Assembly: GCF_001514205.1 (NCBI RefSeq)
Contig: NZ_KQ948772.1
Coordinates: 88,697-152,696, forward strand
DNA from: Streptomyces griseoruber
Lineage (GTDB): Bacteria; Actinomycetota; Actinomycetes; Streptomycetales; Streptomycetaceae
DNA: 64,000 nucleotides
Direction: 5' to 3'
Within the stretch, counting starts at the first letter, position 1. Every line of letters starts with the position of its first letter. This document shows positions 1 to 64,000 of this stretch, one piece after another. Position numbers and translations under genes: made by a program. Below the pieces are notes generated by a model. It was not told where the DNA came from, made no database searches, and saw only the letters and a program-made list of their open reading frames with translations.

Positions 1-659
1 CCGCCACCCTGGCCGCTCCCGGCAAGGGCCTGAAGTCGCTGCACACCCAGTTCCTGCGGGAGGGCCGGACCGGGGAGCCGGTGCGGTACACGGCGGAAGT
101 CCCGCAGGACGGCCGTACCTTCGCCGCCGTACGGCTCACCGCCCGGCAGGAGCACGGGATCGTCGCCGTGGCCGACGCGAGCCTGCATGTGTGGGAGGAG
201 GGGCCGGACCGGCAGACCGTCGACCCCGTCCCCGCACTCCCCGGCCCCGAGCGGACCGCCGAACTCCCGCTGCTGCCATGGGAGTCACGGGCCGCGACCG
301 ACCTGGACACCGAGAAGCCCGAGCCGCCCGTCTTCGAGCTGTGGACCCGGGTGCCGAGGGTGACCTGGCCCCTCGCGCCCGCTCTCCTCGCGTACGCCAC
401 CGACCTCACCCCGATCGGCACCGCGCTGCGGCCGGTGACGGGGGTGACGCAGACGGACTCCGGGCGGGTGTTCGTCTCGGCGGTGACCTCGCACACGGTG
501 TGGTTCCACCGCCCGGCCGAGGCCGGCGACTGGCTGCTCCTGCGCCAGCACAGCCCCGTCGCCGCGCACGGCCGGTGCTTCGGGCGCGGGGATGTGCTGA
601 CCGCCGAGGGCACCCTGGTCGCCTCGTACGCGCAGGAGGCGCTGCTGCGGTTCCTCTGA
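1..659 (+). CDS. Acyl-CoA thioesterase family protein (5' end outside window)
   Basis: This is the C-terminal part of a TesB-like double-hotdog thioesterase, which would hydrolyse acyl-CoA to acid and CoA. The frame is open from base 3, before the first ATG/GTG, so the start lies upstream of the window. The visible stretch SLHTQFLREG followed by a GRTFAAVRLTA segment resembles the TesB-type pattern, and the end (GRCFGRGDVLTAEGTLVAS, then AQEALLR) matches the second hotdog domain. It converges with the thiolase across a short hairpin. It fits the acyl-CoA theme, but no operator was seen for it and its regulation is outside view. Confidence 0.75.
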   Translation, partial: ATLAAPGKGLKSLHTQFLREGRTGEPVRYTAEVPQDGRTFAAVRLTARQEHGIVAVADASLHVWEEGPDRQTVDPVPALPGPERTAELPLLPWESRAATDLDTEKPEPPVFELWTRVPRVTWPLAPALLAYATDLTPIGTALRPVTGVTQTDSGRVFVSAVTSHTVWFHRPAEAGDWLLLRQHSPVAAHGRCFGRGDVLTAEGTLVASYAQEALLRFL

Positions 660-678
660 GCCGCCGGGTCGGGGAGCC

Positions 679-699
679 CCGGCGCCCTCAGGGCGCCGG
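679..699. terminator. Hairpin between convergent genes
   Basis: The sequence CCGGCGCCC-TCA-GGGCGCCGG forms a perfect 9-bp GC stem with a 3-nt loop. The loop is the stop codon of the minus-strand thiolase, and the hairpin sits just after the thioesterase stop. It could terminate both convergent transcripts. There is no clear T-tract, which is common for actinomycete terminators. Confidence 0.5.
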
Positions 700-1818
700 T
701 ACCTCCACCACGACCGCCGAGCCCATCCCCCCGCCCGCGCACATCGACGCCACTCCCACTCCCCCGCCCCGGCGGCGGAGTTCATGGACGAGGGTGACCA
801 GCATGCGGGCGCCGGAGGCGGCGACGGGATGGCCGAGGGAGCAGCCGCTACCGTTGACGTTGACCGTGTCGGCGTCGAGGCCGAGGCGGTGGATCGCGGC
901 GACGGGGACGGAGGCGAAGGCCTCGTTGATCTCGAAGAGTGCGACGTCGGCGACGGACATGCCGGCCCGGCCGAGGGCCTTGGGGATGGCCTGGACCGGG
1001 GTCAGTCCCGTCTCCGCCGGGTCGGCGGCGACCGAGGCCCAGGCGCGGACGGTGGCGAGCACGGGCAGGCCCGAGCGGTCGTCGGCCACGGCGAGGAGTG
1101 CCGCCGCGTCGTTGGCCCCGGAGGCGTTCCCGGCCGTGATCGAGAAGCCCGCTATCTCCGGGTGGAGCGGCTTCAGCCGGGCCAGTTTCCCCGCGCTGGT
1201 GTCGCGGCGCGGGTGTTCGTCGGCCGTGAAGACACCGTGCGGGGTGTCGAGGGGCACGGTCTCGTCCTTGAAGCGGCCCTCGTCCAGGGCGCGGACGGCG
1301 TTGCGGTGGGAGCGCAGCGCCCACTCGTCCAGCTCGGCGCGGCCGATGCCGGCCCGGACGGCGGTGTTCCAGCCGACGGTGACCGACATGTCGAGGTGGG
1401 GGGCGTCGGGGCGGTCGGGGTGGGAGGGCGGCACCCAGCCGTCGGCGCCCCGGAAGGTCAGCCGGGGCGCGGTGGACAGGGACTGCACCCCGCCCGCGAG
1501 CACCAGCCGGTCCATGCCGGCCCGGATCGAGGCGGCGGCGGTCTGGACGGCGGCCAGGCCGCCCGCGCAGTGCCGGTTCAGGGCCAGCCCCGGTACGTTC
1601 GGCAGGCCTGCGGTGAGGGCGGCGTGGCGGGCGACGACTCCCCCGCCGTAGTGCGACTCGGCGAGGACGACGTCGTCCACCCGGTCCGGGTCCAGGCCCT
1701 CCGCCACCGCGCCGACCACCCGCTCGGCCAGCTCATGGGCGGTGGTGTCGCGCAGGGTGCCCTTGAACGCGGTGCCGATCGGCGTGCGCAGGGCTGCGAC
1801 GATCACGGCTTCAGGCAT
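688..1818 (-). CDS. Thiolase family protein (acetyl-CoA acyltransferase)
   Basis: The 376-aa product is close to full thiolase length and would cleave a 3-oxoacyl-CoA with CoA. Cys84 in NRHCAGGLAAV is the acyl-carrying nucleophile. The C-terminal NVNGSGCSLGHP block gives His330 and CAGGGMG gives Cys360, so the catalytic set is complete. The usual NxNGGAIALGHP is altered to NGSGCSLGHP, which may affect substrate choice. The start at 1818 overlaps the upstream ligase gene by 8 bp, so the two are translationally coupled. Expression probably comes from the operator-containing promoter at about 3242. Confidence 0.88.
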   Translation of the reverse strand: MPEAVIVAALRTPIGTAFKGTLRDTTAHELAERVVGAVAEGLDPDRVDDVVLAESHYGGGVVARHAALTAGLPNVPGLALNRHCAGGLAAVQTAAASIRAGMDRLVLAGGVQSLSTAPRLTFRGADGWVPPSHPDRPDAPHLDMSVTVGWNTAVRAGIGRAELDEWALRSHRNAVRALDEGRFKDETVPLDTPHGVFTADEHPRRDTSAGKLARLKPLHPEIAGFSITAGNASGANDAAALLAVADDRSGLPVLATVRAWASVAADPAETGLTPVQAIPKALGRAGMSVADVALFEINEAFASVPVAAIHRLGLDADTVNVNGSGCSLGHPVAASGARMLVTLVHELRRRGGGVGVASMCAGGGMGSAVVVEVPAP

Positions 1819-3241
1819 CGGCGGCCTCCTCCAGTTCGGCGACGAGGGTGCGGCGCAGCAGCTTGCCGGTGGCGGTGCGGGGCAGTTCGGGGCGGAAGAC
1901 GACGGTGTCCGGGGTCTTGGCCGAGCGCAGCCGCGCCTTGGCGTAGGCCCGGATCTCCTCCGGATCGCCCGCTCCGACGAGGACGGCGACCAGGCGCTGC
2001 CCCCACTCCGGATCCGGCACCCCGAGCACGGCGGCCTCCCGCACGCCCGGGTGTTCGAGGAGGACGTCCTCGATCTCGGCCGGGGCGATGTTCTCGCCGC
2101 CCCGGATGATGGTGTCGTCGGCGCGGCCCTCGATGTGGAGGTAGCCGTCGGCGTCGAGCCGCCCCCGGTCGCGGGTGGCGAACCAGCCGTCGGTGACGGT
2201 GTCCTCGGCGCCCGCGTACTCGCCGGAGATCTGTTCCCCGCGCACGAAGACGAGCCCGGTGGCCCCCGCGTCCAGGGTCTTGCCGTCCGCGTCGCGGATC
2301 TCGACCTCGATGCCGGGCAGCGGGCGGCCGACCGAGCTGAGCCGCTCGCGGACCGCCGGTTCGTCCGAGGCGACGGCCCGCCAGTGGTCGTCGGGGCCCA
2401 GCACGCACACCGAGGAGGCGGTCTCGGTCAGGCCGTAGGCGTTGACGAAACCGGTGTCCGGGAACTGCCGCAGCGCCCGCTCCACCACCGGCCGGGGGGC
2501 GCGGGCGCCGCCGTAGGCGAGGCTGCGCAGGCTGGGCGCCTCGGCGGGGGCGTCGCCGAGTTCGGCGGTGATCCGGGCGAGCATGGTCGGCACGAGCATG
2601 GCGTGCGTGACCCGCTCCCGGCGCACGGTCGCCAGCCAGCCGGCCGGGTCGAAGGAGGCCTGGTAGACGATGCGGCGGCCCGCGTAGAGGTTGGTGAGCA
2701 GGTTCATCAGGCCGGCGACGTGATACGGCGGGAGCGCCACCAGGGTCGCGTCGTGCGGGTCGGCGGAGCCGAAGTCCTGGGTGTTGAAGACGTAGGAGAG
2801 CAGATGGCGGTGGCGCAGCAGGGCCGCCTTGGGGGCGGCCGTCGTGCCGCTGGTGTAGAGGACGACGGCGGTGGCGTCGCGGTCGTCGGGGGTGGGCCGT
2901 GGGGCGGGGTCGCCGGGCGGGAGAAGGAGGCTGTCCAGGTCGTCCGGGCGGAGCAGTTCGGCGCCCGGGTGGCGGGCGGTAAGTTCGGCCGACTGCTCCG
3001 GTGCGAGGCGGTAGTTGAGGGGTACGAAGGGGACGCCGGCCAGGGCCGCGCCGAACAGGGCGACGGGGTAGGCGAGGTGGTTCGTCCCCAGGTACAGGAC
3101 CGCGGAACGGTCACGGAAACGGTCGGCCGCGTGATGTGCGAGGCGCTGGAGTCCGGCGGCGGAGAGCGACCGGCCGCCCTCGGTGACGGCCGGCCGGTCC
3201 CCCGCGGATGCGGCCATTTCCAGGATCACGGCTATGTTCAT
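1811..3241 (-). CDS. AMP-dependent acyl-CoA ligase
   Basis: This ANL-superfamily ligase (476 aa) activates a carboxylic acid to its CoA thioester through an acyl-adenylate. It has the P-loop-like YTSGTTAAPKAA, the GLTET motif, the TRDRGRLDADGY hinge region and the C-terminal lysine context RTATGKLLRRTL. ATG at 3241 (MNIAVILEM) is preferred over GTG at 3262 because the family normally begins near there. However, the operator GAGAACGCCATTCTC lies immediately upstream of that ATG and leaves little room for an RBS, so the mRNA may be leaderless. It is the first gene of a two-gene operon with the thiolase. The substrate is unknown. Confidence 0.85.
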   Translation of the reverse strand: MNIAVILEMAASAGDRPAVTEGGRSLSAAGLQRLAHHAADRFRDRSAVLYLGTNHLAYPVALFGAALAGVPFVPLNYRLAPEQSAELTARHPGAELLRPDDLDSLLLPPGDPAPRPTPDDRDATAVVLYTSGTTAAPKAALLRHRHLLSYVFNTQDFGSADPHDATLVALPPYHVAGLMNLLTNLYAGRRIVYQASFDPAGWLATVRRERVTHAMLVPTMLARITAELGDAPAEAPSLRSLAYGGARAPRPVVERALRQFPDTGFVNAYGLTETASSVCVLGPDDHWRAVASDEPAVRERLSSVGRPLPGIEVEIRDADGKTLDAGATGLVFVRGEQISGEYAGAEDTVTDGWFATRDRGRLDADGYLHIEGRADDTIIRGGENIAPAEIEDVLLEHPGVREAAVLGVPDPEWGQRLVAVLVGAGDPEEIRAYAKARLRSAKTPDTVVFRPELPRTATGKLLRRTLVAELEEAADA

Positions 3242-3256
3242 GAGAACGCCATTCTC
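3242..3256. promoter_or_regulatory. Shared palindromic operator, site 1
   Basis: GAGAACGCCATTCTC is an interrupted inverted repeat (GAGAAY-N3-ATTCTC) between the divergent ligase and SDR genes. The same palindrome recurs in front of most catabolic operons in the window. It touches the ligase start codon, so repressor binding would block transcription or leaderless initiation. A TetR-family protein is the probable ligand by size and symmetry. Confidence 0.75.
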
Positions 3257-3289
3257 ATACACTCAGAGGCTGACTCGCAAGAGAGGGGA

Positions 3290-4063
3290 ATGACGATGCT
3301 GATCGAAGGTTCCTCGGCCCTGGTGGTCGGCGGCGCGGGCGGTCTCGGCGAGGCGACGGTACGGCGTCTGCGCGCGGCCGGGGCCCGGGTCGTGGTGGCC
3401 GATCTGGCGGACGACAAGGGCAAGGCGCTCCAGGACGAGCTGGGGGTGCGGTACGTGCGCACCGACGCCACGGACGGGGACTCGGTCGCCGCGGCGGTCC
3501 GGGAGGCCGAGGACGCGGGAGAGTTCCGGATCGCGGTGGACTGCCACGGCGGCCCGGCGAGCGGCGGCCGGCTGGTCGGCAGGGACGGCGCGCCGATGGC
3601 GCTGGAGGGGTTCCGCACGACGGTCGACGTCTACCTCACGGGTGTGTTCAACGTCCTGCGGCTGGCCGCCGCCGCCATCGCCCGCACGGCACCCCTCGGC
3701 GAGGACGGCGGGCGGGGGGTCGTCGTCACCACCTCGTCGATCGCCGGGTACGAGGGCCAGATCGGCCAACTCCCCTATGCGGCGGCCAAGGGCGGGGTGA
3801 CGGCGATGACCCTGGTGGCCGCCCGCGATCTCTCCCCCCTCGGTGTCCGGGTCGTCTCGGTGGCTCCCGGCACGATCCTCACCCCCGCCTACGGCCAGGC
3901 GGGCGAGCGGCTGGAGGCGTACTGGGGGCCGCAGGTGCCCCACCCCCGCAGGATGGGGCGACCCGAGGAGTACGCGGCCCTGGTCCAGCACCTGTGCGAG
4001 AACGACTACCTCAACGGTGAAGTGGTGCGCCTGGACGGCGCGTTGAGGTTCCCGCCCAAGTAG
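3290..4063 (+). CDS. SDR family oxidoreductase, HSD10-like
   Basis: This classical SDR (257 aa) probably oxidises a 3-hydroxyacyl-CoA or secondary alcohol with NAD. It has a variant Rossmann motif GGAGGLGEA, catalytic Ser in TTSSIAGYEGQIGQ, Tyr-Lys in YAAAKGG, and the HSD10-like RVVSVAPGTILTP. ATG at 3290 or 3296 can both be used; the GAGGGG at 3283-3288 is better spaced for 3296. It is transcribed away from the ligase and thiolase from the operator at 3242. Together the three genes could perform activation, hydroxyl oxidation and thiolysis of a beta-oxidation turn. Confidence 0.85.
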   Translation: MTMLIEGSSALVVGGAGGLGEATVRRLRAAGARVVVADLADDKGKALQDELGVRYVRTDATDGDSVAAAVREAEDAGEFRIAVDCHGGPASGGRLVGRDGAPMALEGFRTTVDVYLTGVFNVLRLAAAAIARTAPLGEDGGRGVVVTTSSIAGYEGQIGQLPYAAAKGGVTAMTLVAARDLSPLGVRVVSVAPGTILTPAYGQAGERLEAYWGPQVPHPRRMGRPEEYAALVQHLCENDYLNGEVVRLDGALRFPPK

Positions 4064-4066
4064 AAC

Positions 4067-5173
4067 TCAGTCCGCGTCCATCTCCTGCCGCGCCTTCGCC
4101 CACAGCCAGCCCGCGTAGCCGTGCAGCCCCTCTCCGAGCCTGCGGCTCATCCTTCCGGCGAGGGCACGGGCGTAGCTGCCCTCCAGAAGGGCGGCGAGGC
4201 GGAAGCAGGCGAGGACCTGGTACCAGCGGAAGCCGGAGACGTCCCGGCCGGTCGACTCGCCGTAGCGCGCGAGGAGTTCGGCGCGGCCGGGCACGCCGTC
4301 CCAGGGCTGGAACTGGGGGTCGCCGCCGGGCGGGTCGCCCTTCTCGCGCCAGGCGGTGAGGATCCAGGCGAGGTCGAGGAGGGGGTCGCCGAGGGAGGCC
4401 ATCTCCCAGTCGACGATCGCGGCGAGGCGGGGGGCGTCGTGGGCGAACATGACGTTCGCGAACTGCAGATCGCCGTGGACGATCCCGGTGGCGGTCTCCT
4501 CCGGGGTGTGCGCGGTGAGCCAGTCGGCGACGCGGTCGACCTCGGGGGACTCGCCCTCGCGGTAGCCGGGGGTGTCGCGGTAACCGTGCAGCATCTTCAG
4601 GTACTTGGGCGTCTGGCGGGCCAACCAGCCCTCGGGGCGCCCGAGATCGGCCAGGCCGTGCCGGGCCGGGTCGACGGCCGCGAGCTTCGCGGCGCCGTCG
4701 ACGAGGGCGAAGGCGAGGGACCGGCGCCACTCGGCGTCCTGCGCGTACCGGCCGGGGAGCGTGCCGCGCGGTGCGAAGCCGTCGATCTTCTCCAGGACGG
4801 AGAAGGGCCCGCCGAGCACGTCGTCGTCGAGCACGCTCGCCCGCAGCCCGGGGTGCGGTACGTCGGTGCCGGCGAGGGCGGCGAGGACGCGGCTCTCGCG
4901 GCGGAACGCGTCGGATGCGCCTGAGCGCAGATGGCGGCCGGGGCGGCGCAGGACGAGTTCGGTGCCGTCGGCGCGGCGAAGGGTGAACAGGAGGTTCTGC
5001 GCGCCGCCGGTGAGGGGTTCGAGGGCGGCCACCGGTCCGTCGCCGGGGAGGTCGCCGAGGCCGGCCCAGGCGTTGAGCCGGTCGAGCCCGGCCTTGAGGT
5101 GGGCGACCCGGAGCTGGCACGAGGACCCGGCGCAGCTCGCCGAGGGGGTCCGCCCGCACGCCCTGCGGCGCAT
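4067..5173 (-). CDS. Phosphotransferase family protein (APH/choline kinase-like), N-terminus uncertain
   Basis: The protein has an aminoglycoside phosphotransferase/ACAD10-type kinase fold. HGDLQFANVMF supplies the catalytic Asp and metal-binding Asn, and VDWEMASLGDP supplies the second metal site. Members next to acyl-CoA genes are thought to phosphorylate hydroxylated acyl substrates. The first 20 or so residues (MRRRACGRTP...) are antisense to an SDR remnant on the plus strand and look non-native, since family-like sequence begins only around VAHLKAGLDRL. No ATG/GTG lies between, so the native start may have been lost in a rearrangement. It may still be expressed from ATG 5173. Confidence 0.75.
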   Translation of the reverse strand: MRRRACGRTPSASCAGSSCQLRVAHLKAGLDRLNAWAGLGDLPGDGPVAALEPLTGGAQNLLFTLRRADGTELVLRRPGRHLRSGASDAFRRESRVLAALAGTDVPHPGLRASVLDDDVLGGPFSVLEKIDGFAPRGTLPGRYAQDAEWRRSLAFALVDGAAKLAAVDPARHGLADLGRPEGWLARQTPKYLKMLHGYRDTPGYREGESPEVDRVADWLTAHTPEETATGIVHGDLQFANVMFAHDAPRLAAIVDWEMASLGDPLLDLAWILTAWREKGDPPGGDPQFQPWDGVPGRAELLARYGESTGRDVSGFRWYQVLACFRLAALLEGSYARALAGRMSRRLGEGLHGYAGWLWAKARQEMDAD

Positions 5174-5276
5174 CGGCGCCCCGGACGAGATCGTCGGCGC
5201 GGCGCTCTATCTGCTGTCGGACGCGTCGTCGTACACGAGCGGGGCGACCCTGCGGGTGGACGGCGGGATGCCGTGA
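5112..5276 (+). pseudogene. SDR C-terminal remnant
   Basis: A 54-codon plus-strand stretch encodes the typical C-terminal end of an SDR: a WHEDPAQ segment, RRIGAPDEIVGAALYLLSD, then a SGATLRVDGGMP ending followed by TGA. The Rossmann and Ser-Tyr-Lys parts are missing. Its truncated end abuts or overlaps the 5' end of the phosphotransferase gene on the other strand, which points to a deletion or inversion breakpoint near 5112. Confidence 0.75.
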
Positions 5277-5279
5277 CCC

Positions 5280-6317
5280 TCAGGTGAGATCGCCGTGCTC
5301 GCCGAGCGCGGGCGGCGGTCCGTACGGCGGCTCGTGGCCGGGGATGCGGAAGGGGCTGGCGACCAGGCGGTGGCCGCCCGCCCCGACGACCGCGCCCGGG
5401 GTGGCGGCCAGGGCCTCGGGGAGGGTGCGTACGGCGGCCGCGGGCACCCGCAGGGGCCGCAGCCGGGCCTCCCAGCCGGTCGCCGTGTCGGCGGCCAGGG
5501 CCTTCGTGACCGCGGCGACGACCTCCTCGCGGTGGGCCGCGCGCTCGGCCATCGTCGCGTGGCCCTCGATACCGGCCTCGGCCGCGAAGGAGCGCCAGAA
5601 GCCGTCGTGGGTGATGAAGAGGGCCAGATGGCCGTCGGCGGTGGGGAAGAGCTGGGCCGGGACGTAGTAGGCGTGGGCGCCGCCCAGGCGGCGGGGAGCG
5701 CGTCCCTCGTTCAGCCAGGCGGCGGCATGGTAGTTCAGCTGGGAGAGCATCACGTCCCGCAGCGAGACCTCGATCTGGCCGCCGCGCCCGGAGTGCACCT
5801 GGGCCAGCAGGCCCAGAGCCGCCGCGAGACCGGCGGAGTTGTCCGCCGAGGAGTAGCCGGGCAGCAGGGGCGGGCCGTCCGGGGCGCCGGTCAGGGCCGC
5901 GATGCCGGTGGCGGCCTGGACGACGTAGTCGAAGGCGGGTGCGTCGCCCGCGTCCATGCCCCAGCCGGTGAGGATCACGCACACCAGCCGCTCGTTCCAG
6001 GGCGCGAGCGCCTCGTGGGTGAGGCCGAAGCGGTGGACCGCGGAGGGCTTGAGGTTGACCAGCAGGGCGTCGGCGTCCCGGACCAGCGCGTGCAGGTGCT
6101 CCTGCCCCTGCGCCGTCGCCAGGTCCACGCGCACCGAGCGCTTGCCCCGGTTGAGGCTGGCGAAGTAGGCGTCCGAGACCTGACGGGAGAGGTCCCCGCC
6201 GGGCGGCTCGATCTTGGTGACCCGCGCGCCCAGGTCGGCCAGGAGCATGGTGGCGTAGGGGCCCGCGAGGATGTGGCCGACCTCCAGGATCCGCAGGCCC
6301 GCGAGGGGCCCGGTCAT
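5280..6317 (-). CDS. CaiB/BaiF (family III) CoA-transferase
   Basis: The product (345 aa) would move CoA between carboxylic acids through an aspartyl-CoA intermediate. The N-terminus PLAGLRILEVGHILAGPYATM and the LGARVTKIEPPGGD block are family hallmarks. The catalytic Asp is most likely the one in AFDYVVQAATG. It is shorter than the usual 380-400 aa. Its start overlaps the LLM gene stop (ATGA at 6314-6317), so it belongs to the operon beginning at the amidohydrolase. Confidence 0.85.
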   Translation of the reverse strand: MTGPLAGLRILEVGHILAGPYATMLLADLGARVTKIEPPGGDLSRQVSDAYFASLNRGKRSVRVDLATAQGQEHLHALVRDADALLVNLKPSAVHRFGLTHEALAPWNERLVCVILTGWGMDAGDAPAFDYVVQAATGIAALTGAPDGPPLLPGYSSADNSAGLAAALGLLAQVHSGRGGQIEVSLRDVMLSQLNYHAAAWLNEGRAPRRLGGAHAYYVPAQLFPTADGHLALFITHDGFWRSFAAEAGIEGHATMAERAAHREEVVAAVTKALAADTATGWEARLRPLRVPAAAVRTLPEALAATPGAVVGAGGHRLVASPFRIPGHEPPYGPPPALGEHGDLT

Positions 6318-7270
6318 CGGAACGCCGCCGCGAGGGCCGCCACGGCGTCCCGGGTGCGCAGTTTCGAGGCGACCAGTTCGTCCCGCCCCTCACCGATGGG
6401 CAGCAGGCGGACCGACAGGTCCGTCACCCCCGCGTCCGCGAACCGCCGGAAGCGGGCCTCGATGGCCGCCTCGTCGCCCGCCGCGCACAGGTCGCCGACG
6501 TCACGGGCGTCGCCGTACTCCAGCAGCCGCTGGTAGTTGGGCGAGATCTCGGCCTCGCCGAGGATGCGGTTGGCGCGCTCACGGGCCGCGTCCACCTCGT
6601 GCGGCGCGCACAGGCACACCGGGATGCCCGCGACGATCCGCGGCGCCGGCCGGCCGGCCGACTCCGCCGCCTTGGTGATGCCCGGGACGACATGGCCGGC
6701 GACGGCCCGCTCGTCCGCCATCCACAGGATCGTGCCGTCGGTGCGCTCCCCCGCGATCCTCAGCATCACCGGACCCAGCGCCGCCATCAGCACGGGCAGC
6801 GGGGCGACGGGGGCGATCGTCAGCGGGTTGTGGACCCGGAAGCGCTCGTTCTCGACGTCCACCGAGGCCGTCCCGCCCACCGCCTCGCCCAGCACGTCGA
6901 GGTAGTCACGGGTGTACGCGGCGGGCTTCTCGTACGGGACGCCGAGCATGTCCCGCACGATCCAGTGGTGCGAGGCGCCGACGCCGAGCGCGAGCCGGCC
7001 GCCGGCCGCCGCGTGCGCCGACAGGGCCTGCCGGGCCAGGGCGACGGGGTGCTGGGCGTGCACCGGGACGACCGCGGTGCCGATCTCGACACGGGACGTG
7101 GCCTGCCCCATCAGGGCGACGGCCGTCAGCGCGTCGAAGTCCGTGGGCACCTGCGGCACCCACACCGTGTCGAAGCCGGCCTCCTCGGCCCAGCGGGCGT
7201 CGTCGACCATCCGTGCCGCCTTGTGTACGGCGTCGCCCCGCTCGGGGCCGCTCATCACTCCGATGCGCAT
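6314..7270 (-). CDS. LLM-class flavin (F420)-dependent oxidoreductase
   Basis: This TIM-barrel luciferase-like oxidoreductase (318 aa) resembles F420-dependent actinobacterial members. Visible features are ARWAEEAGFDTVWVPQ, RVEIGTAVVPVHAQHPVALARQ and GRLALGVGASHHWIV, which form the cofactor site. It may reduce or oxidise a hydroxyl, keto or enoyl intermediate. It overlaps the B12-subunit gene by 16 bp and the CoA-transferase by 4 bp. The assignment to F420 rather than FMN is from family resemblance only. Confidence 0.82.
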   Translation of the reverse strand: MRIGVMSGPERGDAVHKAARMVDDARWAEEAGFDTVWVPQVPTDFDALTAVALMGQATSRVEIGTAVVPVHAQHPVALARQALSAHAAAGGRLALGVGASHHWIVRDMLGVPYEKPAAYTRDYLDVLGEAVGGTASVDVENERFRVHNPLTIAPVAPLPVLMAALGPVMLRIAGERTDGTILWMADERAVAGHVVPGITKAAESAGRPAPRIVAGIPVCLCAPHEVDAARERANRILGEAEISPNYQRLLEYGDARDVGDLCAAGDEAAIEARFRRFADAGVTDLSVRLLPIGEGRDELVASKLRTRDAVAALAAAFR

Positions 7271-7667
7271 CGTCGGTCCTGTCCTTCGGTGAGCGCGCGG
7301 ATGTCCGCGACGATGATGTCGAGCGGGGTGCCGGTCGGGTACACGGCGGCCGCTCCGGCCGCGCGCAGCCGCGGTACGTCCCCCGCCGGGATGGTCCCGC
7401 CGACGACGACCGGGATGTCCGCCCCGCCGGCCGCCCTCAGCGCCTCGACCGTGCGCCGGGTCAGCGCCAGATGCGCACCGGACAGGATCGACAGCCCGAC
7501 GAGGGCCACGTCCTCCTGTACGGCGGTGGCGGCGATGTCGTCGACGCGGCGCCGGATGCCGGTGAAGACGACCTCGAACCCGGCGTCGCGCAGCCCGCGC
7601 GCGACGAGTTTGGCCCCGCGGTCGTGACCGTCGAGACCGGGCTTGGCGACCAGGACCCGGGTGGGCA

Positions 7668-7668
<1 letters not shown>
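7255..7668 (-). CDS. Cobalamin-binding subunit of an acyl-CoA mutase
   Basis: This is a stand-alone B12-binding Rossmann domain (137 aa). The sequence KPGLDGHDRGAK contains the DxHxxG motif with His15 as lower axial ligand, followed by a GLSILSGAH loop and VVVGGTIP. It pairs with the large subunit encoded immediately upstream, whose stop overlaps this start as ATGA at 7665-7668. The split arrangement is typical of isobutyryl- and 2-hydroxyisobutyryl-CoA mutases and some methylmalonyl-type enzymes. Confidence 0.92.
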
Positions 7669-9241
<1,573 letters not shown>

Positions 9242-9245
<4 letters not shown>

Positions 9246-10684
9246 GACAGCTCGTCCTTCATCACCTTGCCGGTGGCGTTCAGCGGCAGTCCGGTGCGGA
9301 ACTCGATCCGCCGGGGCACCTTGAAGCCGGCCATGCGCTCCTTCGCCCAGGCGATCAGCTCGGCCTCGGTGACCGCGCCGCGCGCCACCACGAACGCCTT
9401 GCCGACCTGGCCGAGCCGCTCGTCGGGCACGCCGATCACGGCGGCCTGGGCGACCGCGGGATGGCGCATGAGGAAGCCCTCGATCTCGGCCGGGTAGGCG
9501 TTGAAGCCGCCGACGACGAACATGTCCTTCTTGCGGCCGACGATCCTGAGGCGGCCCTCGTCGTCGATTTCTCCCAGGTCGCCGGTGTGCAGCCAGCCGT
9601 CGGTGTCGATGGCCCGGGCGGTGGCGGCGGGGTCGTCGAGATAGCCGCGCATCACGCCGTACCCGCGGACGAGGACCTCGCCGTCGTCGGCGATCCGGAT
9701 CTCGAAGCCCTCGCAGGGGCGGCCGACGGTGGTGGCGACCGCCTCGTAGGGGTCGCCGGGGCGGGAGGCGGTGACGGTGCCGGCCTCGGTGAGGCCGTAG
9801 CCGGTCATCAGGTGGCGGAACGGCAGCTCGTCGGTGATCCGGCGGACCAGCTCGACGGGGATGTCGGCGGAGCCGGTGACCGCGACCCGCAGGGAGGACA
9901 GGTCCCGCCCGCCGCCCGCCCGGAGGAGGGAGTGGTACAGGGTCGGCGGGCCCGGCAGGACCGTGACCCGCTCCTTCTCCACCAGCTCCAGCACCCGGTC
10001 GACGTCGAACACGGCCAGCGGCAGCACGGTCGCGCCCCGGATCACGGAGGCCACCAGGCCGGCCTTGTAGCCGAAGATGTGGAAGAACGGGTTGACGATC
10101 AAGTAGCGGTCTCCGGTGCGGAGTTGCGCGAGGTCGCACCACTCCTGGTAGAGCCGCAGGGTCTGGCCGTGGGTGGTCATCACCCCCTTGGGGCGGCCCG
10201 TCGTCCCGGACGTGAAGATGATGTCGGCCAGGTCGTCGGGGCCGACCGGGTGTTCCAGGGGTTCGCCCGAGCCGAGGAACCCGTCCTGGCGCAGATCGAT
10301 CACCGGGACCCCGGGCGGTCCGGTGAACTCCCGGTCCAGGAAGCCGCCCTGCACCAGCAGCAGCTTGGCGCCGCTGCGGACGACGATGTCGTGCGCCTCC
10401 TCGTCGCGGAAGCGGGTGTTGACCGGGACGAGGACCCCGCCGGCCGTGAGCAGGCCGAACGCGGCGACGATCCACTCGGCCGAGTTGGGCGCCCACAGCG
10501 CCACCCGGTCGCCGGGGCCGACACCCGCCGCGGCGAACGCCCCGGCGGTGCGCCGGACCTGATCGGCCAGCTCGGCGAAGCTCAGCCGCCGGTCGCCGTC
10601 GACGACGGCCTCGGCGTCGCCGAAGCGCTCGGCGGCGTCCCGCACCAGAGCGGGAATGCTCGGCCACCGCACGGTCGCACTCAT
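9242..10684 (-). CDS. FadD3-like acyl-CoA synthetase
   Basis: The 480-aa ANL ligase carries IIFTSGTTGRPKGVM, the GYGLTEAGT motif, GWLHTGDLGEIDDEG and the lysine context NATGKVMKDEL. The HIFGYKAG and FNAYPAEIE signatures resemble FadD3 ligases, which activate the propionate side chain of steroid ring remnants. ATG 10684 (MSATVRW) was chosen over upstream in-frame starts because family homology begins there. Direct coupling to the mutase suggests the ligase product or a derivative reaches the mutase. Confidence 0.87.
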
Positions 10685-10707
10685 GCCTCTCATCCGTCTC
10701 GTCCGTC

Positions 10708-11886
10708 TCATCCGTCGATCAGGCGGGCCAGATTGCCGCCCATGACCTTGGCCTTGTCCTCCTCGGTGAGCTTCACCAGGTGGTCGACGTAGGTGACCGG
10801 GTCGGCCAGGCCCTCGGGGTGCGGGTAGTCGGAGCCGAACAGGACGCGCTCGATGCCGATGAGATCGCCGAGGGCGGCCATGTCCTCCTCCCAGAACGGG
10901 CTGATGTGGATGTTCCGCCGGAAGACCTGGACCGGGTCCTCCCGGAACTCGTGCGGCATCTTCTTGTACACGTCGGCCAGCCGGTCCAGGACGGGCAGCA
11001 CCCAGGAGGCGCCGTTCTCGATGACGGCGACCTTGAGCTCGGGGAAGCGGGAGAGCGCGCCGTGGCAGATCAGCGAGGACACCGCGTCCTCGATCGGCCG
11101 CCACTCGTTGACCTGCCGGAACGCGTTGGGCTTGAACGGCAGGAACTCGCGCCTGTTGCCCTCCCAGTCGTTGGCGTAGTGCGCGTACCCGGAGTCGGAG
11201 GAGTGGAAGGCGACCAGGACGCCGGTCTCCACCACCCGCTTCCAGAACGGGTCGAACTCCTCCAGCGCGAAGGACCGGGTGCCGCCGAAGCCGGGCACCG
11301 GGGCCGGACGGATCAGGATCGCGCGGGCGCCGCGCTCGACGACCCAGTTCAGCTCGTCGATCGCCTTCCCGACGATCGGGAGCGTGATGACGGGGACGGT
11401 GAAGATCCGGTCCTTGTAGGCGAAGCCCCAGGTCTCGTGCAGCCACTGGTTGAGGGCGTGGACGACCGCGTGGATCAGCTCGGGGTCGTCCTTCATCCGC
11501 TCCTCGATGAGGCTCGCGAGGGTCGGGAACATCAGGCTGCGCCGGATGCCCAGGTCGTCCATGAGGGCGAGCCGCGGGGCCGGTTCGCGGAAGGCGGGGA
11601 CCGAGCGCATGGGCTCGCCGAAGATCTCCCGGCGGGTCTTGCCGTGGGGGTTGCCGACCCTGAAGTACTCCTCCATGGCGCCCGGGCGGGCGACCACGTC
11701 GAAGGTGGGGTTCGGGATGTACTCGCTGATCTGCCCGCGGATCGCGATCTTCGTGCGGCCGCGGACGTTCACGTACTCGATCGCCCCGTCGTACTCCTTC
11801 GGGAGGTACCGGGTGAGCGCTTCCTGCGTCTCGTAGAGGTGGTTGTCCGCGTCGAACAGCGGATACGCGAGATCACGAGAGGGCAT
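10708..11886 (-). CDS. Amidohydrolase family protein (ACMSD/amidohydrolase-2 type)
   Basis: The 392-aa metal-dependent TIM-barrel hydrolase or decarboxylase starts at ATG 11886, with AGGAGG seven bases upstream. DADNHLYE replaces the usual DxHxH, with one His in the pair changed to Asp/Asn, as seen in a subgroup of this family. VAFHSSDSGYAH, CHGALSRFPELKVAVIENGA and FGSDYPHPEG provide later metal and catalytic residues. It may act on a ring-cleavage or side-chain product. It is the first gene of the mutase operon and has operator site 2 about 25 bp upstream. Confidence 0.82.
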   Translation of the reverse strand: MPSRDLAYPLFDADNHLYETQEALTRYLPKEYDGAIEYVNVRGRTKIAIRGQISEYIPNPTFDVVARPGAMEEYFRVGNPHGKTRREIFGEPMRSVPAFREPAPRLALMDDLGIRRSLMFPTLASLIEERMKDDPELIHAVVHALNQWLHETWGFAYKDRIFTVPVITLPIVGKAIDELNWVVERGARAILIRPAPVPGFGGTRSFALEEFDPFWKRVVETGVLVAFHSSDSGYAHYANDWEGNRREFLPFKPNAFRQVNEWRPIEDAVSSLICHGALSRFPELKVAVIENGASWVLPVLDRLADVYKKMPHEFREDPVQVFRRNIHISPFWEEDMAALGDLIGIERVLFGSDYPHPEGLADPVTYVDHLVKLTEEDKAKVMGGNLARLIDG

Positions 11887-11910
11887 GAGAGATCCTCCTT
11901 CGCCAATCAC

Positions 11911-11925
11911 GAGAATCCTATTCTC
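11911..11925. promoter_or_regulatory. Shared palindromic operator, site 2
   Basis: GAGAATCCTATTCTC is a perfect GAGAAT-N3-ATTCTC palindrome, extended by a C/G pair on each side. It lies 25 bp upstream of the amidohydrolase start and overlaps the last codons of the preceding ligase gene. The mutase operon can therefore be controlled separately from the ligase. Confidence 0.82.
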
Positions 11926-13486
11926 GCTTGAGTGGAGTGGCAATGCCTTCGCGGAGCACGAACTTCTTGACCTTGCCGCTCGGGGTGCGGGGGAAGTCGT
12001 CGACGGTGTGCACCTGTTCGGGCCACTTCTGCCGAGCCATGCCGGAGCGCTGGAAGTGCAGCCGCAGCTCGGCCACGCCCGGCGCCGACCAGCCGGGCAG
12101 CATCCGCAGTACCGCCGCGGCCCGCTCCCCGAGCCGCGGGTCGGGCGCGGCGACGACCGCCGCCTCCGCCACGCCCGGCAGGCCCATCAGGACCTCCTCG
12201 ACCTCCAGGGCGCTGATGTTCTCGCCGCCCCGGATGATCACGTCCGCCTTGCGGTCGGTGACCGACAGCCGACCCTCGTCGTCGACGACCCCGATGTCGC
12301 CCGTCCGGTACCAGCCGTCCTCGTCGAAGGCGGCGGCGGTCAGGGCCGGGTCGGTGTAGCCGAGGCAGAGGTCGGGGCCGCGGGTGAGGATCTCGCCGTC
12401 GGCGGCGAGTCTCAGCTCCACTCCGGGCAGCGGGATTCCGTCGGTGTGCAGTCGCCCGGCCGCCGGTCCGTCGTACGGGGTGCAGGTCACCGAGGGATGC
12501 TCGGTGGAGCCGTACGCCCGGAACACCGTGATGCCCAGGTCCTCCAGCCGGGTCGTCACGGCGGAGGCGACGGACGCGCCGCCGAGGCCGGCGTACCGCA
12601 GCCGCGCGAGGTGCTCGGGCGTGCAGTCGGGGTGGTCGAGCAGGCTCGTCATGTAGTACGTCGCACCGCCGCCGACGGTCAGCCCCTCGTCCTTCATCAA
12701 CGCGAGCGCCTGGGCGGGGTTCCAGGTGTCGCCGAGGTGGACCGGGGTGCCGTCGAGCACGGGGATGAGGAAGGCGTTGACCATGCCGATGAAGTGGCCG
12801 ACCGGCGCGACCGTGAACTGCCGGCCCCGGTCGGGCGGGTAGCTCGCGGCGAGCTGGCGGGTCTCGAAGCCGAGGGTGCGATGGCTGTGGATCACACCCT
12901 TGGGGTCGCGGGTGGTGCCGGAGGTGAAGGCGATCAGGGCGGGGGCGTCCGGGTCGGCGGGGAGGGTGCCGGGCAGCGGCTCGTCGGCGAGCAGGTCGTC
13001 GAAGTCCCGCCCGACGACCCCGACGACCGGCACCGAGGCGCACAGCTCGGGGTCGAAGGCGAGGCGTCCGAAGCGTGCGGCGGCGAAGAAGGCCTTGGGC
13101 CGGGTGGCCTCGACGATGTACCGGACCTCCTTGGGGCCGTAGAAGTGGACCACCGGGACGACGATCGCGCCCAGGAAGGCCGAGGCCCAGAAGACGGCCG
13201 CCGCCTCGCACCAGTTGGGCAGCTGCATGACGATCACGTCGCCGGGGCCGACGCCCCGCGCGGCGAGCCCGCCGGCCAGCCGCCGGGCCACCCGCTCGAC
13301 CTCGGCGAAGGTGCCCGCCCAGGGCCGCACCCCGGAGTGGACCCGGAACTCGGTGTCCCCCGCCGCGGCCAGCCCCTTCGTCAGCAGGTCGCCGAGGGTC
13401 TCACGGGTCCACCACCCCTCGGCCTCGTAGCGCGCGGCCAGTTCGGGCGGGACCGGCCGCAGGGCACCGGAAGGAAAGGTCGGCAT
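11918..13486 (-). CDS. Acyl-CoA synthetase, cyclohexanecarboxylate-CoA ligase-like
   Basis: This 522-aa ANL ligase has FTSGTTRDPKGVIH, the YGSTEHPSV motif, GWYRTGDIGVVDDEG, a RGGENISALEVEE segment and TPSGKVKKFVLRE. The N-terminal architecture and PVVHFYGPKE resemble cyclohexanecarboxylate-CoA ligases, which suggests an alicyclic acid, but this is resemblance only. It is divergent from the KshB-like reductase, with operator site 3 between them, and may be co-transcribed with the amidohydrolase operon downstream. Confidence 0.84.
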   Translation of the reverse strand: MPTFPSGALRPVPPELAARYEAEGWWTRETLGDLLTKGLAAAGDTEFRVHSGVRPWAGTFAEVERVARRLAGGLAARGVGPGDVIVMQLPNWCEAAAVFWASAFLGAIVVPVVHFYGPKEVRYIVEATRPKAFFAAARFGRLAFDPELCASVPVVGVVGRDFDDLLADEPLPGTLPADPDAPALIAFTSGTTRDPKGVIHSHRTLGFETRQLAASYPPDRGRQFTVAPVGHFIGMVNAFLIPVLDGTPVHLGDTWNPAQALALMKDEGLTVGGGATYYMTSLLDHPDCTPEHLARLRYAGLGGASVASAVTTRLEDLGITVFRAYGSTEHPSVTCTPYDGPAAGRLHTDGIPLPGVELRLAADGEILTRGPDLCLGYTDPALTAAAFDEDGWYRTGDIGVVDDEGRLSVTDRKADVIIRGGENISALEVEEVLMGLPGVAEAAVVAAPDPRLGERAAAVLRMLPGWSAPGVAELRLHFQRSGMARQKWPEQVHTVDDFPRTPSGKVKKFVLREGIATPLKRE

Positions 13487-13536
13487 GACGGGAACGCCTC
13501 CTCTGCTGCAGGGGGATCACCCCGCATCACCCTCAC

Positions 13537-13551
13537 GAGAATTGCACTCTC
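13537..13551. promoter_or_regulatory. Shared palindromic operator, site 3
   Basis: GAGAATTGCACTCTC matches the shared palindrome with one mismatch in the right half (ACTCTC) and keeps flanking C/G. It lies between the divergent ligase (start 13486) and reductase (start 13578), so it can serve both promoters. Confidence 0.72.
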
Positions 13552-13577
13552 GCATAGAGAGAAGGTAACTTCCATAC

Positions 13578-14570
13578 ATGGCACGCGACCACGGCTTCCA
13601 TCCGGTGCGGATCACCCGGATCGTCGACGAGACGCCGGATGTGCGCACGTTCGCCCTCGACGCCGGGTTTTCCTACCGGGCGGGGCAGTTCCTGACGTTC
13701 CGGCTGTGCGGCACCCTGCGCAGCTACTCGATGTCGAGCTCTCCCGACACCGACGGCGAGCTGTGCGTGACCGTCAAACGGGTGCCGGGCGGGCTGGTGT
13801 CCGGCTGGATGCACGACGAGCTGCGTCCCGGGGACGTCCTGGAGGCCACCCGGCCCGGCGGATCGTTCTGTCTGCGCCCCGACGCGGGCGCGCGCCCGCT
13901 GGTCGCGTTCGCCGGCGGCAGCGGCATCACCCCCGTGTACTCCCTGGTGAAGAGCGCGCTGGCGACGACCGCACGGCCCGTACGGCTGCTCACCGCCCAC
14001 CGCGACGCGCCGGCCGCGATCTTCCGCGCCGAGCTGGACGCGCTGGCGGACCGCCGTCCCGGGCGGCTCACCCTGCGGCAGCACTTCGACGACCGCGACG
14101 GCCTGGTGACGGCCGAGCAGGTCCGCGACCTCGCGGCCGACGGCTCGGCCGACTTCTACCTCTGCGGTCCGGAGCCGTTCATGACCCTGGTCGAGGAGGC
14201 GCTCACCGCACGGGGCGTCCCCCGGGAGCGGATCGTCGTCGAACGCTTCACCCCGGTGAACGGCATGGCGGCCCCGCCCGCACGGCCGGTGGCCGACGGC
14301 ACGGTCACCGTCGTTCTGCGAGGTCAGCGGCGCTCCGTACCCCGGCGGACGGGCGAGACGCTGCTCCAGAGCGCCCGCCGCGCCGGATTCACCCCGCCCT
14401 TCTCGTGCGAATCGGGCGACTGCGCGACCTGCATGGCCAGGGTCACCGCGGGGGAGTCAAGGATGCGGGTGAACAACGCCCTCGACGCCGACGAAGTCGC
14501 CGAGGGGTATGTGCTCACCTGCCAGGCCGAGCCGGCCTCGCCGGACGTGACGGTGGAGTACGAGGACTGA
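13578..14570 (+). CDS. Ferredoxin-NAD(P)H reductase with C-terminal 2Fe-2S domain, KshB-like
   Basis: This 330-aa electron-transfer protein has an FAD domain (RSYSMSS around residue 49), an NAD domain (GGSGITP and FYLCGPEPFM) and a C-terminal plant-type ferredoxin (CESGDCATCMA followed by a later Cys in LTCQAE). That order matches KshB and other reductases that feed Rieske oxygenases. The likely partner is the Rieske alpha subunit at 19196-20455, which has no reductase of its own nearby. It leads an operon with an enoyl-CoA hydratase and a hydrolase-fold protein. Confidence 0.9.
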   Translation: MARDHGFHPVRITRIVDETPDVRTFALDAGFSYRAGQFLTFRLCGTLRSYSMSSSPDTDGELCVTVKRVPGGLVSGWMHDELRPGDVLEATRPGGSFCLRPDAGARPLVAFAGGSGITPVYSLVKSALATTARPVRLLTAHRDAPAAIFRAELDALADRRPGRLTLRQHFDDRDGLVTAEQVRDLAADGSADFYLCGPEPFMTLVEEALTARGVPRERIVVERFTPVNGMAAPPARPVADGTVTVVLRGQRRSVPRRTGETLLQSARRAGFTPPFSCESGDCATCMARVTAGESRMRVNNALDADEVAEGYVLTCQAEPASPDVTVEYED

Positions 14571-14571
14571 C

Positions 14572-15291
14572 ATGGTCGAGCTGGAGATCGAGAACGGCCT
14601 CGCCGTCGTCACCATCGACCGCCCGCACGCCCGCAACGCCGTCGACCTCACGACCATGGCGGAGCTGGAGAAGGCCCTGGACGCGGCCGGGGGCGCGCTC
14701 GCGCTCGCGGTCACCGGGGCGGGCGACAAGGCGTTCGTGTCCGGCGGCGACCTCAAGGAACTGGCCCGGCTGCGCACCGAGCCGGAGGCGGCGCAGATGG
14801 CGCTCAGGATGCGCGCCATCTGCGACCGCGTCGCCGCCTTCCCCGGCCCGGTCGTCGCCGCCCTCAACGGGCACGCGTTCGGCGGGGGCGCGGAGGTCGC
14901 GGTCGCCGCCGACCTCCGGATCGCCGCCGAGGACGTCCGTATCGGCTTCAACCAGTCCCGGCTGGCGATCGTGCCCGCCTGGGGCGGAGCCGAACGGCTG
15001 GCCCGGCTGGTGGGCCCGGGGCGGGCGCTGCTGCTGGCCGGCACCGGCCGGATCCTCGACGCCGCCGAGGCCGAACGCCTCGGCCTGGTCGACCTGGTCC
15101 TGCCGCGCGCCGGATTCAGCGGCGCCTGGCGGGAGGTGGCCCGCGCGCTGGCGACCGCGCAGGCCCGAGAGATCAAGAAGCTGACCACCCGCACGAGAAC
15201 GCCGGAGGAGGCCGCCGCGGCCTTCGCCCGGCTGTGGGTGGCCGACGAGCACTGGGAAGCGGCCGAGAGGGTGATGTCCCGTGGCAAGTGA
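14572..15291 (+). CDS. Enoyl-CoA hydratase/isomerase family protein
   Basis: The crotonase-fold protein (239 aa) begins one base after the reductase stop. IDRPHARNAVDL is the N-terminal signature, and KAFVSGGDLKEL and ALNGHAFGGGAEVAVAADLRIA form the oxyanion-hole region. NQSRLAIVPAWGGAERL covers the catalytic-acid region; the usual second Glu is not obvious, so isomerase or hydrolase activity is possible. It overlaps the next gene by 11 bp. Confidence 0.87.
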   Translation: MVELEIENGLAVVTIDRPHARNAVDLTTMAELEKALDAAGGALALAVTGAGDKAFVSGGDLKELARLRTEPEAAQMALRMRAICDRVAAFPGPVVAALNGHAFGGGAEVAVAADLRIAAEDVRIGFNQSRLAIVPAWGGAERLARLVGPGRALLLAGTGRILDAAEAERLGLVDLVLPRAGFSGAWREVARALATAQAREIKKLTTRTRTPEEAAAAFARLWVADEHWEAAERVMSRGK

Positions 15292-16015
15292 AGTCCGCGT
15301 CGAGGAGGGTCCGTTCGGGCCGGAGGTCCGCCCCGGCGGACCGGTGGAGCAGACCGTGCTGTATCTGCACGGCGACCCGCGGCTCGCGGGCACCCCGCAG
15401 GACGCCCTGCCCACCGCCCGTGAACTGGCGCGCAGCACCGGGTACGCCGTGCTCTGCGCCCGCTACCGGCCCCGGTTCCCCCAGGCGCTCCAGGACGTGT
15501 ACGACGCCTGGGAGCACTGCCGGGCCCGGGGCGGCGCCGTGGCGGTGGCCGGCAAACGGCTCGGCGGGGCGCTGGCCGCCGGGCTGCTGCTGCGGCTGCG
15601 CGACGAGGGCGCGCCCCCGCCCACCTGCGCGGTGCTCGTCTCCCCGCTCCTCGACTTCACCCTGGACGCGCCGAGCCTGCTGCTGAACGCGGCCGCCGAC
15701 CGCACGATGGACGCGCAGTCGCTTCCGGCGCGGGCGGCGGCGTACGCCGGGCCCACCCCGCGCGCCACTCCCCTGCTCAGCCCGCTGCACGGCAATCTGC
15801 ACGGACTGCCCCCGATACAGCTGCACGCGGCCGGCACCGAGGTCCTGCTGGACGACGCCCTGTCCTTCGCGACCCGGGCGGCGCACTCGGGGGTCGCGGT
15901 GGACCTGCGGGTGTACGAGGACGCCTCCGCGCTGGGGCTGCGGCAGACGGGGGCGACGGCGGAGTACCTGACGTCCAGGTGCCGGTCGGGGAATCTCAGT
16001 CTTCATCCAGGATGA
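15281..16015 (+). CDS. Alpha/beta-hydrolase fold protein, catalytic residues lost
   Basis: The 244-aa product has the shape of a hormone-sensitive-lipase-type esterase: YLHG near residue 30, CARYRPRFPQALQDVYDA, the nucleophile elbow at 90-96, and GTEVLLDDAL. The HGGG oxyanion motif is HGDP, the expected GDSAGG elbow is GKRLGG (Arg93 in place of Ser), and the expected HGF is replaced by ASALGLRQ. Only the Asp region remains, so it is unlikely to be a serine esterase. It starts at GTG 15281 inside the hydratase gene and overlaps the convergent GMC gene by 20 bp. Confidence 0.75.
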   Translation: MASEVRVEEGPFGPEVRPGGPVEQTVLYLHGDPRLAGTPQDALPTARELARSTGYAVLCARYRPRFPQALQDVYDAWEHCRARGGAVAVAGKRLGGALAAGLLLRLRDEGAPPPTCAVLVSPLLDFTLDAPSLLLNAAADRTMDAQSLPARAAAYAGPTPRATPLLSPLHGNLHGLPPIQLHAAGTEVLLDDALSFATRAAHSGVAVDLRVYEDASALGLRQTGATAEYLTSRCRSGNLSLHPG

Positions 16016-17594
16016 ACCGCGCCGCCCGCCACGCGAGGGCCATCACGGGCCCGTTGAGATTCCCGGACACCATCACGGGCAGTACGGACGCGTCGACGAC
16101 CCGCAGGTGGTCGACGCCCCGCACCTTCAGCCGTGAGTCGGTCACGTCGTCCGGGGCGGAGCCCATCGCACAGGTGCCGATCGCGTGGAACCCGCAGTAC
16201 CCGCCGTCGAGCGAGCTGCGGATGATCTCCTCGTCGGTGCCGGTCCCCGGCCCGGGAAACGTCTCCCGGCGGATCCGCGAGGCGATCGGCTCGGTGGCGA
16301 AGAACTCCCGCAGCCGCCGGAAGAGCGCGGCGCCCACCTCACGGTCGTACGCCGACCGCCAGTACCCGGGGTCGATGTCCAGTCCGGCGTCCGGGTCGGC
16401 GGAGGTGATCGCGAGGGAGCCCTCGGAGGTGGGCCGGAGCACCATCGCGCAGGCGGACACGCCCGGTTCCCGCTCCACCCCGGCGGGTTTCCCGGGCGTG
16501 AGCGCGCCGAGCGACCAGGGGGCGAGGAGGATCTCGGCGTCGGGGCGGGCCGACTCGGGGCGGGTCCGCAGAAAGCCGATCACGTCGTAGGCGGGCCGGG
16601 CGAGCGGGCCCCTGCGGGTGAGCAGGTATCCGGCGCCGGTGCGGGCCTGGGCGGCCGCAGTGGCGAGGCGGTGGTTCACGCCGAGGGGGGCGTTCAGCCG
16701 GAACCGCAGGGCCAGGCAGCGGTGTTCGCGCAGCCGGGCGCCGACCTGCGGCCGGTCGAGGCGGACGTCGACGCCGGCCTGCCGGAGCGTCTCGGCGGGG
16801 CCGATGCCGGACAGCTGGAGCAGGCGGGGGGTGCCGAGGCTGCCGAGGGCGAGGACGACCTCGCGCCGTGCCCGGACGTCCTCCTCGTGCCCCTCGGCGG
16901 TGCGGACCCGCACACCGACGGCCCTGTCGCCGTCGCACAGGACGCGCAGGGCGGTCGTACGGTGGGCGACGGTCAGATTGGGGCGGGAGCGGGCCCGGCG
17001 GAGGAAGGCGCGGGCGGCGCTGAAGCGCTGTCCGGCCTTGATGGTGGCCATGGCGTACCCGATGCGCTCGCCGTCCTCCTCGTTGACGTCGGGGACGGTC
17101 CGCAGACCGAACCGGGCGCCGGTGGCGAGGAGTTCGTCGCACAGCGGGTCCGGGTCGCGCACCCCCGACACATGCAGGGGGCCGCCCGCGCCCCGGGTGG
17201 CGGTGGCGCCGAACGCGTTGTCCTCCATCGCGCGGAACACGGGCAGGATCTCGTCCCAGCCCCAGCCGGCGTTGCCGAGCTCCGCCAGTGAGTCCCAGTC
17301 GGCGCGGGTGCCCCGGTTGTAGACCATGCCGTTGACGGCGCTGGAGCCGCCCAGCACCTTGCCCCGTACCCACATCTCCGGGCTGCCGCCCTCCCGGAGC
17401 GGGCGGGTGCGGTAGTGCCAGGAGAAGGCGGGGTCGCCGAAGAGCTTCCCGACGCCCTTGGGGATCCTCAGATACGGGTGCCGCCCGGTGCCGCCCGCCT
17501 CGACGAGCAGCACCCTGGTCCCGGGGTCGCGCGAGAGCCGGTCGGCGAGTACACAGCCCGCCGATCCGGCGCCGACGACGACGTAGTCGTACAT
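15996..17594 (-). CDS. GMC family oxidoreductase
   Basis: This 532-aa FAD-dependent alcohol dehydrogenase/oxidase resembles choline dehydrogenase. The N-terminus YDYVVVGAGSAGCVLA binds the ADP of FAD. GKVLGGSSAVNGMVYNRG is the GMC signature 1, and the C-terminal FHAIGTCAMGS holds the catalytic His, followed by LRVVDASVLP and GNLNGPVMA. It is the last gene of the Rieske operon, 10 bp after the amidohydrolase. Mycofactocin often works near GMC enzymes, but this one is not the MftG orthologue; that is at 39541-41070. Confidence 0.88.
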   Translation of the reverse strand: MYDYVVVGAGSAGCVLADRLSRDPGTRVLLVEAGGTGRHPYLRIPKGVGKLFGDPAFSWHYRTRPLREGGSPEMWVRGKVLGGSSAVNGMVYNRGTRADWDSLAELGNAGWGWDEILPVFRAMEDNAFGATATRGAGGPLHVSGVRDPDPLCDELLATGARFGLRTVPDVNEEDGERIGYAMATIKAGQRFSAARAFLRRARSRPNLTVAHRTTALRVLCDGDRAVGVRVRTAEGHEEDVRARREVVLALGSLGTPRLLQLSGIGPAETLRQAGVDVRLDRPQVGARLREHRCLALRFRLNAPLGVNHRLATAAAQARTGAGYLLTRRGPLARPAYDVIGFLRTRPESARPDAEILLAPWSLGALTPGKPAGVEREPGVSACAMVLRPTSEGSLAITSADPDAGLDIDPGYWRSAYDREVGAALFRRLREFFATEPIASRIRRETFPGPGTGTDEEIIRSSLDGGYCGFHAIGTCAMGSAPDDVTDSRLKVRGVDHLRVVDASVLPVMVSGNLNGPVMALAWRAARFILDED

Positions 17595-17604
17595 CCGTCT
17601 CTCC

Positions 17605-18852
17605 TCACTGGTCGTCGCGGTACACCCGCCCGCCCTTCATCACGAAGCACACCCGTTCGGTGACCGAGAGGTCGGCGAGCGGGTCGCCGGGGACGGCGAC
17701 GATGTCCGCGAGGAGTCCCTCGCACAGCCGTCCGCGGTCCTCGGCGTCGATGAGCCCGGCCGCCACGACGGTCGCGGCGCGCAGCGCGTCGAGCGGCCGC
17801 ATGCCCCGGTCGGCCAGGGCGAGCAGTTCCCTGGCGCCCCGGCCGTGCGGGATCGCCGGCGCGTCGGTGCCGAGGGCGACCTTGACGCCGCGCCGGATCG
17901 CCCGGGCGGTGGACTCGCGGGCGCGCGGGAAGACCTGGGCGGCCTTGGCCTGGAGTTCCGGGTCGGCGTGGGAGGTGTTCATGCCCTCGGTGAGAGAGGT
18001 CGTCGCGACCAGGTAGGTGCCGCGTTCGGCCATCAGGTCGAGGGTGGCGTCGCTCGCGAGGAAGCCGTGCTCGATGCAGTCGACGCCCGCTTCGACGGCG
18101 GCCCGGATCGCGGTGTCGCCCATGCAGTGCGCGGCGACCTTCACCCCGGCCCGGTGCGCCTCGTCGACGACGGCGCGCAGTTCCTCGTCGGAGTACTGCT
18201 GGGCGCCGGCCGGTCCGGTGTGCGACATGACGCCGTTGGAGGCGCACACCTTGATCACCCGGGCGCCGTACTTGAGCTGGTACCGGACGGCCTTGCGGAC
18301 CTCGGCGACGCCGTCGGCGATGCCCTCCTCGACGGTCAGCGGCAGTACGCCCGGCGCGAACGCCTGGAACATGGTGGGGTCGAGATGGCCGCCGGTCGGC
18401 GCGATCGCGTGTCCGGCGGGCACGATCCGCGGTCCGTCGACCCAGCCCAGGTCGATCGCCTTCTTCAGCGCCACGTCCAGGAGCACGCCCCCGGTCTGCA
18501 CGAACAGACCGAGGTTGCGTACGGTCGTCCAGCCGTGGTGGAGGGTGCGGCGGGCGTTGGCGACCGCGCGCAGGGTCCGTACGGCGGGGTCCTCCTGGAC
18601 CGGGATGAGGGGACTGCGGTGGTCGGGGCCGCCGAGGAAGAGGTTGACCTCCATGTCCATCAGGCCCGGCAGCAGGGTGACGTCCCCCAGGTCGCGCACC
18701 ACCGTGCCCTCGGGCAGCCGGGCCGGCCGGCCGACCGCGGCGATCCGGTCGCCGACCACCAGCAGTTCGCCGGGTTCGACGAGTTCGCCCTTGTCGACGT
18801 CGAGGAGGCGGGCGGCCCGCAGCAGGACCGGTGGCTCGGGGGGCCGTCTCAT
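17605..18852 (-). CDS. Amidohydrolase family protein with altered HxH metal motif
   Basis: The 415-aa protein resembles imidazolonepropionase-like amidohydrolases. The usual PGLIDxHxH is PGLMDMEVN, so Glu68 and Asn70 stand where two metal-binding His are expected. The rest is intact: Lys in VIKVCASNG, His in VAAHCMGD, His in CIEHGFLAS and Asp in ALGTDAPA. It may bind one metal, bind metal differently, or serve another role. It is coupled to the 109-aa gene upstream through ATGA at 18849-18852. Confidence 0.82.
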   Translation of the reverse strand: MRRPPEPPVLLRAARLLDVDKGELVEPGELLVVGDRIAAVGRPARLPEGTVVRDLGDVTLLPGLMDMEVNLFLGGPDHRSPLIPVQEDPAVRTLRAVANARRTLHHGWTTVRNLGLFVQTGGVLLDVALKKAIDLGWVDGPRIVPAGHAIAPTGGHLDPTMFQAFAPGVLPLTVEEGIADGVAEVRKAVRYQLKYGARVIKVCASNGVMSHTGPAGAQQYSDEELRAVVDEAHRAGVKVAAHCMGDTAIRAAVEAGVDCIEHGFLASDATLDLMAERGTYLVATTSLTEGMNTSHADPELQAKAAQVFPRARESTARAIRRGVKVALGTDAPAIPHGRGARELLALADRGMRPLDALRAATVVAAGLIDAEDRGRLCEGLLADIVAVPGDPLADLSVTERVCFVMKGGRVYRDDQ

Positions 18853-19181
18853 CACACGGCCGGTTCGACGACGGCGTCGATGCTCGACGGACCGCTGTCG
18901 GGGACCCGCGGCTGCCCCCAGGACTCCACGGGGAAGGCGACGGTGATCAGTGAGCAGAACGCCCACAGCAGGTGGGTGTCCTCGTCGCCGATGCCGTCGA
19001 GCCGGACCTTCTCCAGATACGCGGTGCCCTTCTCCAGCAGCGGGAAGGCGACGTCGTAGAAGGCCTGGAGCTCCTCCATGGTGGAGGCGATCCGCTTGGC
19101 GTAGCGGGCCCGTTCGCCGTGGATCGCCCAGTCGGCGAAGGGTTCCAGGGCGGCGAACTCGGCGGGAAAGACGTTGGCCAT
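18852..19181 (-). CDS. Small conserved-looking protein in Rieske operon, function unknown
   Basis: The 109-aa protein (MANVFPAEFAALEPFADWAI...) lies between the Rieske oxygenase (14 bp gap) and the amidohydrolase (ATGA overlap). It appears mostly helical, has no Cys cluster, signal peptide or membrane segment, and is rich in Glu, Ala and Phe. A GGGAGA RBS precedes ATG 19181. Its fixed position suggests a helper or small subunit for the oxygenase, but it does not look like the cone-shaped beta subunit of ring-hydroxylating dioxygenases. Confidence 0.75.
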   Translation of the reverse strand: MANVFPAEFAALEPFADWAIHGERARYAKRIASTMEELQAFYDVAFPLLEKGTAYLEKVRLDGIGDEDTHLLWAFCSLITVAFPVESWGQPRVPDSGPSSIDAVVEPAV

Positions 19182-19195
19182 GTCCGGGTTCTCCC

Positions 19196-20455
19196 TCACT
19201 TCGCGTACTCGTCCACGAACCTGCGGGCCGTGGAGTGCAGATGGCGCAGCAGAACCTCCTGGTCGCACAGCGGGAAGCTGTCCAGGGTGCGCGACTCCAG
19301 CATGGTCTGGGTGGCCTCCAGGGTGTTGCCGTCCTGGAGGCCGTACTCCTTGAACGACACCACCGCGAGTTCCTGCTGCAGGCGCTGGAAGGCGTTCTCC
19401 GGCGGGACGAAGTAGGCGGTGCCCTCGAAGATGTGCGTGTTGTACGAGGTCGGCCAGTAGTGGTAGGTCAGCACCCAGTTGGGCCGCCAGATCAGCAGCA
19501 TGAAGTTGGGGAAGAACACGAAGGAGTCCATGCCCCAGACCTTGCTGCGGGTGGGGTTGACCGCCGGTGGCAGCTCCTCGGTGGCCAGGCCGATGTCGGG
19601 TGCCTCCCAGGCACCGAACAGACCGCTGCGCAGGGCCCGTTCGACCGGCTTGACCATGGCCCGTTCCTTCGGCGGGGCGATGCCGCCCCAGGAGGAGACC
19701 ATGCTGTGCGGGCCGTCGATGTCGTACGACAGCGCCTCGTAGCCGTACTTCTTGACCTTGGCGGCCTCTTCGGCGACGTACTGGCCGGAGTGCAGGATCG
19801 GCGCGTGGTAGAACTCGGCGAACGCGTCGATGAACAGCTTCCAGTTGCTGCCGATCTCGGCGCGGTACTTGTGGACCTGGGTGAGCTTGTGGAACGGGTA
19901 GCCCTCGATGCCGGCGCCGAACCTGCCGAGGTAGTCCTTGAGCGTCCGGGTGTTGTCGGGGTCGAGGTTGACGAAGATGAACCCCTCCCAGACCTCGGTG
20001 TGCACCGGCAGCAGTCCGTAGCGGGACTTGTCCAGGTCGAAGAACTCCGACTCCTGCTGGACGAAGGAGAGCTTGCCCTCGAGGTCGTAGCGCCAGGCGT
20101 GGTACTTGCAGGTGAAGGCGCGGCAGGTGCCCTTGGTCTCCTCGCGCGGATAGTCGTCCCAGACGAGCTTGTTGCCGCGGTGCCGGCAGACGTTGTGGAA
20201 GGCGCGCACCTCGCCGTCCGTGCCGCGCACCACGATCACGGAGGCCCGGGCGGCGTCCAGCTCCTTGGTGAAGTAGCTGCCCTTGCGGGGGAGTTGTTCG
20301 ACGCGTCCGACGTTCAGCCAGGTCCGGCGGAAGATCGCGTCTCGTTCGCGTTCGTAGAACTCCGGTGAGATCGAGTCCGCGTAGGAGACCGGCTGGGTGT
20401 CGATCTCGAAGTGCTCGGTCCAACTGCCCTCGGAGGGCTTCGGGAAGTGCGCCAT
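19196..20455 (-). CDS. Rieske non-heme iron oxygenase, alpha subunit
   Basis: The 419-aa hydroxylase has a Rieske centre from Cys90-x-His92 (NVCRHRGN) and Cys116-x2-His119 (CKYHAWRY). The mononuclear iron site is in DAFAEFYHAPILH (His217, His222, with a later acidic residue). The C-terminal domain is the usual catalytic fold. ATG 20455 follows GGAGG; the longer in-frame start at 20527 would place operator site 4 in the coding region. No ferredoxin is beside it, so the 13578-14570 reductase is the probable electron donor. Confidence 0.93.
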   Translation of the reverse strand: MAHFPKPSEGSWTEHFEIDTQPVSYADSISPEFYERERDAIFRRTWLNVGRVEQLPRKGSYFTKELDAARASVIVVRGTDGEVRAFHNVCRHRGNKLVWDDYPREETKGTCRAFTCKYHAWRYDLEGKLSFVQQESEFFDLDKSRYGLLPVHTEVWEGFIFVNLDPDNTRTLKDYLGRFGAGIEGYPFHKLTQVHKYRAEIGSNWKLFIDAFAEFYHAPILHSGQYVAEEAAKVKKYGYEALSYDIDGPHSMVSSWGGIAPPKERAMVKPVERALRSGLFGAWEAPDIGLATEELPPAVNPTRSKVWGMDSFVFFPNFMLLIWRPNWVLTYHYWPTSYNTHIFEGTAYFVPPENAFQRLQQELAVVSFKEYGLQDGNTLEATQTMLESRTLDSFPLCDQEVLLRHLHSTARRFVDEYAK

Positions 20456-20510
20456 GGAACGGAACCTCCGGTCGGTTGACCCCGTCAAGATAACAGCGAT
20501 CTCTCTTGAA

Positions 20511-20525
20511 GAGAATACCGTTTCC
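20511..20525. promoter_or_regulatory. Variant of the shared operator, site 4
   Basis: GAGAATACCGTTTCC keeps a perfect left half and a variant right half (GTTTCC). The reverse complement of the mft site reads GAGAATGGTATTTCC, which has the same variant half. It lies 56 bp upstream of the Rieske start. A separate perfect palindrome, TCTCTTGAAGAGA, overlaps it at 20502-20514. Confidence 0.5.
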
Positions 20526-20658
20526 ACCTATCGTCGACAGAGTTCTCAGAACACCCGGCCCCGGGAGGACGCGGCCGCCGACGTGGTGGAGGAGGACGCG
20601 ACGACGCTGATGCGACTGGAGCGGGAGTGCGCGGCAAGGTCCCGGCGCGCCTGCGAGC

Positions 20659-20844
20659 GGCGACCTGGCCCGCGGGCTGCGGTCGGCCGAGCGTATGGAC
20701 GCCGGCCAAGTGGCCGTCAACGGCGGCCCCTTGACCGTCGAGACCCCGTTCGACGGCTGCCGGCGCAGCGGTCACGGGCGGGGGAAGGGGCTGGCCGCCC
20801 TGCACGAGTACACCCAGCTCGAGACCGTCAGCGCACGGCTCTGA
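20659..20844 (+). pseudogene. Aldehyde dehydrogenase C-terminal remnant
   Basis: Sixty-one codons match the end of an ALDH: GDLARGLRSAERMDAGQVAVNGG, then TPFDGCRRSGHGRGKG and LAALHEYTQLETVSARL. The catalytic Cys, Glu and NAD-binding domains are absent and no start fits. The bases from about 20530 to 20658 show no recognisable gene. The remnant ends 14 bp before the CMD gene, so an ALDH once probably preceded it in the same operon. Confidence 0.75.
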
Positions 20845-20858
20845 CGAGGAGGCAGCGG

Positions 20859-21239
20859 ATGGACGACAACGACTGGCAGCGGGCCGCACGCGCGGTACGC
20901 GCGGAGGTCATCGGCGACGACGGCGGCCGGACGGCCCCGCCCGGGGACCCGGTGCCGCGCGAGTACCAGGACTACCTCACCGCGATGGCCTGGGGCGTCT
21001 GGGCCCGCGGCGGCCCGCTCAGCAACCGCGACCGCAGCCTGCTGGTGCTGGCGATGACGGCGGCGAACGGCCGGATGGACGAGTTCCGGATCCATCTGCG
21101 GGCCTCGGTGAACGCGGGCGTGACGGACGACGAGGTGAACGAGCTGCTGTACCAGATCACCGCGTACTGCGGCGCTCCGGCGGGCACCGCGGCCCGCTCG
21201 GCCATCCGTGAGGTGCGGGCCGCGCGGGAGGGAGCGTGA
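20859..21239 (+). CDS. Carboxymuconolactone decarboxylase (CMD/AhpD) family protein
   Basis: The 126-aa CMD-fold protein begins at ATG 20859 with GAGGAGG upstream. LSNRDRSLLVLAMTAANGRMDEFRIHLRASVNAGVTDDEVNELL and ITAYCGAPAG are the family core. The CxxC of AhpD is absent and one Cys remains, so PcaC-type decarboxylase or cycloisomerase chemistry is more likely than peroxide reduction. Its stop overlaps the GTG start of the next gene. Confidence 0.87.
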   Translation: MDDNDWQRAARAVRAEVIGDDGGRTAPPGDPVPREYQDYLTAMAWGVWARGGPLSNRDRSLLVLAMTAANGRMDEFRIHLRASVNAGVTDDEVNELLYQITAYCGAPAGTAARSAIREVRAAREGA

Positions 21240-22138
21240 CCGCGCCGGTCGTGGGTTTCGTCGGGCTCGGGAACATGGGCGGCGCACTGGCCGCCAACCT
21301 GGTGCGGGCCGGGTTCGAGGTCGTCGCGTACGACGCCGCGGGACCGGAGCGCACCCCGCTCGGGGCCCGCTGGGCGCCCGGGCCGGCGGACGTGGCGCGG
21401 GGTGCCGACCTCGCCGTGCTGAGCCTGCCCGACGGGACGGTCTGCGAGGAGGTGGTGCGGGATCTGGTGGGCGTCCGCGACCGGCGGGTCACGCATGTCG
21501 TGGACACCTCCACGGTCGGGGTGGCGGCGGCGCGCAGGCTGGCCTCGATGGGGCTCGCCTATGTGGACGCACCGGTGTCGGGCGGCGCGGCCGGGGCCCG
21601 CGGGCGGACCCTGATGGTCATGTACGCGGGCACCGACGAGCACTGCGCGCAGGTCGAGCCGGTGCTCGCGGGGCTCAGCGACCGCCGGCGCCGGGTGGGC
21701 GACCGGCCGGGCCAGGCGCAGGCGCTGAAGCTCGCCAACAACTTCCTGTCCGCCACCGCGCTGGCCGCGACCAGCGAGGCGGTGGCCTTCGGCACGGCGG
21801 CGGGGCTGGATCCGGCGGTGATGGTGGAGGTCCTCGACGCCTCCAGCGGCCGCAGCGGGGCCACCGCGGACAAGTTCCCCGACGAGGTGCTGACCGGGCG
21901 GTACGCGTCGGGGTTCAGCAACACGCTGATGGCGAAGGACGTACGGCTCTATCTGCGCGAGGCCGCCGGACTGGGCGGCGCGGTGGCGGTGGCGGTGGCG
22001 GTGGTGACGGAAGGGGTGTGGGGGGCGTTCGCGGCGGCGGAGCCGGGGGCGGACTTCACCCGGATCTATCCCTTCACCGCGGGAACCGCCGAGTCCCCCA
22101 GCAGCACCGACAGCACCTCGCGCACGACCTCGGGGTAG
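21236..22138 (+). CDS. NAD(P)-dependent oxidoreductase, 3-hydroxyisobutyrate dehydrogenase family
   Basis: This 300-aa beta-hydroxyacid dehydrogenase has the Rossmann motif VGFVGLGNMGGALAANL, the substrate loop DAPVSGGAAGA and the catalytic Lys in QALKLANNF. It would oxidise a 3-hydroxy acid to its semialdehyde or keto acid. The family normally ends close to the DFTRIYPF motif. Here about 20 Ser/Thr-rich residues follow that are antisense to the convergent TetR gene, with a 73-bp overlap, so the native stop may have been lost. Confidence 0.87.
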   Translation: MTAPVVGFVGLGNMGGALAANLVRAGFEVVAYDAAGPERTPLGARWAPGPADVARGADLAVLSLPDGTVCEEVVRDLVGVRDRRVTHVVDTSTVGVAAARRLASMGLAYVDAPVSGGAAGARGRTLMVMYAGTDEHCAQVEPVLAGLSDRRRRVGDRPGQAQALKLANNFLSATALAATSEAVAFGTAAGLDPAVMVEVLDASSGRSGATADKFPDEVLTGRYASGFSNTLMAKDVRLYLREAAGLGGAVAVAVAVVTEGVWGAFAAAEPGADFTRIYPFTAGTAESPSSTDSTSRTTSG

Positions 22139-22650
22139 TGGTCCTCGCCGTCCTGGTCGGCCAGCCACAGCTGGTGGACGCCCTCGATCAGGGCGAACAG
22201 CGCGATGGCGCCGGTGCGGGTGTCCAGGCCGCTGGGCAGCCGGTCCCCGTACCGGGCGGCGAGGTGCCCGGCGAGATGGTCCTGGACGGTGCGGCAGCGG
22301 TCGCGGACATAGCCGCGAGCGGGCTCCTGGCCGGTCACCGCCTCGGCCAGCACCACGCACTGCATCCGGGCGAGGGAGGGGTGGTCCTGTTCGAAGGCGA
22401 CGGCCTCGGCGAAGTCGCCGGCCCAGTCCTCGCCCACGTTGCGGTCGGCCAGATGCTCCCGGTTCAACGCGTTGCGGAGGTCCAGCACCTCCAGGAGCAG
22501 CCGCGTCTTGCTGGGGAAGTAGTGCAGGACGCCCTGCCGGGTCAGCCCGGCGCACTCGGCGACGGCGTCGATCGAGGTGCCCTTGAACCCGCGGTCGGCC
22601 AACACCTCCAGCGCCGCCTCGAGGATCTCCCCACGCCGTGCGGACACCAC
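22066..22650 (-). CDS. TetR family regulator, paralogue 1
   Basis: The 194-aa repressor has an N-terminal helix-turn-helix (SIDAVAECAGLTRQGVLHYFPSK) and a ligand domain. It is very similar along its whole length to the TetR at 55291-55884, with the same recognition segment TRQGVLHYFPSK, so the two probably read the same DNA site. It is the last gene of the long operon that starts at operator sites 5a/5b, so it would be autoregulated. GTG 22650 (or 22647) is chosen by alignment with the paralogue. An acyl-CoA ligand is plausible from context only. Confidence 0.88.
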   Translation of the reverse strand: MVSARRGEILEAALEVLADRGFKGTSIDAVAECAGLTRQGVLHYFPSKTRLLLEVLDLRNALNREHLADRNVGEDWAGDFAEAVAFEQDHPSLARMQCVVLAEAVTGQEPARGYVRDRCRTVQDHLAGHLAARYGDRLPSGLDTRTGAIALFALIEGVHQLWLADQDGEDHYPEVVREVLSVLLGDSAVPAVKG

Positions 22651-22711
22651 GGAACGCCCCTTTCCGCCGTTGGACGGGTGCCCGCACACAGTACCGATCA
22701 CGGGATGTTCC

Positions 22712-23509
22712 TCACAGACCCATCGCGGCGAGGGCGGTGCGGGCCGCGTCCCGGGCCGGTCCCGCACCGGCCGTGCCCGCGACCTCGGTGAGCAGCCGTA
22801 CGTCCTTGGCGAGCAGCCCGCCCGCGTGCGCGGCGATACGGTCCAGGGTGCCGCCCGCGTCGACGACCCGCTCCAGCGCGAAGCTCGCGGCGCTGCCGCG
22901 CGGGAGGATCCGGCCGAGGCCGTCCCGGTCCAGGCCGAGGCGGTCGCCGAGCGCGAGGGTGTCGGCGGCCAGGCCCAACTGGGCGGTGAACAGGAGGTTG
23001 TTGAGGAGCTTGGCAATCTGCCCGGAGCCGGTGGGTCCGAGGTGGACGACCGGGTCGCCGTAGGTGGCGAAGACCGGGCGGCAGGACGCGAAGGCCTCCT
23101 GGTCGCCGCCCACCATGACCAGCAGGGTGCCCTTCTCGGCGGCCCGGCCTCCCCCGCTGACGGGCGCGTCGAGCACGCGGACACCCTGGGCTCCGGCACG
23201 GTGGGCCAGGCGTCGGCAGGTGTCCGGGTGGACGGTGGAGTGCACGGCCATGACCCCGCCCGGGCTCAGGCCCGCGAGCACGCCCTCGGCGGCCTGCTCC
23301 ACATCGGCGTCGTCCACCACGCACAGGCACACCAGGTCGCTGGCGGCTCCCAGTTCGGCTGGTGAGTCCGCGGTGCGGGCGGCGGTGCCGGCGAAGGGGG
23401 CGAGGGTGGCGGGGCGCCGTGCCCACACCGTGGTCTCGAAGCCCGCCTCGACGATCCGGCGGGCCATGGGCGCCCCCTGGCTGCCCAGTCCGATGAAGCC
23501 GACACGCAT
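22712..23509 (-). CDS. NAD(P)-dependent oxidoreductase, 3-hydroxyisobutyrate dehydrogenase family
   Basis: The 265-aa protein has VGFIGLGSQGAPMARRI at its N-terminus, the DAPVSGGGRAAEKG substrate loop and catalytic Lys in GQIAKLLNNLL. It is only distantly similar to the 21236 gene, so this is not a recent duplication. It begins 4 bp after the DoxX gene and would oxidise a beta-hydroxyacid or reduce the aldehyde. Confidence 0.87.
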   Translation of the reverse strand: MRVGFIGLGSQGAPMARRIVEAGFETTVWARRPATLAPFAGTAARTADSPAELGAASDLVCLCVVDDADVEQAAEGVLAGLSPGGVMAVHSTVHPDTCRRLAHRAGAQGVRVLDAPVSGGGRAAEKGTLLVMVGGDQEAFASCRPVFATYGDPVVHLGPTGSGQIAKLLNNLLFTAQLGLAADTLALGDRLGLDRDGLGRILPRGSAASFALERVVDAGGTLDRIAAHAGGLLAKDVRLLTEVAGTAGAGPARDAARTALAAMGL

Positions 23510-23513
23510 GTGA

Positions 23514-24014
23514 TCAGTCCTCTCTCGTGGGGCGCCAGAAGACGGCCAGGAGTCCGGCGGTGGCCGCCGTGCCCACGCCGAGCACCGTGCCGGCGCCGGC
23601 CCAGCCGGTCAGGGTGATGTCCAGGGCCCGGTCGGCCGCGTACCGCCCCGGCCCCCAGGCCCCGAGCGCGAGCGCGAGGACGCCCAGGACGAGGACGTAC
23701 TCATAGCCCTCCTTGAACACGAAGAAGCCGTTGCGGCGATGGGCGAGCAGTCCCGCGACCAGCATCACGGACAGCACCGCCGCGCAGGCCAGGGGCGTGA
23801 AGAGACCCGCCGGCAGCAGGGCGCCCGCGCCGAGTTCGGTGAGGACGCTGAGCCGGGCCTGGAGGCGGGGGCGGGTGAGGCCGAGGCCGGCGAACCAGCC
23901 CGCGGTGCCGGTGATGCCGCCGCCGCCCCGCCAGTGGTTCCAGCCGTGGGCGGCCATGACCGCGCCGAGGACGACCCGCACCAGCAGCAGGGCCGCGTCC
24001 GAGGCCTCACCCAT
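23514..24014 (-). CDS. DoxX family membrane protein
   Basis: The 166-aa integral membrane protein has about four hydrophobic helices (LLLVRVVLGAVMAAHG, then GALLPAGLFTPLACAAVL, LVLGVLALALGAWG and a C-terminal helix). DoxX proteins occur with quinol-linked or redox enzymes, and their function is often unclear. It overlaps the upstream hydrolase gene by 8 bp. It may help couple a dehydrogenase to the respiratory chain. Confidence 0.82.
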   Translation of the reverse strand: MGEASDAALLLVRVVLGAVMAAHGWNHWRGGGGITGTAGWFAGLGLTRPRLQARLSVLTELGAGALLPAGLFTPLACAAVLSVMLVAGLLAHRRNGFFVFKEGYEYVLVLGVLALALGAWGPGRYAADRALDITLTGWAGAGTVLGVGTAATAGLLAVFWRPTRED

Positions 24015-24918
24015 GGCGGCCCTCCACGCCCGGCAGCGCCCGGACCCCCAGCGCGCACTCCGCCACGAACGCGAGGACGTGCAGATGGTAGGCGAGGGCG
24101 GTGCGGCCGACGCTGGTGTTGTGGCCCGCCCCCGCCTGCTCGTGCCGTACGACGCGGGGCGCGCCGGTGAAGAGGGAGGCGAGGTCGGCGAGTCCCTCGG
24201 GGCCGCTCAGCCAGACCTGCTCGTACTCGGCGACGGTCAGATGCACCGGCACCGGCACACGTGCGGCGAGGCGCGCGAACTCCGCCTGCCAGTTCTCCCG
24301 GTGACCCTCGTAGGCGGGCGAGGCCGCGCCGATGCCCCGGCCGCCGTGCACGTCCGGCGGGTAGGCGTGCGGCGGATACCACAGGACACGGCGCAGGTCG
24401 GGCCGGGCACGGGTCGGGTCGCGGCGCCATTCCTCCATCGCCCGCAGGGAGTTGGGGTGGTGCACCCGGCCCATCCCGGCGAGTTCGACGCCGAGCAGGT
24501 CCGCTCCGCGCGGGTCGCTCGCCATCCGCACGGTGAGCTCGCAGCCGGCCGAGTGCGCCCACAGGAACACACCGACCCCGCGCTCCCGGCCCTCCAGCAG
24601 CGCCTCGACGGCCGCGAAGGCGAAGTCCGTGCGCTGTTCGGGGGTGCGCATCCGGTCCTCGTGTCCGGCCGAACTGCCGTAGCCGGGACGGTCGAGGGCG
24701 ATCACGGTGCATCCGGCGGCGACCGCGGTGCGCAGGAGGGAGAGCCGGGGGTGGCCGGGGTGGTCGAAGTAGGCGGAGGTGGTGGCGCCGCCGTGCAGGG
24801 CGACGATCACCGCCTGCGGGCGGGTGGCCTCGGCGACGAGCGCGGAGGCGGGCACACCGCGCACGTCCACGGTCTGCCGCCGTACGGCGGTGGCGAGTTC
24901 GGGTCCGAGTGAGGTCAT
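24007..24918 (-). CDS. Alpha/beta hydrolase
   Basis: The 303-aa hydrolase has VALHGGATTSAYFDHPG near the N-terminus (oxyanion hole), a nucleophile elbow LWAHSAGCE with Ser but Ala in place of the first Gly, and a C-terminal GAGHNTSVGR that supplies His. Unlike the protein at 15281, the catalytic triad appears complete. Its start overlaps the stop of the DUF35-thiolase gene (ATGA at 24915-24918). An ester or thioester intermediate is a reasonable substrate. Confidence 0.83.
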   Translation of the reverse strand: MTSLGPELATAVRRQTVDVRGVPASALVAEATRPQAVIVALHGGATTSAYFDHPGHPRLSLLRTAVAAGCTVIALDRPGYGSSAGHEDRMRTPEQRTDFAFAAVEALLEGRERGVGVFLWAHSAGCELTVRMASDPRGADLLGVELAGMGRVHHPNSLRAMEEWRRDPTRARPDLRRVLWYPPHAYPPDVHGGRGIGAASPAYEGHRENWQAEFARLAARVPVPVHLTVAEYEQVWLSGPEGLADLASLFTGAPRVVRHEQAGAGHNTSVGRTALAYHLHVLAFVAECALGVRALPGVEGRHG

Positions 24919-26585
24919 CCGTCCGTCCTGAGCAGGAGTACGCCGCCGGGGGTGAGCCCGCCGCTGGAGACCACGGCGGTCCGCGCGCCCGCCACCTGCC
25001 GCGCGCCGCCCTCGCCGCGGAGCTGGACCACGGCCTCGTGCAGCAGGCCCATGCCGTGGGTGCGGCCGTGGGAGAGCTGGCCGCCGTGCGGGTTGAGCGG
25101 GATCACCCCGTCGCGGGCGATGTTCTTGCCGCCGTCCAGGAAGTCCCGGGCCTCGCCGATGCCGCAGAAGCCGAGCGCCTCCAGCCAGGACAGGCAGTTG
25201 AAGGTGAAGCCGTCGTAGAGCAGCGCCACGTCGACGTCGGCGGGGCGCAGCGCGGTACGGGTCCACAAGTGGGCGGCCTGGCCCAGTACCTGGGGTTCGT
25301 GGGTGAGAGTGGCCTGGTCCCACTCGGGGCGTTCGACGATCTGGGTGCCGACGGCCTCGATCCGGATCACGGGCCCGGGCCGGTCGGGGGCGGTCTCGGC
25401 GGCGGAGACCACGACGGCGGTGGCCCCGTCGCAGGGGACGTCGCAGTCGTAGAGGCCGAAGGGGGTGGTGATGGTGCGGGCGGACAGGTAGTCGTCCATG
25501 GTGAGCGGGTCGCGGTAGATCGCGTCCGGGTGGAGGGCCGCGCCGGCGCGCTGGTTGAGGGCGATCCAGCCGAGCGTCTCGCGGGTGCTGCCGTAGCGGT
25601 GCATGTGGCGCTGGGCGTTCATCGCCAGCATGATCGCGGGCGAGACCGCGCCGAAGGGCTTGAACCAGCCCTCGGGGCCCGCCGGTTGCGGCGGACGGAT
25701 GCGGCCCTGCCGGATCAGTTCGGCGTACGTCGCCTCCCACACCGTACGGAAGCACAGCACATGCCGGGCGAGTCCGCCCGCGACGGCGAGCATCGCGGCG
25801 ATGATCGAGCCGCCGGGGCCGAAGGTCTCGCCGGCGCCGTTGTGCCAGACGGGGCGGATACCGAGGGCGGACTCCAGGGCGGTGACGCCGCCCTCGGCGA
25901 AGCCGCCGTACGCGCCGCCGCCGGGGTAGGTGGAGAGGCCGTCGATGTCGTCGAAGGCGAGCCCGGCGTCGGCGACGGCCTTCTCACAGGCCTCCACGGT
26001 GAGTTCGAGGGGCGGGACCATCAGACGGCGGCCCAGCCGGGAGGCACCGGCCCCGCTGATGACGGCCCGCTCCTCGAACCTGCGGGGGCTCACCGGCGGA
26101 CGGACGCACGCGCCGATGCGCTCGGGGAGCGGGTCGTCCGGGGGGAGTTCGGCCGGGGGCGGCTGGTCGGGGGCCGGGCGGAACAGGGGGAGCCAGGTGT
26201 CCCCGGCCTGCGCGAAGACGGCCTTCATCCGCAGGCCGATCCGCAGGTCCTCCGGTGCGCAGTCGACGACGTTGGTGGTCAGGCGGACCCGGGGGTCCTC
26301 CTCGACGGCCACCTGGGCGACGACGAACGGGGTGGGCAGGCCGGGGAACGGGAAGCGGTGGTTGACGGTGAAGCCGATGAGGGTGGCACGGCCGGAGACC
26401 TCGCGGAGCGCGAGGTCGTGGGAGCGGCAGTGCCGGCACACCGGCTGCGGCGGGTGGACGAGGGCCTCGCAGGCGGTGCAGGCCTGGAAGCGGAGCCGCC
26501 CGTCGCGGCCGGAGGTCCAGAAGAACTCGGTCTCCTGGGACACGACCGGCTGCGGACGGGCGCTCTGTTCGTGCTGCGGGCTCAA
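24915..26585 (-). CDS. Fusion of DUF35 zinc-ribbon/OB-fold domain and SCP-x/Ltp2-type thiolase
   Basis: The N-terminal ~150 residues carry a zinc ribbon (Cys36, Cys39, Cys50, Cys53) followed by an OB fold. A thiolase-like domain follows from about 170 (AVISGAGASRLGRR, CDVPCDGATAVVV, LNPHGGQLSHGRTHGMG). In steroid side-chain degradation, separate Ltp2 and DUF35 proteins form a retro-aldolase that splits a beta-hydroxyacyl-CoA, and here they are one chain. It is coupled on both sides to the P450 and hydrolase genes. Confidence 0.88.
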   Translation of the reverse strand: MSPQHEQSARPQPVVSQETEFFWTSGRDGRLRFQACTACEALVHPPQPVCRHCRSHDLALREVSGRATLIGFTVNHRFPFPGLPTPFVVAQVAVEEDPRVRLTTNVVDCAPEDLRIGLRMKAVFAQAGDTWLPLFRPAPDQPPPAELPPDDPLPERIGACVRPPVSPRRFEERAVISGAGASRLGRRLMVPPLELTVEACEKAVADAGLAFDDIDGLSTYPGGGAYGGFAEGGVTALESALGIRPVWHNGAGETFGPGGSIIAAMLAVAGGLARHVLCFRTVWEATYAELIRQGRIRPPQPAGPEGWFKPFGAVSPAIMLAMNAQRHMHRYGSTRETLGWIALNQRAGAALHPDAIYRDPLTMDDYLSARTITTPFGLYDCDVPCDGATAVVVSAAETAPDRPGPVIRIEAVGTQIVERPEWDQATLTHEPQVLGQAAHLWTRTALRPADVDVALLYDGFTFNCLSWLEALGFCGIGEARDFLDGGKNIARDGVIPLNPHGGQLSHGRTHGMGLLHEAVVQLRGEGGARQVAGARTAVVSSGGLTPGGVLLLRTDG

Positions 26586-27937
26586 CGGATCTTCGCCTCC
26601 GCCTTGCGGACGGTGACCGGCTCCGCCAACCCCTGCTCGTCACAGATCCGTTGGAGGGTCTCCAGGGTCTCCGCCAGACCGGGGCCGAGCCGCGGGCCGG
26701 GGGTGAAGGTGGCGGGGAGGTGGCGCATCCCCTGGATGACGCCGATGGTCTCGTAGTGGACGGCGCCCCCGGGATCGCACACGAAGTCCGGGGCACGGTC
26801 GAGGACGTGGAGGAGCATCCGCTTGAACACCGTACGGGCCACGTTGGATCCGATGCAGCGGTGGATGCCGAGGCCGAAGGCGGTGTGGCGGTTGCCGGGG
26901 CGGGCGAGGTCGACGCGGTCGGGGTCGGGGAAGACGGCCGGGTCGCGGTTGGCCATCGCCCAGGACAGCCAGAGCCGGTCGCCCTCCCGGAACTCCTTGC
27001 CGGCGATCTCGCAGTCCTCGGCGACGGTACGGCCGTCGCCGGGCGCCGGGGTGAAGTAGCGCAGGAACTCCTCGGTCGCCGGGTCGAGCAGGGTGGCCCG
27101 CTCCCGGCTCAACCGGTCCCGTTCGGCCGGGTGTTGGGAGAGCCATTCCAGGGCGTGCGCGGTGAGCGCGGTGGTGGTGTCGAAGCCGCCGCCGATGAGG
27201 AGGGCGAGCGCGCCGACGAGATCGCCGTCGGACGGCGCCCGCCCGTCGATCTCCATGCGGGCGAGGGCGTCGGCGAGGCCGGGGCGCGGGTTCGCCCGCA
27301 CCTCGTGGAGGGTGGCGCCGATGTCCTTGAGCATGGCCCGGTGCGCCTCGACCACGCGGGCCGTCTCCGGGGAGTGCGGCGGGGTGTAGACGCCGGCGTG
27401 GGCGGGCTCGTTGTACAGCTCCCACTTCTTCAGCGGGATGCCCATCATGGCGAGGGTGAAGACGGCGGGGACGATGTTGGCGAGGTCGTCGACGAAGTCG
27501 ATCCGGCCGGACTCGATCCGCTCGTCGAGGCAGGCGTGGGCCACCTCGTCGATGAACGGGATCCAGCGGGCGATCGCCGCCGGGGACAGGTAGGGGTTCA
27601 GGGCGTCCCGGTAGGCGCGCTGCTCGGGCGGGTCCATCTCCAGGAAGCCGCCCCGGATACCGCGTCCGCGTGCCGGGGCGGGGATGTTGATGCCCTGGTA
27701 GCCGCGGCGTTCGCCGTGCACGTCGTGGTCGTTGGAGAGCTTCTCCCGGGCGCGGGCGAAGGCGAGCAGTTCGCGGTTGCCCGCGGCCACCCAGTGCCCG
27801 CCGTAGGTGTCGGACCAGGCGAGCGGGCAGCCCTCGTGGAAGCCGCGGGTCTCCTCCTCGAACCGGTCGCGGTACTCGGGTGCGTGCCGGTCGAAGTGGA
27901 CGCGGGGGTGTTTGCGGGCCTCGTCGTCATCGCTCAT
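26582..27937 (-). CDS. Cytochrome P450
   Basis: The 451-aa P450 has I-helix GGGFDTTT (249-256), ExxR at Glu290-Arg293 and heme ligand Cys361 in FGLGIHRCIG. A Thr is present at the oxygen-activation position. It should hydroxylate a hydrophobic intermediate. The ferredoxin encoded 15 bp upstream is its probable electron donor; a ferredoxin reductase is not adjacent. Its stop overlaps the DUF35-thiolase start by 4 bp. Confidence 0.93.
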   Translation of the reverse strand: MSDDDEARKHPRVHFDRHAPEYRDRFEEETRGFHEGCPLAWSDTYGGHWVAAGNRELLAFARAREKLSNDHDVHGERRGYQGINIPAPARGRGIRGGFLEMDPPEQRAYRDALNPYLSPAAIARWIPFIDEVAHACLDERIESGRIDFVDDLANIVPAVFTLAMMGIPLKKWELYNEPAHAGVYTPPHSPETARVVEAHRAMLKDIGATLHEVRANPRPGLADALARMEIDGRAPSDGDLVGALALLIGGGFDTTTALTAHALEWLSQHPAERDRLSRERATLLDPATEEFLRYFTPAPGDGRTVAEDCEIAGKEFREGDRLWLSWAMANRDPAVFPDPDRVDLARPGNRHTAFGLGIHRCIGSNVARTVFKRMLLHVLDRAPDFVCDPGGAVHYETIGVIQGMRHLPATFTPGPRLGPGLAETLETLQRICDEQGLAEPVTVRKAEAKIR

Positions 27938-27952
27938 CCGGTGTACCTCCTC

Positions 27953-28144
27953 TCAGAACACGCCGATGGCTCGCTCGGGGCAGGAGCGGACGGCCTCGAC
28001 CACCGCTGCCTCCTGGTCCTCGGGCACCTCGTCGGCGACCGGTGTGGAGTGCCCGTCGATCTCGCTGAGTTCGAAGGCCTCCGGGGCGCGCATGAAGCAC
28101 AGGGTGTGGCCCTGGCAGCGCTCGGGGTCGACACGAACCTTCAC
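27953..28144 (-). CDS. Ferredoxin (3Fe-4S type)
   Basis: The 63-aa protein has ERCQGHTLCFMRAPEAF and a final SCPERAI, a short single-cluster ferredoxin with Cys-x5-Cys and a distal Cys-Pro. This type donates electrons to actinobacterial P450s. GTG 28144 is preceded by GGGAG. It lies between the binding-protein gene and the P450, which supports pairing with the P450. Confidence 0.88.
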   Translation of the reverse strand: MKVRVDPERCQGHTLCFMRAPEAFELSEIDGHSTPVADEVPEDQEAAVVEAVRSCPERAIGVF

Positions 28145-28160
28145 GTTGCTCAACTCCCGT

Positions 28161-29537
28161 TCAGGTGAGGTCGGAGAGGGACTTGCCCACGGAGGCCAGG
28201 GTGGCGGGCTGTCCGTAGTTCCCCTTGTACTTGTAGACGGGGGCGTCGCAGCGGTAGGCACCCTGATCGGGGTCGAAGTCGGCCGCCTTCCATCCCTCGG
28301 CCGTGGCCACGACGACCGAGTAGCACCTGGTCGGTTCCTTCGAGGACAGGTCGAAGGGCGCCTGGAGGCCGCCGGCGGTCCAGGCGGTCTGCTTGAGCGC
28401 GTTGTCGTAGACGCACCTGCGGGTGAGTTCGGCGCAGTCGCGGGCGGAGACGGCGAACAGCAGCCAGGCGGAGAAGGCGCGCAGCACGGGGTAGGTGATC
28501 TGCTTGTCCGGCGCGTACTTCCTGAACAGGTCGACGACCTGTTGGGTGGCCGGGTTGTCGGCGGCGCTCTCCAGGGGTGCGGTGGCGGCCAGTTCGGCGT
28601 AGTTGTGCTGCTTGGCCAGGGCCGGTCCCGCGAGTTGCAGGAAGGCCGGGCCGTAGGCGTTGTTGTTGGCGTCGGTCCAGTCGGGCGCGTAGCCGATGCT
28701 GGTGAGGGCCTGTTCCAGCTTGGCGAGGCTCGCGAAGTCCCCGAGGAAGATCAGGCCCCTGACTTTCCTGGTCTTGATGGCCTGGGCGTAGGGAGTCCAG
28801 TCGGAGACGCCGGCCGCCGGGTAGAGGTCGGTGTAGGCGACCTTGCCGCCGAGACCCGCGACCCCCTCCTCGAACTGAGTGGACATCAGCTTGGTGACGG
28901 GCGAGTCACCGGACACGATGCCGACGTGCTGCGCGGAGCCGGGGTACTTCTTCCCGATCAGCCAGCCGTAGTAGCCGGTGTACTGGAAGTACCCGGCCAC
29001 GGGCTGCGAGGCGATCACCTGGAGGTCGGAGCCGACGGCGCCGGTCTGGCTGGACTGCGCGGGGAAGTTGGGCAGCAGACACTTCAGCCGGTCCTGGACT
29101 CCGAGGGCGTCCAGTGCGGCGCCTCCGCCGACCAGGGCGAAGTCGGACGTGCAGGCTTCCAGCACGCGCTGGCGGACGTCCATGAGCCTGGTGTCGCGGA
29201 CGACGGGCTCGATCCTCCGCCCCCCGATGCCGCCCGCGTCATTGCACCAGTCGGTGAACACCTTGGCGGCGTCGGCGAATTCGGACTTCTTGGTGAAGCC
29301 GACGTCGGACATGACGCCCACCTTGACGCTGCTGCCGGTGACACCCTGTACGGACGAGGGCTTGGCGGTGCCGGGGCCGCAGACGTCCTTGAGCGTGCCG
29401 AAGTCGGCCGAGGTGGTGGAGGCGCCGGTGGCCGGGGTCTGCGCGGCGCCGGTGCCGGTGTCGTCGTCGGATCGGGTGGAACAGCCGGCCAGCAGCACCG
29501 CAAGCACGGTGACCGAGCCGATGAGCAGCCTGCGCAC
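28161..29537 (-). CDS. ABC transporter substrate-binding lipoprotein (Leu/Ile/Val-binding fold)
   Basis: The 458-aa exported protein has a lipobox at VLLAGC (lipidated Cys19) and a periplasmic-binding type I fold (VKVGVMSDVGFTKKSE, GGIGGRRIEPVVRDTR, GLIFLGDFASLA). It could bind the growth substrate or a product for uptake. No permease or ATPase genes are in the window, so it is an orphan subunit that may use a distant transporter or act as a sensor. Confidence 0.87.
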   Translation of the reverse strand: MRRLLIGSVTVLAVLLAGCSTRSDDDTGTGAAQTPATGASTTSADFGTLKDVCGPGTAKPSSVQGVTGSSVKVGVMSDVGFTKKSEFADAAKVFTDWCNDAGGIGGRRIEPVVRDTRLMDVRQRVLEACTSDFALVGGGAALDALGVQDRLKCLLPNFPAQSSQTGAVGSDLQVIASQPVAGYFQYTGYYGWLIGKKYPGSAQHVGIVSGDSPVTKLMSTQFEEGVAGLGGKVAYTDLYPAAGVSDWTPYAQAIKTRKVRGLIFLGDFASLAKLEQALTSIGYAPDWTDANNNAYGPAFLQLAGPALAKQHNYAELAATAPLESAADNPATQQVVDLFRKYAPDKQITYPVLRAFSAWLLFAVSARDCAELTRRCVYDNALKQTAWTAGGLQAPFDLSSKEPTRCYSVVVATAEGWKAADFDPDQGAYRCDAPVYKYKGNYGQPATLASVGKSLSDLT

Positions 29538-29573
29538 GATGTCTCCTCGGGAAGTGCGGGGCCTTCGGGGAAC

Positions 29574-30779
29574 TCAGGTGACCGCGCCGCTCGCCTTGAG
29601 GGCGAGGATGCGGTCCCAGTCGTAGCCGAGCTCGGAGAGGATCTCCTCCGTCTGCGCGGCGAACTCGGGAGCGGGGCCGAGGCGGGTGTCCTCGACGTCG
29701 AACTGGACCGGGCTGGCGACGAGTTCGAGCTCGCCGGCCTGTCCGATGTAGCCGTTGGCGCGCACCTGTGCGTCGGCGGCGGCCTGGAGGGTGTCCTGGA
29801 CCGGGGCCCAGGGGCCGTCCAGGGCGGCGAGGTCCTCTGACCAGTCGGCGAGGGTGCGGCCGGCGATCACCTCGCGGAGGATCTTCACCGCTTCGTCGGT
29901 GTGCGCGGCGATGGACTCGGCCGTGGCGAACCGGGGGTCGCCGGCGAGGTCGGGGCGGCCGAGGCAGTGGCAGACGTTCGCCCAGAACCTCGCGGGCTGG
30001 AGCATCACGAAGGAGATCCAGCGGTCGTCGGCGGTGCGGTAGAGGCCGGAGAGGGGGTTGGTCGGCGAGCCGTGGGCGCTCGGGGTGACGCCCTCCCAGG
30101 CCCGGTCGAGGTGGAGGGAGAGCCCGATGGAGTGGCCGAGCGCCCACAGCCCGCTGCCGAGCAGGGACACGTCGACCACCGGGGCCTCGCCGGTGCGCTC
30201 GCGGCACAGCAGGGCGGCCGCGATGCCGCCCGCGAGGTTGGTGCCGGAGACGGTGTCGCCGTAGGCCGGGCCGGGCGGGCTGATCAGGCCCTCGGTGCCG
30301 GGCGGGGTGACGGAGCGGGCCGTTCCGGCGCGGGACCAGAAGGCGGTCATGTCGTAGCCGCCCTTGCCGGACTCGGGGCCGCGGGGGCCGAGGGCGCTGC
30401 CGCGGGCGTAGACGATCCGCGGGTTGACGGCGCGGATGTCGTCGACGTCGATACGGAGGCGGGCGCGGGAGGCGGGCATGAAGCTGGTGAGGAAGACGTC
30501 GGCGCCCCGGGCCAGCTCGTACAGCACCTCGCGGCCGTCCTCGGTCGCCATGTCGAGGCCGAGGGAGCGCTTGCCGCGGTTGGCGTGGGCGACGTTCGGG
30601 TTGGGTTCGCCCTCCACCTCGAAGGTGCCGGTCCGGCGCAGTCCGCGCTGCGGGTCGCCGGTGACGGCGTGCTCGACCTTGACGACGTCGGCGCCCCAGT
30701 CGGCGAGCACGGCCCCGGCGGAGGGCACGAAGCCGTACATCGCGACCTCCAGGACCCGGATGCCTTCGAGGGGCCTCAT
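29574..30779 (-). CDS. CaiB/BaiF (family III) CoA-transferase
   Basis: The 401-aa protein has GIRVLEVAMYGFVPSAGAVLADWGADVVKVEH, NRGKRSLGLDM and the GGYDMTAFWSRAG region with the catalytic Asp, all typical of family III. It is not a close copy of the 5280 gene. It is coupled to the ALDH by ATGA at 30776-30779. It may activate an acid formed by the aldehyde dehydrogenase using an existing CoA thioester. Confidence 0.87.
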   Translation of the reverse strand: MRPLEGIRVLEVAMYGFVPSAGAVLADWGADVVKVEHAVTGDPQRGLRRTGTFEVEGEPNPNVAHANRGKRSLGLDMATEDGREVLYELARGADVFLTSFMPASRARLRIDVDDIRAVNPRIVYARGSALGPRGPESGKGGYDMTAFWSRAGTARSVTPPGTEGLISPPGPAYGDTVSGTNLAGGIAAALLCRERTGEAPVVDVSLLGSGLWALGHSIGLSLHLDRAWEGVTPSAHGSPTNPLSGLYRTADDRWISFVMLQPARFWANVCHCLGRPDLAGDPRFATAESIAAHTDEAVKILREVIAGRTLADWSEDLAALDGPWAPVQDTLQAAADAQVRANGYIGQAGELELVASPVQFDVEDTRLGPAPEFAAQTEEILSELGYDWDRILALKASGAVT

Positions 30780-32242
30780 GCCGGGTCCTGCGGAACGACC
30801 ACGCGGGCGAACGACTTCTCCTCCAGGAACTCCTCGAAGCCCGCCCGTCCGCTCTCCCGTCCGACGCCGGACTGCTTGTAGCCGCCGAAGGGCACGTCGG
30901 GGGCGAAGTAGTTGCCGCCGTTGATGGAGAAGGTGCCGGTGCGGATACGGCGGGCGACGCGCAGGGCGCGTTCCTCGTCGGCGCTGTGGACGGCGCCGGA
31001 CAGGCCGTACCGGGAGTGGTTGGCGATGCGGACGGCGTCCTCCTCGTCGTCGAAGGGGATCACCGCGAGGACCGGTCCGAAGACCTCCTCCTGGGCGATC
31101 TCGCTGTCGGGGTCGACATGCGCGAGGAGGGTGGGCTCGTAGAACCAGCCGGGGTCGACGGGGTGGCCGCCGCGGACGAGGGTCGCGCCGTCCGCGACCG
31201 CCCGCCGCACCATGCCGTCGACCTTGTCGCGCTGCTGCTCGCTGATGAGCGGGCCCATGGAGGTCTTCGGATCGGTGGGGTCGCCGACCTTGACGCGGTC
31301 GAGCCCGGCGGCGACGAACCGGACGATCTCGTCGTGGTGGGCGCGCGGGACGAGGAGCCGGGAGGTGAGCGCGCAGCCCTGGCCGGAGTGGGAGCAGATG
31401 GTGAACGCGGCGAACAGGGCAGCCTCGGCGAAGTCCGCGTCCTCGAAGACGATCATCGCGGACTTGCCGCCGAGTTCCAGGAAGACCCGCTTCACGGTGT
31501 CCGCGGCGGCGGCCATGATCCGGCGGCCGACGGGGGTCGACCCGGTGAAGGTGACGGCGTCCACGTCCGGGTGGGTGGTGAGGAGTTCGCCGACCTCGGC
31601 GCGCGAGGAGCTGAGCACGTTGACGACGCCGGGCGGTATGTCGGTGTGTTCGGCGATGAGTTCGCCGAGGGCGAGGGTGATGAGCGGGTTCTGCGGGGCG
31701 CCCTTGAGGACGACCGTGCAGCCGGCCGCGAGGGCGGGGGCGAGCTTGGCGAGGGCGAGCTGGTTGGGGTAGTTGTACGGCAGGATCGCGGCGACGACCC
31801 CGGCGGCCTCCTTCTCCACCCAGCGGTGGTGGCGCCGGCCACGCGAGGCGATCTCCCCGAGATCCTCGGTGAACTCGTACGTCTCCAGCAGGTCGGCGTA
31901 GTACGTCACCAGGCCGATCGGCTCGTCGAGCTGGGGGCCGTGGGTGAGCTGGCGCGGGGCGCCCACCTCGGCGATGGTCAACTCGCGCAGCTGCTCACGG
32001 TGTTCGTCGAGGGCCCGCTCCAACTGGCGCAGACAGCGCAGCCGCAGCTCCCGGTCCGTGGACCAGCCGGTGGTGTCGAAGGCGCGGCGGGCGGCGGCGA
32101 CCGCGCTCTGTGCGTCCGCGGCCGTGGCGTCGGGGGCGTGGCCGAGCAGTTCACCGGTGGCGGGGTTGTGGGAGGCGAAGGTGGTCTCCGCCGCGACCAG
32201 TTTGCCGTCGATCAGCTGTGACTTGACGACGAGGGAGCTCAC
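30776..32242 (-). CDS. Aldehyde dehydrogenase
   Basis: The 488-aa NAD(P)-dependent ALDH oxidises an aldehyde to the acid. Catalytic Cys290 is in HSGQGCALTSR, general base Glu256 in FLELGGKSAM, and Asn157 in PYNYPNQL. GTG 32242 overlaps the SDR stop (GTGA), which indicates sequential alcohol and aldehyde oxidation by adjacent genes. ALDHs near mft loci often receive aldehydes formed by mycofactocin-linked alcohol dehydrogenases. Confidence 0.92.
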   Translation of the reverse strand: MSSLVVKSQLIDGKLVAAETTFASHNPATGELLGHAPDATAADAQSAVAAARRAFDTTGWSTDRELRLRCLRQLERALDEHREQLRELTIAEVGAPRQLTHGPQLDEPIGLVTYYADLLETYEFTEDLGEIASRGRRHHRWVEKEAAGVVAAILPYNYPNQLALAKLAPALAAGCTVVLKGAPQNPLITLALGELIAEHTDIPPGVVNVLSSSRAEVGELLTTHPDVDAVTFTGSTPVGRRIMAAAADTVKRVFLELGGKSAMIVFEDADFAEAALFAAFTICSHSGQGCALTSRLLVPRAHHDEIVRFVAAGLDRVKVGDPTDPKTSMGPLISEQQRDKVDGMVRRAVADGATLVRGGHPVDPGWFYEPTLLAHVDPDSEIAQEEVFGPVLAVIPFDDEEDAVRIANHSRYGLSGAVHSADEERALRVARRIRTGTFSINGGNYFAPDVPFGGYKQSGVGRESGRAGFEEFLEEKSFARVVVPQDPA

Positions 32243-32970
32243 AGCCGCACCACCTGTCCGCCGTCCACCGCGACGATCTGTCCGGTGAGCCAGCTCGCGT
32301 CGTCGGAGAGCAGGAAGAGCACCGCGCCCGCCTGGTCGGCGGGGGTGCCCAGCCGCTTGAGGGCGAGGTTCTGCACCATCGCGCCGCGGTGCTCTTCGGG
32401 GACGATGCTGCGGGTGGCCTCGGTGTCCGTCGGCCCGGGGGCGATCGCGTTGACGCGGATGCCGCGCCCGCCGAGTTCGGCGGCGAGGGAGACGGTGAGG
32501 TGGTTGATGCCGGCCTTGGCCAGCCCGTAGAACCCGGTGGGCTGGTAGGCGGCGGTGGACGACTGGTTGACGATCGCCGCGCCCTCCTTCAGGTGGGGCA
32601 GGACGGCACGGGTCACGTGCAGCGCGCCCAGCAGGTTCACCTTGAGGAAGCGGTCGAGGTAGTCGTAGTCGACGGTGACGATGCCCTCGCGGCGCATGCC
32701 GTGGAAGATCGCGGCGTTGTTGACCAGGTGGTCGACGCGCCCGAGTTCGGTGACCACGGTGTCGGCGAGGGCCTGCGCCGAGGCCGGGTCGGCGACGTCG
32801 ACCTTCACGAAGAGGGCGTCGCCGATCTCCTTGGCGACCCGCTGCCCCTGTTCCTCGTTCAGTTCGGCGACGACGACCTTCGCGCCCTCGGCGGCCAGCG
32901 CCTTCGCGCACCCCTCGCCGATGCCCTGTCCGGCCCCGGTGACGATCGCCACCTTGTCCTTGAACCGCAT
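32239..32970 (-). CDS. SDR family oxidoreductase
   Basis: The 243-aa classical SDR has TGAGQGIGEG for cofactor, NNAAIFHG, catalytic SSTAAYQPTGFYGLAKAG (Ser, Tyr, Lys), and a C-terminal DGGQVVRL. ATG 32970 has a strong AGGAGG. It is the first gene of the eleven-gene operon that ends in TetR paralogue 1. Operators 5a and 5b lie 67-120 bp upstream. Its probable role is alcohol oxidation before the ALDH. Confidence 0.9.
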   Translation of the reverse strand: MRFKDKVAIVTGAGQGIGEGCAKALAAEGAKVVVAELNEEQGQRVAKEIGDALFVKVDVADPASAQALADTVVTELGRVDHLVNNAAIFHGMRREGIVTVDYDYLDRFLKVNLLGALHVTRAVLPHLKEGAAIVNQSSTAAYQPTGFYGLAKAGINHLTVSLAAELGGRGIRVNAIAPGPTDTEATRSIVPEEHRGAMVQNLALKRLGTPADQAGAVLFLLSDDASWLTGQIVAVDGGQVVRL

Positions 32971-33036
32971 CCCGCCTCCTCGTTCCGATGTCCGGAAACT
33001 ACATTCTCTATTTGTGCGAATCAAGGATTCGGACGA

Positions 33037-33051
33037 GAGAATCTGATGCTC
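33037..33051. promoter_or_regulatory. Shared palindromic operator, site 5a
   Basis: GAGAATCTGATGCTC matches GAGAAT-N3-ATTCTC with one mismatch in the right half. It lies about 67 bp upstream of the SDR start on the minus strand. An isolated ATTCTC half-site lies at 33003-33008, which suggests more than one dimer can bind this divergent promoter. Confidence 0.6.
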
Positions 33052-33075
33052 TGCACTTCCCGTCGCAACCCTGAT

Positions 33076-33090
33076 GAGAATATGGTTCTC
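33076..33090. promoter_or_regulatory. Shared palindromic operator, site 5b
   Basis: GAGAATATGGTTCTC has a perfect left half and one mismatch in the right half (GTTCTC). It lies 21 bp upstream of the TauD start on the plus strand, at a distance that suits occlusion of its promoter. Confidence 0.72.
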
Positions 33091-33111
33091 GCGAACGGAA
33101 GGGGTGTTTCC

Positions 33112-33918
33112 ATGATCGGTTCGAAGGCCCTGAGCCCGTCGCTCGGGGTGGAGTTCACGGGCGTGTCCGATCCCCTCGACGACGCCTTCGTCACGCGTGC
33201 CGCCGAGGCCCTGAAGTGGCGGGGAGTCCTGCTGGTCCGCGGGCTGCACCTGGACGACGAGCAGCAGCTGGCGTTCAGCCGGCGGCTCGGCGAGGTGGTC
33301 TCGCTCAGGGGCCGGGAGATCTTCCCGATCTCCCTCGACCCCGCCGTCAACCGCACCGCCGAGTACCTGAAGGGCGCCTTCTACTGGCACCTCGACGGCA
33401 CCACCGACGACGTACCCGTCAAGGCGACCACACTGACGGCCCGTCATGTCGCCGCGGTCGGGGGCGGAACGGAGTTCGCCAGCACCTACGCCGCTTACGA
33501 GAACCTGCCGCGCAAGGACCGCGAGCGCTACGAGCGCCTGCGCGTGGTGCACAGCTTCGAGGCGGCGCAGCGGCTGGTCAAACCCGATCCCACGGAGAGC
33601 GAACTGGCCGGATGGCGCACCCAGCCCACCCACGAGATGTCCCTGATCTGGCGGCGCCGCGACGGCCGCCGCTCCCTGGTCACCGGAGCCACCGCCGACC
33701 ACATCGTGGGAATGGGCCCCGGGGAGAGCCGCGCCCTGCTCGACGAACTCCTCGACTGGACCACTCGGGAACGGTTCAGGTACGCCCACGACTGGTCCGT
33801 GGGCGACCTGGTGATCTGGGACAACACCGGGATCCTGCACCGGGCGCTGCCCTACGAGGAGAACTCCGAGCGGCTGCTGCACCGGACGACGGTCGTCGGC
33901 GACGAGGCGTTCGCATGA
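33112..33918 (+). CDS. TauD/TfdA family Fe(II)/2-oxoglutarate dioxygenase
   Basis: The 268-aa dioxygenase couples 2-oxoglutarate decarboxylation to substrate hydroxylation. The HxD motif is in FYWHLDGTTDD, the distal iron His is in TGILHRALPY, and the 2-oxoglutarate-binding Arg is in RLLHRTTVV. ATG 33112 has GGAAGGGG eight bases upstream. An earlier in-frame ATG at 33082 falls inside the operator and is less likely. It overlaps the next SDR gene by ATGA. Confidence 0.9.
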   Translation: MIGSKALSPSLGVEFTGVSDPLDDAFVTRAAEALKWRGVLLVRGLHLDDEQQLAFSRRLGEVVSLRGREIFPISLDPAVNRTAEYLKGAFYWHLDGTTDDVPVKATTLTARHVAAVGGGTEFASTYAAYENLPRKDRERYERLRVVHSFEAAQRLVKPDPTESELAGWRTQPTHEMSLIWRRRDGRRSLVTGATADHIVGMGPGESRALLDELLDWTTRERFRYAHDWSVGDLVIWDNTGILHRALPYEENSERLLHRTTVVGDEAFA

Positions 33919-34628
33919 GGGCCGCGCGGGTCGCCGTGGTGACCGGGGGCGCCTCGGGCATCGGCCGGGCCGTCGCCCGGCGCCTGGCCGCCGACGGCCT
34001 GGAGGTCGCCGTCCTCGACCTCACGCCCGCCGAAGAGGGCTACGGCCTGACGGCCGACGTCACCGACCGGACGCAGGTCGACAAGGCCATGGACGCGGTC
34101 CGCGAGCGCCTCGGCCCGATCTCGGTGCTGGTGAACGCGGCCGGGAAGGACGGTTTCACCCGGTTCGGCGATCTGTCCTTCGCCGACTGGCAGCGGATCG
34201 TCGACATCAACCTCAACGGCGTCTTCCACTGTGTGCAGTCCGCGTTGCCGGACATGTGGGACGGCCGCTGGGGCCGGATCGTCAACATCTCCTCCAGCAG
34301 CACCCACTCCGGCCAGCCCTTCATGGCGCACTACGTCGCCGCCAAGTCCGCGGTGAACGGCCTGACCAAGTCCCTGGCCCTGGAGCTCGGCCCGCGCGGC
34401 ATCACCGTCAACGCGGTCCCGCCCGGCTTCGTGGACACCCCGATGCTGCGCACCGCCGAGCGCGAGCAGCAGCTCGGCGGCTCCGTCGAGGACCACATCG
34501 CCCGTACGCCGGTACGCCGCGTCGGCCGCCCGGAGGACATCGCGGCGGCCTGCTCCTTCCTGGTGAGCGAGGAGGCCGGCTACATCACCGGCCAGATCCT
34601 CGGGGTGAACGGGGGCCGCACCACATGA
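33915..34628 (+). CDS. SDR family oxidoreductase, FabG-like
   Basis: The 237-aa SDR has TGGASGIGRA, NAAGKDGFTRF, Ser in NISSSSTHSG, and Tyr-Lys in HYVAAKSAVNG. VPPGFVDTPM replaces the common APGxVxTPM. It may oxidise the hydroxyl introduced by the TauD enzyme encoded directly upstream. It is coupled on both sides by 4-bp overlaps. Confidence 0.9.
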   Translation: MRAARVAVVTGGASGIGRAVARRLAADGLEVAVLDLTPAEEGYGLTADVTDRTQVDKAMDAVRERLGPISVLVNAAGKDGFTRFGDLSFADWQRIVDINLNGVFHCVQSALPDMWDGRWGRIVNISSSSTHSGQPFMAHYVAAKSAVNGLTKSLALELGPRGITVNAVPPGFVDTPMLRTAEREQQLGGSVEDHIARTPVRRVGRPEDIAAACSFLVSEEAGYITGQILGVNGGRTT

Positions 34629-35176
34629 CGAGGATCCCCCCGATCCCCTACGAGGAGTGGGACGCCGAGGTCCTGCGCCCGCTGACGGGCGGGCGCACGA
34701 TACCCCCGTCCAACGCCCTCGGCCTGCTTCTCAACCACCCCCGCCTGGCGAAGGCCTTCCTGACCTTCAGCACCCAGCTGGTCTACCGCGGCACGCTGCC
34801 GGACAGGACACGGGAACTGGCGATCCTGAGGGTCGCCTGGCGGCGCCGGTGCCGTTACGAGTGGGCGCACCACATACGGATGGCACCTCGGGCAGGCATC
34901 ACGGAAGACGAGTTGGACCAGGTGCGGCGGGGCGCCGACACCCTGGTCAACCGGGCCGTGGACGAGCTGGAGACCGCCTTCGCGCTCTCCGACGGGACCT
35001 ACGCGGAACTGGCCGGGGAACTCGATGAACGGCAGCTCATGGAGTTCGTGTTCATCGTCGGCGCATACGGGCTGCAGGCCTTGGCCTACAACGCCTTCGG
35101 CGTGGAACCCGACGCCGGGATGGACGACGCCGGGATGGACGACGGGGGGATGGGGGAGGACGCCGTACCGCTCTAG
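34625..35176 (+). CDS. Carboxymuconolactone decarboxylase family protein with Asp/Gly/Met tail
   Basis: The 183-aa protein has a CMD core: LPDRTRELAILRVAWRRRCRYEWAHHIRMAPRAGITEDEL, like gamma-carboxymuconolactone decarboxylase relatives. The C-terminal tail after FGVEPDAG repeats DAGMDD/DGGM, encoded by a short tandem repeat at about 35108-35155. The tail is probably disordered and dispensable. The gene ends 7 bp before the convergent double-CMD gene. Confidence 0.83.
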   Translation: MTRIPPIPYEEWDAEVLRPLTGGRTIPPSNALGLLLNHPRLAKAFLTFSTQLVYRGTLPDRTRELAILRVAWRRRCRYEWAHHIRMAPRAGITEDELDQVRRGADTLVNRAVDELETAFALSDGTYAELAGELDERQLMEFVFIVGAYGLQALAYNAFGVEPDAGMDDAGMDDGGMGEDAVPL

Positions 35177-35183
35177 GGGCCTG

Positions 35184-35951
35184 TCAGGCGGGCCTGGTCT
35201 CCCAGGCCGCCTCGGCGGCGTCGGCCAGTGCCTCGCCCTTCGCGAAACCGTAGTACGCGGCGAACTGCAGCACGATCTCGTCCATCTCCTCCTTGGTCAG
35301 GTCGCCGGAGTGCAGCGCCGCGGTGACATGGGTGCGCAGCGGCAGGGGCGAGTCGTCCAGCGCGACGCTGGCCACCGTCACGATCCGCCGCTCCCGGCGG
35401 GTCAGTCCGGCCCGCTGCCAGACGTGGCCGAACACGAAGTTGAGGATCCCGGCCTGCCGGTACGGCGAGTTGACCGGCGGCGCGGGGGTCAGGTTGACGT
35501 CGACGAACTCCTCGACGCCGCGCTTGAGCCGTTCGTCCCAGACGGCCGGGCCGAGGGTGTCGTCGGTCAGGAGCGGCCAGGGTGGGGTCTCCTCACCTCG
35601 CTCGCGGTGAACACGGTCCCACTGCCGGGCGATGGCCCCCTCCAGGTGGGAGGCCTTGGGCCAGCCGCAGTACACCGCGAAGTGCAGGACGAACTCCAGC
35701 AGGGCCTCCAGCCCGATGTCCCCGCCGGCGAGCGCCGCGTAGACGTGGTCCTCGATGGGACCGGGCGCGTCGGCGGCGGCCACACAGGTCAGGGTGACCC
35801 AGCGCCGGTCCCTGCGGCTCAGTCCGGGACGTGACCACACCTCGCCGAACAGGAACTCGCGTGAGGCTCGGGCGAACGGGGTGTTCACGGCGGACTGTCC
35901 AGCGGTGGCCATGACCTCGGCCCGGGTCCGGGTCGCGTCGGTGCCGTCCAT
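35184..35951 (-). CDS. Two-domain carboxymuconolactone decarboxylase family protein
   Basis: The 255-aa protein contains two CMD domains. The first spans residues ~25-115 (GLSRRDRRWVTLTCVAAADA...LHFAVYCGWPKA) and the second ~160-250 (GLTRRERRIVTVASVALDDS...LQFAAYYGFAKG). One chain may form the usual CMD oligomer with fewer subunits. ATG 35951 has AGGAGG. It is the last gene of an SDR-SDR-ALDH-CMD operon. Confidence 0.87.
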   Translation of the reverse strand: MDGTDATRTRAEVMATAGQSAVNTPFARASREFLFGEVWSRPGLSRRDRRWVTLTCVAAADAPGPIEDHVYAALAGGDIGLEALLEFVLHFAVYCGWPKASHLEGAIARQWDRVHRERGEETPPWPLLTDDTLGPAVWDERLKRGVEEFVDVNLTPAPPVNSPYRQAGILNFVFGHVWQRAGLTRRERRIVTVASVALDDSPLPLRTHVTAALHSGDLTKEEMDEIVLQFAAYYGFAKGEALADAAEAAWETRPA

Positions 35952-35983
35952 GGGTGCCTCCTGAGGTCGGCGTCGGGAAAGCC

Positions 35984-37468
35984 TCAAGCGCTGATGAAGA
36001 CGTTCTTGGTCTGGAGGAACTCGTACAGGCCCTCCTTGCCGCCCTCCCGGCCGTACCCGCTGTGCTTGTAGCCTCCGAACGGGGCGCCCGGCGGCTGGCC
36101 CGAGGCTCCGTTGACGAGCACGGTGCCCGACTGGAGCAGCGGCACGACGCGCTGGATCCGCGACGCGTCGCGCGTGTACAGGACGGTGCCCAGCCCGTAG
36201 GGGGTGGCGTTGGCCAGTTCGACCGCCTCGTCCTCGCCGTCGAAGGGGATCACCGACAGCACGGGACCGAACACCTCGTGCTGTGCCACCTCGCTGTGCG
36301 GGTCGACGTCGGCGAGGACCGTCGGGTCGATGAAGAAGCCGTCGCGGACGGCCGGCGCGAGCCGGGACGGGTCGGTGGCGTGGCCACCGGCGACCACCCG
36401 GCTGTCCTTCGCCGCCCGCTCGATCATCCCGAGGATCCGTTCGCGGGCGGCCTCGGCGACGACCGGGCCGAGTGCCGTCCCCTGGTCGAACGGGTCTCCG
36501 GCCCGCAGCGCGCCGGCGGCCCCGACGGCCGCGGCGACCGCCTCGTCGTACACGGACCGGTGCACGAGCATGCGGGTGGTGAGGTTGCAGCCCTGGCCCG
36601 ACAGGTTGAAGCAGGAACGGACGGTCTCGGCGACGGCCGCCGCGAGATCGGCGTCGGGGAAGACGACGTTGGCGGTCTTCCCGCCGAGTTCGAGCAGGAC
36701 GGGCTTGAGGGTGTGGCGTGCGGCGTCGAGGATCTTCTTCGCGGTCGGAATCCCGCCGGTGAAGGAGATCTTGGCGACGTCGGGGTGCCGGACCAGCCGG
36801 TCCCCCGCTTCCGGCCCGCCCGGCAGCACGTGCAGCACCCCGGGAGGCAGCCCGGCCTCCAGCGCGATCTCGGCGAACCGGGCGACGGTGAACGGGGCCA
36901 GGTCGGGGGACTTGACCACGACGCAGTTGCCCGCCGCGAGGGCGGGAGCGACCTTCATCCCGAGCGACATGACCGGGCCGTTCCAGGTGAGGACGACCCC
37001 GACGACGCCGTACGGCTCCGGCACGGTGTAGTCGAGCCCCGCCGCGATGCGGGGGCTCGGCGGGACCGTCGCCCCCTCGATCTTGTCGGCCCAGCCCGCG
37101 TAGTAGCCGAACCACGCGGAGGACAGATGGGCCAGGCCGGCCGACGTACGGAACGGGACGCCGAGTTCGAGGGTGGTGAGCCGGGCCAGTTCGAGAACGC
37201 GTTCCCGCAGCAGGTCCTCGATCCGCTGGAGTATGCGGCGGCGTTCGTCCGGGGACATCGCCCGCCAGGCGGGGAAGGCGGCCTTCGCCGCGGCGACGGC
37301 CGCGTCGATCTCCTGCGGCCCGGCAAGCAGGACGGCGCCGTTCGGGCGGGCGGTGGCGGGGTTGACGTGGTCGGCACGGCCGGCGGACGGGCGGTCGAGC
37401 CAGACACCGTCGACGAGGGGGCCGGTGGTACCGAGGTCGTGGGACGCGGTGGTCGAGGAGGAGGTCAT
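35984..37468 (-). CDS. Aldehyde dehydrogenase
   Basis: The 494-aa ALDH has Asn163 in LTWNGPVMS, Glu260 in LLELGGKTAN and Cys294 in SGQGCNLTTRM, and ends PFGGYKHSGYGREGG. It is clearly different from the 30776 ALDH. ATG 37468 (MTSSS) is preferred over the longer ORF start. It lies 32 bp before the CMD gene and 70 bp after an SDR gene. It likely oxidises the aldehyde made by one of the two upstream SDRs. Confidence 0.9.
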   Translation of the reverse strand: MTSSSTTASHDLGTTGPLVDGVWLDRPSAGRADHVNPATARPNGAVLLAGPQEIDAAVAAAKAAFPAWRAMSPDERRRILQRIEDLLRERVLELARLTTLELGVPFRTSAGLAHLSSAWFGYYAGWADKIEGATVPPSPRIAAGLDYTVPEPYGVVGVVLTWNGPVMSLGMKVAPALAAGNCVVVKSPDLAPFTVARFAEIALEAGLPPGVLHVLPGGPEAGDRLVRHPDVAKISFTGGIPTAKKILDAARHTLKPVLLELGGKTANVVFPDADLAAAVAETVRSCFNLSGQGCNLTTRMLVHRSVYDEAVAAAVGAAGALRAGDPFDQGTALGPVVAEAARERILGMIERAAKDSRVVAGGHATDPSRLAPAVRDGFFIDPTVLADVDPHSEVAQHEVFGPVLSVIPFDGEDEAVELANATPYGLGTVLYTRDASRIQRVVPLLQSGTVLVNGASGQPPGAPFGGYKHSGYGREGGKEGLYEFLQTKNVFISA

Positions 37469-37538
37469 GTCGGTTCCGCCTTGGGATCGTCCGGGTGGGG
37501 CGGTGGGGCATGCGCGCGGCACGCGGCGGCCGGCTCGG

Positions 37539-38318
37539 TCACAACCGGGTGACCCAGCCGCCGTCGACGCTGATCACCTGGCCGTTGATCCATTCACCGG
37601 CCGGCGAGGCGAGCAGGAGCAACGTGCCCAGCAGGTCTTCGGCGGGAGCGGACTTCTTGCCCGGGATGGCGGCGGTCAGGGCGGCCCGAGCGGGGTGGTC
37701 GGCGGGCAGGCTGCGCAGCCCGGGTTCGTTCTCGACCAGGCCGGGGGCGATGGCGTTGACGTTGATGCCGAGCGGGCCGAGCGAGCGGGCGAGGCCAACG
37801 GTGATGTTGACCAGGGCGAGTTTGCTGACGCCGTAGATGCCGCCGCCCATGAAGGCGCCCGCGGACACCTGGTTGATGATCCGTCCACCGCCGCGTTCGG
37901 TCATCGACGCCTTGACGGCCCCCGCACAGAGGACGGCGCCGAGCACGTTCACCCGCATGACCCGGTCGAACCAGTCCGTGGGCAGGTCCAGGATGTCGAC
38001 CTGGGGGATCTCCGCCATGAGTGCCGCGTTGTTCACCAGGATGTCGATGCCGCCGAACGCGGCGGTGCTCTTCGCGGCCATGTCGGCGGTGGAGGCCCTG
38101 TCGGTGATGTCGGTCTGCACGCCGAGGGCCTGCAGACCGTCGGAGGCCAGCGTCGCGGCGGCGCTCTCGGCCCGTGCGCCGTCGAGGTCCGCGAGGACGA
38201 CGGCGGCTCCGGCCTCGGCCAGCGCCCGGCCGTAGACCTGCCCGATGGCACCGGCCCCACCGGTCACGACGGCGACCTTGCCGTCGAGACGCAGCCGGTC
38301 GAGTGTGCTGCTGCTCAT
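37539..38318 (-). CDS. SDR family oxidoreductase
   Basis: The 259-aa SDR has TGGAGAIGQVYGRALAEAGA, NNAALMAEIPQ and RIINQVSAGAFMGGGIYGVSKLAL; Ser and Tyr-Lys are present, with an unusual Gly/Ala-rich loop between them. It ends SVDGGWVTRL. Its ATG overlaps the stop of the following SDR gene on the minus strand (38315-38318). Confidence 0.88.
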   Translation of the reverse strand: MSSSTLDRLRLDGKVAVVTGGAGAIGQVYGRALAEAGAAVVLADLDGARAESAAATLASDGLQALGVQTDITDRASTADMAAKSTAAFGGIDILVNNAALMAEIPQVDILDLPTDWFDRVMRVNVLGAVLCAGAVKASMTERGGGRIINQVSAGAFMGGGIYGVSKLALVNITVGLARSLGPLGINVNAIAPGLVENEPGLRSLPADHPARAALTAAIPGKKSAPAEDLLGTLLLLASPAGEWINGQVISVDGGWVTRL

Positions 38319-39100
38319 GGGGTGTCCTTCGTCAGACGGGACAGGTAGGCGTCGATGTCGGCGCCGTGTTCGCGCAGTTCGTCGGCGGCTTGTGGTGCGG
38401 TGAGGATGAGGAACCGGTCGCGCAGGACACCGTCGGCGACGAGTTCACCGACGGACTCGGCGTCCAGGACGGGAAAGGCGGGTCCGCGGGGTGGTGCCGG
38501 TTTTCCGTAGAAGGCGATCTGCTCGACGATGTTCGTGGCCACGCCCGCCGGACACAGGCAGGAGACGCCGATGCCGCGCGGACGCAGATAGAGGGCGAGC
38601 GCCTCGGACAGGCCGACGATCGCGTGTTTGGTCGCGGTGTACGGCAGCCGGTCGAAGCCGTACGGCAGCAGACCGGCCGTGGAGGCGGTGTTGACGACAT
38701 GCCCCGACCCCTGCTCCAGCAACCCGGGCAGAAAGACGAGGTTGCTGCGCACCACGCCCAGCAGATTGACGTCCACGACGCGTTGCCAGGCCTCGAGGGG
38801 GATGTCCTCGGCGGGGCCGACTGCCAGGACACCGGCGTTGTTCATGACCAGGTCGACGCGGCCGAAGTGGTCGAGAGCCAGGCCGCGGACCGCTCGCAGG
38901 TCGTCGACGCTGGTGACGTCGCACGCCGCGGCGACCCCCCTGGGACCCAGTTCGTCTGCCACGGTCCGCGCCCGCTCGCCGATCAGATCGGTCACCACCA
39001 CCCGTGCGCCGCGCCGGGCGAAGGCGTGTGCGGCGGCACGGCCGATCCCGCTGCCCGCGCCGGTCACCACGGCCACGGCGTGGTGCAGGTCGATGCTCAT
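38315..39100 (-). CDS. SDR family oxidoreductase
   Basis: The 261-aa SDR has TGAGSGIGRAAAHAFARRGA, NNAGVLAVGPAEDI, VVNTASTAGLLPYGFDRLPYTATKHA and a long C-terminal extension ending in SRLTKDTP. The extended C-terminus, lacking the common VDGG end, resembles SDRs that use large hydrophobic alcohols. It is the first gene of a four-gene minus operon. A variant operator lies about 320 bp upstream. Confidence 0.87.
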   Translation of the reverse strand: MSIDLHHAVAVVTGAGSGIGRAAAHAFARRGARVVVTDLIGERARTVADELGPRGVAAACDVTSVDDLRAVRGLALDHFGRVDLVMNNAGVLAVGPAEDIPLEAWQRVVDVNLLGVVRSNLVFLPGLLEQGSGHVVNTASTAGLLPYGFDRLPYTATKHAIVGLSEALALYLRPRGIGVSCLCPAGVATNIVEQIAFYGKPAPPRGPAFPVLDAESVGELVADGVLRDRFLILTAPQAADELREHGADIDAYLSRLTKDTP

Positions 39101-39540
39101 CGGGCTGTGACTCCTTCGCTCGTGGCCGGGACGGCTGGTCAGGGGTGGAGCGGCGGTACGGGTTCGTGCGGCTCGGTCCCGGCGAGCGACGGTGAAGAGC
39201 GATCCGGTGACCGCGCAGGGGATCGGGCAGATGCGCCGGCTCCGTTCGAAGACGTCCCGGCGGCCGTACTGCTGGAGCATCGCGTTCTCAGCGGCCTGCG
39301 GCGTTCGTTCAGGCCCGGAAGCCGCTACTCGACGATCTCCTGGACAGGACGATCTGCTGCTTCACCGACGGAGACGTCAAGGTCACTCCCAAAATTGGAG
39401 AGCGATACTTTATATAAAGAAGAATGTCATTTCCGTACGAGGAAAAATCGAACCACGCGCCGACGGCGAAGTCAACCGCCTTGGCGGCACGGCAGTTGCG
39501 CCCCCCTCGGACGCCGTACCGCCTCGGACGCCGTACCGCC
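39101..39540. other. 440-bp gap with no convincing gene, AT-rich patch and possible decayed coding sequence
   Basis: No full-length gene was found here. Bases 39390-39430 are unusually AT-rich for this window (AAAATTGG, then TATATAAAGAAGAATG) and could be a promoter for the minus-strand SDR operon. Plus-strand stretches such as PLLDDLLDRTICCFTDGDVKV, ending at TAA about 39415, look protein-like but need a frameshift to extend upstream, so they may be a remnant of an unknown gene. Confidence 0.45.
39420..39434. promoter_or_regulatory. Weak variant of the shared operator, site 6
   Basis: AAGAATGTCATTTCC differs from GAGAATGGTATTTCC (reverse complement of the mft site) at three positions. It sits in the AT-rich patch upstream of the SDR-SDR-ALDH-CMD operon. 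It is the weakest match in the set and may be chance. Confidence 0.35.
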
Positions 39541-39556
39541 TCAGACGCCGTACCGG
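39506..39556. repeat. 17-bp tandem repeat, three copies, at the 3' end of mftG
   Basis: The unit CTCGGACGCCGTACCGC occurs three times in a row, the last copy with changes (CTCAGACGCCGTACCGG). The mftG stop codon (39541-39543 on the minus strand) falls in the third copy. The two extra copies lie downstream of the gene and repeat its final codons (RYGV). Replication slippage is the simplest origin. Confidence 0.85.
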
Positions 39557-41070
39557 AGAGACCGGGCGGCGAGTTCCCCGATGAGGACGGCCGTCGCGGC
39601 GGGCCCGCGCAGCGGCGCGTCCGGCAGGATCGAGGTGTCGGCCACCCGCAGGCCGGCGACGCCGTGCACCCGCCCGTGGGCGTCGACGGCGGCGGACGGG
39701 CCCATCGGAACGGTGCCGCAGGTGTGCTGGGCCGTGCCGAGCCGTGCCCGGATCCAGCCGTCCAGGGCACGGTCGTCGCCGAGGACGGAGGCGGCCGGGT
39801 CCTCCACGCCCGCGCCGATCTCCGCGAACGCGCCCGCCGCGGTCAGCGCCGCCGCGGCCCTGACCGCCTCCCGCAGCCCGGCCCGGTCGGCGGCGGTCGC
39901 CAGATAGCCGTGGTCGACGCGCGGCGGGACGTCCGGATCGGCCGACACGGTCCGCAGTCCGCCGCGTCTGCGGGGCGTCTGCACGGACGCCAGGAACAGC
40001 TGCGGCGCCCGCCCGGCGGCCGTGGTCCCCTCGGCCAGGGCGGTCATCGGCACCAGCGACTGGAGGATCTCCAGATCCCCCGCGCCCGGCTCGGCGAAGG
40101 AGGACGTCAGATGCAGCGCGCCGCCCAGCCAGGTGCCCTCGGGATCGGCCACGGGGCGCCGGGGGCGCCACGTCAGGGCCACCTGGGGGTGATCGCTGAG
40201 CGCGGCGCCCACCGCGGGCAGGTCGGCCGCGACGGGAAGGCCCAGCCGGGTGAGCCGCGTCGCGGGTCCGACGCCGGAGAGGTGCAGCAGATGGGGTGTG
40301 GCGAGGGATCCGGCGCACAGGACGGTCTCACCGGCCGGGACGACGACGCGCCGCCCGGCGCTCTCGGCGACCACGCCGGTGGCCCGCCCCCGGTGGATGA
40401 CCACCGAGCGGACCGTGCAGTCACCGCGCACCGCGAGGTTCGGCCGGTCGAGAGCGCCGAGCAGATACGCCAGGCCCGCGTTGACGCGCAGCCCGCCGAG
40501 GGTGTTGGTCGGCACCGGACCGACGCCGGGTGGGTCCTGCGCGTTCTTGTCGGGCTCCGCGGGGTGGCCGAGCTCCCGGGCGGCCGCGGCGAAGGCGGTC
40601 GCCGCGGGATGCGTCAGAGGTGTCCGGTGCACCGGGACAGGGCCGGTGCGGCCGTGACCGGGGTCGTCCGGAAGGTCCAGGTCGGTCTCCAGCGCGCGCA
40701 GCAGCGGCAGCACCCGCTCGTACGACCAGCGCGGGTCGCCGCAGCACCGGGCCCACCGCGCGAAGTCCGCCCGCCGCGCCCGGACGAAGTAGCCGCCGTT
40801 GACGGTGGTGGAGCCGCCGAGCACCCGGCCCCTGGGGGCGGCGTAGCACCGGTCGGGGGTGAGCCGTACCGGGATCGGGCGCACGTAGGGGTGGGCCGGC
40901 ATCGCGCCCGGTACCAGCCGGGCGTCCAGCACAGGGGCCGGGAATCCGTCGCGGGGCACCGGCCCGGCCTCCAGCAGCAGTACGCGGCAGCCGGGCTCCT
41001 CGCTCAGACGCGCGGCCAGCACGGCACCGGCGCCGCCCGCCCCCACCACCACCACGTCCGGGTTGCGCAC
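39541..41070 (-). CDS. mftG: Mycofactocin-associated GMC oxidoreductase MftG
   Basis: The 509-aa FAD enzyme has VVVVGAGGAGAVLAARLSEEPG at the N-terminus, GRVLGGSTTVNGGYF as GMC signature, AGSLATPHLLHLSGVGP and the C-terminal QHTCGTVPMGP with the catalytic His. MftG in mycobacteria oxidises mycofactocinol and passes electrons to the respiratory chain. Here it is divergent from mftA, with 82 bp and operator site 7 between them, instead of following mftF. Assignment rests on similarity and location; another GMC enzyme is at 15996. Confidence 0.85.
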   Translation of the reverse strand: MRNPDVVVVGAGGAGAVLAARLSEEPGCRVLLLEAGPVPRDGFPAPVLDARLVPGAMPAHPYVRPIPVRLTPDRCYAAPRGRVLGGSTTVNGGYFVRARRADFARWARCCGDPRWSYERVLPLLRALETDLDLPDDPGHGRTGPVPVHRTPLTHPAATAFAAAARELGHPAEPDKNAQDPPGVGPVPTNTLGGLRVNAGLAYLLGALDRPNLAVRGDCTVRSVVIHRGRATGVVAESAGRRVVVPAGETVLCAGSLATPHLLHLSGVGPATRLTRLGLPVAADLPAVGAALSDHPQVALTWRPRRPVADPEGTWLGGALHLTSSFAEPGAGDLEILQSLVPMTALAEGTTAAGRAPQLFLASVQTPRRRGGLRTVSADPDVPPRVDHGYLATAADRAGLREAVRAAAALTAAGAFAEIGAGVEDPAASVLGDDRALDGWIRARLGTAQHTCGTVPMGPSAAVDAHGRVHGVAGLRVADTSILPDAPLRGPAATAVLIGELAARSLRYGV

Positions 41071-41093
41071 CGGGGTTCCCTTCCGCCCACCAT

Positions 41094-41130
41094 GGAAATA
41101 CCATTCTCAAGTTCAGAGAATTACCATATC
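41094..41130. promoter_or_regulatory. mftG-mftA divergent promoter with shared operator, site 7
   Basis: GGAAATACCATTCTC (41094-41108) is the shared palindrome with a variant left half. A further GAGAAT half-site lies at 41116-41121, which forms an everted repeat ATTCTC-N7-GAGAAT. The coxL/DapB-like promoter has the same layout (ATTCTC-N6-GAGAAC). TACCAT at 41122-41127 is a possible -10 for mftA. mftA has a GAGGAG RBS about 7 bases before ATG 41153. Confidence 0.65.
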
Positions 41131-41152
41131 GACATCGATGTGAGGAGTCGCC

Positions 41153-41302
41153 ATGCGGGACACGAACGCGGCGGACGAGCCGCGGGCCGCGCATCCGGAC
41201 AGCCCGCAGGACCGCGCCGCGGACTCGGCGGACGGTGTGACGGAACTCGCCGACCCGCTGATCGAGGACGTGTCCATCGACGGCATGTGCGGCGTCTACT
41301 GA
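41153..41302 (+). CDS. mftA: Mycofactocin precursor peptide MftA
   Basis: This small ORF encodes 49 residues ending in IDGMCGVY, the conserved C-terminus of mycofactocin precursors. Val48 and Tyr49 are the residues that MftC decarboxylates and cross-links, and MftE later releases the Val-Tyr core. The leader is acidic and Asp/Ala-rich (MRDTNAADEPRAAHPDSPQD). The start has GAGGAG upstream. The stop TGA overlaps the mftB ATG. It is encoded directly downstream of operator site 7. Confidence 0.97.
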   Translation: MRDTNAADEPRAAHPDSPQDRAADSADGVTELADPLIEDVSIDGMCGVY

Positions 41303-41616
41303 TGGCCGGCTTCGACCTCGACCGGGCCTGGGCGCCGCACCGCCAGGTCTCCGTGCGTCCGGAGGCGTTCGGCGCCCTGCTCTACCATTTCGGCACGCGC
41401 CGGCTGACCTTCCTCAAGGACCCGAGGCTCGCCGAGGTCGTCCTCCGGCTGCCCGACGCGCCCTCAGCCCGCTCCGCCTGCGCGGCCGGCGGCGTTCCGT
41501 CAGGCGAACTCGACCGCTTCGCGTCGGCGTTGGCCGCCCTGGCGGGCAGCGGCATGCTCGTCGAACGGACGCCCGGCGGACCGACGCCCGGCGCGTCGGA
41601 GCGCGCGCGTGCGTGA
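41302..41616 (+). CDS. mftB: Mycofactocin chaperone MftB
   Basis: The 104-aa protein is a PqqD-like RiPP recognition element that binds the MftA leader and delivers it to MftC. The segment HRQVSVRPEAFGALLYHFGTRRLTFLKDPRLAEVV is the typical winged-helix core. The C-terminal third is less conserved. ATG 41302 overlaps the mftA stop. The next gene, xdhC-like, starts at 41609 inside mftB, so the insert is fully coupled to the operon. Confidence 0.93.
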   Translation: MAGFDLDRAWAPHRQVSVRPEAFGALLYHFGTRRLTFLKDPRLAEVVLRLPDAPSARSACAAGGVPSGELDRFASALAALAGSGMLVERTPGGPTPGASERARA

Positions 41617-42751
41617 GATCGCCGCGCAGCTCGTGGCCTGGGAGCGGACCGGAGTGCGGTATGCCCTCGCCACGGTGATCGCGACGACCGGCAGCGCACC
41701 GCGCCGGCCCGGAGCGGCCATGGCCGTCGCCGGGAACGGGGACGTACGGGGCAGCGTGTCCGGAGGATGCGTGGAGAGCGCGGTGTACGAGCTCTGCGGC
41801 GAGGTCCTCGACAGCGGCTCGGCGGTCCGCGCACACTTCGGCTATTCCGACGGCACCGCCGTCGAGGCCGGACTGACCTGCGGCGGGACGATCGAGGTGT
41901 TCGTGCAGCCGCAACCCCCCGCCGCGGTGGTGCGGGCGGTCACCGGCACCCGCCCGCTGGCTGTCGCCCACCTCCTGACCGGCCCGGGCTCCGTCATGGC
42001 CGTCGGCCCCGGCGTCCGCCACGGCACTCTGGGCACCGGGGAGACCGACGCCGCGGTGGCCGCCCTGGCGCGGGCCATGCTGGACGCCGGGGCCACCGGG
42101 ATCCGTTCGGTTCGGTGCCGTCCGGACACGGAGGTCTTCATCTCCTCGTACGCCGCACGGCCGCGCATGCTCGTCTTCGGCGCGAACGACCACGCGGGTG
42201 CCGTCGTGACCATCGGCCGGTTCCTCGGCTACCGCGTGACCGTCTGCGACGCCCGCCCGGTGTTCGCCACTCCGGGGCGGTTCCCCGACGCCGACGATGT
42301 CGTGCTCGACTGGCCGCACCGCTACCTCGCGTCCACCGGGACCGACCCGCGCACGGTGGTCGTGGTGCTCACCCACGACCCCAGGTTCGACGTGCCGTTG
42401 CTGGAGAGGGCCCTGCGCCTGCCGCTGGGCTACGTGGGCGCCATGGGCTCGCGGCGGACCCACGACGAGCGGCTGGCCCGGCTGCGCGCCGCCGGGCTCA
42501 CCGACCGCGAGCTGGCGCTGCTGCGCTCTCCCATCGGACTCGACCTCGGTGCGGTCACCCCGCAGGAGACCGCGGTGGCCATCGCCGCCGAGGTGATCGC
42601 CGTCCGGCACGGCGGCAGCGCCCTGCCCCTGCGCCGCACCCATGGGCCCCTGCACCACGGCCTCCCCGGCGGCGGCGCCGTTCCCGTACGAGCCGTCCCC
42701 GTCGGCACCCCGCCCGACATCGCCGAGCCGAAGGATCCGGTACCCCCATGA
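41609..42751 (+). CDS. XdhC/CoxI family molybdenum-enzyme maturation protein, inserted in mft operon
   Basis: The 380-aa protein has an N-terminal XdhC/CoxI domain (TTGSAPRRPGAAMAV, SVSGGCVESAVYEL, LTCGGTIEVFV with two conserved Cys) and a C-terminal Rossmann XdhC domain (VFGANDHAGAVV, GYVGAMGSRRTHDERL, IGLDLGAVTPQETAVAIAAE). XdhC proteins bind or sulfurate the molybdenum cofactor of xanthine-dehydrogenase-type enzymes. It lies between mftB and mftC with overlaps on both sides. Its probable client is the molybdenum hydroxylase at 50403-54095, under the same operator type. Confidence 0.92.
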   Translation: MREIAAQLVAWERTGVRYALATVIATTGSAPRRPGAAMAVAGNGDVRGSVSGGCVESAVYELCGEVLDSGSAVRAHFGYSDGTAVEAGLTCGGTIEVFVQPQPPAAVVRAVTGTRPLAVAHLLTGPGSVMAVGPGVRHGTLGTGETDAAVAALARAMLDAGATGIRSVRCRPDTEVFISSYAARPRMLVFGANDHAGAVVTIGRFLGYRVTVCDARPVFATPGRFPDADDVVLDWPHRYLASTGTDPRTVVVVLTHDPRFDVPLLERALRLPLGYVGAMGSRRTHDERLARLRAAGLTDRELALLRSPIGLDLGAVTPQETAVAIAAEVIAVRHGGSALPLRRTHGPLHHGLPGGGAVPVRAVPVGTPPDIAEPKDPVPP

Positions 42752-43950
42752 CCGCCCCCGCGAAGCCGCGTCGCCTGACCGAGCTGTTCGAGACCGGACT
42801 CGCCGCGCCGGTCTGCCTGACCTGGGAACTGACCTATGCCTGCAACCTGGCCTGCGCCCACTGTCTGTCCAGCTCCGGGCGGCGTGATCCGCGCGAGCTG
42901 ACCACGGCCGAGGCCATGGCCGTCATCGACGAACTGGAGGCCATGCAGGTCTTCTACGTCAACATCGGCGGCGGCGAGCCGACGGTGCGCCCGGACTTCT
43001 GGGACCTGCTCGACCACGCCACCGGACACCACGTGGGGGTGAAGTTCTCCACCAACGGGGTGCGCATCACCCCCGGCACCGCCCGGCGACTGGCCGGCAA
43101 CGACTACGTCGACGTACAGGTCTCGCTCGACGGAGCGACGCAGGAGGTCAACGACGCGCTGCGCGGGCCGGGTTCGTACGCGACCGCCCTGCGGGCGCTG
43201 CGCCACCTCGCCGAGGCGGGCCTGCGCGGCACCAAGCTGTCGGTGGTGTGCACCCGGCACAACATCCCGCAGCTCGACGAGTTCGAGCGGCTCGCCGACC
43301 GCTACGGGGCGCAGCTGAGGCTGACCCGGCTGCGGCCGTCGGGCCGCGGCGCCGACGTCTGGGACGACCTGCGCCCCACCCCCGGGCAGCAGCGGGAGCT
43401 GTACGAGTGGCTGCTGGCCCACGGCGACACCGTGCTGACCGGTGACTCCTTCTTCCACCTGTCCGCGTACGGGCGTTCCCTGCCCGGGCTGAACCTGTGC
43501 GGAGCCGGACGGGTGGTGTGCCTGATCGATCCGGTCGGTGACGTGTACGCGTGCCCGTTCGCGATCCACGAGGACTTCCTCGCGGGCAACGTCCGCGAGC
43601 CGGGCGGTTTCGCCGAGGTCTGGCGGTCCGCGCCCCTCTTCCACCGCCTGCGCGCGCCGCAGTCGGGGGGTGCGTGTGCCTCGTGCTCCTTCCACGACAC
43701 GTGCAAGGGCGGCTGCATGGCCGCCAAGTTCTTCACCGGCCTGCCCCTGGACGGCCCGGACCCCGAGTGCGTGCGCGGCCTCGGAGAGGAACTGCTGGCG
43801 CGGCGGCCGGCCGACCGCACCCACCTGCCGCGGCCGGGGGCCGACCACTCCCGGCCGGTGCTGGTGCCGCTGACCCGCCGGCCCCCGGTGTCCGCCTGCG
43901 ACGAGAATCCGCTGGCCGGGTCCCGCCCCCCGAGGAGGTTTCCGCGATGA
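42748..43950 (+). CDS. mftC: Mycofactocin radical SAM maturase MftC
   Basis: The 400-aa radical SAM/SPASM enzyme decarboxylates and then cyclises the C-terminal Val-Tyr of MftA. The SAM-cluster motif is Cys32-x3-Cys36-x2-Cys39 (YACNLACAHC). NIGGGEPTVRPD is the SAM-binding GGE region. The SPASM Cys are in the C-terminal part (LNLCGAGRVVCLI, YACPFA, GACASCSFHDTCKGGC). It is coupled to the xdhC-like gene and to mftD by ATGA overlaps. Confidence 0.96.
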   Translation: MTAPAKPRRLTELFETGLAAPVCLTWELTYACNLACAHCLSSSGRRDPRELTTAEAMAVIDELEAMQVFYVNIGGGEPTVRPDFWDLLDHATGHHVGVKFSTNGVRITPGTARRLAGNDYVDVQVSLDGATQEVNDALRGPGSYATALRALRHLAEAGLRGTKLSVVCTRHNIPQLDEFERLADRYGAQLRLTRLRPSGRGADVWDDLRPTPGQQRELYEWLLAHGDTVLTGDSFFHLSAYGRSLPGLNLCGAGRVVCLIDPVGDVYACPFAIHEDFLAGNVREPGGFAEVWRSAPLFHRLRAPQSGGACASCSFHDTCKGGCMAAKFFTGLPLDGPDPECVRGLGEELLARRPADRTHLPRPGADHSRPVLVPLTRRPPVSACDENPLAGSRPPRRFPR

Positions 43951-45149
43951 GTCCCTTCCGCCGCAACCCCTGGTTCGAGACGGTCGCCGAGGCACAGCGC
44001 CGGGCCCGCCGGCGCCTGCCGGCCGGTGTCTACGGGGCACTGCTCGCGGGCTCCGAACGCGGCCGGACGGTCGACGACAACACCGCCGCCTTCGCCGACC
44101 TGGGCTTCGCCCCGCGGGTCGCCGGACATCACGGCCGCCGTGATCTCACCACCACCGTGCTGGGTGTGGAGACGTCGTTCCCCGTGGTCATCTCGCCCAC
44201 CGGTGTGCAGGCCGTCGATCCGCAGGCCGAGGTCGCCGTTGCCCGGGCGGCGGCGAACCGGGGCGTGATCATGGGACTGAGCTCGTTCGCGAGCAGGCCG
44301 GTGGAGGAGGTCTGCGCGGTTCATCCGAACGTGTTCTTCCAGATCTACTGGAGCGGCGGACGCGAGGTGATGCGCCGGCGGATGGAGCGGGCCCGCCGCG
44401 CCGGTGCGAAGGCGCTCGTCGCGACCCTGGACTGGTCGTTCTCCCAGGGCCGCGACTGGGGCAGCCCGGTGATCCCGGAACGGATCGACCTGCGGACGGC
44501 CCTGCGGATGGCGCCCCAGGTCCTCGCCCGGCCCGGCTGGCTGTGGCGGTTCGCCCGGGCCGGCGGCGCACCGGACCTGACCGCGCCGAACCTGGGGGCG
44601 CCGGACGGGGCGGCTCCCACGTTCTTCGGGGCGTACGGCGAGTGGATGTCCACCCCGCCGCCGACGTGGGAGGACGTCACATGGCTACGGCAGGAGTGGC
44701 AGGGGCCGTTCCTGCTGAAGGGGGTCTGCCGGGTCGACGACGCGCGCAGGGCGGTGGACGCCGGCGTGGACGCGATCTCCGTGTCCAACCACGGCGGCAA
44801 CAACCTGGACACCACCCCTGCCACCATTCGACTGCTGCCCGCGATCGCCGAGGCGGTCGGGGACGAGGTCGAGGTGCTGCTCGACGGCGGAGTGCGGCGC
44901 GGCGGCGATGTCGCCAAGGCGCTCGCCCTGGGTGCCCGGGCCGTGCTCATCGGCCGCGCCTCCCTGTGGGGCCTGGCCGCGAACGGACAGGCCGGCGTCG
45001 AGAACGTACTGGACATCCTGCGCGGCGGCCTGGACTCGGCGGTGCTCGGGCTCGGCCGGGGCTCGGTCCACGAACTGCGCCCGCGGGACCTGCACGTGCC
45101 CCGGGGGTTCGCCGTGACCCTCGGCTCCGGTCCGGCCGCGGAGCGGTGA
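43947..45149 (+). CDS. mftD: Mycofactocin FMN-dependent deaminase/oxidase MftD
   Basis: The 400-aa protein is an alpha-hydroxyacid-dehydrogenase-like FMN enzyme. It converts the AHDP intermediate into premycofactocin, whose alpha-keto amide is redox active. FMN-site segments are VVISPTGVQAVDPQAEVAVARAA, FFQIYW, VSNHGGNNLDT and VLLDGGVRRGGDVAKALALGA. It ends one base before mftE and follows mftC with an ATGA overlap. Confidence 0.94.
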   Translation: MSPFRRNPWFETVAEAQRRARRRLPAGVYGALLAGSERGRTVDDNTAAFADLGFAPRVAGHHGRRDLTTTVLGVETSFPVVISPTGVQAVDPQAEVAVARAAANRGVIMGLSSFASRPVEEVCAVHPNVFFQIYWSGGREVMRRRMERARRAGAKALVATLDWSFSQGRDWGSPVIPERIDLRTALRMAPQVLARPGWLWRFARAGGAPDLTAPNLGAPDGAAPTFFGAYGEWMSTPPPTWEDVTWLRQEWQGPFLLKGVCRVDDARRAVDAGVDAISVSNHGGNNLDTTPATIRLLPAIAEAVGDEVEVLLDGGVRRGGDVAKALALGARAVLIGRASLWGLAANGQAGVENVLDILRGGLDSAVLGLGRGSVHELRPRDLHVPRGFAVTLGSGPAAER

Positions 45150-45150
45150 G

Positions 45151-45852
45151 ATGACCGGCCCGCTGGGCGACCGGTCCTGGCCCGATGTCGCGAAGGGCGG
45201 CCTGGTCCTGGTGCCGCTCGGATCGACCGAACAGCACGGCCCGCATCTGCCCCTGTCCACCGACACCGTGATCGCCCGGGCCGTCGCGGAGCGGGCCGCC
45301 GCCCTGCTGCCCGGTGCGGCACCGGTCGCGCCGGCGATCCCGTACGGGGCGAGCGGAGAGCACGCGGGCTTCCCCGGAACCGTCTCCCTCGGCGGTGAGG
45401 CCCTGCGGGCGGTGCTCGTCGAGGCGGTGCGCTCCCTCGTCCTGTGGGCCGGGCGGGTCGCCTTCGTCAACGGGCACGGCGGCAACGGGGCGACGCTGAC
45501 GGCGGCCGTCCGCGCGCTGCGCCGGGAGGGCCACGACGTGGTCTGGACGGCGTGCCGCGTGCCCGGCGGCGATGCCCACGCCGGTGTCACGGAGACGTCG
45601 CTGATGCTCCACCTCGCCCCGGAACTGGTGCTGACGGAGCGGGCCGTCCCCGGTGACCGCCGGCCGCTCAGCGTGCTCATGCCCCGGCTGCGGACCGACG
45701 GGGTGCGCGCGGTGTCGCCCACCGGCGTGCTGGGCGATCCGACCGGGGCCAGCGCGGACCAGGGCCTGCGGACGCTGCGGGCGCTGGCGTCGGACGTGGC
45801 AGGCCGCCTCACGGCCTGGCGGGTCGACGACACGGGAAGGCTGCTGCGATGA
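45151..45852 (+). CDS. mftE: Mycofactocin peptidase MftE (creatininase family)
   Basis: The 233-aa metallopeptidase of the creatininase fold cleaves the C-terminal Val-Tyr dipeptide (AHDP) from modified MftA. Metal ligands are visible in PLGSTEQHGPHLPLSTDT and FVNGHGGNG, with a later Glu in AGVTETSLML. It is in the standard position between mftD and mftF, and its stop overlaps the mftF start. Confidence 0.94.
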   Translation: MTGPLGDRSWPDVAKGGLVLVPLGSTEQHGPHLPLSTDTVIARAVAERAAALLPGAAPVAPAIPYGASGEHAGFPGTVSLGGEALRAVLVEAVRSLVLWAGRVAFVNGHGGNGATLTAAVRALRREGHDVVWTACRVPGGDAHAGVTETSLMLHLAPELVLTERAVPGDRRPLSVLMPRLRTDGVRAVSPTGVLGDPTGASADQGLRTLRALASDVAGRLTAWRVDDTGRLLR

Positions 45853-47300
45853 ACCCGGACCCGTCACCGTCGCTCTCGCCGCCGGGACTGCCCGTCGCCC
45901 TGGACCACGCCGTCTCCTTCCGGGCCGGCGGGCGGGTGGTCACCGGCGGCGCCCCGTGGGGGGTCGCCCTGCTCAAGGAGGCCGCGCTGCCCCACCTCAC
46001 CGCCCTTCGCCGCGCGGGACGCACCGGTCTGACCCCCGGGACGGCGGTGGCGCGCGCGCTGGCGCGGCGACTGCTCGACCGGGGACTCGCCCATCCCGTG
46101 CCCCCGTCCCGGCCGGGGCCCCATCCGGTGACCGTCGTGGTCCCGGCCTTCGGCCGGCCGGCGGAACTGCACCGCTGTCTGGCCTCGCTGCGGGGACTGC
46201 CGGTCGTCGTCGTGGACGACGGCTCACCCGACCCCGGGCCGGTCCGCGCCGCCGCCTCGGCCCACGGCGCGCGGGTGCTGCGCCACGAGGTCAACCGCGG
46301 CCCGGCCGCGGCCCGCAACACCGGCCTGGCCGTGGTCCGTACCCCGCTGGTGGCGTTCGTCGACTCCGACTGCCGGCCCGAGGAGGGCTGGCTGGATCTC
46401 CTCGTCCCGTGCTTCGACGACCCGAAGGTGGCCGCCGTCGCCCCGCGTGTCGTGCCGGCCGTCCGCTCCCGCGGTCGCGGGGCGCTCGCCCGGTACGAGG
46501 CCGCCCGCTCCGCCCTCGACCTGGGGCGGGAGCCGGCGTTGGTACGTCCGGGCGCGCGGGTGGGCTTCGTGCCGACCGCTGCCCTCGTCGTGCGCACGGA
46601 TGCCCTGCGCGACGCCGCGTTCGACGAGGAACTGCGCCTGGGCGAGGACGTCGACCTCGTCTGGCGGCTGCACGACCGCGGGCGGCACGTGCGCTACGAG
46701 CCGCGGGCCCGCGTCGCCCACACACCGCGGCTCGGCCCGTGGGAGTGGGCCCGCCGCCGCCACGAGTACGGCACCTCCGCCGCCGCGCTGGCCGAGCGCC
46801 ACCCCGGCCGGCTGGCGCCGGCCCGCCCCTCCGCCTGGAACCTCCTCACGCTGGCCTGCGTCGTCGGCGGGCGTCCTCGGGCGGCCGCCGCGAGCGCGCT
46901 GCTGACCGCGGGGCTGCTGCGGCGCCGTCTGTCGGGGACGCCGGCCGCGACGGGGCTGAGCGCGTCCGTCGTGGCGCAGGGCCTGATCGCCGACACGGCC
47001 GCGCTGGGACTGGCCCTGCGTCGCGAGTGGTGGCCGCTGGGACTGCTGTGCCTGGCCCGCGCGCCCCGCGACAGGACCGCCCGCGCGGCGACGGCGGCCA
47101 TGCTCGCTCCGGTCGTCGCCGAATGGGTGACGCACGGCCACGGCCTGGACCTCCCGCGGTGGACCGCGCTCAGATGCCTCGACGACCTGTGCTACGGCAC
47201 CGGCGTGACCGCGTCGGCCTGGCGGCACCGTTCGCCCGCCCCGCTGCTGCCGAAGGTCTCCTTGCCGTTCCTGCGCGGCGACGGCCGCCGACGGCCCTGA
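45849..47300 (+). CDS. mftF: Mycofactocin glycosyltransferase MftF
   Basis: The 483-aa protein has an MftF-type N-terminal extension (~95 aa) followed by a GT2 domain (VTVVVPAFGRPAELHRCLASL, VVVDDGSPDPG, AFVDSDCRPEEGW with the DxD-like motif, LGEDVDLVWRL) and a hydrophobic C-terminal region that could associate with the membrane. MftF adds an oligo-beta-1,4-glucose chain to premycofactocin. It is the last gene of the mft operon and converges with the ferredoxin of the molybdenum hydroxylase operon. Confidence 0.93.
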   Translation: MNPDPSPSLSPPGLPVALDHAVSFRAGGRVVTGGAPWGVALLKEAALPHLTALRRAGRTGLTPGTAVARALARRLLDRGLAHPVPPSRPGPHPVTVVVPAFGRPAELHRCLASLRGLPVVVVDDGSPDPGPVRAAASAHGARVLRHEVNRGPAAARNTGLAVVRTPLVAFVDSDCRPEEGWLDLLVPCFDDPKVAAVAPRVVPAVRSRGRGALARYEAARSALDLGREPALVRPGARVGFVPTAALVVRTDALRDAAFDEELRLGEDVDLVWRLHDRGRHVRYEPRARVAHTPRLGPWEWARRRHEYGTSAAALAERHPGRLAPARPSAWNLLTLACVVGGRPRAAAASALLTAGLLRRRLSGTPAATGLSASVVAQGLIADTAALGLALRREWWPLGLLCLARAPRDRTARAATAAMLAPVVAEWVTHGHGLDLPRWTALRCLDDLCYGTGVTASAWRHRSPAPLLPKVSLPFLRGDGRRRP

Positions 47301-47304
47301 CCCC

Positions 47305-47374
47305 GGCACCGGGACCGGGCCCGGCACGGCACCGTCCTCGGCGGCTACGCAGGTCGGGGCTGCGGCCCGGTGCC
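47305..47374. terminator. Possible long hairpin between mftF and convergent ferredoxin
   Basis: GGCACCGGG at 47305-47313 pairs with CCCGGTGCC at 47366-47374 around a 52-nt GC-rich loop that contains further self-complementary GGCCC blocks. A terminator is expected in this 106-bp convergent gap. The loop is long, so the assignment is weak. Confidence 0.3.
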
Positions 47375-47406
47375 CGGGTGCCGGACCGGGCCGCCGCCCC
47401 GGCCTG

Positions 47407-47640
47407 TCAGGTCTCCGGCGGGAAGACCCGGTGTCCGGTGTCCGCGTCGGTGATCGAGATCGCCTCGATCGGGCAGGACTCGGCCACCTCCAGCACCACG
47501 TCGGACTCCGCTGTCCTCTCGGCCCGCGCGCGCCCCTGCCCGCTCTCGTCGAGTTCGAAGTCGGCGGGCGCGGACGCCACGCACAGACCGGTGCGGACAC
47601 AGAGCCGCTTGTCGACCCTGACGGTCCACCGCTCCGTCAT
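47407..47640 (-). CDS. Ferredoxin (3Fe-4S type)
   Basis: The 77-aa ferredoxin has DKRLCVRTGLCVASAPADFELD and SCPIEAISITD, the same single-cluster type as the 27953 ferredoxin. It overlaps the P450 stop by ATGA (47637-47640), so it is probably that P450's donor. It is the last gene of the molybdenum hydroxylase operon. Confidence 0.9.
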   Translation of the reverse strand: MTERWTVRVDKRLCVRTGLCVASAPADFELDESGQGRARAERTAESDVVLEVAESCPIEAISITDADTGHRVFPPET

Positions 47641-48833
47641 CGCCGGCCTCCCGTCACCACGAGCGGCAGGGTCTTCCAGCCGCGTACCGTCGAGGTCTGG
47701 GCCAGCTCCGCGTGGTCCCAGTCGACCTCCCAGCCCGGGAACCGCTCGAGGAGTTCCTCCGCGGCCACCCTGCCCTCCAGCCGGGCGAGGGCCGCGCCCA
47801 GGCAGTAGTGGGCGCCGACGCCGAAGCTCAGGTGCTGGGTGACCCGGTGGATGTCGAACCGGTCCGGATCGGGAACGCGCCGCGGGTCGCGGTTGGCGGC
47901 GGCCTGGATGAACAGGATGGCGCTGCCGGCCGGCACCGTGCGGCCGTGGAACTCCACGTCCCGGGTGACGTACCGCGCCGTGAACGGGCCGGTCGGCTCG
48001 AACCGCAGGATCTCCTCGATGGCGTTCGGGACGAGGGAGGGGTCGTTGGCCAGCTCCCGGCGGGCTTCGGGATAGCGGGCCATCAGGGCGCCGAACCAGC
48101 CGATCAGACGTCCCGTGGTCTCGTTCCCCGCGCCGGCCACCACCGAGCAGTAGGTGAGGACCTCCTCGTCGGTGAGCGTGCGCGTGACCCCGTTCTCGTC
48201 CTCGAACTCGGCGGTCATCAGCTCGGTCATGAGGTCGTCCGAGGGGTGCTTCTTGCGCCACTCGATGTAGTCCCGGAAGGCATCGGTGCTGAGGATCTCC
48301 CCTTCGTCGATCTTCCCGCCGTCCTGGGTGCCGAGCGTCTCGTCGGTCCTGTCACGAATGGCGGGCTGGTCGGCTTCCGGGATGCCGAGGAGCATGCCGA
48401 TGACGCGCATCGGCATCTCGGCGCCGACGGCCTGCACGAGGTCGAACCGTTCGGCGCCGTCCACCGCCTCGAGCGCCCGCCGGCAGAAGGCCCGCACCTT
48501 CGGTTCCAGGGTCGCGATGCGGCGCGGTGTGAACACCCGGGCGAGCAGGCGCCGGTGGATGTCGTGGACCGGCGGGTCCTCGAAGATGAGGGTGCCGGGC
48601 GGGAGTTGGACATCCGCCTGGATGATCTCCAGGATGTCCCCGCGGGCGGAGGAGAAGGTGTGCCAGTCCGCGAGTCCGCGCTGGACGTCCTCGTAGCGGC
48701 TGACGGCGTAGAAGTCGTGCTGGTCGTTGTAGTAGAGCGGCACCTCCTCGCGCAGCCGCGCGTACAGGGGGTACGGGTCGCGGGCGAGGGCGGGGTCGTA
48801 CGGGTCCCAGTGGATCGTGTCGGCCGTGGTCAT
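47637..48833 (-). CDS. Cytochrome P450 (CYP125/CYP142-like features)
   Basis: The 398-aa P450 has I-helix AGAGNETT (233-240), ExxR at Glu274-Arg277, and heme Cys344 in FGVGAHYCLGAALARLE. The GxHYCLGxxLARLE end and GNETT resemble CYP124/125/142 enzymes that hydroxylate terminal methyls of branched or steroid side chains. It is 26 bp downstream of the mycofactocin-type SDR. The alcohol it makes could be oxidised by that SDR. Confidence 0.93.
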   Translation of the reverse strand: MTTADTIHWDPYDPALARDPYPLYARLREEVPLYYNDQHDFYAVSRYEDVQRGLADWHTFSSARGDILEIIQADVQLPPGTLIFEDPPVHDIHRRLLARVFTPRRIATLEPKVRAFCRRALEAVDGAERFDLVQAVGAEMPMRVIGMLLGIPEADQPAIRDRTDETLGTQDGGKIDEGEILSTDAFRDYIEWRKKHPSDDLMTELMTAEFEDENGVTRTLTDEEVLTYCSVVAGAGNETTGRLIGWFGALMARYPEARRELANDPSLVPNAIEEILRFEPTGPFTARYVTRDVEFHGRTVPAGSAILFIQAAANRDPRRVPDPDRFDIHRVTQHLSFGVGAHYCLGAALARLEGRVAAEELLERFPGWEVDWDHAELAQTSTVRGWKTLPLVVTGGRR

Positions 48834-48859
48834 GTTCGCGCCTCCCGGTGGTGTGCGGC

Positions 48860-49696
48860 TCACTTGAGCAGGGCACCGGCGTCGATGGGCAGGGTCACCC
48901 CGGTGACGAAGCGGGCCTCGTCGGAGGCGAGGAAGAGAACGGCGTTGCTGATGTCGACGGGCTCGACCCAGGGGGTGGGCAGCACGTGCATGCCCATGGA
49001 GACGGCGGCGAAGTCGTCGACGGTGGGGGCCTCCAGGTCGGGACGGAACATCCGGTAGGTGCCCTCGTGCATCACCATCGGGGTGTTCACCTGGCTGGGG
49101 TGCACCGTGTTGACCCGGATGCGGTGCGCCCCCAGCTCCCCGCCCAGCGTGCGCATCAGCCCCACCACACCGTGCTTGGCGGCGATGTAGTGTCCGATGT
49201 TCGCGTAGCCCTTGAGTCCTCCCACCGAGCTGGTGAGGATGATCGATCCGCCCCTGCCGCCCGCGACGATGTGGGGGATCGACACCTTGGCGGTGAGCCA
49301 CACGCCGGTCAGGTTGACGTCGATCATGTCGCGCCAGGTCTTCTCGTCCATCACGTCGAGGGTGGCGCCGTCGCTGCCGAGGCCGGCGTTGGCGACCACG
49401 ACGTCCAGACGGCCGAAGGCGGCCACGCCTTCGTCCACGGCCGCCTTGAGCGCGTCGTGATCGCGGACGTCGGCCTGTACGGCGTGGATCCGCCGGCCCA
49501 GCTTCCGCACCTGTTCGGCCGTCTCCTCCAGGTCCTCGGGCGTGGACATCGCAAACGTCACGCCGTCGAGCTGCCTGCACACGTCGACGGCGATGATGTC
49601 GGCGCCCTCCTCCGCCAGCCGCACGGCGTGGCTGCGTCCCTGGCCGCGTGCCGCGCCGGTGATGAACGCGACCTTTCCTTCGACTCGTCCGGGCAT
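48860..49696 (-). CDS. Mycofactocin-coupled SDR family oxidoreductase
   Basis: The 278-aa SDR has TGAARGQGRSHAVRLAEEGADIIAVDVC and an insert between strand 2 and helix C (VTFAMSTPEDLEET). These are hallmarks of the SDR subfamily that co-occurs with mycofactocin and holds a non-exchangeable NAD. Catalytic Ser (TSSVGGLKGYANIGHYIAAKHG) and Tyr-Lys are present. It lies in one operon with the molybdenum hydroxylase and P450. It would oxidise an alcohol and pass electrons to mycofactocin. Confidence 0.92.
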   Translation of the reverse strand: MPGRVEGKVAFITGAARGQGRSHAVRLAEEGADIIAVDVCRQLDGVTFAMSTPEDLEETAEQVRKLGRRIHAVQADVRDHDALKAAVDEGVAAFGRLDVVVANAGLGSDGATLDVMDEKTWRDMIDVNLTGVWLTAKVSIPHIVAGGRGGSIILTSSVGGLKGYANIGHYIAAKHGVVGLMRTLGGELGAHRIRVNTVHPSQVNTPMVMHEGTYRMFRPDLEAPTVDDFAAVSMGMHVLPTPWVEPVDISNAVLFLASDEARFVTGVTLPIDAGALLK

Positions 49697-49698
49697 GA

Positions 49699-50406
49699 CT
49701 ACCTCGATTCCTGGGGTCGGGTGGGGTGATGACGGCGGGAGGTCCCGGTCACCTGACAGTGGCGTCTCCGGCTGCGCAGCCCGAGCACGAGGGCGAGCAG
49801 CACGGTGAGGACCGCGGCCGGCCCGAGGCGCTTGAGCACGCCGGCTCCGGCCGCGTCGACGAGGTCGAGCGGTTCGGCCGCGCGGCGGGCCCCGGCGACG
49901 ACGGCCGCGGGCGGTGGATCCGGGGGCACCGGGACGGTGGGGGCGACGGCGTGCGGCGGGTCCGCCGCCAGTTCCCGCGCGAGGTTCTCCGCGAACCGGG
50001 CGATGAGGGTGTTCGCCACCTCGGCCAGCGTGCCGCGTCCGAACTGGGCGGGCTTGCCCGTGATGACGAGGTCGGTCTCCACGAACACCTCGGCGGACCG
50101 CTCACCGGCCTCGGCCAGCCGGCAGGTCACCAGGGCCCTCGCGGTTCCGTTGCCCCGGTTCTCCCGGCCGCCGGCCTCCAGAACCACGGTCCGCTCGGCC
50201 TCGTTCCGCGACAGGAACGTGACGGTGCCGCTGTAGGTCAGGCCGACCGGGCCGAGCCTGACCCTGATCCTGCCGTGGCAGGTGTCGCCGTCCCGGGAGA
50301 CGAGGGTGGCGCCGGGCACACAGGGGGTGACCCGCTCGATGTCGAGCAGGACCCGCCAGGCCTCCTCCACCGGCACCGGAACGGTGAGCCTGTTCTCCAG
50401 TCTCAT
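49699..50406 (-). CDS. CoxG-like SRPBCC protein with C-terminal membrane anchor
   Basis: The 235-aa protein has a CoxG/START-like domain (MRLENRLTVPVPVEEAWRVLLD, VTPCVPGATLV, GLTYSGTVTFL, FVETDLVITGKPAQFGRG) and a single hydrophobic helix near residue 200 (AVLTVLLALVLGL). CoxG anchors carbon monoxide dehydrogenase to the membrane, and here it would recruit the molybdenum hydroxylase to the respiratory chain. It overlaps the small subunit gene by ATGA and ends 2 bp before the SDR start. Confidence 0.88.
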   Translation of the reverse strand: MRLENRLTVPVPVEEAWRVLLDIERVTPCVPGATLVSRDGDTCHGRIRVRLGPVGLTYSGTVTFLSRNEAERTVVLEAGGRENRGNGTARALVTCRLAEAGERSAEVFVETDLVITGKPAQFGRGTLAEVANTLIARFAENLARELAADPPHAVAPTVPVPPDPPPAAVVAGARRAAEPLDLVDAAGAGVLKRLGPAAVLTVLLALVLGLRSRRRHCQVTGTSRRHHPTRPQESR

Positions 50407-50882
50407 ACCGCGTCCCCCCGCTCGGCCGCGGCCCGGACGGCGTCGACGATGCCCTGGTAGCCGGTGCAGCGGCACAGGTTCCCGGACAGGGCCTCGCGGA
50501 TCTCCTCGTCGGTGGGCCTGGGGTGCTCGGCGAGGAACGCGGTGACGGACACCACGAGTCCCGGGGTGCAGAATCCGCACTGCAACGCGTGGTGGTCGCG
50601 GAACGCGGTCTGTACGGCGCTCAGTCCGCCGCCGGGCGGGGTGAGCCCCTCGACCGTGGTGACCTCCGCCCCGTCGGCCTGGACGGCGAACACCAGACAG
50701 GCCCGGACGGCCTCGCCGTCCAGCAGAACCGTGCAGGCGCCGCACACTCCGTGCTCGCACCCGAGGTGGGTGCCGGTCAGACCGCAGTCGGTCCGCAGGA
50801 AGTCGGCGAGGGTGAGCCGGGGCGGCACGGTCGCCCGGCGCGGGACGCCGTTGACGCGTAACCGGATGTCGACGTCAGTCAT
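50403..50882 (-). CDS. Molybdenum hydroxylase small subunit (two 2Fe-2S clusters, CoxS-like)
   Basis: The 159-aa subunit has a plant-type 2Fe-2S site (GCEHGVCGACTVLLDG) and an all-helical second site (CGFCTPG followed by NLCRCTGYQGI). It carries electrons from the molybdenum site to FAD. ATG 50882 (MTDVDIRL) overlaps the medium-subunit stop by 8 bp. It lacks an export signal, so the enzyme is cytoplasmic. Confidence 0.95.
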   Translation of the reverse strand: MTDVDIRLRVNGVPRRATVPPRLTLADFLRTDCGLTGTHLGCEHGVCGACTVLLDGEAVRACLVFAVQADGAEVTTVEGLTPPGGGLSAVQTAFRDHHALQCGFCTPGLVVSVTAFLAEHPRPTDEEIREALSGNLCRCTGYQGIVDAVRAAAERGDAV

Positions 50883-51750
50883 GGACCGCCTCCCGAACGG
50901 CGTGCCGCCAGGCACGGGCCACCATGGCCGCGCCCACGCGCTTGCGATAGCCGGCCGATCCGTGCAGATCGGCCGGGACCGAGTCGAGTCCCGACACGGC
51001 GAGGTCCGCGATGTCGCCGGCCGCCTCCGTCGTGGGCTCGCGGCCGATGAGCTCCCTCTCCGCGGCCCGCGCCCGGCAGGGCACCGGGCCGAGTCCGAAC
51101 ACGGCGATGGCGCACCGGTCGATCCGCCGGTCGGGCCCGAGCCCCACGGCGACGGTGGCTCCGGCGAGCGCGAAGTCGCCGCTCCTGCGGGCGAACTCCG
51201 CCACGGCGAATCCCCGGGGCCGGTGCCAGACGGGAAGGGCGACGGCGGTGAGCAGTTCGTCCTCGGCGAGGTCGGTGCTCCAGGTGCCGGTGAAGAACCG
51301 GTCGGCGGGAACGGTGCGGCGTCCGCGCGGTGACAGTGTCTCCAGCCGGGCGTCCAGGGTCAGCGCCACCGCCGGGTACTCGGCGGCGGCGTCGGCGTGG
51401 GCGAGTGAGCCGCCGACCGTGCCGCGGCTGCGGATCTGGAAGTGGCCGATGAGAGGTGTGGCGCGGGCCAGCAGGGGGGCGGCGTCGCGCACCACGTCGG
51501 AGCGCTCCACGGCCGCCTGGGTCGTGGTCGCGCCGATCCGCACCACGCCGCCGCGGTGCTCGATGCCCGGCAGCCCCTTCACCCGACGCAGGTCGACGAG
51601 GTGTCCGAAGGCGGCCAGGCGGAGCGCCAGCATGGGCACGAGGGACTGGCCGCCGGCGAGGACCTTGGCCTCGTCGCCCAGGCGGGCGAGCAGGGCCACC
51701 GTCTCCTCGGGGTCCACGGGGGCGTGGTACTCGAACGCCGCCGGTTTCAT
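50875..51750 (-). CDS. Molybdenum hydroxylase FAD-binding medium subunit (CoxM-like)
   Basis: The 291-aa flavoprotein has the FAD motif VLAGGQSLVPMLALRL and GTVGGSLAHADAAAEYP, both standard for CoxM/xanthine dehydrogenase FAD subunits, and a CO dehydrogenase flavoprotein C-terminal domain. It overlaps the genes on both sides (8 bp and 4 bp). Its electron acceptor is probably membrane quinone by way of CoxG. Confidence 0.94.
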   Translation of the reverse strand: MKPAAFEYHAPVDPEETVALLARLGDEAKVLAGGQSLVPMLALRLAAFGHLVDLRRVKGLPGIEHRGGVVRIGATTTQAAVERSDVVRDAAPLLARATPLIGHFQIRSRGTVGGSLAHADAAAEYPAVALTLDARLETLSPRGRRTVPADRFFTGTWSTDLAEDELLTAVALPVWHRPRGFAVAEFARRSGDFALAGATVAVGLGPDRRIDRCAIAVFGLGPVPCRARAAERELIGREPTTEAAGDIADLAVSGLDSVPADLHGSAGYRKRVGAAMVARAWRHAVREAVHD

Positions 51751-54095
51751 ACGGCCACCGCCCCGCTCCGCTCCAGCAGGCCGACGACCGTGGCGGGCGT
51801 CAGCGGCAGCCGGGTGATCTCGGCTCCGAAGGGGGCCAGGGCGTCGGCGACCGCGTTCACCACGGCCGGTGCCGAGCCGATGGCGCCGCCCTCCCCGACG
51901 CCCTTGTGTCCTCCCGGCCCCGGGCCGTGCGTCTCGACGTGCCCGAGTTCGATGACGGGCACCTCGGTGGCGGTGGGCAGCAGGTAGTCCATGAACGTGG
52001 TGGCGAGCGGATTGCCGTCGTCGTCGTGCGCGAGGTGCTCGTACAGGGCGCCGCCGATGCCCTGGACGGTGCCGCCGTAGATCTGGCCCTCCACCACACT
52101 GGGGTTGATCATGGGTCCGCAGTCCTCGCTGACGATGTACCGCAGCAGCTTCACCGCACCGGTCCGCGGGTCCACCTCGCAGGTGCACACATGGGTGGCG
52201 TTGGCCCAGATCATGGGGTGCGGGGTGCGGTACCGGCCGCTCGCCTCCAGTCCGGCCGGCAGGTCCGGGGGCAGGGCGTGGACCTGGAAGTAGGCGATGT
52301 CGGCGATCTCGGCGAGGGTCAGTCCGTGCTCGGGCCGGCCCTTCACCGTGGCCCGGCTGCGGACGAACTCCACGTCGTCCACGGAGACTTCCAGGCGGTG
52401 CGCCGCGATCGCCAGGATGCGGGCCCGCAGGCCGGCGGCGGTCTCGGCGACGGCGCCGGCCGTCATGGATCCGGACCGGCTGCCGCCCGTGCCGCCGCCG
52501 AACGGGGTGACCGCGGTGTCTCCCTGGACGGTGCCGACGTCCTCGATGGCGGCGCCGAGCGCGTCGGCGGTGAGCTGGACGACGGTCGTCTCCAGGCTGT
52601 TGCCGCAGGATCCGCCGGCGACGTGGACGCTGACCTTGCCGGAGGGCTCGACGCGGATCGTCGCGCCCTCCGTGCTGTGGAACGGTGTGGCGCCCGCGGT
52701 CGGTTCGACATAGGTGCAGGTACCGACGCCCAGCAGGCGTCCCTCGGCGCGGGCGTGTTCCTGTTCGCGTCGGAACGCCGGATAGTCGAGCATCTCCAGC
52801 GCCTGTTCGAAGGTCTCGTACGGGGTGATGTGGTCGTAGGGCATTCCGTGGCAGTTCACCGTCGGCAGGTCCTCGTGGCGCAGCATGTTGCGGCGGCGCA
52901 GTTCGACCGGATCGATCCCCAGCCGGCGCGCCGCGGCGTCGAGGACGACCTCGCGGGCCATCGACTCGAACTGCCAGGGCCCTCGGTAGGCCACCCGTCC
53001 GCTCGTGTTGGAGAACACGAACCGGGACGAGAAGGTGCCCTCGGGGATGCGGTACGGGCCGGGGAAGAGCAGGCCCACGGCGATACCGCTCCGGACGGGC
53101 GAGGGGGTCGGATAGGCTCCGGCGTCCTGGACGTGGTCGAGGGTGGCGGCGAGGATCCGGCCGTCGTCGTCGAAGGCCATCCTGACCTCGCCGTGCTCAT
53201 GGCGGGCCTGGCCGGCCGCCAGCAGGTGTTCCTGCCGGTCCTCGATCCACTTCAGCGCCGCCGGCAGCCGGACCGCGGCCAGCATGACGCACATCTCCTC
53301 ACGCTGCGGCATCACCTTCTGTCCGAAACCCCCGCCGGTGTCCCGCACCACCACCCGCACCCGGTTCTCGTCGACGGCGAGCAGCCGGGCGCAGAAGGAA
53401 CGGACCTCGTGCGGGGCCTGGGACGACGCCCAAACGGTCATCTCGCCGGGCGCCGCGGTCCATTCGGCGACGATCCCCCGTGTCTCCAGCGGCACCGGGC
53501 CGTGGGCCTGCTGGTGGAGGGTCCGGCTCACCACGTGCGGCGCGTTGTCGAAGACGGGTCCGAGGTCGGCCATCGGGCGTCCGGCGAGCTGTCCCACCAG
53601 GTTGCCGGGGTGACTCGCGTGGACCGACTCGGGCGACTGGAGGGCCACGGCGTAGTCGACGACGGGTGGGAGCGGCTCGTAGTCGACGACGACCAGCTCG
53701 GCCGCGTCCTCGGCGATGTAGCGGTCGTCGGCCACGACCATCGCCACGGGGTCGCCGACGAAGCGGACCTCGTCCTCGGCCAGGGGCGGACGGGGGGTGT
53801 CGGGGTCGTCGCGGCCGTTGAGCGAGTACCACTGCTCGTGCACACCGGGGTTGAGGTCGTGCGCCGTGAGCACGGCGTGGACGCCGGGGAGCCGCAGCGC
53901 CCGGGAGACGTCGACCGCGCCGAACCTGGCCCGCGCCACCGGGCTGCGGACGAAGCAGGCGTGCAGCATCCCGGGGCGTACGACATCGTCCACGTAGGTG
54001 CCGGCGCCGGTCAGCAGCCGCGCGTCCTCGACGCGCGGGACACGGGTGCCGGTGTAGCGCCCGACCGGCGCTTTCTGCTCGGGGGGTGGTGCCAT
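51747..54095 (-). CDS. Molybdenum hydroxylase large subunit (form II CoxL-like, not CO dehydrogenase)
   Basis: The 782-aa molybdopterin-binding subunit hydroxylates carbon using water. The active-site loop is Ala369-Tyr370-Arg-Gly-Pro-Trp (VAYRGPWQFES), not the AYRCSFR loop that CO dehydrogenase needs. The catalytic Glu735 in KGVGEGGAIG is conserved, and RDTGGGFGQK is a cofactor loop. The usual QGHET-like loop is GGSCGNSLETT, so the substrate pocket is unusual. ATG 54095 (MAPPPE) is chosen over the long ORF start at 54167. Operator site 8 lies about 104 bp upstream. Confidence 0.93.
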   Translation of the reverse strand: MAPPPEQKAPVGRYTGTRVPRVEDARLLTGAGTYVDDVVRPGMLHACFVRSPVARARFGAVDVSRALRLPGVHAVLTAHDLNPGVHEQWYSLNGRDDPDTPRPPLAEDEVRFVGDPVAMVVADDRYIAEDAAELVVVDYEPLPPVVDYAVALQSPESVHASHPGNLVGQLAGRPMADLGPVFDNAPHVVSRTLHQQAHGPVPLETRGIVAEWTAAPGEMTVWASSQAPHEVRSFCARLLAVDENRVRVVVRDTGGGFGQKVMPQREEMCVMLAAVRLPAALKWIEDRQEHLLAAGQARHEHGEVRMAFDDDGRILAATLDHVQDAGAYPTPSPVRSGIAVGLLFPGPYRIPEGTFSSRFVFSNTSGRVAYRGPWQFESMAREVVLDAAARRLGIDPVELRRRNMLRHEDLPTVNCHGMPYDHITPYETFEQALEMLDYPAFRREQEHARAEGRLLGVGTCTYVEPTAGATPFHSTEGATIRVEPSGKVSVHVAGGSCGNSLETTVVQLTADALGAAIEDVGTVQGDTAVTPFGGGTGGSRSGSMTAGAVAETAAGLRARILAIAAHRLEVSVDDVEFVRSRATVKGRPEHGLTLAEIADIAYFQVHALPPDLPAGLEASGRYRTPHPMIWANATHVCTCEVDPRTGAVKLLRYIVSEDCGPMINPSVVEGQIYGGTVQGIGGALYEHLAHDDDGNPLATTFMDYLLPTATEVPVIELGHVETHGPGPGGHKGVGEGGAIGSAPAVVNAVADALAPFGAEITRLPLTPATVVGLLERSGAVAV

Positions 54096-54198
54096 CAGCC
54101 TGGCTCTCCGTTCCCTGGAGTTGCTGAACGCGTGTGTGGCGGCCCGCACTGAACGGTCGAAGGGCACACCCGGTCGAAGACTGGAAATCCCTCTGATG

Positions 54199-54213
54199 GA
54201 GAACTACATTCTC
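54199..54213. promoter_or_regulatory. Shared palindromic operator, site 8
   Basis: GAGAACTACATTCTC is the shared palindrome, between the divergent molybdenum hydroxylase operon and the DapB-like gene. A second half-site GAGAAC follows at 54220-54225. TATACT at 54228-54233 is a good -10 for the plus-strand gene, so the operator would cover its -35 region. Confidence 0.8.
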
Positions 54214-54245
54214 AGATGAGAGAACTATATACTTGGAGGCGGGAA

Positions 54246-55310
54246 ATGAACCCCGGTCGGAAGGCACCAGGCACGGCCAGGCCCCTTCGCGTCGTCCAGT
54301 GGGCCACGGGCACCATCGGCGCGAAGTCGCTCCGGGCCCTGCTCCGGCATCCCCACATGGAACTGGCGGGTGTGCACGTCCAGGACCGCAGGAAGGCCGG
54401 GCGCGACGCGGGAGAGCTGTGCGGGGCGGGTCCGACGGGTGTCGTCGCGACCCACGGCCTCGAGGCGATCCTGGACCTGGGCGCCGACTGCGTGCTCTAC
54501 ATGCCGAGGGCGGGAGACCACGACGAGGTGTGCGCCCTGCTCGCCTCCGGCGCCAACGTCGTGACCACGACGGGGGAGTTCCACCACCCGGCCGGCATGG
54601 ATCCGGCCCTGCGGGAGAGGGTGCAGGAAGCCTGCGCGCGCGGCGGGACCTCGGTCCACAGCACGGGCAGCAGTCCCGGGTTCATCACGGAGGCCGTACC
54701 CCTGGTCCTGGCCTCCGTCCAGCGACGGCTGGAGACGCTGACCATCCACGAGTACGCCGATCTGTCCCGGCGCGACTCCCCCGGCCTGCTGTTCGACGTG
54801 ATGGGCTTCGGACAGCGGCCGAGCGCCGCCTTCGACGAACGCCGCCTCGCCCACCTGCGGTCGAGCTTCGGCCCCTCCCTACGACTGGTCGGTGAGGCGC
54901 TGGGCCTGCCCCTGGACGCCGTCGAGGCACACGGGCAGCTCGCCACCGCGGCCCGCGCGACCGCCATCGCCGCCGGCGACCTGGCGGCCGGCACGGTGGC
55001 GGCGCAGCGCACGACGGTGTCCGGCCTGCGCGGCGGCCGGGCCCTGCTGCGATTCCACTCGACCTGGTACTGCACCACCGGCCTCGACCCGGCCTGGGAC
55101 CTGCGCCCGACCGGCTGGCGCGTGACGGTCGAGGGCGACACGCCCCTGGACGTCGAGATGCGTTTCCCCGTCCCGCTCGACCGGATGGCCGCCGTCTCCC
55201 CCGGCTACACCGCCCACCGGGCCGTCAACGCGGTCCCCGCCGTCTGCGCCGCCGCACCGGGCATCCGTACGACGGTCGACCTGCCCCCGTTCACCGCCGC
55301 TCTGGGCTGA
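54246..55310 (+). CDS. NAD(P)-dependent oxidoreductase, dihydrodipicolinate reductase-like N-terminal domain
   Basis: The 354-aa protein has RVVQWATGTIGAKSLRALLRHPHMELAGVHV (Rossmann), VLYMPRAGDHDEVCALLASGANVVTT and STGSSPGFITEAVPL. It belongs to the family annotated near 2,4-diaminopentanoate dehydrogenase, whose members are common in actinobacterial steroid and lipid loci but mostly of unknown reaction. ATG 54246 has GGAGG 7 bases upstream; an earlier ATG at 54216 lies within the operator region. It converges with TetR paralogue 2, overlapping by 20 bp. Confidence 0.83.
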   Translation: MNPGRKAPGTARPLRVVQWATGTIGAKSLRALLRHPHMELAGVHVQDRRKAGRDAGELCGAGPTGVVATHGLEAILDLGADCVLYMPRAGDHDEVCALLASGANVVTTTGEFHHPAGMDPALRERVQEACARGGTSVHSTGSSPGFITEAVPLVLASVQRRLETLTIHEYADLSRRDSPGLLFDVMGFGQRPSAAFDERRLAHLRSSFGPSLRLVGEALGLPLDAVEAHGQLATAARATAIAAGDLAAGTVAAQRTTVSGLRGGRALLRFHSTWYCTTGLDPAWDLRPTGWRVTVEGDTPLDVEMRFPVPLDRMAAVSPGYTAHRAVNAVPAVCAAAPGIRTTVDLPPFTAALG

Positions 55311-55884
55311 GCCCGGCGTCCTTGTCCCCGGAACCGAGCAGGACGGACATCGCCTCGCGCACGATCGACGGATAGCGCTCCGCCTCCGGGTCGACGAGCC
55401 ACATCTGGTGGACGCCCTCGATGAGCGCGAGCACGGCGGCCGCGGCGACCGGAGCGCTCAGGCCGCTCGGCAGCCGCTCGCCGTGCCGTTCGGTCAGATA
55501 CCCGCAGAGCGCGTCCTGAAGGCTCCGGCAGCGCTCACGGACGTACTGCGCGGCTGGCTCCTGCCCGACGACCGCCTCGGCCAGCACCACGCTGTGCACC
55601 TGGGCGAACGACGGGTGCCGTTGTTCGAAGGCCACGGCCTCGGCCAGGTCCGCGGCCCAGTCCCCGTCGGCCGGGCGGGCGGCGAGGTGCTCACGGCTCA
55701 GCCGCTCACGGAGTTCCAGGATCGCCAGCAGCAACCGCTTCTTGCTGGGGAAGTAGTGCAGGACGCCCTGCCTGGTCAGGCCCGCCCGCTCGGCGACCGC
55801 GTCGATCGACGCTCCCCTGAAGCCGCGGGCGGCGAACACCTCCAGCGCCGCCTCCAGGATCTCCTCACGCCGCGCCGACCCCAC
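55291..55884 (-). CDS. TetR family regulator, paralogue 2
   Basis: The 197-aa repressor is highly similar to the 22066 gene: SARREEILEAALEVFAARGF, SIDAVAERAGLTRQGVLHYFPSK and a matching ligand domain (VVLAEAVVGQEPA, ALIEGVHQMWL). It lies 90 bp after the enoyl-CoA hydratase in the operon that starts at operator site 9. GTG 55884 has GGAAGGG upstream and aligns with the paralogue start. The identical recognition segment suggests both bind the shared palindrome, with different or overlapping ligands. Confidence 0.9.
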   Translation of the reverse strand: MGSARREEILEAALEVFAARGFRGASIDAVAERAGLTRQGVLHYFPSKKRLLLAILELRERLSREHLAARPADGDWAADLAEAVAFEQRHPSFAQVHSVVLAEAVVGQEPAAQYVRERCRSLQDALCGYLTERHGERLPSGLSAPVAAAAVLALIEGVHQMWLVDPEAERYPSIVREAMSVLLGSGDKDAGLSPERR

Positions 55885-55974
55885 ATGTGGCCCTTCCGCC
55901 GCCGGACAGATACGCGCCCGCACACCGTACGTACGGCGGCCCGTCCGGGGCGAGAGGTCGTACCGGGTTTTCCG

Positions 55975-56766
55975 TCACGCGCCCCTGAGCCGTTCCTTCA
56001 TCTCCCCGAGCCCGGTGAGGATCGGGAAGCCGTCCACGCTGAGGGCGTTGCCGTGACCGGTCTGGTGGATGTCGAAGACGGACTGGAGGGCGGCGTAGTA
56101 GCCCTGGACGTCGAGGGTCTGGTTGACGGCGCGCTTGGCCTGGCGCAGGCCGAAGGGGGGCATCCGGGCGATCCGGTGGGCCAGGTCCCGGACGGAGGCG
56201 TCGAGTGCGTCCAGGGGCACCACCTGGTTGACCATGCCCACCCGTTCCGCCTCGTGGGCGGTCAGCGGCCGGCCGGTGAAGAGGATCTCCTTGGCCTTGC
56301 GCGGGCCCAGCTCCCAGGTGTGGCCGTGGTACTCGACACCGCCGATGCCCATGTGCACCACCGGGTCGGAGAACTCGGCGTTCTCGGCGGCGACGATCAG
56401 ATCGCAGGGCCAGCACAGCATCAGTCCGGCGGCGATGCACTTGCCCTGTACCGCCGCGATGGTGGGCTTCGGCAGGTTGCGCCACTTCAGGGAGTACTCC
56501 AGATAGCGCCGCGTCTCGGCGTCGTAGATCCACTCCAGGGTGATCTCACCGGGTCCCGGCCAGCGGTCCTTCAGGTCGTGCCCGGCGGAGAAGTGACGGC
56601 CGTTGGCACGCAGGACGACGACCCGTACGTCCTCGTCGCGGGCGGCACGGGTGAAGGCGGCGTCGAGGTCGTCGAGGAGCGCCATGGTCTGGGCGTTGGC
56701 GGCCTCGGGGCGGTTCAGGGCGATGGTCGCGATGCCGTCCTCGGCGTCGTAGAGGATCTGGTCCAT
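55975..56766 (-). CDS. Enoyl-CoA hydratase/isomerase family protein
   Basis: The 263-aa crotonase-fold protein has ALNRPEAANAQT, HFSAGHDLKDRW, and AAVQGKCIAAGLMLCWPCDLIVAAENAEFSDPV. The region expected to hold catalytic Glu residues reads GIGGVEYHGHTWELG, so one Glu may remain. It follows two acyl-CoA dehydrogenases by 18 bp and would hydrate their enoyl-CoA product. Confidence 0.9.
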   Translation of the reverse strand: MDQILYDAEDGIATIALNRPEAANAQTMALLDDLDAAFTRAARDEDVRVVVLRANGRHFSAGHDLKDRWPGPGEITLEWIYDAETRRYLEYSLKWRNLPKPTIAAVQGKCIAAGLMLCWPCDLIVAAENAEFSDPVVHMGIGGVEYHGHTWELGPRKAKEILFTGRPLTAHEAERVGMVNQVVPLDALDASVRDLAHRIARMPPFGLRQAKRAVNQTLDVQGYYAALQSVFDIHQTGHGNALSVDGFPILTGLGEMKERLRGA

Positions 56767-56784
56767 GCCGCTCCTTGGGGGTGG

Positions 56785-57945
56785 TCAGCGGGGCAGGCCG
56801 AGGAGGCGCTCGGCGATGATGTTGCGCTGGATCTCGCTGGTGCCGCCCGCGATGGTGCCGGCGAAGCTGCGCGCATAGCGCTCGAACCAGCTGGAGACGA
56901 AGTCCTCGTTGTTCATGTGGTGGTGCGGGCCGGTGCGCGCCGGGTGCGGCAGCGCGTCGGCACCGGCCGCCTCCAGGGCGTGCAGGGAGGCGTTCTGGAC
57001 GGCCTCGGAGCCCAGCAGCTTCAGCACCGAGACCTCGGCGGGGTCGCGGTCCGGGCCGAGCCGGCGGTGCCCGAGCAGGCGCAGGGCCTGGAGGTCCATC
57101 TGGAGCGTGGCGTACCACTCCTGGTCATCGCCCCGGCCGGCGGCGTCGCGCACCAGGTCCGCGAGGCGTTCGGCGTACGACAGCCAGAGCAGGGTGCGTT
57201 CATGGCCGAGGGAGCCGTTCGCCACCCGCCAGCCCTCGTTCAGGGGGCCGACGAGGTTCTCGCGGGGGACGCGGACGCCGGTGAGGAACACCTCGTTGAA
57301 GTCGAGGTCGTCCTCGGCGGCGATCGAGCCGAAGGGGCGGCGGACGACGCCCTCGGTGCCGGTCGGGATCAGCAGGGCGCTGATGCCCCGGTGCCGGGGC
57401 GCGTCGGGGTCGGTGCGCACGAAGGTGAGCAGGACGTCGGCGTCATGGGCGCCGGAGGTCCAGATCTTCTGTCCGTCGACGACGAAGGCGTCCCCGTCGA
57501 GGACCGCACGGGTGCGCAGGGAGGCGAGGTCGGAGCCCGCCTCCGGTTCGCTCATGCCGAGCGCGGCGGTGATCTCGGCGCGCAGGATCGGCACCGCCCA
57601 GCGGGCCTTCTGCTCCTCGGTGCCGAAGGTGAGCAGGGAGGCGGCCACGATGCCCAGGCCCTGGGGGTTGAAGCTGTGGTAGATGCGCCGGTCGGCCAGC
57701 TCCTCCAGATGGGCGAGCTGTTGGGGCAGGGTGGCGTGCCGGCCGCCGTACTCGGGGGGCCGGCCGGGGAGCAGCCAGCCGTGGTCGAACAGGGTGCGCT
57801 GCCAGCGGCGGGCCCAGCCGGGGACATGGGCGCTGGAGCGGGGGCGTTCCCGGGCCTCGGCCTCGGCGGGCAGATGCGCGTCGAGGAACGCGGCGAACTC
57901 GGTCCGGAACGCGGCGACCCCGGGGTCGTCGGCCAGTCTCATCAT
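56785..57945 (-). CDS. Acyl-CoA dehydrogenase (full-length chain)
   Basis: The 386-aa flavoenzyme introduces a double bond in an acyl-CoA. GMSEPEAGSDLASLRT binds FAD, VVDGQKIWTSGAHDADVLLTFVRTD is in the beta domain, and GTIAGGTSEIQRNIIAERLLGLPR is the C-terminal signature. Its start (ATGATG at 57940-57945) overlaps the stop of the shorter dehydrogenase gene, which suggests an alpha2-beta2 enzyme like the FadE pairs of steroid degradation. Confidence 0.9.
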   Translation of the reverse strand: MMRLADDPGVAAFRTEFAAFLDAHLPAEAEARERPRSSAHVPGWARRWQRTLFDHGWLLPGRPPEYGGRHATLPQQLAHLEELADRRIYHSFNPQGLGIVAASLLTFGTEEQKARWAVPILRAEITAALGMSEPEAGSDLASLRTRAVLDGDAFVVDGQKIWTSGAHDADVLLTFVRTDPDAPRHRGISALLIPTGTEGVVRRPFGSIAAEDDLDFNEVFLTGVRVPRENLVGPLNEGWRVANGSLGHERTLLWLSYAERLADLVRDAAGRGDDQEWYATLQMDLQALRLLGHRRLGPDRDPAEVSVLKLLGSEAVQNASLHALEAAGADALPHPARTGPHHHMNNEDFVSSWFERYARSFAGTIAGGTSEIQRNIIAERLLGLPR

Positions 57946-58796
57946 GACAGCAGCGCCTTCCGGTGGGCGGACGCGGTGCCGAGGAGGAGGTCGCAGGCCT
58001 GGGCCCGCTTCAGCGCGTACTGGAGTTCGTTCTCCCAGGTGAAGCCCATCGCGCCGAAGAGCTGGAGGCCGTACCGGAAGACCAGGCGCTGACACTCCCC
58101 CGCCGCCGCCTTGGCCATGTGCGCGGCCCGGGTGCGGCGGGGGTCGTCCTCGGCGATCGTCAGGGCGGCGAAGTGGGTGAGCGCACGGGCGCGTTCGATC
58201 GCCACATGCATGTCGGCGGCCTTGTGCTTGACGGCCTGGAAGGAGCCGAGCGGCCGCCCGAACTGCACCCGCTGCCTCACATGGGCCAGCACGAGGTCCA
58301 GGACCTTGCGGCAGGCGCCGACCGCGGTGGCGGCGAGTCCGGTGAGCGCCAGGTCCGGTACGCCGGCGACGAGTTCGCCGGGCGCCCGGATCCGGGCGAC
58401 GTGCAGCCTCGGGTCGAGGACCGGGATCCGCTCGGCGGCCAGCCCGGCGCCGGGCACGACGGTGACACCGTCCGGGGTGAGCAGCGCGACCTCGTCGGCG
58501 CGGTCGGCGTCGAGGACGTACCGTCCGTGGCCGTCGAAGACCGCGGTGCCGCTGCCCTCGGGGAGCCGGCCGGCCAGCGGGACGAACCAGGTGGCGGTGG
58601 CCAGGAACGGGCTGGGGTCGGCGGCGTACCCCAGCTCCTCCAGGACGAGCGCCAGTTCCAGCGGGGGCGCCTCCAGCCAGCCGAGACGCAGATAGGTCGC
58701 CCACTGCTCCCGCTCGGGCCGGCCGCGCACCTTGGCGACCGTCTCGCGCACCGTGCGGCGCAGCAGCCGCTGCTCGTCGTCGAGTTCGAACTCCAC
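57942..58796 (-). CDS. Acyl-CoA dehydrogenase (short chain, possible partner subunit)
   Basis: The 284-aa protein is about 100 residues shorter than a normal acyl-CoA dehydrogenase. It has the N-terminal helical domain (FELDDEQRLLRRTVRETVAKV), a small beta domain without the GxSEPxAGSD motif, and a C-terminal domain with VQFGRPLGSFQAVKH and FGAMGFTWENELQYALKRA. This resembles the subunit that lacks full cofactor contacts in heteromeric FadE enzymes. GTG 58796 has GGGAGG. It is the first gene after operator site 9. Confidence 0.87.
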   Translation of the reverse strand: MEFELDDEQRLLRRTVRETVAKVRGRPEREQWATYLRLGWLEAPPLELALVLEELGYAADPSPFLATATWFVPLAGRLPEGSGTAVFDGHGRYVLDADRADEVALLTPDGVTVVPGAGLAAERIPVLDPRLHVARIRAPGELVAGVPDLALTGLAATAVGACRKVLDLVLAHVRQRVQFGRPLGSFQAVKHKAADMHVAIERARALTHFAALTIAEDDPRRTRAAHMAKAAAGECQRLVFRYGLQLFGAMGFTWENELQYALKRAQACDLLLGTASAHRKALLS

Positions 58797-58824
58797 TCCC
58801 GGCCTCCCTCCACGGACACCGCGC

Positions 58825-58839
58825 GAGAATAACATTCTC
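58825..58839. promoter_or_regulatory. Shared palindromic operator, site 9
   Basis: GAGAATAACATTCTC is a perfect GAGAAT-N3-ATTCTC palindrome with flanking C/G. It is 28 bp upstream of the acyl-CoA dehydrogenase operon, which ends with TetR paralogue 2. The divergent TetR at 58932 is about 93 bp on the other side, so it may share this control. Confidence 0.85.
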
Positions 58840-58931
58840 GCTATCGGGAAGTAAGAGTCTTGTTTCCGAGACAGCGCAATTCGGTAGGGGGAGCGCCCTC
58901 TCTTTTCACATGAGTGGAGTACCGTTCTTCC

Positions 58932-59777
58932 ATGAGTGCCGTCCCCGCAGATCCGGTCGAGACACCCGAGCCAGCCTGGCGGCAGCGTGCCGTCGAGCGC
59001 TCCACGCGCGCCGCGAAGCTGCGCGCGGAGCAACGCGTCCAGCGCTTCCTGGACGCCGCGCAGGAGCTGATCGCCGACAAGGGCACCACCGACTTCACGG
59101 TGCAGGAGGTCGTGGAGCGTTCCCGCCAGTCGCTGCGCAGCTTCTACCAGCACTTCGACGGCAAGCACGAGCTGCTGCTCGCGCTCTTCGAGGACGCCCT
59201 GTCCCGGTCGGCCGCGCAGATCCGCGAGGCCTCGGCGGCCGGGCGCGACCCGCTGGAGCGGCTGAGGATCGCCGTCGACCTGCTGTACCACTCCTCCGAG
59301 CCCCGGGCGGGCGCGCAGTCCCCGCTGTTCACCGACTTCGCCATCCAGCTCCTGGTCAGCCACCCCGACCAGGTGGCCAGCGCCCATCTGCCGCTGCTCG
59401 GCTTCTTCACCGAGCTGGTGGAGGAGGCCGTGGCGGCGGGCCAGGCCGTCTCCCCCAAGCCGCGCCGCACCGCCTCCCTGATCATGCAGACGGCGATGTT
59501 CACCGCCCGGGCCCCCGCGGCCCCGGTCGGCGCGCATCCGTCGCCGATCTCCGCCGAGGAGGTGTGGGCGTTCTGCCTGGGCGGGATCACGGGCGGGGCG
59601 GTCACGGACACCCGTGCGGAGCGGGAGCCGGAGGACGAGGCGGAGACGGAGGCGACCGCGGCCGCACCCGAGCCCGCCGCGAAGGCACCCGCCAAGAAGG
59701 CGACCGCCTCCCGCCGGACGACGAGCCGGGCCACGGCTCCCAAGTCCCCGGCCAGGGCGTCCCGCAGCAAGGCCTGA
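58932..59777 (+). CDS. TetR family regulator with Lys/Ala-rich C-terminal tail
   Basis: The 281-aa regulator has an HTH (TVQEVVERSRQSLRSFYQHFDGKHELL) different from the two paralogues, a ligand domain, and a tail of about 55 residues. The tail begins acidic and ends in a repetitive basic segment (AKAPAKKATASRRTTSRAT...) like histone H1 or HU tails in actinomycetes. The tail may add non-specific DNA binding. ATG 58932 is used; the GTG 58914 start gives six extra residues. It may control the divergent fadE operon. Confidence 0.85.
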   Translation: MSAVPADPVETPEPAWRQRAVERSTRAAKLRAEQRVQRFLDAAQELIADKGTTDFTVQEVVERSRQSLRSFYQHFDGKHELLLALFEDALSRSAAQIREASAAGRDPLERLRIAVDLLYHSSEPRAGAQSPLFTDFAIQLLVSHPDQVASAHLPLLGFFTELVEEAVAAGQAVSPKPRRTASLIMQTAMFTARAPAAPVGAHPSPISAEEVWAFCLGGITGGAVTDTRAEREPEDEAETEATAAAPEPAAKAPAKKATASRRTTSRATAPKSPARASRSKA

Positions 59778-59790
59778 CCCCGCACGCACC

Positions 59791-59831
59791 TGAGGAGGCC
59801 GCCCCGCACACGTCACGGGGCGGCCTCCTCA
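59791..59831. terminator. Strong hairpin after the TetR gene
   Basis: TGAGGAGGCCGCCCCG and CGGGGCGGCCTCCTCA form a perfect 16-bp stem with a 9-nt loop, 13 bp after the TetR stop. It also lies just beyond the stop of the minus-strand paaZ remnant, so it could terminate in both directions. No T-tract follows. Confidence 0.8.
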
Positions 59832-59839
59832 CCCATGCC

Positions 59840-60339
59840 TCACGTCCCCAGCGCGTCCAGCACCCGCGGCGACCCCTGCACGGCCGTCCGCTGCATCAGG
59901 TCCAGCACCCCCCGCAGGCCCGCCATCTCCGAGCCGCCGCCGGCCCGGCCGGGTCCGCCGTGCCGCAGCGCCGCAGCGCCGGCAGCGGCGATCCGTGCCC
60001 GGTGGTCCGGCCCATGGTGACGGAGTCGAGCAGGTGCAGCCGCCCGTGCCAGGCGGTCATCTCCGTGACCAGGGAGGTGGTCCACGGGACGTCGTCGCTC
60101 ACCAGGGACGCGGCGAGGCTGCCGCGTCCGCGCGCCAGCAGGTCCGCCGCGTGCGCGGTGTCCCGGTACGCCAGCACGGTCGCCGCCGGTCCGAACGGCT
60201 CGACCTCGTGCGGCGCGGCGGCCTCCGGGTCGGCGCGGACGAGGAGGGTGTCGAGGAAGGCGCCCCGCTCCGGGCCGGCGTCGACGACCCGCACCTTGTC
60301 CGGGTCGCCGTGCACGAACCGCCCCGACGCCGCGATCCG
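59840..60339 (-). pseudogene. PaaZ-type aldehyde dehydrogenase/hydratase, C-terminal remnant with frameshift
   Basis: Two minus-strand frames together encode the end of a phenylacetate-pathway PaaZ ALDH domain: [46 protein letters not shown], then in a shifted frame [16 protein letters not shown] and [18 protein letters not shown] with the stop. The shift is explained by a tandem duplication of CCGCAGCG at 59963-59978. The N-terminal part is missing beyond about 60339. Confidence 0.82.
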
Positions 60340-60405
60340 CCGAGGGGGGACACGAACCGGCTGGGGGCGAGGCGGCGGCCGCAGAACAGTTCCGTGCGGA
60401 TACCG

Positions 60406-60879
60406 ATGGGGCTGGTCGTCGTCATGGGCCGGACCGGCAAGAACATCCCCGAGGCCGGGGCGTGGTCGTACGTCGCCGGTGTCACCGCCGGCCAGGACGT
60501 CTCCGACCGCAAGGAGCAGTGGCGCAAGCCGATCAACCAGTTCACGCTGCCGAAGTCGTACGACACCTTCAGCCCGATCGGGCCGTACCTGGTGACGCTC
60601 GACGAGTTCGCCGACCCCGACGACATCGAGGTCGCGGGCTGGGTCGACGACCTGGAGGTACAGCGGGGCCGGACCTCGGACCTCATCTTCAGCGTGCCCG
60701 AACTGATCGCCTGGCTGTCGAAGCGGGTGACGTTCGAGCCCGGCGACCTGATCTTCACGGGCACCCCGGCCGGCTGCGGCGTCCGCCGCACTCCTCGCCT
60801 CTACCTCACCGAGGGTAAGGTCCTGCGGACCGAGGTCACCGGCGTCGGCACTATGGTCCACCCGGTCGTCGCCGGCTGA
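60406..60879 (+). pseudogene. Fumarylacetoacetate hydrolase family protein, 5'-truncated
   Basis: About 157 residues match the C-terminal half of an FAH-fold hydrolase: [32 protein letters not shown], then FTLPKSYDTFSPIGPYLV and LIFTGTPAGCGV. The N-terminal half and the YExE metal-binding pair just before VVVMG are missing. An ATG at 60406 could start a short product, but it would lack metal ligands. Its broken end faces the broken end of the paaZ remnant, marking a deletion junction at about 60340-60405. Confidence 0.78.
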
Positions 60880-60917
60880 TTCCAGCCGGCCGGCCCCAAC
60901 GGAAAGAGCGGGAGATC

Positions 60918-61460
60918 GTGACGGACACCGTGGGTGAGCCGGGCACCGCCGGCGCCAGCCGGACCCGGGAGTTCTCCGAGCTCCTGCGCCACCACCATCG
61001 CGAGCTGGGCACCACCGAGCCCCGGGACCTCGACGCCATCGAGATGGTCACCGACCTCACCCGGCTCGAGGCCCGGCTGACCAAGGACTTCGAGAAGCAC
61101 GTCCACCGGCCGCTCGGCCTGACCTGGGCGGGCTTCCGGATCCTGAACGCCCTGTGGGTCTACGGCCCGCTCGCCCAGCAGGACATCGGGCGGGTCTCCG
61201 GCTCCACCCGGGCCTCCATCTCCAGCGCGCTCGCGACCCTGGAGAGCCGGGGCCTGGTGGCCCGTGAACGGGTGGAGACCGACCGCCGCCAGCTGACGGT
61301 CGAGCTGACCCCCGAGGGCCGGGAGACCCTGCGCCGGGCCATTGAGGCCCAGACGCGGCGCGAGCGGGCCTGGACCGCCGTGCTGCGCGACGACCAGCTC
61401 AGTGAGCTGGTGCATCTGCTGCGTACGCTGGTCAACCAGGAGACCCCGGCCGACGAGTGA
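60918..61460 (+). CDS. MarR family transcriptional regulator
   Basis: The 180-aa winged-helix regulator has LTWAGFRILNALWVYGPLAQQDIGRVSGSTRASISSALATLESRGLVARE and VETDRRQLTVELTPEG, the MarR HTH and wing. GTG 60918 has GGAG upstream. It appears intact while the genes on both sides are remnants, so it may have regulated a lost aromatic or phenylacetate operon, or may now control genes elsewhere. Confidence 0.9.
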   Translation: MTDTVGEPGTAGASRTREFSELLRHHHRELGTTEPRDLDAIEMVTDLTRLEARLTKDFEKHVHRPLGLTWAGFRILNALWVYGPLAQQDIGRVSGSTRASISSALATLESRGLVARERVETDRRQLTVELTPEGRETLRRAIEAQTRRERAWTAVLRDDQLSELVHLLRTLVNQETPADE

Positions 61461-61620
61461 GCCACCGGCCCCGCGACCTCCCCACCGCCGCGAGCCCCAC
61501 CGCTGCGAGCCCCTACGGCGCCGTTCGTCAGAACTTTTACCGTCAAACCTCTAACAAATCCCCCCGAGGCGCTTTGACAGCCGTACCAGCGGCCGCCGTT
61601 GTCGAAGAAGGCGCACACCC

Positions 61621-61695
61621 GTCGTCACCCGCTCCGGCGTGAGCGTCCCGTACACCCACCTGGTCCTGGCGACCGGCGCCCGCAACCGCCCGCTG
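61621..61695 (+). pseudogene. Fragment of an FAD-dependent ferredoxin reductase
   Basis: About 25 codons (VVTRSG, then VPYTHLVLATGARNRPLW) match the second FAD-binding segment of pyridine-nucleotide/ferredoxin reductases (YxxLVLATGAxxRxL). Nothing before or after continues the protein. It abuts the truncated 3-hydroxyacyl-CoA dehydrogenase, so a rearrangement joined two unrelated genes. Confidence 0.65.
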
Positions 61696-61696
61696 T

Positions 61697-62459
61697 GGGC
61701 TGGACGTCGTGGTCCACGAGGTGAGTCCGGCCGCGGCCGCGGCGGGCCGCGCCCGGATCACCGCCTCGCTGGAGCGGGGCGTACGGCGCGGAAAGCTCAC
61801 CGCCACGGACCGCGACGCCGCCCTCGACCGGCTGCGGGTCACCCCCGACCTCGGCGAGCTGGCCGACCGGGATCTGGTGGTGGAGGCGGCGACGGAGGAC
61901 GAGAAGGTGAAGGCCGGACTCTTCACCGAGCTGGACCGGATCGTCGCCCGTGAGGACGCGGTCCTCGCCTCCAACACCTCGTCCCTGCCCGTCATGAGAC
62001 TGGGCATGGCCACCACCGGCCCGCACCAGGTGATCGGGGTCCACTTCTTCAACCCGGTCCCGGTCCTGGAACTCGTCGAGATCGTGCCATCACTCCTGAC
62101 GAGTCCTCAGACACAGCTCCGTGCAGAGGAGTTCGTCACGACGGTCCTGGGCAAGAAGGTGATCCGCGCCCAGGACCGGGCCGGCTTCGTGGTGAACGCC
62201 CTGCTGGTGCCGTACCTCCTGTCGGCGATCCGGATGCTGGAGTCCGGTCACGCCTCGGCGGACGACATCGACACGGGCATGGTCCTGGGCTGCGCGCACC
62301 CGATGGGCCCCCTGGGCCTGGCGGACCTGATCGGCCTGGACACGCTCACGGCCATCGCGGAGGCGAGGTACGCCGACTTCAAGGACCCGCGGCACGCCCC
62401 GCCACCCCTGCTCCTGCGGATGGTCGAGGCGGGCCTGCTGGGCAGGAAGTCGGGGACAG
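61697..62459 (+). pseudogene. 3-hydroxybutyryl-CoA dehydrogenase, truncated at the N-terminus
   Basis: The frame begins abruptly at GLDVVVHEVSP, lacking the N-terminal GxGxMGxG NAD motif. It then has LVVEAATEDEKVKAGLF, ASNTSSLPV, GVHFFNPVPVLELVEIVPS, and the C-terminal domain to GLLGRKSG. At 62456-62460 the frame appears shifted: the family ending GFHSH continues in the +1 frame. Without the nucleotide-binding motif it cannot be functional. It converges with the PfkB gene. Confidence 0.82.
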
Positions 62460-62500
62460 GGCTTCCACAGTCATGCCGAGCAGGGCAACACCCTGCCCCC

Positions 62501-63430
62501 TCACGCATGGGACTTGGCAGAAGAGGCGAACGCGTCGGCAGCCGCCAGATCGAAGTCACCGTGATCACTGCCGAGCCCCTGTGCGACCAGCGCGGCAGCC
62601 GCGCTGCCCAGCACCGCCGCGTCACTCGGCGTACGCCCCAGCCCGATCCCCCGCAGATACCCCGCCGAGAACGCGTCCCCGCACCCGGTGGTGTCGACCA
62701 CGTCGACGACGAACGCCGGCACCGGCTCCGCCCCGTCCGCACTCACCACCAGCGCCCCGTCTCCACCCCGCGTCACAGCGACGACGCCCACCCCGGCGGC
62801 CAGCACCTTCCGCGCACCGGTCAGCAGATCGTCCTCGCCGGTGAAGCCGAGGACCTGGTCCTCGTTGGGCAGGAAGTGGTCGACGTAGGGCAGGGCCGCC
62901 TCGATCTGCTCGAAGCTGCCGAGCACCCCCGGCGCGAGCAGGTCGACGGAGGTGACGACCCCGTGTTCCTTCGCGTACGACAGGATCCGCGTCGCGGTGT
63001 CGACCCCGATCAGCTCGGGCCCGCCGAGATGCAGATGGGTGGCCTCGGCGAGCGCCTCCCAGGGCACGTCGTCCAGGCCGTAGGTGATGTTGGCGCCGAG
63101 CAGGTGCAGCGAGGGCCGGTCACCGTTGGGGCGGATGGGCAGGACGCTGGCGGATGTCGCGGTGTCGGTGCGGCGGACCAGGAACTCGGTGTCGATTCCG
63201 GCCCTGTTGAGCAGCTGCACGAGCATGTCGCCGGTCGGGTCGGTACCGATCGCGCCGGCGCTGCGCACCCCGGCGCCCAGCTTGGCGAGGGTGAGGGCGG
63301 TGCCGCCGGCCGTTCCCGCGGCGGTCATCCGGATGTCCTCGACCAGGGTCGCGCCCTGTCCCTCGGGTATCTCCTCGACCGGCCGGACCAGGACGTCCAG
63401 GACGTGCACGCCCATCGTGAAGACCTTCAT
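62501..63430 (-). CDS. PfkB family carbohydrate kinase
   Basis: The 309-aa ribokinase-fold sugar kinase has the N-terminal TAAGTAGGTALTLAKLGAGV (PfkB signature 1-like) and the C-terminal DTTGCGDAFSAGYLRG, which contains the catalytic Asp and anion hole (signature 2). It phosphorylates a sugar or nucleoside. ATG 63430 overlaps the stop of the class II aldolase gene, so kinase and aldolase form an operon as in fuculose- or rhamnulose-type pathways. Confidence 0.92.
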   Translation of the reverse strand: MKVFTMGVHVLDVLVRPVEEIPEGQGATLVEDIRMTAAGTAGGTALTLAKLGAGVRSAGAIGTDPTGDMLVQLLNRAGIDTEFLVRRTDTATSASVLPIRPNGDRPSLHLLGANITYGLDDVPWEALAEATHLHLGGPELIGVDTATRILSYAKEHGVVTSVDLLAPGVLGSFEQIEAALPYVDHFLPNEDQVLGFTGEDDLLTGARKVLAAGVGVVAVTRGGDGALVVSADGAEPVPAFVVDVVDTTGCGDAFSAGYLRGIGLGRTPSDAAVLGSAAAALVAQGLGSDHGDFDLAAADAFASSAKSHA

Positions 63431-64000
63431 CTGCTCCCCCTGTTTTCCTCTTGCGCGGGTGGCATGGGACGGGTGGTTCCGTAGTTGCGGGCGATCGCCG
63501 CCTCGATCACCGCGAGTTGCTGCTGTTCGTCCAGGAAGCGGGGGGTGCCCATGGAGGCCGCGCGCTGGTAGACGCCGCAGGCCCATTCGAGGAGCAGGGC
63601 GTGTTCGACGGCCTGGTCGAGGGTGACGGCGTGGGTGACCGCGCCGTGGTTCGCCATGAGGGCGGCGCTGCGCCCTTCGAGGGCGGTGAGCACCGACCCG
63701 GCGAGTTCCGGGGTGCCGAAGGTGGCGTACGGCGCGACCCGGACCGTACCGCCGAGGGCGAGCAACTGGTAGTGGATGCAGGGAAGTTCGTCGAGCACGC
63801 AGGACACGGCGGTGGCGTGCGGGGCGTGGGTGTGGACGACCGCTCCGGTGCCGTACCGGCGGTAGACGCCGAGGTGCAGTTCCAGTTCCGAGGTCGGCTC
63901 GTAACTCCCCTCGATGTGCTTGCCGTCGAGGTCGACCACGGTCACCTGGTCCGGGGTCAGCGCGGCGAGGACCGCTCCGGTCGCGGTGATGGCGACCCGG
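63427..64000 (-). CDS. Class II aldolase/adducin family protein (5' end outside window)
   Basis: The frame remains open to the window edge (RVAITATGAVLAALTPDQVTVVDLDG). The zinc site is in VVHTHAPHATAVS (His-x-His) with a further His in NHGAVTHAV, and Glu in PTSELELH. These match L-fuculose-phosphate aldolase and related enzymes that cleave ketose phosphates. It is upstream of and coupled to the sugar kinase, which would make its substrate. Confidence 0.9.
   Translation of the reverse strand, partial: RVAITATGAVLAALTPDQVTVVDLDGKHIEGSYEPTSELELHLGVYRRYGTGAVVHTHAPHATAVSCVLDELPCIHYQLLALGGTVRVAPYATFGTPELAGSVLTALEGRSAALMANHGAVTHAVTLDQAVEHALLLEWACGVYQRAASMGTPRFLDEQQQLAVIEAAIARNYGTTRPMPPAQEENRGSR

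Follow-up and report, generated by a model that had tools for sequence, protein, structure and literature searches.

In Streptomyces griseoruber, an intact gene of the xdhC/coxI family lies between mftB and mftC inside a complete mycofactocin (mft) operon, and this operon converges on a coxL-M-S-G gene set for a molybdenum hydroxylase. The stretch analysed, called the window here, comprises 64,000 nucleotides (contig NZ_KQ948772.1 of assembly GCF_001514205.1, positions 88,697 to 152,696). The preferred reading, to which a probability of roughly 0.7 is assigned, is that the encoded XdhC is a working chaperone of the molybdenum cofactor (Moco) for the neighbouring hydroxylase, and that its gene would be placed in the mft operon because one pathway needs both cofactor services. 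Gene content, frame overlaps, intactness, protein family, repeated co-location with one hydroxylase clade and a history shared by xdhC and mftF are directly established.

All six biosynthetic genes are encoded on the plus strand in the usual order and score above their NCBIfam equivalog cut-offs: the precursor peptide gene mftA (41153-41302; TIGR03969, with PF23709 also above cut-off), the chaperone gene mftB (41302-41616; TIGR03967, 98.5 bits against a cut-off of 33), the radical SAM maturase gene mftC (42748-43950; TIGR03962, 631 against 265), mftD (43947-45149; TIGR03966, 669 against 471), mftE (45151-45852; TIGR03964, 317 against 172) and the glycosyltransferase gene mftF (45849-47300; TIGR03965, 420 against 280). 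A GMC oxidoreductase of the MftG type, above its cut-off as well, is encoded divergently on the minus strand (39541-41070; TIGR03970, 423 against 387). MftG is reported to connect the oxidation of mycofactocin with respiration (accessible part of PMC11778925). A second MftG above the cut-off is encoded away from the mft operon in the same genome (G000 C6:90725-92302). The locus thus resembles the known mftABCDEF(G) operons, but differs from them in that mftC does not directly follow mftB, the order being mftA-B-[xdhC]-C-D-E-F, and in that its MftF belongs to another lineage than its MftC. The inserted gene (41609-42751, plus strand, GTG start, 380 aa) is intact; read from the sequence, its overlaps with mftB and mftC are 8 and 4 bp (ATGA) long, respectively, exactly as the initial annotation had described.

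Pfam profile searches place the product in the XdhC/CoxI family, with both PF02625 (94.2 bits, gathering threshold 24.3) and PF13478 (138.7 bits, threshold 29.7) detected. The nearest structure is the solved XdhC-family chain 2we7, and the match across residues 5-354 (361 bits, E 8e-107) shows that the gene is no chance open reading frame. The motif SGGC with Cys-54 is kept, the cysteine aligns in 2we7, and of 118 distinct XdhC sequences compared, that of the window included, 112 have the motif. Cys-54 would correspond to Cys-82 of Rhodobacter capsulatus XdhC. Purifying selection appears to act on the gene: relative to the homolog from genome G526, dN is 0.21 and dS 0.90 (NG86, 355 codons). 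On the other hand, the product falls below both NCBIfam equivalogs, reaching 86.2 bits against a cut-off of 161.6 for the xanthine-dehydrogenase chaperone XdhC (TIGR02964) and 188.3 against 350 for the aldehyde-oxidoreductase (AOR) maturation factor (NF045664), which counts against the preferred reading. So does the presence of two further full-length XdhC genes in the genome (G000 C1 and C3), which could serve the hydroxylase in trans. The same genome holds a partial XdhC_CoxI match of 32 out of 68 positions (G000 C1:987198-987293), upstream of which lie what we take to be kdp-like genes, judging by position.

According to the accessible text of PMC2997495, XdhC proteins take up Moco, see to its sulfuration and pass it into enzymes of the xanthine-oxidase family, and a family cysteine is described there. 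With both Pfam domains, the conserved cysteine, closeness to 2we7 and an adjoining enzyme of the xanthine-oxidase family, the product resembles the Moco chaperones XdhC, CoxI, CoxF and PaoD. The gene position is different: R. capsulatus xdhC and Escherichia coli paoD both follow the gene of the molybdenum subunit within one operon (accessible parts of PMC2997495 and PMC3909100, respectively), whereas xdhC of the window lies in a cofactor-peptide operon that converges on the hydroxylase.

To place the insertion among other mft loci, 392 genomes of the genus were searched for mftC, and 27 carried it. No xdhC was found between mftB and mftC in the 27 other mftC loci, from 26 genomes besides that of the window, and none was called within about 9 kb on either side of the 24 loci that were widely read (6 kb only in L184). 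In all 31 other mft loci measured, five of them from another family, mftB and mftC are adjacent, and the gene in the window is a departure from this. The two genes overlap by 4 bp in 27 of these loci, and the remaining distances are -1, +31, +47 and +47 bp; such values depend on the start choices of a home-made codon-usage caller that misses small genes (often mftA, and mftB in L174). L174 and L221 gave no measurable gap and are outside the 31. Since adjacency was found at every other locus measured, the insertion is exceptional, with two translational couplings in place of one, and that of the window is the only true mftB-xdhC-mftC insertion found. A scan of 92 loci for mft genes returned only the overlapping loci of the window itself (L003, L007 and L063) and a weak mftF-like match of 36% in L072; as L064-L092 each span no more than some 4 kb, the negative result is strong only for the longer loci among L008-L062.

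A general need of mycofactocin for XdhC was considered and is rejected as far as linkage is concerned, by the missing insertion in these 27 loci. The mft genomes of the genus that lack a linked xdhC do carry XdhC genes elsewhere, so the result speaks against linkage and not against a role in trans. MftB and MftC act together on MftA, and a gene lodged between theirs might have been recruited to the biosynthesis or repair of mycofactocin, for instance as a chaperone or nucleotide-binding partner of the two; its position next to mftF in G526 and G676 would agree with this. Recruitment is nevertheless highly improbable, given the absence of the gene from that position in the 27 loci and in the five measured in another family, the retention of the family residues including the SGGC cysteine, and the hydroxylase that accompanies all four loci in which xdhC and mft genes are combined.

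The presence of a molybdenum hydroxylase nearby, which had also been claimed, was borne out. The coxL-M-S-G set (49699-54095) lies on the minus strand, convergent to mftF, and consists of the large-subunit gene coxL (51747-54095), the FAD-subunit gene coxM (50875-51750; PF00941 and PF03450 detected on the longer frame 50875-52188), the 2Fe-2S-subunit gene coxS (50403-50882; several small-subunit models of the xanthine-oxidase family, all below their cut-offs) and coxG (49699-50406 in the codon-usage gene model; PF06240 detected on the longer frame 49699-50760). The three-subunit architecture and coxG are shared with coxMSL of CO dehydrogenase and its relatives (quinoline 2-oxidoreductase, 1t3q; CoxL, 8uem). 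CoxL of the window stays under the cut-offs of all NCBIfam models that it matched; with the aerobic CO dehydrogenase large-subunit models it reaches 523 bits (TIGR02416, cut-off 991) and 556 bits (NF040766, cut-off 950). Its motif is AYRGPWQ, unlike the motif AYXCSFR of form I CO dehydrogenase.

The same minus-strand row encodes a mycofactocin-coupled SDR (48860-49696; TIGR03971, 404 bits against a cut-off of 300), a cytochrome P450 (47637-48833; all P450 models below cut-off, 82-87% identity in G526, G676 and G476) and a small protein of 77 aa (47407-47640; no NCBIfam match), which is conserved in the same three genomes and is presumably a ferredoxin, judging by its place beside the P450. In G476, the corresponding SDR-P450-77-aa block (71-94%) lies beside mft genes, and neither cox genes nor xdhC were called in the stretch read. 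This block precedes the mft operon there (L186), and the operon is directly followed by homologs (75-86%) of a region at 5280-9245 of the window that contains a B12-dependent mutase pair (7668-9245 and 7255-7668) and its neighbours (6314-7270 and 5280-6317).

The closest XdhC proteins among the matches listed come from G526 (71%) and G676 (70%), both of the same genus, and the others listed do not exceed 61%, although shorter segments reach 67% (67 residues, L062). In both genomes xdhC lies immediately upstream of mftF, behind two SDR genes, an aldehyde dehydrogenase (ALDH) gene and a carboxymuconolactone-decarboxylase-like (CMD) gene, and the row SDR-SDR-ALDH-CMD-xdhC-mftF is convergent to a row 77aa-P450-mftSDR-coxG-S-M-L; the genes of the latter row are homologous to those of the window at 55-88%. 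The window holds the CMD, ALDH and two SDR genes at 35184-39100 on the minus strand, inverted relative to G526 and G676. The product of its CMD-like gene (35184-35951, 255 aa) is longer than the PcaC model, which has 123 positions; the ortholog in G526 was called as two open reading frames, by caller artefact or frameshift. Because its nearest relatives adjoin mftF and converge on an orthologous P450, SDR and cox cluster, xdhC of the window travels with the molybdenum-hydroxylase cluster and with mftF.

The remaining mft genes of the two relatives, in the order mftA-B-C-E-SDR-D, lie about 36 kb from the mftF that adjoins xdhC, which is the sole mftF above cut-off (G526 C1 and G676 C10; L153-L158). 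MftF of the window is 78 and 76% identical to those of G526 and G676, respectively, and at most 46% to 27 others compared; a copy at the edge of locus L187 reaches 50%. In the MftF tree it groups with G526 and G676 (100/100), and the XdhC tree, of 63 rows (the window, 12 tagged sequences and the best 50 others), likewise joins the window to both (100/99). An XdhC paralog from the genome of the window (L150) falls among sequences of named Streptomyces in the latter tree. The MftC tree places the window inside a 17-row clade of other operons of the genus that does not include G526 and G676 (100/99). The operon is thus of mosaic origin: its xdhC and mftF have a common past that is bound up with the hydroxylase cluster, as the MftF and XdhC trees join the window to the two relatives and the MftC tree does not.

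This leads to the question whether the position of xdhC is an accident of assembly. On such an account xdhC and mftF would have belonged to an older hydroxylase module, around whose xdhC a foreign mftA-E was spliced, or from which mftA-E was lost in the relatives, and the position would have no regulatory meaning; the client enzyme could be the same. The conflicting affinities of MftF and MftC, and the fact that a single true insertion was found, are in line with it, and its probability is put at somewhat less than even. Against it, the frames overlap neatly at both new junctions, by 8 and 4 bp, and leave no debris; this points to selection for coupled expression.

The relation between hydroxylase, mft genes and xdhC was followed through CoxL. 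Orthologs at 82-85% identity occur in 4 of 382 genomes of the genus (that of the window, G526, G676 and G408), all four with mft genes. Leaving out the genome of the window, all three CoxL genomes carry mft, where the background is 26 of 391 genomes (P about 3e-4, a value that ignores kinship, G526 and G676 being close kin). A class-wide search of 394 genomes gave 39 matches in 38 genomes, and the neighbourhoods were read for 20 of the 37 others besides the window and G676, five of which (L221, L222, L224, L229 and L231) are truncated by a contig end. These 20 class-wide CoxL proteins and the four of the genus form a clade of 24 members (100/100), all 24 with AYRGPWQ. In nine of the 24 neighbourhoods, from two families, mft genes occur within about 10 kb: the window, G526 and G676 (mftF only in these two), L215, L216, L217, L221, L222 and L223. 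The loci L215, L216 and L217 have coxL-M-S-(G) divergent from mftA-B-C-D-E-SDR-F; in L215 mftA and the start called for coxL are about 390 bp apart. L223, from family f90, is an independent mft-Moco cluster in another family. Its positions 2232-18503 encode on one strand an SDR with 51% identity to the mycofactocin-coupled SDR of the window, a 75-aa frame in the mftA position, mftB-E, an SDR, mftF, an MftR-like fragment, coxM-S-G, a coxD-like AAA protein, a coxE-like VWA protein, xdhC and coxL; coxD/E-like genes are also found in aerobic CO dehydrogenase loci.

A survey of the loci found to combine xdhC with mft genes, namely the window, G526, G676 and L223, found the same coxL-M-S clade in four out of four. 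Together with the 27 other mft loci of the genus that have no inserted xdhC, this fits an XdhC that serves the molybdenum enzyme. An XdhC gene was seen in the stretch read for 8 of the 24 clade members (the window, G526, G676, L219, L223, L230, L232 and L233). Outside these eight, one lies 20-37 kb from the AYRGPWQ CoxL on the same contig in G377, G096 and G150, and among 12 genomes examined the XdhC genes found are on other contigs in G1082, G1066, G823, G889, G837 and G971, most with one such gene, and megabases away in G859. G408 has coxLMSG and the mycofactocin-coupled SDR without xdhC, and in that genome the mft operon lies on a separate contig; its three XdhC genes each adjoin another coxL-type set. 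The XdhC proteins linked to the clade occupy three places in the XdhC tree, requiring three changes (perhaps one gain and two losses), with L219 on a long and unsure branch, and the label is nevertheless clustered, none of 500 shuffles having needed so few. Co-inheritance of XdhC and AYRGPWQ CoxL as one pair was considered and is unsupported by these three places. An XdhC gene nearby is optional for the clade. Since it is found in only 8 of 24 cases, and since the G476 block lies by mft genes without cox genes or xdhC, the connection of xdhC, hydroxylase and mft is a feature of the lineage of the window and not a rule. The proposed tie between peptide supply and activation of the molybdenum enzyme is partly supported: the four loci agree with it, but a nearby XdhC is not obligatory.

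The recurrence of coxLMS beside mft genes, in nine of 24 cases, could also mean the direct redox partnership that had been hinted at, with the CoxM FAD or CoxS FeS subunits of AYRGPWQ hydroxylases passing electrons to mycofactocin or taking part in its reoxidation, and this would explain the clustering. In agreement with this, no MftG above the TIGR03970 cut-off was found in any of the eight examined genomes with mft-linked CoxL besides that of the window, and G408, where mft is unlinked, has one. Yet it was equally missing from four of four mft genomes in which no linked CoxL was found, chosen for having no adjacent mftG, and four of the eight (G526, G676, G1082 and G823) hold weaker matches of 244-270 bits in a search that covered TIGR03970 only, with TIGR04542 and NF038210 outside it. 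Furthermore, the genome of the window has two MftG proteins above the cut-off, and the hydroxylase has its own FeS and FAD subunits. The partnership is therefore considered very unlikely. Replacement of MftG by CoxLMS, as a separate proposal, is not discriminated by the comparison, because TIGR03970 is missing both with and without a linked CoxL found. A wider conjecture would make the AYRGPWQ hydroxylases a mycofactocin-dependent class that exchanges electrons with mycofactocin, directly or via the coupled SDR in a complex, the xdhC insertion marking a joint mycofactocin-Moco redox module; this is speculative and thought unlikely.

A shared operator had also been proposed. The palindrome ATTCTC-N7-GAGAAT lies in the gap between mftG and mftA (41103-41121, its TTCTC-N7-GAGAA core starting at 41104), and a similar one, TTCTC-N6-GAGAA, is found upstream of coxL (54209-54224). 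The window has three occurrences of the pattern TTCTC-N4..9-GAGAA, at 41104, at 54209 and, within a gene, at 4788, against a mononucleotide-random expectation of 0.015 per 64 kb that is probably too low, as G526 and G676 each hold two such palindromes elsewhere. The exact 19-bp palindrome is present once, with six matches at up to two mismatches where 0.35 are expected. In the nearest relatives, G526 and G676, the regions preceding mftA, coxL and the xdhC operon yielded no such palindrome. The claim of the same operator type thus stands for the likeness of the two sites, but not for their spacing, which is one base shorter at coxL, nor for the equivalent sites in the relatives, and common control of the mft operon and coxL is a weak candidate.

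Returning to the preferred reading of XdhC as a Moco chaperone for the neighbouring enzyme, the hydroxylase gene row also encodes the P450 and the mycofactocin-coupled SDR, which argues for a need of mycofactocin and Moco together. XdhC would bind Moco and deliver it to the neighbouring CoxL, and the P450, the SDR and CoxLMS may act in one pathway, plausibly in the order of hydroxylation by the P450, mycofactocin-linked oxidation of the alcohol, and oxidation of an aldehyde or heterocycle by the molybdenum enzyme. The SDR step would then depend on mycofactocin and that of the hydroxylase on sulfurated Moco. Both services may be supplied by a single mft transcript, on which the overlapping frames couple xdhC to its two neighbours, mftB and mftC.

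In text searches with most subscription papers outside their coverage, no paper linking mycofactocin with XdhC was found, and AYRGPWQ gave no literature match. The physiological conditions of mycofactocin are called poorly understood in PMC8728441. For mycofactocin and carbon monoxide dehydrogenase no link is described in the accessible parts of that paper, where the enzyme is mentioned in the reference list only, or of PMC7105596, which has both terms. For mycofactocin and molybdenum or molybdopterin no link is described in the texts as far as accessible, the molybdenum of PMC7176365 concerning formate dehydrogenase. Within the literature searched, the parts are each known, and the arrangement and the recurrent linkage of mft genes with AYRGPWQ hydroxylases appear to be new.

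The reactions served by mycofactocin are still largely open. The recurrent link between mft operons, mycofactocin-coupled SDRs and one clade of molybdenum hydroxylases points to a concrete pathway in which such reactions may be sought, and the embedded xdhC is a clean genetic handle on two cofactor systems. Should the link prove functional, mft clusters could also help to find the substrates of uncharacterised coxL-type enzymes from actinomycetes.
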